A stretch of 64,000 nucleotides of DNA from Auricularia sp. M13 (taxonomy: Eukaryota; Basidiomycota; Agaricomycetes; Auriculariales; Auriculariaceae), in contig CM073193.1 of the NCBI GenBank assembly GCA_037042915.1, positions 2,666,001 through 2,730,000 on the forward strand. Reading direction: 5' to 3'. Below the pieces are notes generated by a model. That model worked only from the letters and a program-made list of their open reading frames with translations. It was not told the DNA's origin and searched no databases. Below are positions 1-64,000 of this stretch, one piece after another (position 1 is the stretch's first letter; the number at the start of each line of letters is the position of its first letter). The translations under genes were made by a program, and so were the position numbers.

Positions 1-348
1 CACGGAACTGGCTCGGCTTCCTCCTCTTCTTCTTCGTCGCATACGCACTTGCACTCGCATTCGCAATCTCACGGGCACCACGGCCAGCAGCACGGCCAGC
101 AGCACGGTCGCGGCTCGCTTCCGTCGCCGCCGGACTCGCCCAACACACCCGCTTCTTCTCATTCCTCGACAGCATTGCCTCAGTCTGCCGTCATTGTCAC
201 TCCACCGTCAAGCGACGACACGACTTCGATAGCGAGCTCGAAGACCGCTTCGTCGATGTTCTCGTCCGCCAGCGCATCCACGGGCGCGACGTCTCTCGCC
301 TTGTCATCCAGCGCACACTTCGCATTCACTTCTCGGTCTGTGTGGTAG
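1..348 (+). CDS. PCL-type cyclin, 3' part (left KDZ copy)
   Basis: This is the C-terminal low-complexity tail (Ser/His/Gln/Pro-rich, ending FTSRSVW) of the cyclin carried by the KDZ element. The window edge cuts off the cyclin box. The reading frame is open from base 1 to a stop at 346-348, and the encoded tail matches the right copy (41209-42105, minus strand). It lies upstream of the transposase gene and on the same strand, as in the right copy. Its presence in both copies shows that the cyclin is part of the transposing unit. Confidence 0.8.
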   Translation, partial: HGTGSASSSSSSSHTHLHSHSQSHGHHGQQHGQQHGRGSLPSPPDSPNTPASSHSSTALPQSAVIVTPPSSDDTTSIASSKTASSMFSSASASTGATSLALSSSAHFAFTSRSVW

Positions 349-1095
349 TAGCACGCTATCGCGCGACCGGGCGTCGTGGGCCCTGGTTGCATTCTGGAGG
401 ACGGGCAGCGATCTCGTGGCGCGACACGCGGCTCTCGGCGCAAGACCCAACGCTTTTTGCTGTTCATAACTTCTCTTCATACCCATCTTGGCAACTGCAT
501 TTCCCTTCAGACTTTTTATTCCCATACCGCGCACACCTACCTACCTTTGCATCGCTCCTCTTTCCGCTTACATTGCTCGGAACGGCCACCTCATAAATGC
601 TCCTGTGAGCGCGGTGCGGGACATCTCTCCTGGCGCAGCAGACTAATATCTTCGCCTTCATGGGCAGTGGACGTCCGCTTTTTTGAATACCTCGCGGCGA
701 CCGCGAATCGGAACCGGGTAGCATATCGAACACCGATTGTTCGCGGCCGCCGCGGAGACGGACTTCTGCTTTCACGCACCGCTCGAGCCAAGAAACGCAT
801 GTCGCACGAGTGCCTGATCGTTGTCAGTAAGGTGGAAACGTCAGTGTCATAGAATTGTGGCTGCGCCTGAGCTCTTTGGCTTCGGCGCATGCAGCACCTG
901 GCCTTCCATTCAGCTGAACATTCCTCGCGGCGACCGCGAGCGCAAGCGTGCCTCCCGCCGGTGACGGCATCTTGCGGTCGCCGCGGCGAAGGACTTGGGC
1001 AGGGATTCTTCCGGGGCCGGAAACCATTTTCGCAGTTTTTCGTCGCTGTATCCGAAAATCCCGAGCAACCCGCCTTCGCTGTCGCTGCCCCCGCC
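349..1095 (+). promoter_or_regulatory. Cyclin-transposase spacer with four 15 bp palindromes
   Basis: This intergenic stretch lies between the cyclin stop and the likely transposase start. It holds four TCGCGG-NNN-CCGCGA-type sites at 692-706, 741-755, 925-939 and 972-986. The transposase frame is open upstream to an ATG at 889, but the part before 1096 is low-complexity and contains two of the sites, so I treat it as leader. The sites could be the transposase promoter operator. The same stretch in the right copy is 40462-41208. Confidence 0.5.
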
Positions 1096-4000
1096 ATGCA
1101 AGACATTCAATCCGTCATGCCATTCCGCCTTCGCACTGCTCCGTACGCACGCAGGGCGGCCACTCACGGCGTATACATCGTTCCACCAAGTCGCCGAGTG
1201 TTGCAATTCAAGAATAAAATCGCCCGACCACTTGCACGACAAAACCGCGTGCCAGCGCCAGCCACCCCTCCAGCAGACGGCGGACAATCAAGAGCAACTA
1301 CCGTCAATCGCCAGCCCACAGCACCCACTCGTCCTGCAGTGGTCGACGAGGATGTCTTCATGGCCGACGAGACAGACGTGCCTGAGCCAAGAGTGCAACA
1401 GGTTTTCAAACTGAATATGCCCCCGCCTCGACGTGGACGGCGGGTCAGACGGGTTCCAACGGTCAAGAAGGCGCTGTTATATTCACGATGGGACGAGCTT
1501 ATACCAAGACTTCGGAAGCCACTACTAGAGTTTATGGCTGGGCGTCAGCCCCATGAACACACGCGTTGTAGTGCTCCTGGCTGCCGGGAAAGTCTGCGTC
1601 GTGTTCTATGCGTAGAATGGGATCGTAAGCACCATTTCCTGAATACATGATTACCTGACCAAGACGCTTTCAGGTTACACAGAGCAGCATTTCTTTTGCT
1701 GCCCACACAATGGCCTCGCCGAGCAGCTCGTGGCTCGTGGCTTTTTCCCATCCTCCCCAGAGTTCCCGCCGTATGCATTTTCCACAAAATTACTTGACTT
1801 CTATTACCATCTCTGGTTCCATTCTGCGGACTCAGCTATGGCTGCCGCAGCATCATTGCACGGCTTTCATAACGATCTTGGGTTTCAGTTGCAGGATTCG
1901 AAGGTGAGTGTCGTCCAGCGCTGATGGATTCTGTTAATACCTCACAGGGCAGGATGATTGATGAGGGGTACCGCCGCCCAATGCAATACGCAATTCAATG
2001 GTACGACATTCTTCGTAGCCAGATTGAAAACGATGTCGAGGACATTGTGAGCGCAAAGAGGCGTTGGGCCGACGCATGGGCAACGTTCGACCAGGAGCGC
2101 CAGCAGCCAGCAGTGCCGGACGACACTGGGCTACAGACACCGCCAGATTCTCCTCACGGACCTGCGGTTTCTCGCACACCCAGTGGGCGTGACAGTCCTC
2201 TGGAGGCGACCGACGATACCCGACCACGAGCTGAACGGCCTGCCTACGAGGGTCCAAATGCGAATCGGAATCGCTGCAGCAGCTATCTCGTATCCTGCTG
2301 TGCGATGTGCTTCGACGAGGAACATTTTGGGCGCGGGGTTGACGAGTAGGTTTTCGTCCTGCAGCTTGGGGGTTAATACTAAGTTCCTGCAGGGGGTGTG
2401 ACATTCATGTTGGGGGCGATGCAAACTTTTCGCAGCGCCACGATTTCAAGGCAGGCGATTGTCCACCATTCAAGTATCGAGGCGTCTACCAGCTGTCACC
2501 AGAGCGTGTTGCAGCCATGGAAGCGCGTCTGGAAGAAGCAGGAAAGCGCCCCCGCGGCCGGTACACGGGTGGCGTCCCAGACGAGGATCTCGACGCGTGC
2601 GAAGACGCACACACTGCCGGGACAGCGTCAAAGGCAAAGGCCAACGGAGAACGGTTTGACGACACGGGCGTATTTGCGCTCATATGTCGCCACGGCGTGC
2701 CGCTGTGTTTTATGAACATCACGGACGCCGGTGAAGGGCAGAAGTTCATGCTCACGGCCCTTGACTGGTTATCCGAACATCTTCCAGCCACCGCAACCGT
2801 CGCAGCCTATTACGATGTCGGCTGCATTACGGATCGGACACGGCAGCTGGTGCGCTGTGCCATCTTCGCGGCGACCGCGACTAACATTTGGTTCAGTATG
2901 ACGTTCTTGCCCCTGGCTTCAGTGACCGTGTGGTGTTCGTTACGTCCGCCATGCACTCCTACGCACACCAATGGACCTGCCAGCTGGTCTACAGCCCGCG
3001 CATGAAAAGGGGTATGGGCCTAACAGACGGAGAGGGTGTGGAGCGCCTTTGGTCTGCACTACGAATGATGATCCCGAAATTGAGGGCTGTATCGGTGTGT
3101 TCAACATGTCCTTGTCGCTGCGTAAGATGGAATACCGACAGCATCTCCTTTACAGCGCTGACGGCGTCTTGTTCTACTCGACCGGCAGTTGCAACGTCTC
3201 GGTCAGCGGATGCGCCGCGACCAGGGCAAGTGGGTCAGGACGACGACGAAAGGCGATCAAGAAAAAGATAAAAACGGCGACCGAGCAGCTTGCCGATAGT
3301 GGCCATTCGCGTCAGTACCTCGCCGCTGAATGGGAAAATCAGCGTGCAGCCGAGCTCTCTATTCGCAATCGTATGGCAATGTTCACACATTCGGTCAGGT
3401 ATCTGATACAGTTACAGATCCACAGACGAAGCTCAAGAACGCCTTGAAGGCAGTTCTGACTCTTCAGGAGCAGGCGGATGCTCTGGAGGATGCGATTAAC
3501 AGTGCCGAAGGCACGCTCGGTGGTGGATCCCGCAAGGCAACCATGGCCGCCAACAGGTGCATTCGAAAGCTTCGAAACTCGCAGGCTGAGCTGCTCAGCG
3601 AGGCCCAGGCGTTATACGCAACGCTGAACGTTGACCGCGAGTTCGAAGAGATTCACGGAATGGGTCTGCAGTTTACCGCGGTGCTGCTTCAGGCCTACGA
3701 CGCGAAGCGCACGTGCCGCATGATGCTGCAACGTCGTTTCCAAGAGTGGCGAATTATAGACAGTGCACAGGGTGGCAAGGGCATGCCAGTTGGTATGGAA
3801 TGGTGCCCAGCGTCCGCCACAATCATCTGACATGTTACAGGCACTAGTATTCATACTCGTACAGTGGCAGCCATGAAGAAACGCACACCAACGATACAAC
3901 GCGCAATCAAGACCTATAACGATCTTTGCGACAGGCTCGTAAAGCTGCGCCCGATTGGAAGCTCCTTCCCGCTACCACAGCCCCTCTCGACAGAGCTCAA

Positions 4001-5624
4001 GCACCTCAAAAATAACGATGCGCTCATGCAAGATGTATACATCTCGGGAAACGACGGGCCCGCACCGGCTTGGCTTGTCAATGACAGTGTACGCAAGGGC
4101 ATCCGCGCCCTCCTAACACTGGAGCGGTGCAACGAGGAGATTGCACGGTTGGATCGAGAAGCGCGTAACTTGTTACGATGGCATGCTCGTGAATTGGCTG
4201 CATTTTCTGCAGCCTGCCAAGATGAAAGATGTGTGTAATGAACAGCCTGCATTCATTCTGACGACTAATTGTACACCCAGATGCTCTGTACAGGCCATTC
4301 CTAGAGCGCGAACGGGATCGGCTCGCGCGGATGGACCTTCGCGGCTGCCGCGAAACTGTTCGGAGTCCGCCGCCACTGCTTGTCCGAGACCATCTCGTTG
4401 TCGCCCAGCCATCGCCACCGCAAACTCCTCCTCGCCCGCGCGTCCGATTCGCCGAATATAACGAGGTTCGCGAGTTCGCCTCCCCGTCCGACGAGAGTGA
4501 TTGCGAGGAGCTGGGTGACGAAGACGACGACCTTGAGGAAATGGCGCGAACAGCGAGCCCGCGCAAGCCGTACAATGACGACGATGTTATCGTTATTTCT
4601 GACGACTCGAGCTACGAATTCTCTGATAGCGAAGACGATGACATTGCAGATGGCACGCCATTCAACAGCAACCTGGTACAAGGTCCCATGCCCGCGCGGG
4701 CGTCATCCTGGGAGCTTGAAACCCTCGATTACGTGGAGGTGAGTGAAACGCGTGCTCGTCTCTACCGCGTTTTCATTGATAAAATCTTTAGACTCAACCG
4801 CAACACATTTTCCACTGGCATGAGCTTGACCAGCTTGCGGCCGCCGCGGACGATTCGCCCATTACGCGTGGCATCTGGATAGATCGCACACAGTATCTCC
4901 CGCGTACCCTCCTATCCCCGGATGCCTGGGTCCGACTTTGCACGCCAGGCCGGTGGTTGAACGACGAGGCGATCAACCGCGATGTGTGCACTGGCGCGCG
5001 AGTATCCTCTGCGTCTGAATCGTTTTTGCGTCCTCAGTTCGTACGAGATGACCTGCTACCAGGACGGGATGGGCGTGGCGGAGCAGTACCGCCGTGTCGC
5101 ACATATGCGAATCTGGGAGCGCGAGGCCGTCATCGTCCCAATCAACGAGCAAAACACGCACTGGGTGCTGGCCCTCGTCTGGCCAAGGCATGGGTATGTC
5201 GAGATATTCGACAGCCTGGCGCGTGCACACCGAGTTCGCGCTCTGGCCCTGGTATGTCCCTTCATCTTGCCTTGCATTTCTTTTTACAAACTCGCCGTAG
5301 ACTGTGTTTCGCTATTTCCGCTCAATTTCAGCGTACGCTCAGATGGTCGACCCCTGCGTTCAGTCGCTGCCCACGCAATGGAAAATGCGGCCGATGATGG
5401 TGAGCCATACTCAGCTTTAGTGCCTGTCGTATTATACTCACGGAAAGCAGGCCGAGGCGAGCCAGAGCAATGGCTCTGATTGTGGGCTGTGGGTCATGAC
5501 ATGCGTTGCAGCACTACTGAGCGGGAAGCGCGTGACCTCGTTGGTCGAGGACGATATGCCGCGTGTTCGCCGCGCACTATGTACATTAGCTCGCAGGCAT
5601 GCAGTACCAGAGCCCAATGGATGA
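1096..5624 (+). pseudogene. CxC-KDZ transposase / Ulp1 fusion, left copy (damaged)
   Basis: This is the same multi-exon gene as 35932-40461 (see there for domains). Three differences from the right copy would disable it. An Arg codon (CGA) is a TGA stop in the exon just after the DGEGVERLW block (about 3163-3165). One extra G lies near 3238, in the run that reads AAGTGGGTCAGGACG. Two bases are missing near 4979, inside the Ulp1 motif that reads WLNDEAINFAM in the right copy. The metal-binding and catalytic blocks themselves remain readable: GDANFSQRH near 2418, YDVGC near 2812, DGEGVERLW near 3030 and GSDCG near 5476. Confidence 0.8.
2850..2896 (+). other. 47 bp intron built around a 15 bp palindrome
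   Basis: The intron runs from GTGCGC to TTCAG and has a CTAAC branch-point-like motif at 2881-2885. Its centre is a perfect TCGCGGCGACCGCGA (2866-2880). The matching right-copy intron is 38661-38707. An intron of the second gene (10158-10206) has the same build. Confidence 0.7.
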
Positions 5625-6916
5625 CGCCCGTGTCTTTTACATTACTTAAGTCACTGCTACCGATGTGAGCGTTCTCCTGAAGAGTGCGTCAGATGCAGAA
5701 AAGCTATCAATGACCAGTCTGAACTAAATGGCCGGAAAACGAGGCTGTAACATGTGGTATGAACACAACAAAAGCATGAGTCCGTGGGAATGTGCTGTGT
5801 GCCTTGTCCACGCTTTTGGTGGCCCCGAAAATGAGACGAGGTCAGTAGCAGGCAGTGAGTTGACGGCGACTCAACAGCGACTGCATCAGCAGCACCGCTG
5901 CACCCATGGTCACTTGCACATTTTACTGAGGTGATGCTGTAGTGTGGGGCCGTTGTTGCTTTTCGATGTTTAGAATGCTCAGGTCTAGTGTTTCCAGTGA
6001 GTGTAAACTCGCATCGTGAAGAGGTTCATGAGCCACCAATGAACTCTCGCACACCTGCATGACAGCGCCTGGAGTGAATTCGCAGATGTAGGGGGCTACT
6101 ATTTGGCATTGAAGAAGCAGTCATGTGCACATCTACTTTCAGGGAACCGTAGTAGAGTTGCACCTTCAATGGAAGATACTGCTCATGCAGGCATGTGTAC
6201 TTCGACGCCTCAAATGTGAATGCTACTGATAAGAGACATGACACGCGGTTCATTCTAATGGGTACCATTGGAAACATGTTCTCTACCTTTTGCAAAAGCG
6301 GAAAGCTGTGTTAGCCCATGGGGGGGACGACCGCTTCTCGTCTTTACATTCTGGAGGTCTCAGAACAGCACCAGACTTGCTGAATGTACGACTGTCCACC
6401 CAACGTCTGGAAACACCCCAGGAAGTCTACAAGGAGCTTAGCCTACATGGAGACAGTGTAATGAGCTAGCACGCGTCTTGCTAACAAGTACCATGGGTGA
6501 TTATGACGGCGTTGCCCAGGAATGTGTCGACGGCAGTGCAAAGACTATTCCAGTTGAAAGTCTATATTGGAGATATAAATATCACTCCTGAAACAGTATA
6601 TTCGTTGCCTGAGACCGCCGCTACAGTGACATACAGAAGATGCTAGCGCGAGGCATTCAGAGACCAGGGTCACCTTTCTGACATCTACACGAGTTCTAAT
6701 AATGTTCTTATTACCTATGGCCACTGGAAGACTCTCTGAATACCTCAAAGCTATGGTGAAACCCTTTCGAACGAAAGCGGCTTAAGTTCTATGGCCTCGA
6801 AGGCTTTCGACGTTAGAACAACGGCGTCTGCACGCGGTTTGCAAGTCCGACAAACGACCGCTCTCGTATCTTCCTACCAGCAACACCCGCTCTTCTCGTA
6901 ACTTCAGAACCACCCA
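5625..6916 (+). other. Spacer between transposase and large gene, no gene seen
   Basis: This 1.3 kb stretch is less GC-rich than the genes around it. It has no open frame with recognisable features and no palindrome sites. It is conserved in the right copy (34640-35931). Its end next to 6917 presumably holds the promoter of the large gene. Confidence 0.5.
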
Positions 6917-9900
6917 ATGGACGTGAGTGTTCGCTAGTACTGAAGAGCATTCATGACATGCTGAAACGTGTCACAGCAAAACTCGCAAAACACTCACGAA
7001 GAGGACTACGCGCCGTATGGCATTGTCGCGGCGACCGCGACAGAAAATGCGCAACAAGCGCAACTTCGTGAGTCTGGCGGTTTGCATTCCTTTGCATTCG
7101 TTGGCTCATTGGTACGCTTACAGCATCTGCAAATACTACCCACGCGCCCGTGCAACATGAGCCAATGCTTGTCGCGCACCAGGGGGCGTAATGCAGCGCT
7201 GGGGCTGCGCTTCAATCCCACCGCGCGGAACAAGACCCCGCTGGTTACGTGGCGCAGTTGCAACAGCCTGACATGCGAGGCTCAGCCCCAGGCGGGGCGC
7301 CGCAGTTCTCGCGGCCTGATACCGCGCCGCCACCCACGTATACAAGGCATGCCATGACGGGCACCGCTGCAATGCCTGCAGCGCGCGCCTACGGCACCCC
7401 CACCCGGTGCTCGTGATCGCCTTCAGCAACACAGCGTCACTGGGCCAGCGACCGCCCAGACACTTTCCGAAGTTCGCGCCGACTTCATACGCACACAGGG
7501 CGGCGCAATGCAGCCTGCACAGGCGCACAATTCCTTTGCTGTTCAGCGGGTCGCTATGGACGGTCAATTCGGAGGTCGCGAGACCGCGCGCCCATCTGCC
7601 AGCGCCCTGCTCGACTGGACACCACCTGCGGGCTCCGCGCCCGCGCCCACACCTCCCACTGCCGCCGCCTATGCTGGTAATCCCAGGGCTATGCCTCGAG
7701 AGACGCAATACGCTCTCAATGGCCATCAGGAGCGTTACAAGCGCCGCTGCGCCAGGCGACCATGCAGGAGGCTTCGCAACAGATTGCAAACGCTCGGGCT
7801 GGGCATGGTACGCCACAAGTCGCGCCTGCCCCAGAGGGCCACCTGTTAGTGCACACGCCGCACGTCCCAGTACCAGACGGGCGAGGGACCTTACGAGCAA
7901 CTGCACCGACTGCACCGGTTGCACAGACAGCCCAGGTCGCGATGGCCGCTTCAGGAAGTGGCGACATCGCACCTGCGTCCGGCCCAACACGCTCCCACTC
8001 GTCTTATACCTCCACGCAGAACGGTAACGACACGCGCGCCATGGGCAGAGCTGCCACCACGATGTTCGGTTCGGTGGACTCGCAGCGTGACCAAGCCCTC
8101 GGCGGCCGCGACCCCGCGCACCTAAACGCGCAGTTCAATGCGCTGCGTGCTGTCGGCCCTGCCGAACCTACTGCTCCCTTGGCAGACACATCTGACCGCA
8201 TCGGCCTTCGCGACGCGCAGGCACTCGCGCCCGGGTCAGCCTATCTTTACCCCGCGCCAGTGCATACGCCCGACGTCCAGGCACAAGACGAATTATGCCC
8301 GGAACAAGTGCCTGCATTTTCGCATGCCGGAGATGGTGCAGTCCGCTACGCCCTGTGGTTCAACTCCATAAACCGCACGGGCGGTATCGCGGACGAACAG
8401 CTTCGCAAGTGCGTCGCGGAGCGCTTGAAGCTCATTGCCGACGACATGACGGTCGGCGATCTGTGCGCCATAGAAGACGACATGCGTCGATGGGTTCCAC
8501 AGGCAGCAGAGCTCATGCGGCCCCTCACGATTCGAGTCAGGACGCCACCTCCGTGCACTATCCCTCCGGACAACAATGGGGAATACACGCATCGCGTATT
8601 TCAGCCGACGCCGCAGCAATATGGACCGAGTGGCCACCCCGAATGGCTCAACCATGATGCCGGCCATCATATTGCCAACTGTAAGTCGACTTTTGCCCAG
8701 CCTCTTCCAGGTCGGAGGTTGACGGGTTTTTCAGCTTCGCGGATGCCCCAGAACGCGCGGCAGGTGACCGGCGCCATTGTCAACCTCGCGCACACGTTCA
8801 ACATGCTGCATCGCTCGCGGTCGCCGCGAGAGCGCCAGTATCCTGCTCCCGGCGCGGATGGTGCACGTCAAGGCTCTCCGACGCCGCGCACGGTCGATCC
8901 ACGAGACACGCTGCTGGTTCAAGAGGGCGCCAACGCAGCAGGCCAGTCGTCCTCTGCCCAGCAGGAGCACACATACGCGGACAACTATGACGCCCCCGGC
9001 TTTGACGACGCCAATGCGGACGAAACCATGTTGGACGCGCCCACCAATACGCCGGGCGCTGTCCCGTCACAGGCGCCGCCGAATGCGTCGTCAAACACCT
9101 CGACATACGCAATGACTGGCCCAACGGCTGCACCGCCGCAGCCACCCGCGCGAAGTTTTCAGACGCCACCGGGAAGGCTCGCTCGCGCGGTCAGCCTGCC
9201 TTGCTACATAGCGGCAACCCGGAGGAGGACGGTCTCCTTGACTCCGTTCACCCACTGTATCCGCTCAACCCGCGCGCGCGCCTTGCAACGCGCCGCAAGC
9301 GCGATGAAGAGACTGCGAATGAAATTTTCGCTTTCTTTTGCAAAATCCGCGAGCAGATCTTCACCTACGCTCGCGAGCTCGACGAAGATCCTGAATGCTT
9401 TCTGCGGGAGGCGGTTCTGGGCACGGGAATTGCAGACAGCTTCTGGAATCTCTTCCAGCAGTTCCACAGCATGCCCCCTGGTCGTAAGTCCATTTTCCTT
9501 GCAGCCGCGCCTTGCTAACATCGAGCAGAGTGGCACGTCCGCGACGAGTTCGACTTTGGTCAGCAGACTGCCAAGGACGCGTGGAAGTGGTTCAAGGAGC
9601 AGGTCAACTATGAACACATCCTGCTCCGCTTCGCGTACGCATTTCCCGACGGCATCGCCATAAAAACGGTCGCTCAAATGGGCAAATACTTTCGCGGTCT
9701 GCGAGAGCATCTGCATGACATTGTAAGTGATACATACACTACACAGGGCTTTCAACTAACTTGTGCTTGCAGCAGGGACACCTAGCAGCGTGCTATGGTT
9801 TGCAGATGTCTGTCGTCGTCGCCGGACAGAACGCGACTACTGACCAGGGGCTCGTTTTTGCTGACTGGGCCCCCATGGCCCGCGGCTTCCTTAACATGTT

Positions 9901-12281
9901 CAAGATTCCGGAGGAGACGTTCACGCGCTCATACGCCACCTACTGCCAGTAAGCCCGCTCTACAGCTGGAGCCGACAGGGTTCTGACTCCGTGAAGACAC
10001 AGGGCGGACTTGGTTGAGATCGCGGAGATGCTCGGTCACCCGATTGACCGGGCGCTGCTGGACCTTGTCACAGAGCCCCGGCTGACGGACCCCGCGAAGT
10101 ACGAGGGCTGGGAGCTCGGCGCGATTTGGAACGACGTGATCAACTCACTTCTGGAAGGTGCGCATCTTTCGCGGTCGCCGCGAAACGGCTTCTGATTCTC
10201 GTGCAGCGGCAAATCCAACCCTCCCACCGATTAAGAACCGCCATACAGAGTGTCAGTTTGTCTCGCATCTCGCGGTGTGCGACCGCAACGACATTTGTAT
10301 AGGCAACTTTCCGTGGGCGATTCCGTTGCCTTACACGCCGGGCCTTTACACCGACAAAGGCCTGCTCTGCTACGGGAAGTTGGAGACCAACTACCTCATC
10401 CAGTGGCTTTCTATGCGCGACCCAAAGGATCCCACTCGCCCTCATCCCCTTGGCCCTCGTCTGTTTTTCGCCGGTGATCGCACGGTGGCCGGCACTTCGC
10501 TCCCAGTGCTTCGCACCAGCGCTGTCGACTATCCGGATTCGCCGTGGCATGGGCGCATGTTGTCCTATTCTCTCCAGGACCACAGGATTATCTCGCCGAC
10601 GCTGAGCGAGTTGCGCGCCATGCGCGAGAGCTCGGGCGTCATCAAGGATGTGTACAAGTTCAAGAGTATCGGTCCTGAGCCTCGCCAGCCAAGCGAGGCC
10701 ACCACTAAGCCGCGGGCACGGCGTGCATCGAAGCAGTATCGCGAGTTGCTCAGCAGCGACGACGACGATAACGAGGAGGACAACGTGCCGATTGAGCAGG
10801 AGCCAGCGGCCGCCGCGAGCGAGACTGGGACGCGCTATGAGGCACTCGGCAGCGACGTTTCCCGCCCCTCTTCGCCCGAGCGTGCGCCTGCCCAGGCACC
10901 GCCTGCTAGGGCACCTCTTACCTCGATCCTCCGAAAGCCCGAAGCACCACCGGTGCGTGCGCGCAGCGTCGAGCACCATCTTGGCCCTGAGCCCGACGGT
11001 GACGATGATGGTATGTTCCCCTGTTTTTCCTCTTTTACAACTCATGCTAATCCGGTTTCTGCAGCGCTCTGGCTCCCCCCGTCTGGCCGTGATACACCAG
11101 GATTTCCCGGCGGCGTTCCCGACAGCTTTTGGCCCAAGTTCTGCGTTGACGCTCGCCTGATGTCAAAGTCCGAGCAAGCGCAGTACAAGAACCGTCTGAC
11201 GAAGGCGCGCATCGCGGAGGGAAAGAAGATTCTTGCTGAGCGCGCCAAGCGCGCAAAGGACGACGCCGCGGCCGCCAAGGCGCACGACGAAGACGCTATG
11301 GAGATCGATGTCATTCCGCCCGTCGCGCCTAAGAAGAAGACTACGCGCAAGACGAAGACCAAGGGCAAGAAGGCACAGGAGCCTCAGGAAGAGGAGGATC
11401 GCGCTCCTGTCGCGACCACGTCCAAGCGCAAGAAGGGCGCGGCGGCGACACCGGCACCTCCTGCTGAGCCAAGCGTTGCACCTGCGACGCGCCGCTCCAC
11501 TGCGGCCGCCAGAGCAGCTGCTGCATCGCCCACGCGCCCAACTGCGTCGTCTCCCACTCGGCCGGCGACCGCGGCTGCTGGTCGTGAGACCGCCGCAGCA
11601 CCATCGCGCGCCCGTCAAGACGCAGTGGCCTCGCAGCCTGGCGCAGGCCCTACATCGTCCTCGGCGAAGCGTGCCCGTGATGCGGACGACGAGGACGATT
11701 TCGAGGCCTCTTTCATCGCGCCGCGCAAGTTGGCCCGCATGCAAGGACAGGCGAACCCGACTACGCCGCTGCGCCGCGGTGCGCAGCCCGCCGCAACGGG
11801 CCTTACTCCACGCCCGCATGCCACTGCCAGTGCAGGCACCGGCCTGACGCCTCGCCCCGACAAGGTCGAACCCGCAAAAACGGGCCTGACACCTGCGCCT
11901 CAACCGCGCGGTCGCTCTGTGTCCCGTACGCCGGCCAGGCGTGTCGTCGAGGTTTCCATACCGTCGCGCGCAGCCACTCCCGCGCGTGCGCCTTCTGTGC
12001 CCCCCGCTGAAAAGCGCTTTACCCTCGAGATGACGGAGAAACCGTTTGGCGATCCTCCTGCGTGGCTCCGTTTCGTCCCCCAGCAGTTTGCGCCGGAGGC
12101 CGTGCAAACTGCCTTCAACAGGCTGCGCGTCGACATCAAGCGCACCAACCGCCGGTTGAACGAAGCTTACTGCAAGGTCATCGAAGACCTTGCGGTGGCC
12201 TGGCCAGAGAGTGTCGAGTTCCCAGAAGACCTCGACAGTCTCTATGAAATCGTTTCGAACCGTGCACCCGCCGCGACGTGA
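6917..12281 (+). pseudogene. Large KDZ-associated protein of unknown function, left copy (damaged)
   Basis: This is the same gene as 29271-34639, which is described in full there. The left copy has short length differences from the right copy: near 7190 (a G run and a GC repeat), near 7380 (one GC unit less), near 7730 (an AA run shortened), near 9150 and near 9510. These break the frame in the N-terminal half. The C-terminal half (10207-12281) is one long open frame here, whereas the right copy has two one-base deletions there. Neither copy is therefore perfect as given. Most differences lie in short runs, so sequencing error is possible. Confidence 0.7.
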
Positions 12282-12446
12282 ATGTAGAGCTCCCTATCTT
12301 GCCTGAACTTTGACTCGTAAACGATCCCAATCGATTTGAAATATAATTTTTCTTTCGTTGTAATTGTTGCACCTCAAATACTGGCAAGAAGTCAAATGAA
12401 AGCTGATTTCCATAATCTGACACCCGTTGCTCGTCCAAGTCGTATC

Positions 12447-12630
12447 TCGCGGCAGCCGTGAAGAGGCTGTATCAAGTCAAACTGTTGTTCGCGGCGGCCG
12501 CGAGCAGTCCGCATCATGCTTAATTATTATTCGCGGCGGCCGCGAGTCTGGTCAATGACATCAACTCACGCTTCGCGGCGACCGCGAAGCGTTCAACATG
12601 TCACCAGCATTTCATTCAGAACCGCCGCGA
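12447..12630. repeat. Palindrome array with exact 42 bp spacing (left copy)
   Basis: Four 15 bp sites start at 12447, 12489, 12531 and 12573, exactly 42 bp apart. A fifth half-site ends at 12630, in step to within 1 bp. The middle three are TCGCGG-NNN-CCGCGA with intact arms, and the first has one changed base. The DNA between the sites is unrelated in sequence, so this is not a simple tandem repeat. 42 bp is about four turns of B-DNA, which would put bound proteins on one face. The mirror array in the right copy is 28921-29104. Confidence 0.85.
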
Positions 12631-12870
12631 AGACGGCCTGGGACGTGCAACGGGTGTTAGAATATGATGCTGCGTAAAATACGTCGTTGAGGCTGGGCAG
12701 CGCACGTTGCACTCGTGACCTCGTTGTTTAAGCAGAGCTTGGACTGTACAAGCCTTCCTGAAACCTACATGAGCATGTTCCTTGATGAATACAACATCAC
12801 ACGACGTTAGTGGTGTTAAACTGACTGCACTTTCATCAATGAGTCACACGACCATTGCGTACAGCATATA

Positions 12871-13270
12871 ACGTTCTTGAGGCTAATCTGGAGTTTGGCC
12901 GTTGTCAACCGTATTTGTTGTTCATAAATTCAGACTAACCTACTGAATGCGAGCTCGTGTTCAATAATTTTAATCTTGCAACACTTGCAACAAGTAAAGC
13001 ATTAGCTCATGAGGCCAATCCGGCGTTCAATGACTACAGGCAATAGGTTAGCTCCTGAGACCATTCGGACGATCAATTGCACGAGATAATGTTTACCTCC
13101 AGTACAACAGTAGCTCTTGAGGCCAATCTGGGGTTCGATCATTTCAATACGATAGTGCTTTCGACCGGTAATCGAGTGGCTCTTCCGGCCAATCTGACGT
13201 TAGATACTTGTAATGAGGCAATGCTTTATGAGAGTCAAGCAGTAGTTCTTGAGGCCAATCTGGTGTTCGG
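12871..13270 (+). repeat. Degenerate subterminal repeat, about 65 bp unit (left copy)
   Basis: Six diverged copies of a block like AGCTCTTGAGGCCAATCTGG recur near 12874, 13006, 13051, 13113, 13179 and 13244. The last four are about 62-66 bp apart. A single related unit (TTTTTGAGGCTAACCTGG) lies near the other end of the element, at about 42569. Such repeats near transposon ends are often transposase binding sites. That role is inferred here. Confidence 0.6.
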
Positions 13271-13562
13271 TGCTCTGATGATTATCCTGTTCAGCACTCA
13301 CCTTTTCATTGCCATCGACGTATGCACTACTAATATATCGGTGCTGCCAGCTGCATATAACATTGATTGCGACGGTAATGTCTGAGATACCTGCGGCGAC
13401 GACAACACTCAGTTCTTTGTGAGGGTGTCTCGGCGACCGCGAGAATAGGGAATGCGACATCATCGCAAAGCATGGAGCCAGCGAAGTCATTCCGTATTCA
13501 GGCGAAAAAGGCCACAATTGAACCGGCGTGCCAGGGGTATATAAGTCGTCATTTTGCATTAC

Positions 13563-13664
13563 TCGCGGCGGCCGCGAGATATCTTTTGCATTGCTTGATA
13601 CCTACCGCGGCGACCGCCAATGCGCCAGCAGTGATGTTAGTCAACCCTCTCGGCGGCCGAGACC
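13563..13664. repeat. Three palindromes spaced 42-43 bp (left copy)
   Basis: A perfect site at 13563-13577 is followed 42 bp later by a two-mismatch site (13605) and 43 bp later by a shortened one (CTCGGCGGCCGAG, about 13649-13661). Further single sites lie at 13428-13442, 13772-13786, 14135-14149 and inside the TIR at 14189-14203. The mirror region in the right copy is about 27887-27990. Confidence 0.65.
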
Positions 13665-14188
13665 TCGTCTTCCTCTGCCCTACCGCGTTGACGTGCAGTA
13701 GAACTCGCACTAGGAGCTATGCGGAAAGACATTTGGTCTGCAGGAGGGAAAGCGCCTTGACGCTGTCTATCCCGCGGCCGCCGCGAAAGGACAGCACGCC
13801 TGGATAATGCAGGCTGTCGATCGTGCGAGAGTTCAGTTATTGGGGGGTTCTTTCCATTCGTAACAAAATTCATTCAGCAGGCAGACAGCATACATAGTCG
13901 CCGCAATGGGAGTAGAGGATGAGCAACGAAGCAAGGAATTCAGAACCCGTTCAGCAGTGCTAGCGACAAGGATGTGGCTGTTGATGCACATATTAGTGGT
14001 TGTAGCTGTAGGTTGAGTCAAAATGGTGTTGTCTGGTTGGTAGGACGGTTCGCTGTGGCGTATGCCCATGTCTTCCGAGGGCAGGAAGTCACTATTGTGG
14101 TGGCGGGAGGCTTGGATCAAAGCCTTGGTTCAATGTCGCGGCGGCCGCAACAATCAGTAGCGGGTTGCTGGCTGATGGATAAGCCTTG

Positions 14189-14306
14189 TATCGGCGGCCG
14201 CGGGCATTGTTTGTGTGCTGGTGATGTCATTTGATGGAGGCCTTGGGTCAGCCATCACTGGTCTCGGCTAGCACCCCGAGGGGTCCTAAACAGATTGCCT
14301 GGGGTG
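14189..14306 (+). repeat. Terminal inverted repeat, left KDZ copy (inner end)
   Basis: This is identical in layout to both TIRs of the right copy: an outer 99 bp block ending CAGATTGCCTGGGGTG, then about 5 unmatched bases, then a conserved palindrome (TATCGGCGGCCGCG). It contains a short inner palindrome around CCCCGAGGGG. Confidence 0.9.
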
Positions 14307-16331
14307 GGGACGGTCAAGAACTGTTCATCGCCGAGGGGTACCATAAACCGCTCGACGTACCATTCTCGGTTCTGCTGCAAATCGCCCACTATTCGCACGG
14401 GCGTGGTGGTCTCCGCAGGGACGAGCGTGTCTTCCCAGGCTCTGACGGCACCGTTGGCCAACGCTTTTTTACGGCGGTACCGATTGGCTCTGTTCCTGCG
14501 GTGCGACATCCTTCTGACGTAGAAGGGGTCTTGGTTTCTGACCACCTTGAGCGATCTGGCGTACGCGACGTCCCTGTCGAGGCCTTGCTCGATCGGTCCC
14601 ACTGTGGACTGGGCTTTGAAAGAGAACCCAGTCTCGCCCACGACCACTTTGGTACCTAGGTCCACGCTCCGCAGAACGCTGAGCTCGTGGTTGAGATGGA
14701 AGTCCTCTCCCAAGAGTACTTCCACCGTCATGTTCGGAACCACGTAGAGCTCGGCTTGGAAGACTAGCCAAGTCCCGTCCTCCGCTTGTATGCGCACGGG
14801 CATGTCGACGTACCCCTTAATGCGCGGAGATTGATCCGTAAGCTGAGCGAGCGATATCTTGAGTCCAGAGTGGATCTTGGGCGCATGCCGCATTCTGTGG
14901 AGGTATTGCTCAGACACGAGCGAGATACTCGCTCCCGAATCGAGTCTGAGCGTCAGGGCTAACTCGTGTTCCGACCCCAACCGGCCATGGGCAGATAGCA
15001 CAGTCATCCCTACGGACAAGTGCCCTGCTGGCGTCGTGCGTTTAGCGCGAACGTGATACTCTTTCCGGACTGGAGGAGGCAACGTTGTCTCGGCTGCCAT
15101 TGCCGAAGCGAGAATACTGCGTTGTGACGTCTCGAAGTAACCATCCCCTCCTTCTTCGAGCAGGTATGCGCGCGCTTTGGCGGTACCAGCATACCAGACG
15201 TGAAAGGCGTCACGCACTTCTTGTACACGCTCGACCTGGGGTTCCGTCACCTCCAGGTCGACCAGTTGCGCGACTCGCAAGACGGGCGAGAACTTGATCA
15301 GGTCGGTGGAAGCAGCACGCGGATTATCCATCCTCGGGGTAGCTTCCCGATAAGTAGCGCGGTGCGGGGCGTCCTCGAAGAGTATCAAGTCGTCTTCGCC
15401 TAGGCCGCTGGTATGATCGAGCCACTCATCCCAGCGATCGCGTACTTCTTCCATCCAGGGGCTGCCTGATGGGTCCCTCCGCAGGGCCATCCTGTCTACT
15501 TCGCCGTCTATAGGAGCTACGGGGGAGATTTCGCCGCCCGCGACATCGATCCTTGGATTCCAATCCGTCGCCCTCGCCGTCGGGAGCAGGTCATCGCTCG
15601 TGTCGGCCAGCAAAACTTCGGGCGTAGCATCCTCTAGTATGCAAGTCCCGCTGTTGGGTAGCTTGGGAGTCCCCTCGTACCAGTCGAGCCATTCGTCACG
15701 AACTTCCTCGAAAGACACGCGGGGACGCCTAGGGTCAGAGCGTTGACACGAAGCGTTATCACGTCGCTCCCCGATGTCGGAAACCTCGTCTTCACTCAGC
15801 AGAAGGTACTTGTCTTCAAGCTTCAGATGAGGGGACAGCTTGAGCCACGCAAACCATTCATCTTCTACCTCTTCTATGGCGACGCAAGGGAGCCCCCCTT
15901 TCGCGTCTGCGCTATTTGCTCTGGCAGTCAGGGGCATGACCAGCTCGTCTCCCGAACTCCAGTCATCGCCGTCTTCACTCCCGTCATCGTACGCAGAAAA
16001 CTTCTTCTTATTCAAGCCGTTCTTGTAAGCAGTGTACGCGACATTATAGAGCAGGTCTTCCTCCTTTGAAGCACCATACTCAGCGAGGAAGGCAGACAAT
16101 CCTTTCTTCTTGGCCTCGAATTCAGCGTAGTGCCGACACTCGCGATTCCAGTGCGGCCCTCCGCATGCGCGGCAAGCCGAAGGCGGGGGGTTGGAGCTGG
16201 CTCGATTGTCCTTGGGGAACGGATATTGCTTGGGCGGCGCGCGTTTGTTCTTGTCAGCTAGATAGACTTCGATGAGCTGTGCCGCCGAGACGAAGTCGTT
16301 GTCGGGCAGCGGTCCCGGCGCCAGGTCCGGG
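14307..16331 (-). mobile_element. LTR retroelement A, fragment with zinc knuckle and protease
   Basis: This is a minus-strand piece of an older LTR retroelement lying between the left KDZ copy and the Gypsy insertion. Near 16180-16110 it encodes a CCHC zinc knuckle (ACRACGGPHWNREC). Then follow an acidic stretch with a motif of the EVRDEW type repeated four times (starting near 15874, 15709, 15451 and 15220) and a retropepsin-like domain with DSGAS near 14941. Other parts of the element are at 24942-27246 and 43450-44404. Reverse transcriptase and integrase are not in the window and would lie left of base 1. The element is a fossil interrupted by three insertions. Confidence 0.75.
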
Positions 16332-17054
16332 TGTTACGCCCGTGCCCCGGTTCGCGGACCCCACGTGCTCTCGGCATCACTCGGCGTCATTCTACGTCAC
16401 TCGGCCAACTCGGTCAACTCGGTCAAGCTCCCGAATACCCGGCTTATCTCCCCTCGTGTTCATATGCTCGGGATATGTTCTCCTCATCGTCCTCTACCTC
16501 TAGACCTCTCCCTCACTTCTCTAGCTTCTCTCCTTACTCGCATACATCCACCTAACTCGCCTTGTCCCTACTGTATTGATAGTGTTCATATCCGGTTCGC
16601 TCCACTCGTCTTAGTCATTCGCCTCTCGTCATTCGCCCGATCCCCCGATACCTTACCCACTCGCTCTTACTCATCCTATCGGCCGATGACGACGATCTCT
16701 ATTGATCTGAGGCCCCTCTCCTTCGTCTCTAGGATACACTCCGAGTACATCGGATCACCTCCCCAGGTATAAAAGACCCTCGACTTTGTATCTAGCTCCC
16801 CAGTTACGAAATCGACATAGTCGTGCCCCTCGCACACTCTATCTCCCTCTCTCGACTTCGCCTCTGGGTTCTTCCCTCGCCCGACTTACTCGTCTGAGTC
16901 CTCTGCTGCTCGCGGTCCCTTCGGTCGTGCTACTCGACGTAGCCGGTGTGCTCAATAACGCACCGAAGGCTCTAGTTGTTCGTTCGAGTGTTCTCTGCGC
17001 CCGGACGTTCAACTATCCTTGCAACCAAAACCCCAAGGCACAGCAGGCTTAACA
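16332..17054 (+). repeat. Gypsy 5' LTR
   Basis: Direct repeat of 24220-24941, starting TGTTACG and ending TTAACA. It contains a TATA-like box (GGTATAAA) about two thirds of the way in, a plausible start region for the element transcript. Confidence 0.95.
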
Positions 17055-17086
17055 GTATTTCGTAACTCGAGCTCCGCTCGAGTTGT

Positions 17087-18907
17087 ATGGCCTTTGGGAC
17101 TCGACAGAATCTCAGAAGAAACCAGGAAGAACCTCATCCTCTACTCGACTCCCCCGACGCTATCCTTCGCGAAGCTCGTCGTCAGGCTCGTCTTCGCAAC
17201 CAACAACCTCCTCAGCCGGCTACGCCTTCGCCATCAGTCTCGATGTCGGGCACTAGCCGCTTCGGATCATCTCGGCACTCGCAACCGCCGAACGATGATG
17301 ACGAAATCCTCTCACAACACACTCTCTCCGGCTCGCTTCACACCTCGCGTTTCTCGCCGGCCCAGTCCACACTACGCGCGGACCCGAGCGGTTCCTACCC
17401 TCCCTCAAGTCACACGACGCGATCGCCCTCGCATCCCTCGACTCACTCGCTCGGCTCTCGACACCCTCTCGCGCTCGTTCCGTACACCGGCTCTCGCTCG
17501 ACTCCTCGCTTTTTGCAGCACTCCTCGTCGTTCCGCGGCTTCTTCCCATCCGGCACCCCTAACACGCCCCGGCGTGGCGGCGGGGGTGGCGGAGGAGGCG
17601 GCGGAGGTGGCGGCGGTGGAGGCGGAGGCGGCGGAGGTGGCGGTGGCGGTGGTGGTCATCGAGGTGCTCCCTCGCCCTCGTCGCACCACTCGCACCACTC
17701 GCACCACTCGCACGGCTCGCATCCTCCGAACCCTCCTCCCGGAGGTGGCGGCGGTGGGGGCGGTGGTGGCGGTAACGATCCTCCTGGTCCCCCGGGACCT
17801 CCCTTCGACCCTCCGTCGGACGGCTACGACTCGGACGTCGATCGCAAACGACAATTCCACGATCAACACGACAACGTCCCTCGTGTCTACTTCGTTGACC
17901 GCGACAGCGGCTCTCGCATCGACGCCGCCAAACCCGACAAATTCGACGGCGAAAACGCCAACAAACTTCGCGGATTCCTCATCGACTGCGAAACCTACTT
18001 CCTCGCCAACCCTCGGAAGTACCAGACGTCCCGCGAGAAGATTCTCTTCACCGCGACCTATCTCTCGGGTCGGGCGAAGGAATGGTGGGGCGGCTACGTT
18101 CCTCTCGTCCCGAATCCGCCTCCCGGTTACGAGTTCCTCGAAGACTGGAACGAATTCAAGAACGAACTCACGATCACCTTCGGCGTCACGAACAAACGCG
18201 AACGCGCCGAAGTCAAGATTCGACGACTGCAAATGGCCGACAACGGCAAGGTCGCCCGCTACAAGCTCCAGTTCGACGAATACGCCAAACTGCTCGGCTG
18301 GGACGACGCTGCACTCGCCTCGCAATTCTATCGCGGACTCCCTCGCCGCATCAAATCTGTCTTCGCTGCTCAAGTAGCTCAACGCCCGGCTTCCCTGACG
18401 CCACTCGCTGCGCTCGCTCTTAGCATCGACGCCAACTACTGGATCGATAAGGACGAGCAAGCTCTCGAGCACGCGAACGAACCCCGAAAAGCGCAGAAGA
18501 CCACCTTGACCGCGACGCCTCAATCGGGCTCCCGATCGAACACCAAGTCCAACGCGCGCTCCAACAACGGTAACAACGGCAACTCGAACAACCACTCGAA
18601 CTCGAAGGGTCAGTCCTCGACCTCGGCCCGCTCGTCTTCGAAGACCACGACCAAGTCGAAGGACGACGTCGCGAAAAACCTCAACTCGAACGGCAAGCTC
18701 AACGACGCCGAACGACGCCGTCGCCTCGATAACAACCTCTGCCTCTACTGTGGCCATGCCGGCCACACCGCGTCCGAGTGCCGCAAGGCCGCTCACAATC
18801 GCGAGTCGAAGGGTCGCGCCGCTAAGGCTCAACCCGCGACTTCCTCGACGCCGGCTCCCGCTCCCTCGGGCGCCGCCGCTTCTGCCCCGGCGGAAGCGAA
18901 AAACTAA
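17087..18907 (+). CDS. gag: Gypsy gag polyprotein
   Basis: This is an open frame of 606 residues just downstream of the 5' LTR. The N-terminal third is Ser/Pro/Arg-rich with two long glycine runs encoded by GGC/GGT repeats (about 17575-17660 and 17740-17775). The middle is a retrotransposon gag domain, with the block LSGRAKEWWGGYVP followed by helices. Near the C-terminus is a CCHC zinc knuckle (CLYCGHAGHTASEC, about 18740-18785). It forms the particle and binds RNA. The family is clear from the layout and from the pol region that follows. Confidence 0.9.
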   Translation: MAFGTRQNLRRNQEEPHPLLDSPDAILREARRQARLRNQQPPQPATPSPSVSMSGTSRFGSSRHSQPPNDDDEILSQHTLSGSLHTSRFSPAQSTLRADPSGSYPPSSHTTRSPSHPSTHSLGSRHPLALVPYTGSRSTPRFLQHSSSFRGFFPSGTPNTPRRGGGGGGGGGGGGGGGGGGGGGGGGGGGHRGAPSPSSHHSHHSHHSHGSHPPNPPPGGGGGGGGGGGNDPPGPPGPPFDPPSDGYDSDVDRKRQFHDQHDNVPRVYFVDRDSGSRIDAAKPDKFDGENANKLRGFLIDCETYFLANPRKYQTSREKILFTATYLSGRAKEWWGGYVPLVPNPPPGYEFLEDWNEFKNELTITFGVTNKRERAEVKIRRLQMADNGKVARYKLQFDEYAKLLGWDDAALASQFYRGLPRRIKSVFAAQVAQRPASLTPLAALALSIDANYWIDKDEQALEHANEPRKAQKTTLTATPQSGSRSNTKSNARSNNGNNGNSNNHSNSKGQSSTSARSSSKTTTKSKDDVAKNLNSNGKLNDAERRRRLDNNLCLYCGHAGHTASECRKAAHNRESKGRAAKAQPATSSTPAPAPSGAAASAPAEAKN

Positions 18908-18954
18908 CGGGCAGTTCCCCACGGGCATCTAGGGCCAACTGCGTCAAGCCCAAG

Positions 18955-21900
18955 ATGCCTTACACTCGGTTGAACGCTGCCGCGCTCACCGATCAAGACG
19001 CTCTCATCGTCGTCCTTTCCTCCGACGCTGTCCCATCCTTTCGCACACTCGTCGACTCCGGCTCCGAAGATCAGTTCCTCGATACTCAGTTCGCCGAGAG
19101 TCTTCGACTCCCTCAAAGTCTCTCGATCAACCGCTACGCCTTCGGCTCTTCGACGGCTCCTATCGCGGTGTTATCTCCAAATACGTGTCGCTTCCCGTCC
19201 GCTTCCCTTGCGGAACTTCGATGATCATCAACTTCCTCCTCACCACTCTAGATCCGACTTGCTCTGCAGTGTTGGGATACCGCTGGTTGGCCCGCTACAA
19301 TCCTAGGATTGACTGGTTCCATCACCGCATCTCTTTCCCCACTCGTGTCTCGCCCTCGGATCCCTCGGGTTTCGTCCCTGGGTTCTCGCTCGACTCGGAT
19401 CCTCCGACTCCGTCGTCACCTCCTCCCGCGCCACGTACTCTGCCTCCCGAACCGCCGATGGACGAAACCGCCCTTCGCGCGGCCGCTGCTCGCGTCGACA
19501 TCAAGATCATTGGCGCCGCAGCCTTCGACACCTCTCGTCGACTTCGCGGCTCGATGGTCTCGGCCATCTACATTCGAGATCCATCGGTGCCCGCTCGCTC
19601 TGCGTCTGCCAACCCGGCCTCGGAAACCGGTGAAGGCATCCCCGAGTGTTATCACGAGTTCCTCGACGTCTTCTCAAAGGAGGCCTCGAATCGACTCCCT
19701 GAACATCGGCCGTACGATCTCAAGATCGACATGGAAGAAGGCAAGCCTCTCCCATCCGGTCCGATCTACTCGCTCTCCGAGCCCGAGCAACTCGCGCTTC
19801 GGGAGTACATTCAGGATAACCTCAGCAAAGGACACATTCGCTCTTCGTCGTCCCCGGGTGGCGCCCCGGTTCTCTTCGTCAAGAAGGCCGACGGTTCTCT
19901 TCGCCTATGCGTCGATTATCGTGGGCTCAACAAGATCACTCGGAAGGACAAGTACCCGCTTCCGCTCATCTCGTCTACGCTCGACCGCCTTCGCACCGCC
20001 AAGAAGTTCACCAAGCTCGATCTTCGTGTCGGATACAGCAACGTTCGCATCGCGGCCGGCGACGAGTGGAAGACTGCCTTTCGAACGCGCTACGGCACCT
20101 ACGAGTATCTCGTCATGCCTTTCGGTCTCACGAACGCTCCAGCCGCTTTCCAGCGCTTCATGAACGACATCTTCTCCGATCTCCTCGACGTCACGGTCAC
20201 CGTCTACCTCGACGACATCCTCATCTACTCGGACGATCCCTCGAAGCATGAGGAACACGTTCGAGAGGTCCTTCGACGGCTACGGGAGAATGACCTCTTC
20301 TGTAAGCCCGAGAAGTGCGAGTTCCATGCTGACACCATCGAGTACCTCGGGTACATCATCAGCCCTGAGGGCATCAGCATGGACCCGAAGAAGATTGCCA
20401 CCCTCCTCGAGTGGCCCGTTCCTCGCAACGTTCGCGACATCCAGTCGTTCCTCGGCTTCGCGAACTTCTATCGACGATTCATCTACGACTACTCCGATAT
20501 CGTCGTCCCGCTCACTCGTCTCACTCGAAAGACCGCAACGTGGAACTTCACTCCGCAATGCCTCGCTGCGTTCAACGAGCTCAAGAAGGCGTTCACTTGC
20601 GCTCCCGTCCTTCACCACTTCGATCCCGCTCTCCCTCGCGTCGTCGAGACTGACGCTTCCGACTACGCGATCGCGGCGATCTTCTCGCACGTCCTCCCGG
20701 ACGGCTCTGTTCACCCCGTCGCTTTCCATTCGCGCACGCTCACTCCCACCGAGCTCAACTACGACACGCACGACAAGGAGCTACTCGCGATATTCGAGGT
20801 GTTCGAACTATGGCGACACTACCTCGAAGGGGCCGAGACCCCAATAGACGTCGTCACGGACCACAAGAACCTCGAGTATTTCTCCACCACGAAGATGCTC
20901 ACTCGTCGGCAAGCTCGCTGGTCCGAGTACCTTTCTACCTTCAACCTCCTCATTCGCTTTCGACCCGGTCGACTCGGCGGCAAACCCGATGCTCTCACTC
21001 GCCGCCACGACGTCTATCTCAAAAGGGGGGATGGTGGCTACGCCAGCACAAACCCGCAGAACTTCCGACCCGTTTTTACTTCGGAACAGTTCGCCGCTTC
21101 CCTTCGCGCGACGTATGCTGAAGAGACTTTCCTTCGCGCAGCCACGATCATGGACACTCAGTCCATTCGGGATGACATTCGCGCCTCGTACGACTCGGAC
21201 GAACTCGCTCTCGACATTCGCTCGAAACTCGGCACCGATGACGCGATCAACTGGTCGGCCTCGGACGATGGATTCTTGCTGTTCAAGGGCAGGATCTATG
21301 TACCGAACGCTCTCGATTGTCGCCTTCGTATCCTTCGCGAAAGCACGATCACCCGCTCGCTGGCCATCCGGGTCAGAACAAGACACTCAAGATGGTCGCC
21401 CGCGAGTACTACTGGCCCGACCTGCGCGACTCGATTCGTACCTACGTCCAGGCCTGCGTCACCTGTGGGCGCAGCAAACCTCGACGACACAAGCCGTACG
21501 GTCGACTTCAACCGCTCCCGATTCCGCTTCGCAACTGGGACTCGATCTCGATGGACTTCATCGAACAACTCCCTGAGTCCAACGGTTACACCGCGATCCT
21601 CGTCATTATTGATCGCCTCTCGAAGCAGGGTATCTTCGTCCCGACCAAGGGCAAGATCACCTCCGAAGAACTCGCGCGTCTCTTCCTCATCCACGTCTTC
21701 GCCAAACATGGCGCTCCCTCGCACGTCTCTACCGACCGCGGCTCCGAGGTCGTCTCCCGCTTCTTTCGCGCACTCGGCTCGCTCCTCAACATGACCATGC
21801 ACTTCACCTCGGGTCACCACCCGGAGGCGAACGGTCAAGTCGAACGCACGAACCAGACGCTCGAGCAGTACCTCCGTCTCTACTGCAACTACGAGCAGGA

Positions 21901-22662
21901 CAACTGGTCCGAGCTACTCCCTCTCGCCGAATTCACGTACAACAACACCCCGAACGACTCGACTGGTGTCTCGCCTTTCTTCGCCAACAAGGGTTTCCAT
22001 CCGAACATCTCCGTCTACCCCGAGCGCGACGTCGCCTCTGCTCGCGCCCGCGACTTCGCTGTCGACATCCACGAACTGCAGGACGTCCTGAAGGAGCAGA
22101 TCGCTGCCGCTCAGAAACGTTACACTGCATCTGCGAATGCTCGACGCACTCCCCCGCCTGACTTCAAGGTCGGCGACATGGCCTACGTCCTCTCGGAGCA
22201 CATCAAGACGACGCAGCCCACTCGCAAACTCGCCGATCGCTACCTAGGCCCGTTCCCGATCGTCGATCAACCTAGCTCGCAATCGTTCACCCTCAGCCTA
22301 CCCGACTACCTCGCTCGCGTACACCCGGTCTTTCACGTCTCGCAACTCGAACCCCACCCTCGAAGCGTTCCCGGTCAACGTCAAGAACCTCCTCTGCCCG
22401 TCGTCGTCGACGGCGAGCAAGAGTACGAGCTCGAAGTACTCAGCGTACGCATCGACAATCGCCATCGTCACTCGCGCCTTCGTTTCGCATTCGCTGGATC
22501 GGTCACATCGGCACTCCCGACGACCCCGAGACCACCGAGATGGGCTCCGAAAATCTCGAACACGCGCAGGAAGCAGTTCAAGACTTCTATGCTGCAAATC
22601 CCAGCGCTCCCGGCAGTTATCAAGAATTCCAGCAGATCCTCAAGAAATTCGAAAACATCTAA
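18955..22662 (+). CDS. pol: Gypsy pol region: protease, RT, RNase H, integrase, chromodomain
   Basis: This begins shortly after the gag stop. Readable in order are an aspartic protease (LVDSGSEDQF near 19050), a reverse transcriptase (LCVDYRGLN near 19910, YLDDILIYS near 20200), an RNase H (VETDASDYA near 20645), an integrase with an HHCC zinc finger (HPGQNKTL to CVTCGRSK, about 21370-21480) and DDE core, and a C-terminal chromodomain-like tail ending near 22662. The gag-pol order, 5 bp target duplication and chromodomain mark a chromovirus. The region shows about two breaks or frame changes. Confidence 0.88.
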
Positions 22663-22783
22663 GCACTCGTTTTTTCACTCGCTATTTCTTCGCTCACTCG
22701 CTTTTCACCCGATTCCAAGAAACAGTCATTTATTACATTTTTGGGCGACTTTGGTCGCACCCGCTACTACTCTATCCTATCGC

Positions 22784-24022
22784 CTACTCGTCCGCGTCCT
22801 CGGTCGCTTCCTCGACCGCTTCCTCATCCTCCTCCTCGGACTCCTCCTCGACCTCCTCCTCGGCCTCCTCTTCCTCCTCGCTCGAAAACGGATTGTCGAT
22901 CGACTGGCCGAACTGCTGCGCTTGCCACTGCAGCATCCGGTACAACATCCGCTCGATGTTGTGGACCGAATTGTTCGTCCACAGGGCGTGGTTCTCCACG
23001 ACCCTGCGGTGCTCGGCCGTCTTCGCGCGATCCTCGGCCGCCCGCGTCCCCAGCGTCGTCCCCTCGACGATGCGCACCTTCTTGGGGCGCTCGGGCGACG
23101 CACTCGGCGACGCCGCCCTCTTCTCGCCGCGCGGCACGAACGGCTTGCCCGAGTGCGTACACTTGCCCCGGGTCTGATGACACGCGGTGCAGGTGTTCGA
23201 CCGGTGCTGCCGAACGCACTGGCCGCCGCGCTTGGCGCAAGCCTCGCACTACTCGTCGTCAGTCCCGGCGAGCAAAACACGAACGACCAAAACTCACCTG
23301 GCTCGGGAACCGCGTCCCGTACGGCACCTCCGGCCACCTATCCGTGAACTTGCCGCCCGCGCGCGGCTTGGGCTTGGGCTTGGGCTTGGGCTTGGGCTTC
23401 GCGGCCGGCGCCACCGGGCTCGCGAGCTCCTCGACCTCGTCGTCGTCCTCGAGCGTCTCGCCCGCCCCGAGCGACGGCGAGCGAGCGACCGCGACCGGCG
23501 CGGGTTTCGGCGCGACCTTGCGCGACGCCTGAGTCGTCTTCGCGCTCTCGACCTGCAAAATAAGCGCACCTTAGCAACGTCCCGCAATCGCGGGAGCTCG
23601 ACCCATACCTCCATGGCCTTCCGCCTCTTCGGCGGCGACTCGGTCTCCCTCGCGTCCTTCGCCGGCGCCTTCGTGCTCGTGGTCGGCGCCTTCGCCGGCG
23701 ACGCCTGGCTCTTCGCCGCCTTGGCGCCCGCGTCCGCCGCGATCTTGGCCACGCGCTCGGCCAGCATCCCGAAGCGTCGCTGCGCCGCCAGGCGCAGCTC
23801 GGCCTTCGCCTGGCGTCTGCGCGCGCTGAACGCCTCGATCGCGTCGAGGTCCTCCTCGTCGACGGCCTCTTGCTGCAGGCCGCCGAGCGTCCGCTTCGCG
23901 TCTTCGTGCGCTGCGATCAGCGCCTCCATCGTCGGGTCGTCCTCGAGCGACCTCATGACGGCGCCGACGGTCTTGCGGTCGTACGCGGCGGCGACGTCCT
24001 CGAGCGATTCGTATCGCGGCAT
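22784..24022 (-). CDS. Antisense accessory gene inside the Gypsy element
   Basis: This gene runs opposite to gag-pol, between the integrase end and the 3' LTR. It appears to have three exons (24022-23609, 23552-23298, 23248-22784) with GT/AG borders, giving about 377 residues. The first exon (start MPRYESLEDV) is helical and Ala/Lys-rich. The second ends in a (KP)n run. The third opens with a cysteine cluster, CEACAKRGGQC then CTACHQTRGKC, and ends in a long Glu/Asp tail. I do not recognise a named family. The paired CxxC-x6-C clusters resemble Zn-binding modules seen in many basidiomycete hypothetical proteins. Function unknown. Confidence 0.65.
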
Positions 24023-24219
24023 GGTGGGCGGCGGGCAGAAGACAAGAGTGGTTCGACGATTCAACTCCCGACCCAACCACTTTTAATCTGCGCCCGACCC
24101 GTTCCGACCCGACCCGATCTTTTGGCCCCATTCGGACTCGAGTGCGTGCTATCCCATTTTTCGTATTCACCTTGCGTTGCTGCAGTCCTTCGTGGGCTCA
24201 GGACGTAAAGGGGGGATAC

Positions 24220-24941
24220 TGTTACGCCCGTGCCCCGGTTCGCGGACCCCACGTGCTCTCGGCATCACTCGGCGTCATTCTACGTCACTCGGCCAACTCG
24301 GTCAACTCGGTCAAGCTCCCGAATACCCGGCTTATCTCCCCTCGTGTTCATATGCTCGGGATATGTTCTCCTCATCGTCCTCTACCTCTAGACCTCTCCC
24401 TCACTTCTCTAGCTTCTCTCCTTACTCGCATACATCCACCTAACTCGCCTTGTCCCTACTGTATTGATAGTGTTCATATCCGGTTCGCTCCACTCGTCTT
24501 AGTCATTCGCCTCTCGTCATTCGCCCGATCCCCCGATACCTTACCCACTCGCTCTTACTCATCCTATCGGCCGATGACGACGATCTCTATTGATCTGAGG
24601 CCCCTCTCCTTCGTCTCTAGGATACACTCCGAGTACATCGGATCACCTCCCCAGGTATAAAGACCCTCGACTTTGTATCTAGCTCCCCAGTTACGAAATC
24701 GACATAGTCGTGCCCCTCGCACACTCTATCTCCCTCTCTCGACTTCGCCTCTGGGTTCTTCCCTCGCCCGACTTACTCGTCTGAGTCCTCTGCTGCTCGC
24801 GGTCCCTTCGGTCGTGCTACTCGACGTAGCCGGTGTGCTCAATAACGCACCGAAGGCTCTAGTTGTTCGTTCGAGTGTTCTCTGCGCCCGGACGTTCAAC
24901 TATCCTTGCAACCAAAACCCCAAGGCACAGCAGGCTTAACA
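24220..24941 (+). repeat. Gypsy 3' LTR
   Basis: Nearly identical to the 5' LTR, preceded by the polypurine tract at about 24207-24217 and followed by the CCGGG target duplication. Confidence 0.95.
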
Positions 24942-27246
24942 CCGGGGCAACGAAGTCGTCGTCGAGCAAGTCGTCGACCGTTTCGTTCATTGGAAGGAGC
25001 AAGTCCTCTGCTTGTTCTGCCGCGACGTCCCACGCCGTGTAGGCTCGCGCTGGGGGGGAAGCTCTGAAGCCGGACGAACTCGGCTCCTCGACGACGTCGC
25101 GCTTGACAAACTGCCGCTTCTGCGCTCGGCGCACGCCCATGTACTCGTCGAACTGTTCCTTAACCATCTGCCGTATAGTCGAGTTGCTGGCCGCGGCGAC
25201 GGTGAGCTGCAACTCCAGATCGGTTGCTCGAGTGAACATCTCGTCAACGGTGGCCAAGTTGTGCTCGTTCAGGATGCCCAACCATTCAGCGGGCGCCGCG
25301 CCCAGGATCTGCACGACTTTGTTGCGCTCATCGTACCTCCAGAGCGCGTTGCAGAGAACCGCCCTTCTCATCAGGAACTCCACCGGGGTTTCCTTTTCGT
25401 GATGCGTCTGTCGGAATTTCATCAAGTTGAAGTACGTGACCAACGTCCGAGCCCAAGAATCGGACAAGTAGGCGTAACGGATACCGTAGATAAGGGCGTG
25501 TACGCTCTGACTGTACAGCGCGCGCGCCTCGTCCGTGATGTTGTCCCACCAGGCTAGTGCGCGCTTCGTAAAGCGAGTCGGGGCGAGGCGTCCTATCTGT
25601 TCAGGAAGTTGCCCCCCAATTTCCGCCCATCTACGGAGTTGAGCGAAGTAATCGACCGCGGTGCGCTTATCCCCATCCCATGAGGGTAGCGCGTCCGCCT
25701 TGAACTTCATGTCGAATCGAGGTTCCTCCGGACGCCTGGCGCCGCCGAACGCGTCGGGCGGCTGACCACCGCCTCCAGGCGGTCCATGTGGGGGACCAGC
25801 GGGCGGTCCCGCGCCGCCGCGACCTCCCCCGGGGCCTCCTGGCCCGGATCCGAATGGTGGACCGCCGCCGCCCTGACCGTAGTTCCCACTAGGACCTGGT
25901 GGGGGCGCTCCTCCTCCTGGGGGTCCTGCGGGCGGTCCTCCGCCGCCGCGACTTCCCCCGGGGCCTCCTGGCCCGGATCCGAATGGTGGACCGCCGCCGC
26001 CCTGACCATAGCTCCCACCAGGACCTCCTGATCCCGTGCCAGTGGGAGGTACGTTGCCGCCGCCGCCATTGTAGTGGCCAGAATGAGCGTCCGTAGGATA
26101 ACCTCCCTCTGCTTGAGGATGTGGAAAGGACCGCTCATTCCGAGGCGGGAAAGAACTGCCCGCGGCTGCTCGCGAGTGCGTATGTCCATCGTCGTCAGGG
26201 TAGCCGGCATACGTGTCCCGCCCGAACGGTGGAACAGCGGGTGGACCCCTGCCGCCGCCTCCGGTACTGGTATCGCCTTGGAAGGAGTACGGCACGAAAC
26301 CGGGAGCTCCTCGAGGGGCCAAAGGCGGCATGAGGCTAGCCCGTGGGGGGCCAACAGGCGACATGGCGCCCGGTGTCATCGCGCGCGGCGCTCTATATTC
26401 TCCGCCCGCATGACTGGCTGGGGCACTCGCGAACGCGGCTCCCGACGCCGGAGTAGCGAACTGGCTGGTGCGCGCTTGTGTCGCAGGCGTCTCCGAGACG
26501 AGTTGCAGCTGGCCAGAGACGTCCGCCGTCGAGACTCTACGCGCAGGATTCGGTTCCGGGGGTGGCGGCCGCAAGGGCATAGTCTCGTTGGCAAACCGAA
26601 CTTCATCTTGCAACGTACGGTGGCCAACTGACTGCGGCGCCACTCGCCGTTCCACGGCTGGCGTGCGAGTGTACGCTAGCCCAGCTAGCATGTGTAATTG
26701 CGAGGGTTTCTCCGGGACCGGCTCAGCAATTTTCACGCGTCGCTGGGCTGACGGGCGAGCCAGGTTGAAAGTGTAGAAATCAGGCGCGGGAGTCGGTGAA
26801 TTGAGCTGCTCTCTCCAGCCTTCGAAATCCTTCACTGTCCATTTGCGCGCGTCCGCGGGGGTCGCTGCCTGACGCCGATCGACGTGGGCAACCATATCGG
26901 CCGCGAGTCGGGGGCGTTGCGGCGGAGGGACCAGGTCGTCTACTGGTCTAAGTCGCAGCATGACTTCTCCAATGACCGCTACACAGTCGATCCAGTCGCG
27001 CGTATAGTTGAGAACGCGCGAGAGATCTCCGACCGACTCGGCAGGGTCGCTAAGCAGAGGGATACAGAGAAGATGCCAATCCTCGGGCGGCGGCGCCGAG
27101 ACCTCCGTCCACGGAAGTCGCTCGTACGCAAGGCTGACGAGACTCTTGAGCCGGTTCGCAACGTTCTCGATTAGCGAAACGATAGCGTCTTTCAGCTTGG
27201 GCTTGAGTCGCTTCTTTTCGTCGGCATAGTCGACCAGAGTCACGTC
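24942..27246 (-). mobile_element. LTR retroelement A, fragment with gag domain
   Basis: This is a minus-strand piece between the Gypsy insertion and the right KDZ copy. It encodes an N-terminal helical region, a long Pro/Gly-rich linker with duplicated GGPPFGSGPGGPGG blocks (about 25790-26030), and a retrotransposon gag domain (FDMKFKADALPSWDGD near 25710, KRALAWWDNI near 25560). The last 8 bases next to the KDZ element, GTCACGTC (27239-27246), are repeated at 43450-43457. This fragment and 43450-44404 therefore belonged to one element before the KDZ insertion. Confidence 0.8.
27239..27246. repeat. 8 bp target duplication of right KDZ copy (left side)
   Basis: GTCACGTC directly abuts the element start CACCCCAGG at 27247. 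The same 8 bases follow the element end at 43450-43457. An 8 bp duplication fits the Zisupton/KDZ superfamily. Confidence 0.92.
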
Positions 27247-27364
27247 CACCCCAGGCAATCTGTTTAGGACCCCTCGGGGTGCTAGCCGAGACCAGTGATG
27301 GCTGACCCAAGGCCTCCATCAAATGACATCACCAGCACACAAACAATGCCCGCGGCCGCCGATA
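27247..27364 (+). repeat. Terminal inverted repeat of right KDZ copy
   Basis: Starts CACCCCAGGCAATCTG. It matches the reverse complement of 43332-43449 over 99 bp with one mismatch seen, then about 5 unmatched bases, then a shared CGCGGCCGCCGATA palindrome block. Confidence 0.93.
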
Positions 27365-27886
27365 CAAGGCTTATCCATCAGCCAGCAACCCGCTACTGAT
27401 TGTTGCGGCCGCCGCGACATTGAACCAAGGCTTTGATCCAAGCCTCCCGCCACCACAATAGTGACTTCCTGCCCTCGGAAGACATGGGCATACGCCACAG
27501 CGAACCGTCCTACCAACCAGACAACACCATTTTGACTCAACCTACAGCTACAACCACTAATATGTGCATCAACAGCCACATCCTTGTCGCTAGCACTGCT
27601 GAACGGGTTCTGAATTCCTTGCTTCGTTGCTCATCCTCTACTCCCATTGCGGCGACTATGTATGCTGTCTGCCTGCTGAATGAATTTTGTTACGAATGGA
27701 AAGAACCCCCAATAACTGAACTCTCGCACGATCGACAGCCTGCATTATCCAGGCGTGCTGTCCTTCGCGGCGGCCGCGGGATAGACAGCGTCAAGGCGCT
27801 TTCCCTCCTGCAGACCAAATGTCTTTCCGCATAGCTCCTAGTGCGAGTTCTACTGCACGTCAACGCGGTAGGGCAGAGGAAGACGA

Positions 27887-27990
27887 GGTCTCGGCCGCCG
27901 AGAGGGTTGACTAACATCACTGCTGGCGCATTGGCGGTCGCCGCGGTAGGTATCAAGCAATGCAAAAGATATCTCGCGGCCGCCGCGAGT
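27887..27990. repeat. Three palindromes spaced 42-43 bp (right copy)
   Basis: Mirror of 13563-13664: CTCGGCCGCCGAG, then GGCGGTCGCCGCGG, then TCGCGGCCGCCGCGA (about 27974-27988). Confidence 0.6.
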
Positions 27991-28280
27991 AATGCAAAAT
28001 GACGACTTATATACCCCTGGCACGCCGGTTCAATTGTGGCCTTTTTCGCCTGAATACGGAATGACTTCGCTGGCTCCATGCTTTGCGATGATGTCGCATT
28101 CCCTATTCTCGCGGTCGCCGAGACACCCTCACAAAGAACTGAGTGTTGTCGTCGCCGCAGGTATCTCAGACATTACCGTCGCAATCAATGTTATATGCAG
28201 CTGGCAGCACCGATATATTAGTAGTGCATACGTCGATGGCAATGAAAAGGTGAGTGCTGAACAGGATAATCATCAGAGCA

Positions 28281-28680
28281 CCGAACACCAGATTGGCCTC
28301 AAGAACTACTGCTTGACTCTCATAAAGCATTGCCTCATTACAAGTATCTAACGTCAGATTGGCCGGAAGAGCCACTCGATTACCGGTCGAAAGCACTATC
28401 GTATTGAAATGATCGAACCCCAGATTGGCCTCAAGAGCTACTGTTGTACTGGAGGTAAACATTATCTCGTGCAATTGATCGTCCGAATGGTCTCAGGAGC
28501 TAACCTATTGCCTGTAGTCATTGAACGCCGGATTGGCCTCATGAGCTAATGCTTTACTTGTTGCAAGTGTTGCAAGATTAAAATTATTGAACACGAGCTC
28601 GCATTCAGTAGGTTAGTCTGAATTTATGAACAACAAATACGGTTGACAACGGCCAAACTCCAGATTAGCCTCAAGAACGT
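28281..28680 (-). repeat. Degenerate subterminal repeat (right copy)
   Basis: Mirror of 12871-13270. The block CCAGATTGGCCTCAAGAGCT and variants recur six times, mostly 62-66 bp apart. Confidence 0.6.
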
Positions 28681-28920
28681 TATATGCTGTACGCAATGGT
28701 CGTGTGACTCATTGATGAAAGTGCAGTCAGTTTAACACCACTAACGTCGTGTGATGTTGTATTCATCAAGGAACATGCTCATGTAGGTTTCAGGAAGGCT
28801 TGTACAGTCCAAGCTCTGCTTAAACAACGAGGTCACGAGTGCAACGTGCGCTGCCCAGCCTCAACGACGTATTTTACGCAGCATCATATTCTAACACCCG
28901 TTGCACGTCCCAGGCCGTCT

Positions 28921-29104
28921 TCGCGGCGGTTCTGAATGAAATGCTGGTGACATGTTGAACGCTTCGCGGTCGCCGCGAAGCGTGAGTTGATGTCATTGAC
29001 CAGACTCGCGGCCGCCGCGAATAATAATTAAGCATGATGCGGACTGCTCGCGGCCGCCGCGAACAACAGTTTGACTTGATACAGCCTCTTCACGGCTGCC
29101 GCGA
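28921..29104. repeat. Palindrome array with exact 42 bp spacing (right copy)
   Basis: Mirror of 12447-12630. Full sites start at 28964, 29006, 29048 and 29090, each 42 bp from the next, with a half-site at the low-coordinate end (about 28921). Confidence 0.85.
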
Positions 29105-29270
29105 GATACGACTTGGACGAGCAACGGGTGTCAGATTATGGAAATCAGCTTTCATTTGACTTCTTGCCAGTATTTGAGGTGCAACAATTACAACGAAAGA
29201 AAAAATTATATTTCAAATCGATTGGGATCGTTTACGAGTCAAAGTTCAGGCAAGATAGGGAGCTCTACAT

Positions 29271-32200
29271 TCACGTCGCGGCGGGTGCACGGTTCGAAAC
29301 GATTTCATAGAGACTGTCGAGGTCTTCTGGGAACTCGACACTCTCTGGCCAGGCCACCGCAAGGTCTTCGATGACCTTGCAGTAAGCTTCGTTCAACCGG
29401 CGGTTGGTGCGCTTGATGTCGACGCGCAGCCTGTTGAAGGCAGTTTGCACGGCCTCCGGCGCAAACTGCTGGGGGACGAAACGGAGCCACGCAGGAGGAT
29501 CGCCAAACGGTTTCTCCGTCATCTCGAGGGTAAAGCGCTTTTCAGCGGGGGGCACAGAAGGCGCACGCGCGGGAGTGGCTGCGCGCGACGGTATGGAAAC
29601 CTCGACGACACGCCTGGCCGGCGTACGGGACACAGAGCGACCGCGCGGTTGAGGCGCAGGTGTCAGGCCCGTTTTGCGGGTTCGACCTTGTCGGGCGAGG
29701 CGTCAGGCCGGTGCCTGCACTGGCAGTGGCATGCGGGCGTGGAGTAAGGCCCGTTGCGGCGGGCTGCGCACCGCGGCGCAGCGGCGTAGTCGGGTTCGCC
29801 TGTCCTTGCATGCGGGCCAACTTGCGCGGCGCGATGAAAGAGGCCTCGAAATCGTCCTCGTCGTCCGCATCACGGGCACGCTTCGCCGAGGACGATGTAG
29901 GGCCTGCGCCAGGCTGCGAGGCCACTGCGTCTTGACGGGCGCGCGATGGTGCTGCGGCGGTCTCACGACCAGCAGCCGCGGTCGCCGGCCGAGTGGGAGA
30001 CGACGCAGTTGGGCGCGTGGGCGATGCAGCAGCTGCTCTGGCGGCCGCAGTGGAGCGGCGCGTCGCAGGTGCAACGCTTGGCTCAGCAGGAGGTGCCGGT
30101 GTCGCCGCCGCGCCCTTCTTGCGCTTGGACGTGGTCGCGACAGGAGCGCGATCCTCCTCTTCCTGAGGCTCCTGTGCCTTCTTGCCCTTGGTCTTCGTCT
30201 TGCGCGTAGTCTTCTTCTTAGGCGCGACGGGCGGAATGACATCGATCTCCATAGCGTCTTCGTCGTGCGCCTTGGCGGCCGCGGCGTCGTCCTTTGCGCG
30301 CTTGGCGCGCTCAGCAAGAATCTTCTTTCCCTCCGCGATGCGCGCCTTCGTCAGACGGTTCTTGTACTGCGCTTGCTCGGACTTTGACATCAGGCGAGCG
30401 TCAACGCAGAACTTGGGCCAAAAGCTGTCGGGAACGCCGCCGGGAAATCCTGGTGTATCACGGCCAGACGGGGGGAGCCAGAGCGCTGCAGAAACCGGAT
30501 TAGCATGAGTTGTAAAAGAGGAAAAACAGGGGAACATACCATCATCGTCACCGTCGGGCTCAGGGCCAAGATGGTGCTCGACGCTGCGCGCACGCACCGG
30601 TGGTGCTTCGGGCTTTCGGAGGATCGAGGTAAGAGGTGCCCTAGCAGGCGGTGCCTGGGCAGGCGCACGCTCGGGCGAAGAGGGGCGGGAAACGTCGCTG
30701 CCGAGTGCCTCATAGCGCGTCCCAGTCTCGCTCGCGGCGGCCGCTGGCTCCTGCTCAATCGGCACGTTGTCCTCCTCGTTATCGTCGTCGTCGCTGCTGA
30801 GCAACTCGCGATACTGCTTCGATGCACGCCGTGCCCGCGGCTTAGTGGTGGCCTCGCTTGGCTGGCGAGGCTCAGGACCGATACTCTTGAACTTGTACAC
30901 ATCCTTGATGACGCCCGAGCTCTCGCGCATGGCGCGCAACTCGCTCAGCGTCGGCGAGATAATCCTGTGGTCCTGGAGAGAATAGGACAACATGCGCCCA
31001 TGCCACGGCGAATCCGGATAGTCGACAGCGCTGGTGCGAAGCACTGGGAGCGAAGTGCCGGCCACCGTGCGATCACCGGCGAAAAACAGACGAGGGCCAA
31101 GGGGATGAGGGCGAGTGGGATCCTTTGGGTCGCGCATAGAAAGCCACTGGATGAGGTAGTTGGTCTCCAACTTCCCGTAGCAGAGCAGGCCTTTGTCGGT
31201 GTAAAGGCCCGGCGTGTAAGGCAACGGAATCGCCCACGGAAAGTTGCCTATACAAATGTCGTTGCGGTCGCACACCGCGAGATGCGAGACAAACTGACAC
31301 TCTGTATGGCGGTTCTTAATCGGTGGGAGGGTTGGATTTGCCGCTGCACGAGAATCAGAAGCCGTTTCGCGGCGACCGCGAAAGATGCGCACCTTCCAGA
31401 AGTGAGTTGATCACGTCGTTCCAAATCGCGCCGAGCTCCCAGCCCTCGTACTTCGCGGGGTCCGTCAGCCGGGGCTCTGTGACAAGGTCCAGCAGCGCCC
31501 GGTCAATCGGGTGACCGAGCATCTCCGCGATCTCAACCAAGTCCGCCCTGTGTCTTCACGGAGTCAGAACCCTGTCGGCTCCAGCTGTAGAGCGGGCTTA
31601 CTGGCAGTAGGTGGCGTATGAGCGCGTGAACGTCTCCTCCGGAATCTTGAACATGTTAAGGAAGCCGCGGGCCATGGGGGCCCAGTCAGCAAAAACGAGC
31701 CCCTGGTCAGTAGTCGCGTTCTGTCCGGCGACGACGACAGACATCTGCAAACCATAGCACGCTGCTAGGTGTCCCTGCTGCAAGCACAAGTTAGTTGAAA
31801 GCCCTGTGTAGTGTATGTATCACTTACAATGTCATGCAGATGCTCTCGCAGACCGCGAAAGTATTTGCCCATTTGAGCGACCGTTTTTATGGCGATGCCG
31901 TCGGGAAATGCGTACGCGAAGCGGAGCAGGATGTGTTCATAGTTGACCTGCTCCTTGAACCACTTCCACGCGTCCTTGGCAGTCTGCTGACCAAAGTCGA
32001 ACTCGTCGCGGACGTGCCACTCTGCTCGATGTTAGCAAGGCGCGCGGCTGCAAGGAAAATGGACTTACGACCAGGGGGCATGCTGTGGAACTGCTGGAAG
32101 AGATTCCAGAAGCTGTCTGCAATTCCCGTGCCCAGAACCGCCTCCCGCAGAAAGCATTCAGGATCTTCGTCGAGCTCGCGAGCGTAGGTGAAGATCTGCT

Positions 32201-34639
32201 CGCGGATTTTGCAAAAGAAAGCGAAAATTTCATTCGCAGTCTCTTCATCGCGCTTGCGGCGCGTTGCAAGGCGCGCGCGCGGGTTGAGCGGATACAGTGG
32301 GTGAACGGAGTCAAGGAGACCGTCCTCCTCCGGGTTGCCGCTATGTAGCAAGGCAGGCTGACCGCGCGAGCGAGCCTTCCCGGTGGCGTCTGAAAACTTC
32401 GCGCGCGGTGGCTGCGGCGGTGCAGCCGTTGGGCCAGTCATTGCGTATGTCGAGGTGTTTGACGACGCATTCGGCGGCGCCTGTGACGGGACAGCGCCCG
32501 GCGTATTGGTGGGCGCGTCCAACATGGTTTCGTCCGCATTGGCGTCGTCAAAGCCGGGGGCGTCATAGTTGTCCGCGTATGTGTGCTCCTGCTGGGCAGA
32601 GGACGACTGGCCTGCTGCGTTGGCGCCCTCTTGAACCAGCAGCGTGTCTCGTGGATCGACCGTGCGCGGCGTCGGAGAGCCTTGACGTGCACCATCCGCG
32701 CCGGGAGCAGGATACTGGCGCTCTCGCGGCGACCGCGAGCGATGCAGCATGTTGAACGTGTGCGCGAGGTTGACAATGGCGCCGGTCACCTGCCGCGCGT
32801 TCTGGGGCATCCGCGAAGCTGAAAAACCCGTCAACCTCCGACCTGGAAGAGGCTGGGCAAAAGTCGACTTACAGTTGGCAATATGATGGCCGGCATCATG
32901 GTTGAGCCATTCGGGGTGGCCACTCGGTCCATATTGCTGCGGCGTCGGCTGAAATACGCGATGCGTGTATTCCCCATTGTTGTCCGGAGGGATAGTGCAC
33001 GGAGGTGGCGTCCTGACTCGAATCGTGAGGGGCCGCATGAGCTCTGCTGCCTGTGGAACCCATCGACGCATGTCGTCTTCTATGGCGCACAGATCGCCGA
33101 CCGTCATGTCGTCGGCAATGAGCTTCAAGCGCTCCGCGACGCACTTGCGAAGCTGTTCGTCCGCGATACCGCCCGTGCGGTTTATGGAGTTGAACCACAG
33201 GGCGTAGCGGACTGCACCATCTCCGGCATGCGAAAATGCAGGCACTTGTTCCGGGCATAATTCGTCTTGTGCCTGGACGTCGGGCGTATGCACTGGCGCG
33301 GGGTAAAGATAGGCTGACCCGGGCGCGAGTGCCTGCGCGTCGCGAAGGCCGATGCGGTCAGATGTGTCTGCCAAGGGAGCAGTAGGTTCGGCAGGGCCGA
33401 CAGCACGCAGCGCATTGAACTGCGCGTTTAGGTGCGCGGGGTCGCGGCCGCCGAGGGCTTGGTCACGCTGCGAGTCCACCGAACCGAACATCGTGGTGGC
33501 AGCTCTGCCCATGGCGCGCGTGTCGTTACCGTTCTGCGTGGAGGTATAAGACGAGTGGGAGCGTGTTGGGCCGGACGCAGGTGCGATGTCGCCACTTCCT
33601 GAAGCGGCCATCGCGACCTGGGCTGTCTGTGCAACCGGTGCAGTCGGTGCAGTTGCTCGTAAGGTCCCTCGCCCGTCTGGTACTGGGACGTGCGGCGTGT
33701 GCACTAACAGGTGGCCCTCTGGGGCAGGCGCGACTTGTGGCGTACCATGCCCAGCCCGAGCGTTTGCAATCTGTTGCGAAGCCTCCTGCATGGTCGCCTG
33801 GCGCAGCGGCGCTTGTAACGCTCCTTGATGGCCATTGAGAGCGTATTGCGTCTCTCGAGGCATAGCCCTGGGATTACCAGCATAGGCGGCGGCAGTGGGA
33901 GGTGTGGGCGCGGGCGCGGAGCCCGCAGGTGGTGTCCAGTCGAGCAGGGCGCTGGCAGATGGGCGCGCGGTCTCGCGACCTCCGAATTGACCGTCCATAG
34001 CGACCCGCTGAACAGCAAAGGAATTGTGCGCCTGTGCAGGCTGCATTGCGCCGCCCTGTGTGCGTATGAAGTCGGCGCGAACTTCGGAAAGTGTCTGGGC
34101 GGTCGCTGGCCCAGTGACGCTGTGTTGCTGAAGGCGATCACGAGCACCGGGTGGGGGTGCCGTAGGCGCGCGCGCTGCAGGCATTGCAGCGGTGCCCGTC
34201 ATGGCATGCCTTGTATACGTGGGTGGCGGCGCGGTATCAGGCCGCGAGAACTGCGGCGCCCCGCCTGGGGCTGAGCCTCGCATGTCAGGCTGTTGCAACT
34301 GCGCCACGTAACCAGCGGGGTCTTGTTCCGCGCGGTGGGATTGAAGCGCAGCCCCAGCGCGCTGCATTACGCCCTGGTGCGCGACAAGCATTGGCTCATG
34401 TTGCACGGGCGCGTGGGTAGTATTTGCAGATGCTGTAAGCGTACCAATGAGCCAACGAATGCAAAGGAATGCAAACCGCCAGACTCACGAAGTTGCGCTT
34501 GTTGCGCATTTTCTGTCGCGGTCGCCGCGACAATGCCATACGGCGCGTAGTCCTCTTCGTGAGTGTTTTGCGAGTTTTGCTGTGACACGTTTCAGCATGT
34601 CATGAATGCTCTTCAGTACTAGCGAACACTCACGTCCAT
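29271..34639 (-). CDS. Large KDZ-associated protein of unknown function
   Basis: This multi-exon gene encodes very roughly 1,700 residues. The likely start is a two-codon first exon (ATG GAC) at 34639, then a 50-60 bp intron and MD-QNSQNTHEEDY. The N-terminal third is Ala/Gln/Pro-rich and probably disordered. A central conserved-looking helical region follows (RRKRDEETANEIFAFFCKI, WKWFKEQVNYEHILLRFAYA, MSVVVAGQ, QFVSHLAVCDRND, PWAIPLPYTPGLYTDKG). Then come an acidic/basic disordered region with KKKTTRKTKTKGKK, a TGLTPRP motif repeated four times, and a C-terminal helical block (EKPFGDPPAWLRF to SLYEIVS). Two one-base deletions relative to the left copy lie near 29671 and 29691. One 49 bp intron (31344-31392) holds a perfect palindrome. 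I recognise no catalytic motif. Confidence 0.7.
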
Positions 34640-35931
34640 TGGGTGGTTCTGAAGTTACGAGAAGAGCGGGTGTTGCTGGTAGGAAGATACGAGAGCGGTC
34701 GTTTGTCGGACTTGCAAACCGCGTGCAGACGCCGTTGTTCTAACGTCGAAAGCCTTCGAGGCCATAGAACTTAAGCCGCTTTCGTTCGAAAGGGTTTCAC
34801 CATAGCTTTGAGGTATTCAGAGAGTCTTCCAGTGGCCATAGGTAATAAGAACATTATTAGAACTCGTGTAGATGTCAGAAAGGTGACCCTGGTCTCTGAA
34901 TGCCTCGCGCTAGCATCTTCTGTATGTCACTGTAGCGGCGGTCTCAGGCAACGAATATACTGTTTCAGGAGTGATATTTATATCTCCAATATAGACTTTC
35001 AACTGGAATAGTCTTTGCACTGCCGTCGACACATTCCTGGGCAACGCCGTCATAATCACCCATGGTACTTGTTAGCAAGACGCGTGCTAGCTCATTACAC
35101 TGTCTCCATGTAGGCTAAGCTCCTTGTAGACTTCCTGGGGTGTTTCCAGACGTTGGGTGGACAGTCGTACATTCAGCAAGTCTGGTGCTGTTCTGAGACC
35201 TCCAGAATGTAAAGACGAGAAGCGGTCGTCCCCCCCATGGGCTAACACAGCTTTCCGCTTTTGCAAAAGGTAGAGAACATGTTTCCAATGGTACCCATTA
35301 GAATGAACCGCGTGTCATGTCTCTTATCAGTAGCATTCACATTTGAGGCGTCGAAGTACACATGCCTGCATGAGCAGTATCTTCCATTGAAGGTGCAACT
35401 CTACTACGGTTCCCTGAAAGTAGATGTGCACATGACTGCTTCTTCAATGCCAAATAGTAGCCCCCTACATCTGCGAATTCACTCCAGGCGCTGTCATGCA
35501 GGTGTGCGAGAGTTCATTGGTGGCTCATGAACCTCTTCACGATGCGAGTTTACACTCACTGGAAACACTAGACCTGAGCATTCTAAACATCGAAAAGCAA
35601 CAACGGCCCCACACTACAGCATCACCTCAGTAAAATGTGCAAGTGACCATGGGTGCAGCGGTGCTGCTGATGCAGTCGCTGTTGAGTCGCCGTCAACTCA
35701 CTGCCTGCTACTGACCTCGTCTCATTTTCGGGGCCACCAAAAGCGTGGACAAGGCACACAGCACATTCCCACGGACTCATGCTTTTGTTGTGTTCATACC
35801 ACATGTTACAGCCTCGTTTTCCGGCCATTTAGTTCAGACTGGTCATTGATAGCTTTTCTGCATCTGACGCACTCTTCAGGAGAACGCTCACATCGGTAGC
35901 AGTGACTTAAGTAATGTAAAAGACACGGGCG
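34640..35931 (-). other. Spacer between transposase and large gene, no gene seen
   Basis: Mirror of 5625-6916: less GC-rich, no convincing open frame, no palindrome sites. It should contain the end of the transposase transcript and the promoter of the large gene. Confidence 0.5.
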
Positions 35932-38900
35932 TCATCCATTGGGCTCTGGTACTGCATGCCTGCGAGCTAATGTACATAGTGCGCGGCGAACACGCGGCAT
36001 ATCGTCCTCGACCAACGAGGTCACGCGCTTCCCGCTCAGTAGTGCTGCAACGCATGTCATGACCCACAGCCCACAATCAGAGCCATTGCTCTGGCTCGCC
36101 TCGGCCTGCTTTCCGTGAGTATAATACGACAGGCACTAAAGCTGAGTATGGCTCACCATCATCGGCCGCATTTTCCATTGCGTGGGCAGCGACTGAACGC
36201 AGGGGTCGACCATCTGAGCGTACGCTGAAATTGAGCGGAAATAGCGAAACACAGTCTACGGCGAGTTTGTAAAAAGAAATGCAAGGCAAGATGAAGGGAC
36301 ATACCAGGGCCAGAGCGCGAACTCGGTGTGCACGCGCCAGGCTGTCGAATATCTCGACATACCCATGCCTTGGCCAGACGAGGGCCAGCACCCAGTGCGT
36401 GTTTTGCTCGTTGATTGGGACGATGACGGCCTCGCGCTCCCAGATTCGCATATGTGCGACACGGCGGTACTGCTCCGCCACGCCCATCCCGTCCTGGTAG
36501 CAGGTCATCTCGTACGAACTGAGGACGCAAAAACGATTCAGACGCAGAGGATACTCGCGCGCCAGTGCACACATCGCGAAGTTGATCGCCTCGTCGTTCA
36601 ACCACCGGCCTGGCGTGCAAAGTCGGACCCAGGCATCCGGGGATAGGAGGGTACGCGGGAGATACTGTGTGCGATCTATCCAGATGCCACGCGTAATGGG
36701 CGAATCGTCCGCGGCGGCCGCAAGCTGGTCAAGCTCATGCCAGTGGAAAATGTGTTGCGGTTGAGTCTAAAGATTTTATCAATGAAAACGCGGTAGAGAC
36801 GAGCACGCGTTTCACTCACCTCCACGTAATCGAGGGTTTCAAGCTCCCAGGATGACGCCCGCGCGGGCATGGGACCTTGTACCAGGTTGCTGTTGAATGG
36901 CGTGCCATCTGCAATGTCATCGTCTTCGCTATCAGAGAATTCGTAGCTCGAGTCGTCAGAAATAACGATAACATCGTCGTCATTGTACGGCTTGCGCGGG
37001 CTCGCTGTTCGCGCCATTTCCTCAAGGTCGTCGTCTTCGTCACCCAGCTCCTCGCAATCACTCTCGTCGGACGGGGAGGCGAACTCGCGAACCTCGTTAT
37101 ATTCGGCGAATCGGACGCGCGGGCGAGGAGGAGTTTGCGGTGGCGATGGCTGGGCGACAACGAGATGGTCTCGGACAAGCAGTGGCGGCGGACTCCGAAC
37201 AGTTTCGCGGCAGCCGCGAAGGTCCATCCGCGCGAGCCGATCCCGTTCGCGCTCTAGGAATGGCCTGTACAGAGCATCTGGGTGTACAATTAGTCGTCAG
37301 AATGAATGCAGGCTGTTCATTACACACATCTTTCATCTTGGCAGGCTGCAGAAAATGCAGCCAATTCACGAGCATGCCATCGTAACAAGTTACGCGCTTC
37401 TCGATCCAACCGTGCAATCTCCTCGTTGCACCGCTCCAGTGTTAGGAGGGCGCGGATGCCCTTGCGTACACTGTCATTGACAAGCCAAGCCGGTGCGGGC
37501 CCGTCGTTTCCCGAGATGTATACATCTTGCATGAGCGCATCGTTATTTTTGAGGTGCTTGAGCTCTGTCGAGAGGGGCTGTGGTAGCGGGAAGGAGCTTC
37601 CAATCGGGCGCAGCTTTACGAGCCTGTCGCAAAGATCGTTATAGGTCTTGATTGCGCGTTGTATCGTTGGTGTGCGTTTCTTCATGGCTGCCACTGTACG
37701 AGTATGAATACTAGTGCCTGTAACATGTCAGATGATTGTGGCGGACGCTGGGCACCATTCCATACCAACTGGCATGCCCTTGCCACCCTGTGCACTGTCT
37801 ATAATTCGCCACTCTTGGAAACGACGTTGCAGCATCATGCGGCACGTGCGCTTCGCGTCGTAGGCCTGAAGCAGCACCGCGGTAAACTGCAGACCCATTC
37901 CGTGAATCTCTTCGAACTCGCGGTCAACGTTCAGCGTTGCGTATAACGCCTGGGCCTCGCTGAGCAGCTCAGCCTGCGAGTTTCGAAGCTTTCGAATGCA
38001 CCTGTTGGCGGCCATGGTTGCCTTGCGGGATCCACCACCGAGCGTGCCTTCGGCACTGTTAATCGCATCCTCCAGAGCATCCGCCTGCTCCTGAAGAGTC
38101 AGAACTGCCTTCAAGGCGTTCTTGAGCTTCGTCTGTGGATCTGTAACTGTATCAGATACCTGACCGAATGTGTGAACATTGCCATACGATTGCGAATAGA
38201 GAGCTCGGCTGCACGCTGATTTTCCCATTCAGCGGCGAGGTACTGACGCGAATGGCCACTATCGGCAAGCTGCTCGGTCGCCGTTTTTATCTTTTTCTTG
38301 ATCGCCTTTCGTCGTCGTCTGACCCACTTGCCCTGGTCGCGGCGCATCCGCTGACCGAGACGTTGCAACTGCCGGTCGAGTAGAACAAGACGTCGTCGGC
38401 GCTGTAAAGGAGATGCTGTCGGTATTCCATCTTACGCAGCGACAAGGACATGTTGAACACACCGATACAGCCCTCAATTTCGGGATCATCATTCGTAGTG
38501 CAGACCAAAGGCGCTCCACACCCTCTCCGTCTGTTAGGCCCATACCCCTTTTCATGCGCGGGCTGTAGACCAGCTGGCAGGTCCATTGGTGTGCGTAGGA
38601 GTGCATGGCGGACGTAACGAACACCACACGGTCACTGAAGCCAGGGGCAAGAACGTCATACTGAACCAAATGTTAGTCGCGGTCGCCGCGAAGATGGCAC
38701 AGCGCACCAGCTGCCGTGTCCGATCCGTAATGCAGCCGACATCGTAATAGGCTGCGACGGTTGCGGTGGCTGGAAGATGTTCGGATAACCAGTCAAGGGC
38801 CGTGAGCATGAACTTCTGCCCTTCACCGGCGTCCGTGATGTTCATAAAACACAGCGGCACGCCGTGGCGACATATGAGCGCAAATACGCCCGTGTCGTCA

Positions 38901-40461
38901 AACCGTTCTCCGTTGGCCTTTGCCTTTGACGCTGTCCCGGCAGTGTGTGCGTCTTCGCACGCGTCGAGATCCTCGTCTGGGACGCCACCCGTGTACCGGC
39001 CGCGGGGGCGCTTTCCTGCTTCTTCCAGACGCGCTTCCATGGCTGCAACACGCTCTGGTGACAGCTGGTAGACGCCTCGATACTTGAATGGTGGACAATC
39101 GCCTGCCTTGAAATCGTGGCGCTGCGAAAAGTTTGCATCGCCCCCAACATGAATGTCACACCCCCTGCAGGAACTTAGTATTAACCCCCAAGCTGCAGGA
39201 CGAAAACCTACTCGTCAACCCCGCGCCCAAAATGTTCCTCGTCGAAGCACATCGCACAGCAGGATACGAGATAGCTGCTGCAGCGATTCCGATTCGCATT
39301 TGGACCCTCGTAGGCAGGCCGTTCAGCTCGTGGTCGGGTATCGTCGGTCGCCTCCAGAGGACTGTCACGCCCACTGGGTGTGCGAGAAACCGCAGGTCCG
39401 TGAGGAGAATCTGGCGGTGTCTGTAGCCCAGTGTCGTCCGGCACTGCTGGCTGCTGGCGCTCCTGGTCGAACGTTGCCCATGCGTCGGCCCAACGCCTCT
39501 TTGCGCTCACAATGTCCTCGACATCGTTTTCAATCTGGCTACGAAGAATGTCGTACCATTGAATTGCGTATTGCATTGGGCGGCGGTACCCCTCATCAAT
39601 CATCCTGCCCTGTGAGGTATTAACAGAATCCATCAGCGCTGGACGACACTCACCTTCGAATCCTGCAACTGAAACCCAAGATCGTTATGAAAGCCGTGCA
39701 ATGATGCTGCGGCAGCCATAGCTGAGTCTGCAGAATGGAACCAGAGATGGTAATAGAAGTCAAGTAATTTTGTGGAAAATGCATACGGCGGGAACTCTGG
39801 GGAGGATGGGAAAAAGCCACGAGCCACGAGCTGCTCGGCGAGGCCATTGTGTGGGCAGCAAAAGAAATGCTGCTCTGTGTAACCTGAAAGCGTCTTGGTC
39901 AGGTAATCATGTATTCAGGAAATGGTGCTTACGATCCCATTCTACGCATAGAACACGACGCAGACTTTCCCGGCAGCCAGGAGCACTACAACGCGTGTGT
40001 TCATGGGGCTGACGCCCAGCCATAAACTCTAGTAGTGGCTTCCGAAGTCTTGGTATAAGCTCGTCCCATCGTGAATATAACAGCGCCTTCTTGACCGTTG
40101 GAACCCGTCTGACCCGCCGTCCACGTCGAGGCGGGGGCATATTCAGTTTGAAAACCTGTTGCACTCTTGGCTCAGGCACGTCTGTCTCGTCGGCCATGAA
40201 GACATCCTCGTCGACCACTGCAGGACGAGTGGGTGCTGTGGGCTGGCGATTGACGGTAGTTGCTCTTGATTGTCCGCCGTCTGCTGGAGGGGTGGCTGGC
40301 GCTGGCACGCGGTTTTGTCGTGCAAGTGGTCGGGCGATTTTATTCTTGAATTGCAACACTCGGCGACTTGGTGGAACGATGTATACGCCGTGAGTGGCCG
40401 CCCTGCGTGCGTACGGAGCAGTGCGAAGGCGGAATGGCATGACGGATTGAATGTCTTGCAT
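35932..40461 (-). CDS. CxC-KDZ transposase fused to Ulp1/C48 protease domain
   Basis: A gene with roughly ten introns, about 1,300 residues. Start ATG at 40461 (MQDIQSVMPF); an in-frame ATG at 40668 adds a low-complexity leader. In order: an N-terminal cysteine cluster (HTRCSAPGCRESL near 40005), then the KDZ core with likely catalytic acids in GDANFSQRH (near 39138), YDVGC (near 38740) and DGEGVERLW (near 38520). Around it are family blocks such as LVARGFFPSSPEFPP and AMHSYAHQWTCQLVY. Coiled helical regions and GIRALLTLERCNEE follow. After an acidic linker comes a Ulp1-like domain: WLNDEAINFAM (near 36595), His in NTHWVLAL (near 36395), Asp in EIFDSL (near 36345) and Cys in NGSDCGLW (near 36075). 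The frame runs through splice sites from KDZ to Ulp1, so they are one protein. It should cut and join the element ends and may remove SUMO from host proteins. Confidence 0.85.
38661..38707 (-). other. 47 bp transposase intron built around a palindrome
   Basis: Right-copy counterpart of 2850-2896. It holds TCGCGGTCGCCGCGA between the donor and a CTAAC branch-point-like motif. Confidence 0.65.
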
Positions 40462-41208
40462 GGCGGGGGCAGCGACAGCGAAGGCGGGTTGCTCGGGATT
40501 TTCGGATACAGCGACGAAAAACTGCGAAAATGGTTTCCGGCCCCGGAAGAATCCCTGCCCAAGTCCTTCGCCGCGGCGACCGCAAGATGCCGTCACCGGC
40601 GGGAGGCACGCTTGCGCTCGCGGTCGCCGCGAGGAATGTTCAGCTGAATGGAAGGCCAGGTGCTGCATGCGCCGAAGCCAAAGAGCTCAGGTGCAGCCAC
40701 AATTCTATGACACTGACGTTTCCACCTTACTGACAACGATCAGGCACTCGTGCGACATGCGTTTCTTGGCTCGAGCGGTGCGTGAAAGCAGAAGTCCGTC
40801 TCCGCGGCGGCCGCGAACAATCGGTGTTCGATATGCTACCCGGTTCCGATTCGCGGTCGCCGCGAGGTATTCAAAAAAGCGGACGTCCACTGCCCATGAA
40901 GGCGAAGATATTAGTCTGCTGCGCCAGGAGAGATGTCCCGCACCGCGCTCACAGGAGCATTTATGAGGTGGCCGTTCCGAGCAATGTAAGCGGAAAGAGG
41001 AGCGATGCAAAGGTAGGTAGGTGTGCGCGGTATGGGAATAAAAAGTCTGAAGGGAAATGCAGTTGCCAAGATGGGTATGAAGAGAAGTTATGAACAGCAA
41101 AAAGCGTTGGGTCTTGCGCCGAGAGCCGCGTGTCGCGCCACGAGATCGCTGCCCGTCCTCCAGAATGCAACCAGGGCCCACGACGCCCGGTCGCGCGATA
41201 GCGTGCTA
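40462..41208 (-). promoter_or_regulatory. Cyclin-transposase spacer with palindromes (right copy)
   Basis: Mirror of 349-1095 with four palindrome sites at about 40571-40585, 40618-40632, 40802-40816 and 40851-40865. It lies directly upstream of the transposase start and downstream of the cyclin stop. Confidence 0.5.
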
Positions 41209-42105
41209 CTACCACACAGACCGAGAAGTGAATGCGAAGTGTGCGCTGGATGACAAGGCGAGAGACGTCGCGCCCGTGGATGCGCTGGCGGACGAGAACA
41301 TCGACGAAGCGGTCTTCGAGCTCGCTATCGAAGTCGTGTCGTCGCTTGACGGTGGAGTGACAATGACGGCAGACTGAGGCAATGCTGTCGAGGAATGAGA
41401 AGAAGCGGGTGTGTTGGGCGAGTCCGGCGGCGACGGAAGCGAGCCGCGACCGTGCTGCTGGCCGTGCTGCTGGCCGTGGTGCCCGTGAGATTGCGAATGC
41501 GAGTGCAAGTGCGTATGCGACGAAGAAGAAGAGGAGGAAGCCGAGCCAGTTCCGTGAGGCGCGGTGACGATGGGGGGGACGACGGGTGCGCGACGCGGGT
41601 TGTATTCTCGCCGTACCTTGACCTCGAATTCAGCGAGCTCGCACGGGACGAAGTTCAGCTTCCACTCCAGATATGAACACATCTCGCGTTCCATCTGGTT
41701 GATCCCATTCAAGGAGAACATGCCCTGGCCGACGACACGCCAGGACTTGTTCGAGTAGATGTCGTCGCAGACGATCTTGGACGCGATCATAAAGGCGGAG
41801 ATAAATAAACGATGCCCTGAAGAACCTCGAGCAGCGGGAAAGCGCGTTTTAAGGCGCTGGAGCAAGAAGAGCGCCGTAAACGTGACGCAGGAGTGGAGGC
41901 GTGTCCGGTGCAACGCATAAGCAATGAAGTTGGCCAATGGAGGCGCCGTAGGCGGCGGGGCCTGTGCGCCTCCGGGGATGGTAGCAGGCGGCGGGGCGAC
42001 GACCGCAGAGTCCGGACAGTGGAAGAGGGCCAAGATGAACCCTGCGGCCATCTTCGCCGTCTCTTCGTGCCCATAAAACGGATCCGCGGACTGCTGCTGC
42101 TGCAA
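41209..42105 (-). CDS. PCL/Pho80-type cyclin carried as transposon cargo
   Basis: The open frame contains a complete cyclin box (FIAYALHRTRLHS, VTFTALFLLQRLKTRF, RGSSGHRLFISAFMIASK, YSNKSWRVVGQGMF, INQMEREMCSYLEWKLN), about residues 58-165. A Ser/His/Gln/Pro-rich tail follows and ends at 41209. Proteins of this type are known in fungi as partners of Pho85/CDK5-like kinases. The frame opens at 42105 without an ATG, right after a TTTTGCAG that could be a splice acceptor. A candidate first exon starts at ATG 42274 (MSFTRPAF), but I cannot find a donor that joins the frames cleanly, so the N-terminus is unresolved or damaged. The gene lies inside the TIRs, on the same strand as the transposase, and is present in both copies. 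Confidence 0.85.
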   Translation of the reverse strand: MQQQQSADPFYGHEETAKMAAGFILALFHCPDSAVVAPPPATIPGGAQAPPPTAPPLANFIAYALHRTRLHSCVTFTALFLLQRLKTRFPAARGSSGHRLFISAFMIASKIVCDDIYSNKSWRVVGQGMFSLNGINQMEREMCSYLEWKLNFVPCELAEFEVKVRREYNPRRAPVVPPIVTAPHGTGSASSSSSSSHTHLHSHSQSHGHHGQQHGQQHGRGSLPSPPDSPNTPASSHSSTALPQSAVIVTPPSSDDTTSIASSKTASSMFSSASASTGATSLALSSSAHFAFTSRSVW

Positions 42106-42353
42106 AAGACGACGATCAGGGCGACATGCAGTGAGATGTTTGGTGGGACTGTGCGCACTGAAGAAGCAGTCCCAAAGCCTGATGCTGGTGCAGGTGCAGG
42201 CGGCGCCGTTTGTTGGGGTTTTGGAGCCCTCGCGGGTCTGGCGCAGTAGTGAAGGCGGGTCTAGTGAAAGACATATGTATTCCCCTACGTGGGATTTGGT
42301 GTGGGCGTGCGGTAGGTCACACCCAGACCGTCGGTGGTGCAGTTCGAAAGCTC

Positions 42354-42500
42354 ACGCGGCCGCCGCGAAGTAAGTCTACGCGGCTACCTCCGTGATTCTC
42401 GCGGTCGCCGCGACGTAATACTCGGCCTCCTCCGTTATTCCTGCGGTCGCCGCGACGCTGCTTCACTTTGGTACAGTTGGCTCTGCGGTCGCCGGGACCC
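42354..42500. repeat. Palindrome array near the other KDZ end, 42-45 bp spacing
   Basis: Four sites start at 42354, 42399, 42441 and 42483 (spacings 45, 42, 42). The second is a perfect TCGCGGTCGCCGCGA and the others have one to three changed bases. The array lies upstream of the cyclin gene, so it could serve as its control region as well as a transposase site. Confidence 0.8.
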
Positions 42501-43331
42501 GCCACCCATGAACGTTAATGCAGTAATTCAACCCTGAAAGCATATGCACGATTTGCCTTAGTCTGTAGTTTTTGAGGCTAACCTGGTCTTTCATCTTCTC
42601 AATAGGTAATTCTCCGGTGTATTTTGTTGTGTGAAAGATTGTGCACGAGCTTTTCTTTCATGTTGCTTCAAGCAGGACATTCCTCAAACAACAGGCTGCA
42701 CGTTCTTGGTGATCTCCACTCACGGCTTCAAGTGCTGTTTTGCTGCTTCTCGACCGCGACTCGATACACCTTACGTAGATTTATACGGCCTGCAAAGCCG
42801 TCACCTGCGACGGATCTGAATCATCTGGACGTCGCGGCGGCCGCGACGATAAGGAGCGGACATCGCGGTGCAACCGCGGCGACCGCGAATGAACGTTTCG
42901 CAATGAATAGGAAAGAGTATTTGGACCTCAACCGAAGTATAATTGGAATTGCATTGCAAAAACGTGCAATACAAACAAATGCCACGTCTGCCATTACCCC
43001 TGCGCAGTGTTCTCGCGTTGCGTGCTGCTTTAAAGCACCGAATATCCGCATAAGGCACGCTCTACAACGATCCAGTCGAGGGGAATGCATTTCCTGGCAT
43101 GTGGCATGCTCTCACGGCGGCCGCGAGAGGTGATTCGTGTCAAGCATGCTTCAGGATATCATCTTCTGCGTGCCAATGTACTGCGCAAACGATAATGCTG
43201 CATTGTATATGCCAGAAATAACGAGCAGTCTGGCGTTGCATCCCATCGCACAGAAGCTCATCTGCTAAGCTCCGTTATTCGCGGTCGCCGCGGCGAGCCT
43301 TTGGTCATCAGGGAATGATGCTTTGTGGCGC
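42501..43331. promoter_or_regulatory. Palindrome-rich terminal region upstream of the cyclin
   Basis: No gene is seen here. It contains a pair of sites exactly 42 bp apart (42833-42847 perfect, 42875-42889), single sites at 43112-43126 and 43279-43293, and one unit of the subterminal repeat (TTTTTGAGGCTAACCTGG, about 42569). The site at 43279 is 53 bp from the palindrome inside the TIR, the same distance as at the opposite end of the element. Confidence 0.65.
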
Positions 43332-43449
43332 TATCGGCGGCCGCGGTACCTGTTTGTGTGTTGGTGATGTCATTTGATGGAGGCCTTGGGTCAGCCATCA
43401 CTGGTCTCGGCTAGCACCCCGAGGGGTCCTAAACAGATTGCCTGGGGTG
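43332..43449 (-). repeat. Terminal inverted repeat of right KDZ copy (cyclin side)
   Basis: Reverse complement of 27247-27364, ending CAGATTGCCTGGGGTG. The target duplication follows immediately. Confidence 0.93.
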
Positions 43450-43457
43450 GTCACGTC
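43450..43457. repeat. 8 bp target duplication of right KDZ copy (right side)
   Basis: GTCACGTC, identical to 27239-27246. Confidence 0.92.
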
Positions 43458-44095
43458 CAGGCGCAGCGACCGAACCATCGCGACGCGGTCCTCCAGCGTA
43501 GTAGAGCGTACGCAGTCGGGTAGCTCTTCGCCCTCAACCGCATGATACATGCCGCAGGTGTCCAGATTGACGAGCTCGCGCCGTTCGCGGTAGTCGTAAA
43601 CCAACTGGGCGAGCGCGTCCTGCACATCTGGAGCCTCGTCCCAAGATCGTTTGGTGGGGTCGCTGACGCTGTCCTCGTGACTGGGATTCTTCTCCTCCGC
43701 TGGATCTTCATCCCCTGCGTCTACGATATAACCGCGCCCGTCCACGTCCGCGAAAGTGCTCTGTGGCACTTCTTGGAAGCGCGCTGTCATATCCGTACCA
43801 GGCGGTGCGCTGATGCCTCGGTACGACGCCTGAATAACTGTTACGTCGCCTTCCGCAGGTGAAGGGATCCGTGAAAAGAACGTGGCCCGGCCACGTACGC
43901 CCGTATTGGGCGCTGACCCTTCGGGAGGTCGCCCCCCAGCGTGGGCCTGCGCGGAACCTCGTCCTTGCGCCGTGGCCGATGTCGACATAGGTGTAGCGGG
44001 CTCGGCGGACCTTTCGGCGCTGACCGGGTGTGAGATTTTTCGAATTATAGCTGCTGAGGTCTAGCGCAAAAGCTGTTCCCCAAATTGTCCACCTC

Positions 44096-44404
44096 TGTAA
44101 CGAGCCTCCTTAGGATCGTTAAGGGTCCGTGCGGGAACAGCTAGCTTGAGCTAGGACGCGCGGCAGCTGTCTGAGGTGTGGGCGACGTCCGACGTCCGCG
44201 TCGGACGTTGCGAGGGCGTAAGAGCGCGGGATGCGCGTGCGTACGCGATACGGGCTCTGGAGTCCTGCGATTCGCGTTTCCCGGTTCGCGCAGCGGGCGA
44301 GAACGAGAACGAGAATGGGATTTTGCAAGACGAGGTAAAGAAGGCCAAACAAACCTAGCGACGAATACATGAGGCTCGGAGATATCCTACTAGTGCCCGT
44401 TACA
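44096..44404 (-). repeat. 5' LTR of retroelement A
   Basis: On the minus strand it begins TGTAACGGGC and ends CTCGTTACA, giving the short inverted terminal TGTAAC/GTTACA typical of LTRs. The gag frame starts 107 bp downstream. Only one LTR is in the window, so the ends rest on these motifs and on position. Confidence 0.65.
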
Positions 44405-45060
44405 GGCTAGAGGAGGACGCGCCCCACGGTCATCGTAGCCACGGTGGATCCCGATCAGATAAACCGTGTCTTGCTTCTTTGAATGTAGTGCAGGGGGCTT
44501 CGTGCGGTGATGTGAGAGTCCGGGCTGTGCTCCCCAGATTGCGGCGCGTTCTAAAATGGATAGGGCTGCATCACAAATGGTCAGTCATCCAAATTGCGGG
44601 GCCCGTTGTAGTCTGGACGGAGTAGAAGCGCAGTTGTGCTCATCTTTTTTCTAACATACTGCGGGCGCGAAGGGAATATCCCCGGCATGAGCAGGCCAAC
44701 GCGTCACACATCGAGATCATGTTTCTGCTGGCCGCCCCACCGAGGTGGCCGCGTGATTGTGTCGTGGGTGCGCGTGTTCGCATGAGCAGCAGGATGATGG
44801 TGGGGTGGAAGTAGGCTTACGGTCGGCGCCGGAGCGTCGGAGACTAACAATAAGTCCGAAACCCCGGTCTTGAACCGATCCAGCATCATGAATCCGCATT
44901 TTTGCCTTCTGCGATGGAGCAGGCGGCCTGCAGGGGCATTCTGGGGACATGATGTGCAGGATACGAGTCTGGTGGCGTGGCAGCTTGCGTCGAGAGCTAG
45001 ACATTGATTCACCACTGGCTACATAAGTTCTACAGCTCGGCGGCGGCAACGGCGTCATGG
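44405..45060. other. Host flank of element A, no gene seen
   Basis: About 650 bp of non-coding sequence without recognisable repeats or RNA genes. Confidence 0.4.
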
Positions 45061-46040
45061 TCAGATCTTGCTCTTGTCCGGGGACCAGAATACGAAACTC
45101 TCCTGCCGTGCTAGGAGGGCGTTGTATTCTTGCGCGTCTGTTGTGCCTTGAACAGTCCTTTCGTGGCGGCCTCTGCACGCAGGTTCGGCGGTCCAGTGTT
45201 TGAAACGGCCGGCGTTGCGGGTGAAGCTCCTCCCGCATCCGCCGTGGCATCTCTTCCTTTTTTCCTCAGGCAGAGGAGGGTACTTCGTCTGTTTTCGGCT
45301 GAGACGCTCTGGCTTCGTGACACGGGGACGCGAGCTGAGCAAATGCAGGCTGGTCGGCTCCTGTTTGGCAATGAGACTGCCATCGGATGGCGTGCTATGG
45401 TCGACATCGTCTGCAGCCAGTTAGGACGGGCTGATTGGCACGTAGGAGGGTACAGCGTACCCTGCAGCTCGTCCACGTTTTCGAGCTCGTGCCCGGGCTG
45501 AGGAAACCGACGTGGTTGATCCGATATCGATTGCGGGTGACTGAGAGAATCCTCCAGCCACGGATTCCACTTCGCTGCAGAGCGTTTGAGATTCTCAAAG
45601 TCGTCCACGGAGGGGGGAGGAAGAGCAGCCAGTGCCGCAGGAACTGGGAGTCTTGATACTACGGTCTTTTTGTGGTGTCCGCGCACGCGCTCCAACTCTG
45701 GGATATGAGTCCTCGGGGAGGATTGGCGACAGAGAGCCTGTCGAGCCAGCATGAAGGTGTTGGGCGAGTGCCCAGGAGGGTCGAGGGGAATTTTAAACCG
45801 CGAATTCCCGCGGCGTCTGACTTTCTGTTTTGGGTGCTCGATTTTTACTGGTTCGCTTAAAGCCGGCGAGGCGCCCACCTCCTGCTCAAAGAGAGGGGTC
45901 GGCGCGGGCGCTATGACCAGTTCTGTTACAGTGTCACTGCATCCCGTCTTATAGACGGTAGATATGGCGCGGTACAGGGGCTCTTTAACAGAGTTCTGGA
46001 GAGGACGCGTCGGCTGCGATCTGGGGTGACGCCAGGACTT
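45061..46040 (-). CDS. Hypothetical protein with zinc-finger-like block, structure uncertain
   Basis: A coding-like frame without ATG runs on the minus strand from about 46040 (KEPLYRAISTVYKTG) through 45878 to about 45350. The most convincing end is in another frame (45342-45061), with RCHGGCGRSFTRNAGRFKHW and a following Cys/His, reminiscent of a C2H2 finger. An intron or a frameshift must separate the two. The gene may be a remnant. I do not recognise the family. Confidence 0.35.
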
Positions 46041-47140
46041 TTATGGGAATAGACGACTAGGGTAGTAGTAGGGGCAGCAAGGATGGGGATGAGTAGGAGT
46101 TCTGCAACGTCCATATACCAACGCAGAATTTATCAGGGGCAGGACAGAAACGGGTCAGAGCGTCAGGTTATATGGGCCGGGGGTGCGCTTCGAGGCATGA
46201 GTGAAGCGTTCAGATGTCCTACGAGGGCGTGGTGCGTGGCAGTGGCATTCAGGTTTACCCCGCAGGGTCTTGTTAGCGCGAGCAAGCTTTAACCGTGTTT
46301 GCATGGCCGGGTCCTGGACAGCGCGAAGGCCAAAGGGGACCGGGGTCGGAGCGCGACGGCGCCCCGCGCAGGTGATGGGCGTAGGCCAGGGGGGCCCACC
46401 ACAACCGCTGGCTGAGGGCAGTAGTGGTGTGAGCGACGCTCGATTGCCCGATTTATTGGCGGCTGGCTACGGCGGCCGGGAGGTGCGGTTTGATTGTGCG
46501 TGTTTGTGCATGGGGCTGCACGTCGGCCAGGCCGTTTGTGAGCTCACGAGGGACTAGCAGGAGTTCTAGTGGCCCTTAGATGACCCTTCTAGGAAAAGGT
46601 ATTGGTTCACGCGATGGTATGACTCCCAAGCGAGGAGAGATTTGAGATCTGTGTCGCTATAAAAAACTTCGTGGGCAGCGAGCTCGACGGTATGAGCGCG
46701 CCCCGTTTCCCAAATCACTTCTAAAGCCGCTGTGCGAGGGATATTCTAATTCTAGATGACTAGATGTGCTCAGAGAGCAAGGAGTGTGGAACTCTTTTAA
46801 ATGGATGCGGTGGTCCGGGAGCAAGTGGCCCCGCGCCCATCCTCTTCGGCCATAGTCGCCATAACCATAGCTTTGGGGTGGTCCCAAATGCTATGGGTTA
46901 TAAGGGCTTCGACTGTATATACTCTCATCATGCGAGGGCACAGCAAGCAGAGGTAAAGAATGTTAGAGTCATTTTCAGTCTTTCGGGCACAGAGAGGATG
47001 CATTAAGGCAGCGTGGACGGGTAGCTTGCCCGCGATACTGAAGCCTCAAACGTCTGGGCTGTTCACAACGCATGTATTCGTCAACATCCGCCATAACAGC
47101 AACCACCCTGATTGAAGGAATGTATGCCGGCCAGAAGGCG
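46041..47140. other. Intergenic, no gene seen
   Basis: About 1.1 kb with only short, unconvincing open frames. No repeat or RNA gene is recognised. Confidence 0.4.
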
Positions 47141-48575
47141 TCACATACCAGACTCTAGGAGCATGAACGCGTAGTCCACGCCCGCACCCATCCATATCCA
47201 AAATCCCGCCCAGCCGCAGCCGACGAAGCCCTTCCAGCAGCTCCCACGATCTTCGAAATCTGTGTTGTACAGAGCGCGCGCTGTCTGAAGGGCACCGGCA
47301 CTCATTCCAAGAAAAACGGTATGCCTTGGCTGTTCAACACCCCAGCCAGGGTCACAAGCGCGAGGGACGCGCCGCCGAATCCCGCAAGGATGGGACGAGA
47401 ATGCGGTCCGAACAGTAGCGCGGTCGAGCAGATGCCGACCTCCGCATCGTCGACCTTGTCCTGTCGCAACCGTCTCAGAATATCATGCGGGAAAACTTCC
47501 ATAGAATGTTACACACCTGGTGCGCGTATATTGTATCGTAAAGGAGCGTCCAGGCGACGCCTCCCGCGTAGAGTGGCAGGGCCACGCCAGTCTACACTTC
47601 CTGCGACCGCTGACCATCCCAACAGCGCGCCCCAGTTAAACGCAAGGCCTATGGCGCTAAATTCAAGAAATGGATCATAGCACTGGGAAAGTACTTACCG
47701 AGTACAGCTTGCGGCCAATAGGTGACACGCTTCATGAACGGATAGATCACGACAAGGCCCAGTGACGATGCACCGAGCAATATACTGGCCCCAGATTGAA
47801 TAAGCAAGGATTTCGTAGCCCAGGAAGAGCACGGCTCACCTATACCAGTTTAGCTGAAGCAGCACGCCGAGGCCTACGGTGAGCTGGGCACCGAGGAACA
47901 CAACCGCCTGTGGCATGGTGATATCGCCGCGCGCAAGCGGTCGATTCTTCATCCTATCTTGTCTTGTGAGCACCAGGTGCTCGAATGGGCGCCATCCGCC
48001 ACCCACCGACGTGCTTGTCGAGTTTGCGGTCCCACATGTCGTTGATTGTGCATCCCGCACCACGCATGACGAGCGCGCCCGTGGCGAACAGCGCAGTTGT
48101 GCCCAGCATGACGCTCGGTGGCGCCGCTGTGGCATAGCTTGCCATGGCTATTGACCAGCCTTCGAAAAAAACATCAAGAATGGCGCACGGAGCGATGGCG
48201 ATTGCAAAACTAACCGCACGGCAGGAAGAGAAGGGATGTCCCAATAGGCTTGTCTATTCGCGTCAGGTGCGCGTACGGCTGCCAGCTTTGAGGCAGCTTG
48301 TCGACCCAGGACCTAGGCGGTGGCAGCGGCTCGGTGGCCGCCGTGGGTGCTGGACGCGTCGCGTGCGTATGCTCGCAGCGAGTCCAGGTGTTCTGGACTC
48401 GTATTTGATGCAGGAGCGAGGCTGCGCGTCTACGGCGTAACAGTAGACAGGTAGAATCAAGCGCATGGTGTGCTGCACGTCCATGGCGCGCCGCAAGGAT
48501 GTTCGCCGGCATTTGGCTGAGCTCCGACACCTCAAGCTGGTCAAGTCCGAGGTCCGAGGATCCCGCGGAGTTCAT
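47141..48575 (-). CDS. COQ2: 4-hydroxybenzoate polyprenyltransferase (COQ2), mitochondrial
   Basis: UbiA-family enzyme that joins the polyprenyl tail to 4-hydroxybenzoate in ubiquinone synthesis, in the mitochondrial inner membrane. The first Asp-rich motif NDMWDRKLD (about 48030-48005) and the second, [13 protein letters not shown] (about 47545-47450), bind Mg-diphosphate. Hydrophobic helices occur between and after them ([43 protein letters not shown]). Several short introns; the one after KLDKHV is clear. The N-terminus is Arg/Ser-rich, as in a mitochondrial targeting peptide. Start ATG at 48575, or at 48512 ([11 protein letters not shown]). The stop TGA at 47141 follows MLLESGM. Confidence 0.9.
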
Positions 48576-48848
48576 GAACACAGATGTCTGTCGAGTACAA
48601 TGCGCTCATGGCTGGTTGAAACTCGTGCAGAGAGGTGTGGTAAGAGCCAAGCAGCGTCGGACAAGACCGATGGCGTGAGAAACAAATGCAGGCATTCAGG
48701 ATTCAGCATCAGGTCGGAGAGACGGAATCGAGTAATAATAATCAAGTAGCATATAGGAGACATGCTTGGATACGATGCGCGTGCGTTATACTACACATGT
48801 CAACTGAGAGAAACAGAGAGGAATGAAACAGAGTGGGAAGACTGAGAC

Positions 48849-48896
48849 AGAGAGAGAGAGAGAGAAGAGTGAGAGAGAGAGAGAGAAGAGAGAGAC
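48849..48896 (+). repeat. (GA)n microsatellite
   Basis: Nearly pure GA dinucleotide tract with a few interruptions, lying upstream of COQ2 and downstream of the kinase gene. Confidence 0.9.
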
Positions 48897-49065
48897 GCTG
48901 GGACGGAAACAAAATACCGAGGGGGACGAGGGACGGCATCTATGTATGTCGAAGCAAGCCATGCGAGTGGGAAATGGGTGTGAGAGTGTGTGTCGGTCGA
49001 GAGCACATAAAGAATATGATTATCCAAGCAAGAAGAAAAGGGGGTGTATGGTACCGAGCGCCACG

Positions 49066-52000
49066 TCAAGTCGAGAGGTATCCCGCATCCTGCCCGTGGT
49101 CTTCAGGAAAAATAACGTCGAAGATCTCCTTGCCTTCGCTCGGCAGCGCACCCAGCAAGTCGTCGCTGGCATGCGGGCCGGCCCGCGCAGCAGCCTTGAA
49201 CCGCCGCACGCGCTCGGCATCCCATATGCCCTCCAGCGCGCGCGCGATGCTGCGCAGGCCGAAGAGGAAGCCATAATCCGGCTGCTCGGGATGCTTCGGC
49301 GGGAAGCGCGCGTAGATGAGGCCCGTCTCAGGGTCGACGTCGGCATGGTATCCCTTGCCAGACTGCACGGGCGCGACGACAGGCTGCTTGATGCCCTCCG
49401 GCGGATACGGCAGGAAGTCGCGCCCCGTCGTCGTGTGCGCGAAATCGACAATGCGGATGTTGACCTCACCGCGCTTGCGATGGCGGTGCGACCGCTTCGC
49501 GACGGGACCCACGAGCAGGTCCTCGGAGTGCGAGCGGCGAAGCGAGGCGTGCCGCGCAGCATGATGCTGATACGCGGCGGTGCGGTCGAGCGACTCCCCG
49601 CGCTTGGAGCGTGATGTCGGCGACTCGCGCGCCGCCTGAAGCGCGGCATCCTGGACCTCGCCGTCTCCATCGTAAATGAATAGCAAGCTGCATCCGTAGA
49701 ACCGATAGCCCTTGAGCCGATGGATGATGCGCGCCAACGCGTAAAGCTTCTGCAGAATGGAGGGGATATGATGCACAAGCAGCCGCTCGCCGTCGTGCAA
49801 GAACGACGCGAGCATGGACGGGAACTCCTCCGTGCGGACCTCGCGTCCCGCGTACTTGCTCTGCGTCACGTACGTTTCATGGACCCGGTTCCACACCTGC
49901 ACGACAACACGAGTCGCAGTGAGTGGGGCCGTACATAAAACGCAGCAAGTGGGGAAGCGGAACCCAAACGCACCTGCATCCCGCATATTCGCACGCCCAG
50001 CGTCCGGCTCGTCGTCCGGTCGCATTTCTTCCGCTGGCTTTTCTTCTTGGCAGGCGTCGCATCGATCCCGTACTGGCGCGTGCCCATCTTGAGGTCGAGC
50101 ACGCACGGCCGCTTGTGACGCCCAGTGAGGTCCTCCATCAAGATGAAGTGCTCCTGGCGTGACACGTTGGCGCTCGCAGGCGGCACCTGCAGCTGCGGCG
50201 CAAAGCTCGGCGGCGGCGGGAACGAGCGCTGGCGCGTGTAGAGCGCCGGCCCGAGCGAGCGCGAGCGGCTGCGCGCGCGCGCCGTGCGCAGCACGTCCTC
50301 GTCCTCGGCGAACGCCCGTGTGGCGTCCGGCGCGTCAGTCGCGATGGGCGTGAGCGCGCCGGGCGAAGTCGTCCTGTGTGTCGCCTTCGCCGCCGCCAGC
50401 GAGCGCAGCGTCCGCGTTCGCCGGCGAGCGCCCACGCCGCGGCCGCGGCGGGGCCAGCAGCATCGTCTCGCTCTGCACGCGCCGCAGGTTCGTCATCCCG
50501 CTGTCCGACATGACCTCCTGCTCCTGCGCGCGCACGCGGTCGAGCGCGGGGCACCGCGGGGCACCACCGATCGTGCCGCGCCGCCGTCGACGCGTCTTCC
50601 GGCGCGCGAGGTCGAGCGAGTCGCCCTCATCGTCCTCCCCATCGGCCATCCCGCCCTCGTCCTCGGTCCGCACGCCGCAGCTCCGCTCCAGATACGCGCG
50701 CTTGCGGAAGCGTTTGAGAAGCGAGCCGAAGACGTGGTCCTTCAGTCGCGTGTTGACCATCGTCGACCCTGTCCCTCCGAACCATGTTGCCGCACTCGGC
50801 GATGACGACGTCAGGGGTTGCACGCTGGCGGCAGTGCGTAGGGGCGGCCGGTCGCCGGTCTCCTGGGACAGAGATGACGATGCTTCCGCCGATTCGAGTG
50901 TCAAAGTAGGGGCAGGCGTGAGCGGCACTGGCGCACGGACGCCGGGGCCGATGAGCTTGCAGACGGCACGCCGGGGCCAACAGGCAGCTCAGGGCTCGAC
51001 GCGACAGACCGGTGCAATGCAGCGCGCCGTAGAGCCGGATTAATAAGGCGCATAGTAGGCGGCGAGCTGGACGAGGCAACAGGCGTCGGGGGTGTGGGCG
51101 CCGACGCAATACGGAGCGTTGAAGCATCCAGCCAGGCAAAATATGCATGTTGCGGTCCAGCAACACCTCCGGCTGCTCCGTCTCGGTATCGCTACCTGGA
51201 GTTGGACTGCGACGCGACGGGGATTGATTCGGCGACGGCTGCTGCGCGACCGTAGGTAGCGAGCCTTGGGCCGTCGCCGCCTTCCTCAGCAGCGGTCGAG
51301 CAGTTGGCGGCGAGCGCGGCGGGGGCGCCGAGGATGAACTCGGGAGCCGCGGGTTGTCTTCCGCATCAGGCGACGGCAACGATCCATGCGCGTGCCCAAT
51401 CTGATTAGAGGCACGGCGAACGCGGCGGTACGACACGAGCATAACGCCGAGGTAGCGCGGGATGAAGCCCAGCAGCGGCGGCGCCTCGCGCTCCACGGCC
51501 TCGTAGAACAAGTTTTCGCGCGATACAAGCGGCTGACATTGGGAGTTTCACAGGTTAGCACACAGATGCAGTACATGGGGACGGGGAAGGGGAGCACCTT
51601 GCAGACTGCGCGCTTTGTGAGCTTGTAGATGGCACTGTGCCCACCGACCTGGTTCCGGAACGGACGCAGGGGGATGGTTGGCGGGTCGAAGTCCGCGCCA
51701 ATCTCAAAGTCGTAGTCGCCGCCCAGCGCGTCACCCTCTCCGGGCGTCTCGTCAAACGGAGACGGCGCGGGGCCATTGTCGCGTACGTACGCCGGTGGCG
51801 GAGAACTGATCGAAGGGAGCCACGGGTACGCGTCAAGTGACCCGCGACGCGTCGTGGAGGTCGTGTCTGTGGCTACAGACGCGCTTTCCCATGCCGACTC
51901 CGAATCAGAGTCCGTGGACCAGGACGGCGATTGCAGGGCCAAGGGAGCCACGACCTCCGGAGGAAGATGGTTCGGGTCAGGATGTGCAGCAGGTGGCGTC

Positions 52001-53113
52001 TTGGATTCACTCTGGCGTGGAGCTGCTGTCCGCGAGCCATACCGCTGGTTGAGCTGTGGGTCTTTGGAGTCGGAGACCGGGAAGGCGTTGGAGGAAAGAC
52101 AGGTGGTGTCAGGGCGTTGGAGGCGGGTGTGGGAGCCGTACGCGAACGCGAAGGGCGAGGTGATCGCGACGGCGAAGGCGACGGAGGGTGTCGAGGAATA
52201 CTCGTAGACGAGAACGCAGACGGAGAGAAGGGCGAGCTGGCTGCTGGGTTTCAGGCGAGCGACGACGCTCGCGCTGGCGTCCTCTTCCGGTTGTCTCTTC
52301 GGTGCGGTGGACTTCCTCGCGCCATTCGTGGAGGTCAGTAAAGACGGCTTCTAGCTGAGACGCGCGTCTGTGGCGCTCCTTTTCCGCATTGGACCGCGGT
52401 GTGGAAGAGTCCTTACCGCTGCCGCGGGCACGTTCGAGGGCGTGGTTGCTCTGCTGTCGGCGCACGGCGGAGTCCTGGCGGTCTGGCCACTCGGCGCGCT
52501 TGACGAGCTTGACGCCCTCGACCTCCTCGTCGTCATGGGCGGCGCTGTCGACCTGGTGCTGGACGGAGCCGCTGGGCGCTCGGCGCCTGCTATGCTGGGA
52601 GTTGTTGCGAGACAGCCGTGGGACGTCGTCCGGGCGCGGGCTGGGGGCCGTCTCCTTGAACAGCTGGAGGTTGTCGGCGACCTTGCGGCCCCTGGTAGAG
52701 GTGGCGGGCGGCGAGAGCGGGGGTGGGGCGGGCGAGGACGGCGGCGGCGACGCGGACAGCGACGACGACGACGACGCGGACGAGGATCGCGGGCGCGAGT
52801 GGCGGGCATGGGCAAGCTGTGGCCTGGGCGCCGGCAGCGTTACCGAGCGCGCCGAGTTGCCTCTGCGGCGTGCGTGCAGCCGCTTGGGCGACGGGTCCTG
52901 GGGCGGGTCCAAGCCGTCGCGGTCGCGCTGCACCGAGAGCCTGTGGGCTGGCTGGGGCAGCGCGGGGCTGTTGGCCGAGGGCTGCCTGCGCTGTGGGGGC
53001 CTGGCGTCGCTGGCGGGCGAGACTGGCGGGCGCGGGCTGGCGGTGGCATGGCGCTGGGCGCTGTGGGCGGTGCGCTGGGTGTCGCGGGCTACGTGATCAT
53101 GACCTTGTTCCAT
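49066..53113 (-). CDS. KCS1: KCS1-type inositol hexakisphosphate kinase
   Basis: Makes inositol pyrophosphates from InsP6. The long N-terminus (ATG at 53113) is Ser/Pro/Arg-rich with a DNLQLFKE block (about 52680). The middle carries [16 protein letters not shown] (about 51640) and [16 protein letters not shown] (about 51160-51115). The catalytic end has the family signature [16 protein letters not shown] (about 50105-50060, the PxxxDxKxG motif), then [25 protein letters not shown] (metal-binding Asp) and [12 protein letters not shown]. Several introns are needed to link these blocks. The stop TGA is at 49066-49068. The protein is well over 1,000 residues, as in other fungal KCS1 proteins. 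Confidence 0.9.
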
Positions 53114-54861
53114 GCACCGTAGGGGGGCAGCGAGCAGCAGCCACGAGCGCCTTCGATCCTTTCTTTCCTAAGACTCGGAGCGCAAAACGTCGAGAGCAGA
53201 GATGACCGCGTCGGAGTTTGATCCCACTTGACGTCGTCGAATTGCCGCGCTGGCACGTGTGTCGCTTTCTTTGCCCCAGCCCGTCCCTGCACAACGCCCG
53301 ACGCACGTTCGCACACGCTGCCTCCGCCGGCCCCGCCCCCGCCGCCCCCGCCGCCCAGAATCCGTCCCCGGGCCCTCCCGCACCGTCCGGAACGCTCCCG
53401 GTGCCAGCGACGCAGCCATGCACCCGCCATTTGACGTACCGCACACCCACCCAATCGCGTCAACACGCCCTATCATCCCATCCCAGCCTCAGCCTGCCCC
53501 CCGTATCGATCCGTCGTCCAGCCAGGACTGCCTGTTTGTGCTTACCGCCCACAGAGCCCACGTTCGTGCCCGATCCCGATCTCCTGCCTCCTGCACGCTG
53601 TTTGCGAGCCAACGTTGGACACGCTGTGCTCAACTACCCCCGACACAAACGCATTGTCGCCTTTTGCGTTTATAGACAGGCGCGCTGATCACCGATAGCT
53701 TGGCTGTACTCGCATCCTGCTTCGCGCTTCCTTATGCCACGTCCCGCGCCCGACCCTGTCCCTCCATGGCGACTAAGAACCGGATGCTGCCCCTTGCGCC
53801 TGCTTCTGATTTTCTCGCTCGTCGTGGCCATGCTGTGAGGGTGCCGACGTGGCTCGCTGACTTCGCCACACAACCTAGATAAACTTCACTTGTTTGCCCG
53901 GAATGCACCACATCTCCGAACTGCCGCCGCCAGCGCTCCCATGCACGTGCTAAGCTCTTCCTGCTTTTCGCACGTTCAGTCCGACTCACTGGCTCACATG
54001 TTTGGACGGAAGCGACCATCCTGTGACCGGAAACGCTTCAACGCTTAACGTTGTGTTTAACGGCATGGGCGACTGTGTGCGTCTTTATGCCTCTGATGCG
54101 CAGTGGGATCAAGACACCTGACTTGCACCTGACCGGCCTGGACTCGCCCCATTTACCCATGCCGCCCTTTCTTGCAGGCATTTTACTTCACCGGGTTTTC
54201 GTGACGCAGGGCATGATGTACGGACCTCAGAACTCTGCCATCTGGCCATGGGGTGACGGCTATTTTGACTTGTTGCAAACAAAGACACTAGATTAGGATA
54301 AGAGATGTCAATCTTCGCGTTCTCACGCTCGCGCAGTTCACTGGTCGTCCACACTTCTGGGTCAATTGTGCCAGTAGCAGAGTAAACGAGCCTTATCAGC
54401 TCGACTTGAGGATCGACGGTACTCGCGAACCGCGCCATCCGCTTCCTCTTCATGCTTGGCGAGATTCTGGTACTCTCTCTGCGCTGGCGCTTAGGCGGCA
54501 GTAGTCCTTAGTTTACTTCGATGTGAACGCCGTGAATGACCTCGATGCGAGCGCCCTCAACGTCACTTGCGGCTGACCTGGCACACGTCGAATAATTGAA
54601 TTGGCGACAGCAAAGCGAAATCTACATATACGGGGAACTTCCTGACCACCTTCACCATTTGCACCGACTATTTTTGACGGTTCTTGCCAAACTGCCAGGT
54701 TGCGCCTGGAGGGGCTGCAACATCCACAGCCTTGACATCGGTAGGGTGCCATCAGTTGCAATGCATTCATGATTAAAATTCAATAGAGCTTGTTTTACAC
54801 GGTGTGCGTACATAGATACGCAATCGGACCCTGAGGTCTTTCCTGCGATTTCCTCCAACTA
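53114..54861. other. Intergenic with C-rich tract, no gene seen
   Basis: 1.75 kb between the kinase start and the amidohydrolase end. At 53326-53358 a CCCCGCC-rich tract reads G-rich on the minus strand, just upstream of the kinase start, and could form a G-quadruplex. A frame at 53218-53688 is open but low-complexity and unconvincing. Confidence 0.4.
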
Positions 54862-56468
54862 TTAATATCCAGTCCCGTCACCTCTCTGCGCGTCCAAGTT
54901 CGGGATGACAACGCCCTCCGCCGCGCCGGGCCTGAACGGGCCCTCGAAGAACGGCGGAAAGTCCATCTGGTTCCACAGCGCCTGGATGCGATCGCGGCTC
55001 TTGAGGAAGCGCCTGCTGACCGCGGCGAAGTCGCCGTGCACGATCCTGCCGGCGCGCTTGCGCCACGCGCCGCCGACGAGGACGTGCTTGACGTCGGACA
55101 CGTGCGAGTGCAGGACGACGGCGGCGACGGGGTCCGCCCAGCCGAGCATGTTGGGCGACGCGCCGTCGAACACCACGACGTCCGCCTTGGCGCCCGCGCG
55201 CAGCACGCCGAGGTCCGCGCGGCGCAGCGCGAGGCCCGCGTTGCGCGTCGCGAGCAGGAACGCCTGCTGCGCCGACATCGGGTTGTTCACCGCGATGCGC
55301 GAGTTGGTCAGCTCCTCGCGGAAGCGCTGCAGCCGCGCGCCCTGCAGCCAGATGCGCGCCTGCCCGACGATGTCCGCCGAGTACGTGAAATGTGTGTCGA
55401 CGCCCAGCGCGGCCTGGTCCATGATGAGCTCGCTGAACTGGTGGTCGTGCCCGTAGTGCATCTCGGACTCGGGCGTGATCGCCAGGTACTGGTTCGTGCT
55501 GCGTAAGAGGTTCATGTCGGTCGTTGTGATGAAGCTCCCGTGCGAGAGCACGATAGGGAGCGTCCCATTCAGAAAGCCGAGGCGGTTCAGCGCTTGCGGG
55601 AGCGCGTCACCTTGCGCACGATGTGAGATATTTTTTCCAATTGAATAGCGAGGTGAGTGAGCGTACCTCCCCAAGGTCCCGCCAGGAAATGCATCGTGAA
55701 AACTGGTGCCTCGATTTCGCTAGCGACCCGGGTTACATTAAGACGAATTGAACTGAGCTCTCTCGCTCACCGTGCAAAGTTGAAGACATCAGTATCCAGT
55801 TCAGTGAGCGGCTCTCCAAGCTGGTCAAACGAAAGCCCGATGCGCGTCGTCGAATTGCGCCACGTCCCATTCCTGAACAACTCGCGGACGGTAGCGAACT
55901 GCTCGTCGATAGTGTATCCGTTGTTCAGGCTCTGAATCGCAGGGCACCAGAACACGCGCAACCCGCTGTCGATGGAAGCATGGAGCCCAGCCTCTGTCGT
56001 CGCGTTCGAGAAGGTATGGTGCGCATGGTCGAGCACTATCGTCACGCCGGAATTCAGAGACTCGTACAGCGCAGCGAGCTGGCCAATATAGACATCCTCC
56101 TCAGTGAAGACACGCTGCGCGGGCGAGCCAGAGCCGTAACGCAGCGCGTATTCGGGCAGCGTCGTGTTAGACGCGAGCGTGCGGAAAGCCGTCTGCCAGG
56201 AATGGCGATGCATGTCGGCAAAGCCGGGCGAGACGATGTCGCCGGAGACGTCTACGACCTCGACGCCCTTGGGCGGCACGAAGCCAGAACCAGCAGGGTG
56301 GAGGCCCGCAATCGTGTCACCAACGATGTGCACCGACGTGTTCGGCATTACCTCCAGGGCATTCTTTTCAGCATTGAACGCGATGACTGTGCCGCCTTGG
56401 AGAACGAGGTCCGCCGCAACGCTGCAGACGAGCGCCGAAAGGATTGTGGGGATGAGCGGAGGACGCAT
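54862..56468 (-). CDS. Secreted amidohydrolase (ATZ/TRZ-like metal-dependent hydrolase)
   Basis: Starts at ATG 56468 with a signal peptide (MRPPLIPTILSALVCSVAA). A small beta-sandwich start (DLVLQGGTVIAFNAEKN) and the metal-binding HxH in GFADMHRHSW (about 56225) follow. Then come LDHAHHTF, the block VLSHGSFITTTDMN (about 55565-55520), TPESEMHYGHD (about 55470) and a C-terminal segment AGAKADVVVFDG (about 55185) typical of the amidohydrolase superfamily. At least one intron lies around 55660-55780. Several N-glycosylation sequons (NTT, NAT, NGT, NST) fit secretion. The substrate cannot be told; relatives act on deaminated purines, triazines or guanidines. Stop TAA at 54862. Confidence 0.82.
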
Positions 56469-57300
56469 GTTGAGGGAAAATTGCTCCAAGTAACCGCAAG
56501 AGCTTATTCTGCGCCCTTTACATAGTCGGGCTCGCCACCGCCGGCCACATCATTCAATGCTGGGTGCCATAGCGGGTGCCCGGGGAGCCGTCGCAGGCAT
56601 TCGTCGCCGGTTCGACGGAACGATGTCCACGCCTCTTTCCCGCAAGCTGGCCATGGTGCTGACAAAGCCCTCTGCCAAGTCCAGAAAACAGCGACTATCG
56701 CACTGTCTGCAGATTCGAGGACGGTGCGCCAATGAGGCTGAGTAACCCAGAGTGGCCCAGCCAGATGTCGGTAATGTATACGACTCAGGTAAAGGAGACT
56801 GGAATGGACAAACATAAACCCGAGGTAAGTGTTCGGCATCTAAGCGTGGTCAGTGGGGATTCCACCAGAGGAGGTTAAAGTACTTGCCTTCTTGGAAGTG
56901 TTCTGCATTTCAAAATGTCTAGCACATGAATGGCTGCCAAAGCCTCGCAAATGCAGGAGGGGAGCAGTATAAGCTGATTGAAATGCCCAAGAAGAGCAGA
57001 TACAACATCCTGGGGGCCTGGACGAGAATGAAGCACTGCGCAGAGAAGACAAGACGATTACTTATTGCTATTTCATTACTGTAACCCATAGATATTATGT
57101 GTTGTTTCACAAGCTTGAGATTAGGGTGACGCAGTTCTACAGCAGTATGGTGAATCCGGTGATCCAACCTGAAGTTGCGGCGAGCCTTTTGAGTCCGAGC
57201 GGCGGGCGTCGAAATGGAGTTTTACGTTTTAGCGCGCGGCTGCTACCCGCGCTTGTCTTACTCTTCCTTCCTCGGACCACCTGCTCGACTCGTTCACGCC
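56469..57300. other. Intergenic between divergent genes
   Basis: About 830 bp between the divergently transcribed amidohydrolase and F-box genes. It contains an unconvincing minus-strand frame (56504-56839). An in-frame ATG at 57214 could extend the F-box protein upstream. Confidence 0.4.
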
Positions 57301-58997
57301 ATGGGAAAGCTGAAAAGGCATATTAAGCTGCGCCTGGAGTCACATATTCTGCAGCTCTGCAACGATATCTGCGGCGCTGATGCAGATTTTAGCTGGTGTG
57401 TACCCGACTTAGCTCTCCACTCAGACGTTAATGTTGATATGATTTACACAGTATATCGCAGCGGGAGTCTGAGCTGCGCCAGCTATATCGCGTTGCCGCC
57501 CGCGTTGTGGGATCATATATCCAGAACGTCAACCAAACTGCAAACATTAACCGACTTCCCGCGGAGTTGCTCTGTCATGTCGCTTCTTATCTGCCGCGCC
57601 ACCAACTCCAGAATATGTTGAAGACATGCAGAGCCTGGAACAGTATCTTGTCGGCGTGTCCAACTTTGTGGAACACAGTCAACTGGACCTGCCTGGAGCG
57701 GAAGAGCGACAAGGCTCGCGCCGATGGGCGTGCTCTCGACGATGCCCTTTCGAAAGCTAGATCTCCGAGACTCCTACTCCATTTGGCGAAGACGGGCTCG
57801 GACGGAATCGACGAGCACTTCATTCAAGTGGATATCCGGTTGTGGCCCCTCTACGCGTACCACGCTGCATTGCACAAGGCTGCTCCTCGCATGCGCAGTC
57901 TCTCCATTTTTGCCCCCAAGGTCTCGTCGTTAACGGGCCTGTTTCTGCATCTTCCTGCGTTTCCTCTACTGGACGAGTTGACGATCACCTGTGCCGATAC
58001 TCCCCGCACAATTGCTCCAGATATCTTCGCTCAGATACTCCGCGCGACCGCCGGCAAGGCCAAGTCCATTCGTCGGCTAGTCATACGGGGGGTTATGATG
58101 CGCCCTCTCATGCGCCCTGTTGCGGAAGCCTTGTCGCAATTGGATTTCCCTCAGCTGGAGAACCTGGAGCTTGAACTCAAGCAGCTTGTGACAGCTTCTG
58201 CCTTGTATGGGCTTCTCAGCATGCTACCCGCAGTGAAGCGGATCTCCATTCGCCTTGCCGAAAACGTTCAGTATTGCAAAGACGTCGATCTGACACGTCT
58301 TCCATTTGCGAAGAAGTTCGACTACGTCTTTGTCAGCGAAGCCACGACCGGTGCTCGACCAATGCTCCAACTCCTGCAACGCTATAGTCTACGTCACGCC
58401 TGCCTCGAGTGGACGGCGCACAGCGATGAACATCCATACCATTTGTTCGACCAACCCGGCAGCGAATGGGTCTCACTCGCGTTAACGCTCGAAAACAAAG
58501 GGCTTGTCCTCGACTGCACCGCCGTCGATTCGTCCGGAATGACTCGCTCCGTTTTATGGAAAACCAAAAACGACAGAATGGGTGAGCGCACATCCCCATA
58601 CTCGCACTGGCGTTGCCGAGAGTTATTCCGGTGTCTGTCGCCTTCGCACCTCAAAACCATACGCGTCAATCACAACCACTGGCCAGCCCTTGCCGATGGC
58701 CTGCTCGCGCCCGAGTTGGAGACGCTGGTCGTCCAAGTCTCGCCATTTGACGATGAATTGATGCTCCGCGGCACCACAGCGATGCCCAAATTGCGCACCG
58801 TCAGGTTCGAGAAAGGCCAGGATGAGTCTCCGATGGCGGTTCAGGCGGCAGTCCTCGCGACGTTTCTGCGAGGTCTTTCCTGCGGAGAGGGCAATGCGCT
58901 CATACCGCGTGTCGAACTGGATCGGTGGATTCAACTGTGTCACGAGGATCTTCGCTACATCCAAGCTTTGGCCGAGGTCATTGTTGTCGATAACTGA
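57301..58997 (+). CDS. F-box protein with leucine-rich C-terminal region
   Basis: Two exons: 57301-57395, a 56 bp intron (GTGTGT to ACACAG), and 57452-58997, giving 546 residues. The intron keeps the frame (AGC TG|T). After a helical N-terminus (SQRESELRQLYRVAARV) comes the F-box, INRLPAELLCHVASYLPRHQL to WNSILSACPTLWNTV (about residues 75-125). The rest has irregular leucine-rich stretches such as FPQLENLELELKQL and APELETLVVQV. Such proteins are expanded in Agaricomycetes and are thought to bind Skp1 in SCF ubiquitin ligases. The target is unknown. An alternative start is ATG 57214 in the same frame. Confidence 0.85.
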
Positions 58998-59447
58998 CGT
59001 GTATATCGTGTCGTATGTTTGATATCGTAGGTTCTTCGCCCAGGATTGCACTTGTAGTTGCCTTACGTGCCACTGAATCCCCACCTAGTATTTTTTTTTT
59101 TTTGCTCTTTATATAATCGAGTAGGTGCGAGTAGTAGAAAAGGTAGTAAGTATGTATTTAGTTGTGACTCAGGATATAACGGATTGATGTCCGTATTCTA
59201 CCGCGCATCCTTCGAATTATTGCATGAATCCGGGATTGTCCACGTCATTCGGCCCACTATCTCGAGCACATGCCTTCGCATGGAGCTTATTGTAAGCTAA
59301 CACCAATCGCAAAGCGTATCAGCCTGAATAACTTTCCTCAGCGCCTCGGTCTCAGCCGTTATACTGACTTGGTCCTCTTCCTCACACTCCCAACAACTTG
59401 AAGGCTAAATTCATTATTACGCACCGGCCACACGTAACCCAGCATCT
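58998..59447. other. Intergenic with poly-T run
   Basis: 450 bp with a T13 run near 59091 and no gene. It holds the promoter region of the first RNase H gene. Confidence 0.4.
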
Positions 59448-60328
59448 ATGGCTGACCATAACCTCACGCTTTACCGCCCCAATCACGGCGGGCGAGGGAT
59501 CCACAACCGGCGATGGTACTTCTGTCGGGAGGCCGTCGAGTCGGCAGAGGACCCACTCGTGGACCTCATCGGCTCATGCAACTGCTGCGAGCTTTTCTAT
59601 GCAGTGCGCTGCACACACCCGCCAGACGAACAAGTCGAATGCAGTGGACACCAGTTCGGCATCGTGTTCACCGACGGCGCGTGCCATAACAACGGGCGGC
59701 GCGACGACAACCCATCGGCTGGCCTGGGCATCGCTACAGGAACGTCTAAGGATCGTCAATGGGCCATCCCCGTGGATGCTACTATCGATGGCCGAGCGCC
59801 ACGCACATCGCAGCGCGCCGAGCTCCTCGCCGCCATCGAAGGCGTGCTCATCTGGACGGAAGAATGGCTCGATACGAAGCCCAGGATTCCGCAACGCGAC
59901 AATAAGAAAGACCCGTACGCGGTCGTCGGGCTCATTGTGGCCACTGACTCCGAATATGTCTGCAAGGGCATGTACGAGTGGTACCCCAAGTGGAAGGTAG
60001 ATATTCTTGTGGCAAACAGGGGCGCTACTGATTGCTGACGGTCGCTCGAGGCCAATGGATGGGTTGGATCCAAAGGCACACCTAGCAATCTGGATCTTTT
60101 TCACAAACTGGACGCTGCGGTGACAACGCTGGAGCAATATGGTGTGGAAGTTGGCTTTTTGCACCTGAAGCGCGAAGTATGTAAATGACTCCGCGTCCGT
60201 GGGTTTTACTGACGGTCCTCGCTGTCATCTAGTACAACAAGACGGCAGATAAACTCGCCAAAGAAGCTGCTGCCACGGCATCCTCTCTCGAATTTGGCAT
60301 GGGATTTCTCCGGCTTATCGACAACTGA
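59448..60328 (+). CDS. RNase H-like protein, tandem copy 1
   Basis: Three exons (59448-59996, 60051-60176, 60233-60328), 256 residues. An N-terminal module has WYFCREAVES and CNCCELFYAVRCTHP (a possible small zinc site). The RNase HI fold follows with all four acidic positions: Asp in VFTDGACHNNG, Glu in RAELLAAIEGV, Asp in ATDSEYVCKG and Asp in NKTADKLAKEA. RNase H enzymes cut RNA in RNA-DNA hybrids, and the host role of this fungal type is not known. The frame continues cleanly across both introns (WK|ANGWVGSKG, KRE|YNKTAD). Paralogue of the gene at 60824. Confidence 0.88.
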
Positions 60329-60823
60329 GGCTCCCAAGGGCCATCGGCGTGACAGTCCGACTTCATGCACTTCCATCTCCTCACCGCGGTTGCCAGTCAA
60401 CGGATCGCCCCATCCAATCATTCGCCCGTCCGGGCGGTATCAGACCCCTTCCAGTCGCGCCACAAGCCAGAACATCATGCGCAAGACACTTGTCACATCA
60501 TACGCAATACCACTCGATCCTCCGGCCGCGGCAGTTCAACGTCGCGGGTTCACGTTCAGGCGCGGCGCGCCGACTCGTTCACGCTTACCGGTACCCAGCC
60601 CACATATGCTCTCCCGTTCCAGTGCGAAAATATACTCCCCTCAACCCAATCCGGTACCATATTCTTGTTCTTTTTCTGCCAACATGAGTCCTCAATGGAA
60701 ACTTCGGTGTCTCTTAGACATCCGCGGACTCCCGGTCGCAGCCGTGTCGATTATCTTTTGTCCTGCGCTTGGGGGGAACTCTCGCTTGCTTGCGTGCCAC
60801 CAACCAGACGTCTCTGCTCCTCT
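60329..60823. other. Spacer between the two RNase H genes
   Basis: 495 bp with no clear gene. A frame is open upstream of the second gene from 60365, but its residues do not resemble the family. Confidence 0.4.
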
Positions 60824-61674
60824 ATGGCTGACTACGCTCTCACGCTCACCCATCCTGACGGCGGCCAATGCGTCCGCAACCGGCGCTGGTACTTCTGTCG
60901 CAACGTCGTCGCGGCGAACGAGGTCGACGATCTCATCCGCGCATGCGAACACTGCGGCCGCTTCTTCGCGCTCTGCTGCCAGCATATCCCCGACGATTTC
61001 GATATGGAGCTCATCTGCCATCATTTCCACGTCGTGTACACCGACGGCGCATGTCTGAACAATGGGCGTCGCGGCGCCATTTCGTCGGCCGGGCTGGGCA
61101 TCGCGATGGGCACCGAGAAGTTCGATCAATGGGCCATCCCTGTTGACGCTAGCGTTGACGGCGACGCGCCGCGCACGTCGCAGCGCGCAGAGCTCTTGGC
61201 CGCTATCAAAGGCGTAAAACTCTGGACATCCGAGTGGCTTGCACAGGACCCCGAAACTGTCCAGCATGGTAGAAAACCGGACCAGATCGTCGATCTCATC
61301 CTGGCCACTGACTCTGAGTACGTCTGCAAGGGTATGCATGAGTGGTACCCCAAGTGGAAGGTGCGCATTTTCTTTGTGGCAACGGCGCTGCGCGCTCACT
61401 GCCGCGGCGCTCAAGTCCAACGGATGGGTCGGCTCGAAGGGCGTAGCACCCAAGAATCTCGATCTCTTTCACGAGCTGGACCAAGCTGTGAAGACGCTCG
61501 AGCTCCTCGGCGTTGACGTTGGCTTTCTGCATCTGAGACGGCAGGTGTGTACTGATACCTCCTGTTCCTCAGATCTTTTGACGATATCTCTCGACATCCC
61601 AGTACAACAGCCTTGCAGATGGACTCTCAAAGAAGGCTGCTACTTCCACCACCCCTGTTTACTTTGGCATGTGA
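60824..61674 (+). CDS. RNase H-like protein, tandem copy 2
   Basis: Three exons at the same intron positions as copy 1 (60824-61360, 61416-61544, 61603-61674), 245 residues. Start MADYALTLTHPDGG parallels MADHNLTLYRPNHG of copy 1. The acidic positions are kept: VYTDGACLNNG, RAELLAAIKGV, ATDSEYVCKG and NSLADGLSKKA. The C-terminus is 8 residues shorter (ends PVYFGM). Shared intron positions and order show a tandem duplication that has since diverged. Confidence 0.88.
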
Positions 61675-62083
61675 TCTCGTCTCATCTATCTCACCGACGA
61701 GGTTCCCGTAGCACCAGGATAAATTTTCTACTACAAGCACTTGCCACTTCCTCACCGCGTCAGAGCCAACGAATCGTTGCATCAACCCTTTCCCCCGCCC
61801 GGTGAGATTTTTGCCCAGGTTTCACCTGTCAGTCTGTATCCTTAGGATCAGTGAACGATTTTCCGGATTTTTGCAGAGCAAATCTTTTCAGATCGTGCAA
61901 CGGTGCAGGAAATCGCTACTGTATTCGTCATAGACTGGCAGTTGGGAGAGGGATATGAATACACGGCTTGTCACGTCACAAATATAGCCTCAGACAAACG
62001 TGAGAGAGAACGACACAGGCAGAACGACAGAGAGATAGAGGAATGCTGCGCAGAAACCAGTTCTTTCCAGAAGAACACACACT

Positions 62084-63481
62084 CTATGGGGCGCCGCTGT
62101 AGTTGCGGGCGTTGCGCTCCATGATATCGCGAAGCGAGCCCAGCAAGCGGGTGAAGGCGGCCACGCCGAGCACGGCGACCTTGAGCTTCGGCTCCAACGC
62201 CTTGTTGGAGCGCACGACAGCGCGGACCGTTGCGGCGCGAGGCTTTACGTGCAGCAGCGAGAGTTCTGCGGGAAGGGTGAGTAAAGGGAAGAACACAGGT
62301 AGTGGCTACACACCTCCGAAATAATCGCCCTTTTTATGGTGGCCGACGATCACTTCGTCGACCTTGCCGTTGTCATCAGGGAGACGCTTTGTCGCGACGG
62401 CCTCGCCGGCTTCGATGAAAAACATGGACTCGCCCTTCTCGCCTTCGACGACGACTGCCTCGCCGTCTTCGAACTCCTTAGGCTGCAGCGCATCGGCAAT
62501 CTTGCCGCGGTCTTCGTCGTTGAGCGCGGAGAGGAGCGGGACGTCGCGCAGGAAGGTCTTGTACATTTCGCGGATGCGGTGGCGCGAGTTGAGCACGATG
62601 ATGCGGAAGGTGACGCGGTCGATCTTCCAGAGCGTGCCGGGTTCAGCGCAAACGACAGTCGCAGCGCGCGCCTGGGCGTACATGAGCGCGAGCTCGCCGA
62701 AATAGCCCGTGCCTCTGATCTCTGCGACCTTCTTGCCGTACGGCGCGGCGCCGTTGACAGCATGGTCGAAGGCGGGCGGCAGGGTCTGCGCGTCGCCGTT
62801 GCTGTGGCCCTCGCGCGCGTAGACGTCGAAGACGCCGGACTCGGTGACATAGAAATAGTCGCCCTCGTCGCCCTGGCGGATGAGGACCTCGCCGGGGACT
62901 GCGAGATGCTCGGCCATGGCGGCGATGACGCGGGCCTCCTGGTCGTCGTTGAGCTCGCGGAAAAGGAAGCAGTCCTGGATGGCATGCTTGATGCGGGCCG
63001 TCTGCTCGGGCGTCTTGGGATCGAAGGGAATGTTGGCGTCGGAGTCGGACGTGACCTCGAGCGACTCGGCGGAGACGGACGTGCGTCGGCCCAGCGCGGA
63101 CTGCGGCGGCTGCAGGAAGTCTGTCGGGCTGAACTCGGCGGCCTGGGCAGCGCCAGAAAGCGGCGAGCCGGGGCTGAAGTTGAAGCTGGGCAGCAGCGCG
63201 TTGCCGGGCACGTTGAGGGTGCCAAAGGGCGAGTGGACCGTGGGCGCCGACGAGCGCGTGCTGCTGGAGAACGAGGGAAAGCCGGAGCCGGGCTGGTCGA
63301 CGAAGAAATGCGGCGGCAGGTCGGGCGGCGGGGCGGCGGCGGCGAGCGCGTCGCGTATGCGCGTCCGCTGCTCCTCGAGCCGGTCCTGGAACCAGCGGGC
63401 GCAGTACTGCAGCGCGTCCTTGGGCTGCACGCGCTCGACGTCGCGGCGCAGGTCCTCAATCAGCGTCTCGAACGTCGACAT
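62084..63481 (-). CDS. bcy1: cAMP-dependent protein kinase regulatory subunit
   Basis: Two exons (63481-62314 and 62265-62084; intron GTGTGT to CCGCAG), 449 residues. The N-terminal dimerisation/docking helix begins MSTFETLIEDLRRDV. A Ser/Pro linker leads to the inhibitor site GRRTSVSAES (near residue 130). Two cyclic-nucleotide-binding domains follow. The first has the phosphate-binding cassette GTGYFGELALMYAQARAATV; the second spans the intron (KKGDYFGE, then LSLLHVKPRAATV). It holds the PKA catalytic subunit inactive until cAMP binds. Length and order fit fungal Bcy1/PkaR. Convergent with the second RNase H gene. Confidence 0.93.
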
Positions 63482-64000
63482 CGCGGGGAAAGACGCGTGC
63501 TTGGCCTTGTTTTCCGAGACTCAGACCGGTAAACTCAGCTCCTGCCACTTTGACTCGTCCCGCCACCACCATTGCCGTTTTGTTTCCCCCGCCCAGCCCA
63601 CGTGGCGCCCACGCGAGAACAAAGCCTTCCCAGCACGTGCTTGTTGTTCTTTCTCGGCGCTTCCAACTCCGTCCGCTACTCATCCAGCAGCCGCGCTCCC
63701 CAGCTCGCATCCTCTTCCTCGCTTTGCCACCTCGGGCAAGGCGTGAAACTCGGACACAGCATGCTCGGCTCCACTCGATGATTCTCGCTTGGCTGCTTTG
63801 GGTTGGCTCGCGCGCGGCATTATTCAATTGGGCACCGCTCTTGTTCATCTCGATTCGCCCACCTCGGGTCTGATGCTGCCCTTCTGGCTGCGCATTGCTC
63901 CGCCAGTGCTGGTTCTGAACTGTGTGCATCTCCGGGAATTCGGTCGTTCTGGAATCCATGCTCGCCGCGTGCAGGTTCCACAGATTTGCTGGCCTCCTTA
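63482..64000. other. Upstream region of the PKA regulatory subunit, no gene seen
   Basis: About 520 bp to the window edge with only short, unsupported frames. It should contain the promoter of the minus-strand kinase regulator. Confidence 0.4.

Follow-up and report, generated by a model that had tools for sequence, protein, structure and literature searches.

KDZ transposon copies and their genes

The window, by which we mean the whole 64,000-nucleotide stretch of Auricularia sp. M13 DNA that was analysed, holds two copies of one large transposon in opposite orientations. Copy B is complete, with terminal inverted repeats (TIRs) of ca. 118 bp and an 8-bp target site duplication (TSD); copy A has one end outside the window. 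Over 14.3 kb (27247-41556 in copy B) the copies are 99.85% identical, with 4 substitutions and 18 gap bases in 13 gap openings, and thus they do not count as independent evidence: the analysis concerns one element family in two near-identical copies. The differences are mostly short gaps, which may be sequencing errors. When the flanks of copy B were joined as an empty site, a reading frame ran through the joint for 501 codons, as far as the examined stretch extends, in support of the boundaries assigned to this copy. The element and its main features are as follows.

27247..43449, - strand: full-length KDZ transposon copy B of 16,203 bp, with its genes on the - strand; ends CACCCCAGGC...GCCTGGGGTG, TSD GTCACGTC on both sides
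1..14307, + strand: KDZ transposon copy A, truncated at the window start and in the opposite orientation to copy B
27247..27364, no strand assigned: TIR of copy B; its inner edge holds a degenerate site
43332..43449, no strand assigned: TIR of copy B; its inner edge holds a degenerate site
41209..42105, - strand: cyclin ORF (Cyclin_N, E 6.1e-10; Pho80 is the sole match among solved sequences in the PDB, E 0.00038)
36077..40461, - strand: CxC1-KDZ-Ulp1 transposase, spliced; first four introns placed, later exons as open frames only
31887..34406, - strand: 839-aa ORF, with no Pfam match (E 0.1) or PDB match (E 1)
29542..31392, - strand: 616-aa ORF, with no Pfam match (E 0.1) or PDB match (E 1)

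All of the element's genes, namely the cyclin ORF, the spliced transposase, and the 839-aa and 616-aa ORFs, lie on one strand. The KDZ transposase domain (PF18758) was matched with an E-value of 6.4e-41 on a spliced 602-aa part of the transposase, the first four introns of which are 44-49 nt long, and it was also matched in two single exons. On its N-terminal side is a CxC1 domain (E 9.7e-8; 32.6 bits against a curated cut-off of 26.9), while CxC2 and CxC3 scored below their cut-offs on the spliced transposase; an exon for a Ulp1-type protease (E 6.4e-10) follows the KDZ domain. Thus, the KDZ context that the original prediction gave to the arrays described below is borne out at the protein level. 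CxC1 is the only cysteine-cluster domain in the 16 ORFs (of 84 stop-to-stop ORFs) and one spliced protein that were scanned, and no member of the Zn2Cys6 family was matched in that set. A single-sequence structure model of a 200-residue region of the 616-aa ORF was unusable, with a mean pLDDT of 34. The Pho80-like cyclin ORF is possibly a captured host gene; our literature search found no paper linking KDZ transposons with cyclin cargo. Searches for relatives in non-fungal collections gave three pattern stretches in viral contigs, via the KDZ exon, and six stretches in genome contigs, via the 602-aa spliced part, none of which was confirmed.

Copy B interrupts a long reading frame (24859-27246 and 43458-44060). 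Between the two copies lies a Ty3-type LTR retrotransposon, at about 16332-24941, with two repeat stretches in its LTRs that are 100% identical. A 129-bp unit is present in two tandem copies at 25789-26026, within the flank reading frame. The scan of the window for tRNA and Rfam matches gave none.

Dyad sites and their distribution

The densest array of a 15-bp dyad, TCGCGG-N3-CCGCGA, lies in the noncoding right end of the element, downstream of the last large ORF (end at 12281 in copy A). As originally predicted, there are four such palindromes 42 bp apart: the first, at 12447, matches 11 of 12 arm bases, and those at 12489, 12531, and 12573 match all 12, giving start-to-start steps of 42, 42, and 42. 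The predicted fifth half-site, in step to within 1 bp, is also present (CCGCGA, 12625-12630); it is equivalent to a full site starting at 12616, for a step of 43. The whole array sits ca. 1.7-1.9 kb from its element terminus and is bounded by 26-bp inverted repeats, between which it forms a dyad with its best center at 12538.5, the midpoint of the third of the five sites being 12538. Elsewhere in the window these 26-bp repeats recur only in the other copy, the next best match agreeing at 18 of 26 bases. The sites and arrays are listed below.

12447..12630, + strand: main array, copy A; four sites in 42-bp steps, then a half-site after a further 43 bp
28921..29104, - strand: main array, copy B counterpart
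12411..12436, + strand: 26-bp inverted repeat, left arm bounding the main array, copy A (copy B 29115-29140)
12641..12666, - strand: 26-bp inverted repeat, right arm bounding the main array, copy A (copy B 28885-28910)
13563..13662, + strand: second array at the main-array end, copy A, three sites starting at 13563, 13605, and 13648 (steps 42, 43)
27889-27988: second array at the main-array end, copy B counterpart
42354..42497, - strand: array at the other end, copy B, four sites starting at 42354, 42399, 42441, and 42483 (steps 45, 42, 42); partly tandem repeat
42832..42888, - strand: two sites with a 42-bp step, other end, copy B, starting at 42832 and 42874; linker unrelated to neighboring DNA
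27350..27417, no strand assigned: two sites with a 53-bp step at one terminal repeat, copy B
43279..43346, no strand assigned: two sites with a 53-bp step at the opposite terminal repeat, copy B
40571..40865, - strand: four sites in the interval that separates the cyclin ORF from the transposase reading frame, with steps of 49 and 47 within two pairs
38677..38691, - strand: perfect site within intron 4 of the transposase gene (predicted, 47 nt)

Since the main array at 12447-12630 and that at 28921-29104 are the same array in near-identical inverted copies, the latter is no second witness. The further arrays that had been reported near 42354-42500, 42833-42889, and 13563-13664 all exist, with steps of 45, 42, and 42, of 42, and of 42 and 43, respectively; the first two do lie at the opposite end, albeit that of copy B, the same end of copy A being outside the window. 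In copy B, each terminal repeat has a site at its inner edge, and a second site follows 53 bp farther inward. A second subterminal repeat, with a CCAAT-like core (GGCCAATCTGG), shares the main array's end, where it forms a degenerate array at 28281-28678 (copy B) with steps of 66, 66, 108, and 132 bp; a weaker copy lies near the other end, at about 42567-42593. Its 70-nt units are 61-70% alike over their whole length, and thus it is a worn tandem repeat.

The dyad is enriched in the element. With up to one mismatch, the window holds 68 instances of its core (CGCGGNNNCCGCG), compared with an expectation of 10.85, and 0 of 100 shuffles gave as many; eight pairs of perfect cores lie 28-58 bp apart, start to start (three in copy A and five in copy B; 0 of 100 shuffles). 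Sites matching at least 11 of 12 bases number 22 in the 16.2-kb element and zero in 33.5 kb of flank; at a threshold of 10 of 12 the counts are 32 and 7, and in 29 of these 32 element sites the central three bases are CGA, CGG, CCG, TCG, CTG, or CAG. TCGCGG-N3-CCGCGA is also the commonest inverted 6-mer pair of the element, with 13 copies, whereas no inverted 6-mer pair (spacer 0-8) occurs more than once in the flank. Half-sites have a density of 7.4 per kb in the noncoding DNA of the element, 2.3 per kb in the rest of it, and 1.4 per kb in the flank.

The sites are, however, not confined to the element's ends, because only 6 of the 13 perfect sites fall in the two noncoding ends and the other 7 are internal; a purely terminal distribution is therefore rejected. 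In copy B, sites occur in the noncoding DNA at each end, and all seven of the 42-bp steps are terminal. One internal perfect site is in frame within the 839-aa ORF and is translated as SRSPR; that site might therefore be a product of codon use alone.

This distribution bears on two alternative functions for the sites. The first, which we consider quite unlikely, is that they serve, over the full length of the element, to recruit an anti-silencing protein that it encodes, by analogy with VANC of VANDAL transposons; the element would thereby escape silencing by the host, with the spacing aiding cooperative binding. The spread of sites over the element, including the seven internal perfect ones and the one in an intron, would be expected on that account, and the available text of PMC5735166 describes VANC motifs that build up in the noncoding parts of VANDAL elements, often as tandem repeats. 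The VANC21 motif, YAGTATTAY, is nevertheless dissimilar to the dyad, and CpG decay as a sign of methylation was not seen, the observed/expected ratio being 1.06 in site-free noncoding DNA of the element and 1.20 in the flank.

The second is that a host regulator, e.g. a zinc-cluster or cell-cycle factor, binds the sites as enhancer or promoter elements of the element's genes. The CGG-N3-CCG core resembles the sites of zinc-cluster (Zn2Cys6) proteins, and the position of four sites in the interval from the cyclin ORF to the transposase reading frame would suit such elements. We nonetheless regard this as quite unlikely: the densest array is downstream of the last large ORF, and no site of at least 11 of 12 bases occurs in the 33.5 kb of flank, where, short as it is, host targets would be expected.

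Spacing of the sites and origin of the linkers

We collected the adjacent gaps of 15-60 bp from the three noncoding stretches of one element copy, counting sites that match at least 9 of 12 bases. The 14 gaps are 42 (seven times), 53 (twice), 39, 43, 45, 47, and 49 bp. In 20,000 random placements the commonest gap, whatever its length, occurred at most four times, so the claim that the 42-bp phasing is non-random holds. The 9/12 threshold was picked after the sites had been seen, and under stricter ones the 42-bp share is 6 of 10 short gaps (10/12) and 4 of 6 (11/12). A binomial value of 2e-8 is less fair than the placement test, which allows any equal spacing, because it chose 42 after the spacing had been seen; both tests retain pairs made by tandem duplication. 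In unrelated loci, 9 of 132 close pairs (viral, among the matches listed) and 2 of 50 (prokaryote) are 42 bp apart. The viral gaps are mostly multiples of three, and close pairs in unrelated DNA mostly follow the codon step, without a special peak at 42 bp.

Regular spacing could also be a relic. If a 42-bp unit had been tandemly duplicated and its linkers had then decayed, the palindromes might have survived through use, or through the easy copying of CG-rich palindromes, and the exact spacing would have no function of its own. We compared 27-nt stretches of all seven 42-bp linkers with their neighbors in both directions, ungapped and gapped (background mean 6.7 matches). Three of the seven look like old tandem copies of neighboring DNA: the linker at 42399-42441 matches its neighbor at 18 of 27 bases (p 0.0001), in a region (42355-42457) that scores as a tandem repeat with a 42-bp period; between linkers R1-R2 and R2-R3, 15 of 27 bases agree (p 0.0013; p 0.23 with gaps). 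The second subterminal repeat at the main-array end, itself a worn 66-bp tandem array, is a further point in favor of such an origin.

The other four linkers show no ungapped match to either neighbor above background (smallest p 0.12), although one has a gapped score with p 0.039, uncorrected for about 28 comparisons, and only 1 of 21 linker-linker comparisons passes p 0.05. The DNA between the sites, described originally as unrelated, is thus unrelated in four cases and looks related in three. On linker identity, tandem repetition is rejected for those four and may apply to the other three, so it accounts for only part of the pattern. Furthermore, DNA worn past any resemblance should have lost its exact length as well, which suggests that the 42-bp spacing has been kept by selection. 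The 53-bp pair, likewise, is present at both ends even though the two linkers agree at only 13 of 38 bases. Taken together, we consider worn tandem repeats an unlikely explanation for the arrays as a whole.

A candidate reader and comparison with known transposons

The reading that we favor, and hold to be just about probable, is that the dyads are sites for a dimeric protein encoded by the element, perhaps the transposase acting through CxC1, that pairs or packages the ends. The likeliest reader of the 15-bp dyads would be the transposase, through its N-terminal CxC1 cysteine cluster, with one of the two large uncharacterised proteins as the alternative. CxC1 is the leading candidate because it is the only cysteine-cluster domain in the ORFs scanned and because Iyer et al. 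(2014), according to the available text of PMC12062965, hypothesised that the zinc-chelating domain of KDZ elements recognises specific DNA or chromatin proteins. With spacings of about four turns (42 bp) or five turns (53 bp), several dimers would sit side by side on one face of the DNA, and the loaded dimers would then hold or pair the ends of the 16-kb element for transposition.

Several observations do not fit this reading well. The prediction that every dimer lies on one face assumes DNA of about 10.5 bp per turn, at which spacings of 42 and 53 bp fit, but gaps of 39, 45, 47, and 49 bp are out of helical phase. The internal perfect sites are unlike a purely terminal array, and the distance of the main array from the terminus is large for a transposase site. 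Because of the internal sites, packaging, regulation, or anti-silencing along the whole element may share the role.

A more specific proposal, which we regard as somewhat unlikely, is that the DNA of KDZ transposons provides a scaffold, mirror-symmetric and in phase with the helix, for the assembly of a filament or synaptic complex by the CxC1 transposase. Such a scaffold would comprise the five dimer sites, about four turns apart, between the 26-bp inverted repeats, together with the 53-bp pairs at both terminal repeats. If this were true, the scaffold would amount to a DNA-recognition code of the KDZ superfamily, for which our literature search gave no description of end recognition. The 15-bp dyad with its preferred 42-bp step offers a concrete probe for whether CxC1 reads DNA, and the 42-bp spacing a geometry that can be tested for how the ends of so large an element might be paired.

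The element belongs to the KDZ (Kyakuja-Dileera-Zisupton) superfamily: like fungal KDZ elements, it combines a KDZ domain and an N-terminal-side CxC domain, here CxC1, with TIRs and an 8-bp TSD. KDZ elements are active in fungi, and the available text of PMC12810828 describes Cryptococcus KDZ1 (about 11 kb, 241-bp TIRs, 8-bp TSDs), KDZ2 (9.2 kb, 139-bp TIRs), and KDZ3 (10 kb, 169-bp TIRs), with TSDs of 4-8 bp. Compared to these descriptions, the present element is larger (16.2 kb), has a shorter TIR, and carries a Ulp1-type protease domain and a cyclin ORF. Two Kyakuja families of Laccaria, as far as the available text of PMC12730594 describes them, have a 7-bp TSD, CA..TG ends, and no TIRs. 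The CA..TG ends are shared, but the 8-bp TSD and the TIR of about 118 bp set the present element apart from the Kyakuja branch as so described. The word "subterminal" is absent from the main text of both papers, and a literature search that left most subscription papers outside its range gave no description of subterminal arrays in KDZ elements, a weak indication that such arrays are new. Subterminal repeats read by element proteins are already known in hAT and CACTA transposons.

In the hAT element Hermes, according to the available text of PMC10368747, an element protein binds subterminal repeats; the sites are 4-bp AAG(T/C) motifs concentrated at the tips, and two of them form a quasi-palindrome bound by a zinc (BED) domain. 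The present element is similar in having many short sites near both ends that are arranged differently at each end. It differs from that description in that the sites are 15-bp dyads, often at exact 42-bp steps and reaching 1.9 kb inward, in an element of another superfamily with CxC1 instead of BED.

The CACTA element Spm/En, as described in the available text of PMC2613891, encodes TNPA, which binds subterminal motifs, and the reader protein differs between elements. Both are large elements with motifs repeated in their subterminal regions, the reader here being putative. Perfect sites are also internal in the present element, in contrast to Spm/En as described there, and that text describes no fixed spacing. 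With VANDAL elements and VANC, as described in the available text of PMC5735166, the likeness is to a short motif that has accumulated in one transposon family, partly by tandem repetition; the VANC21 motif, however, is no such dyad, whereas the sites described here keep a 42-bp step without linker homology in four cases.
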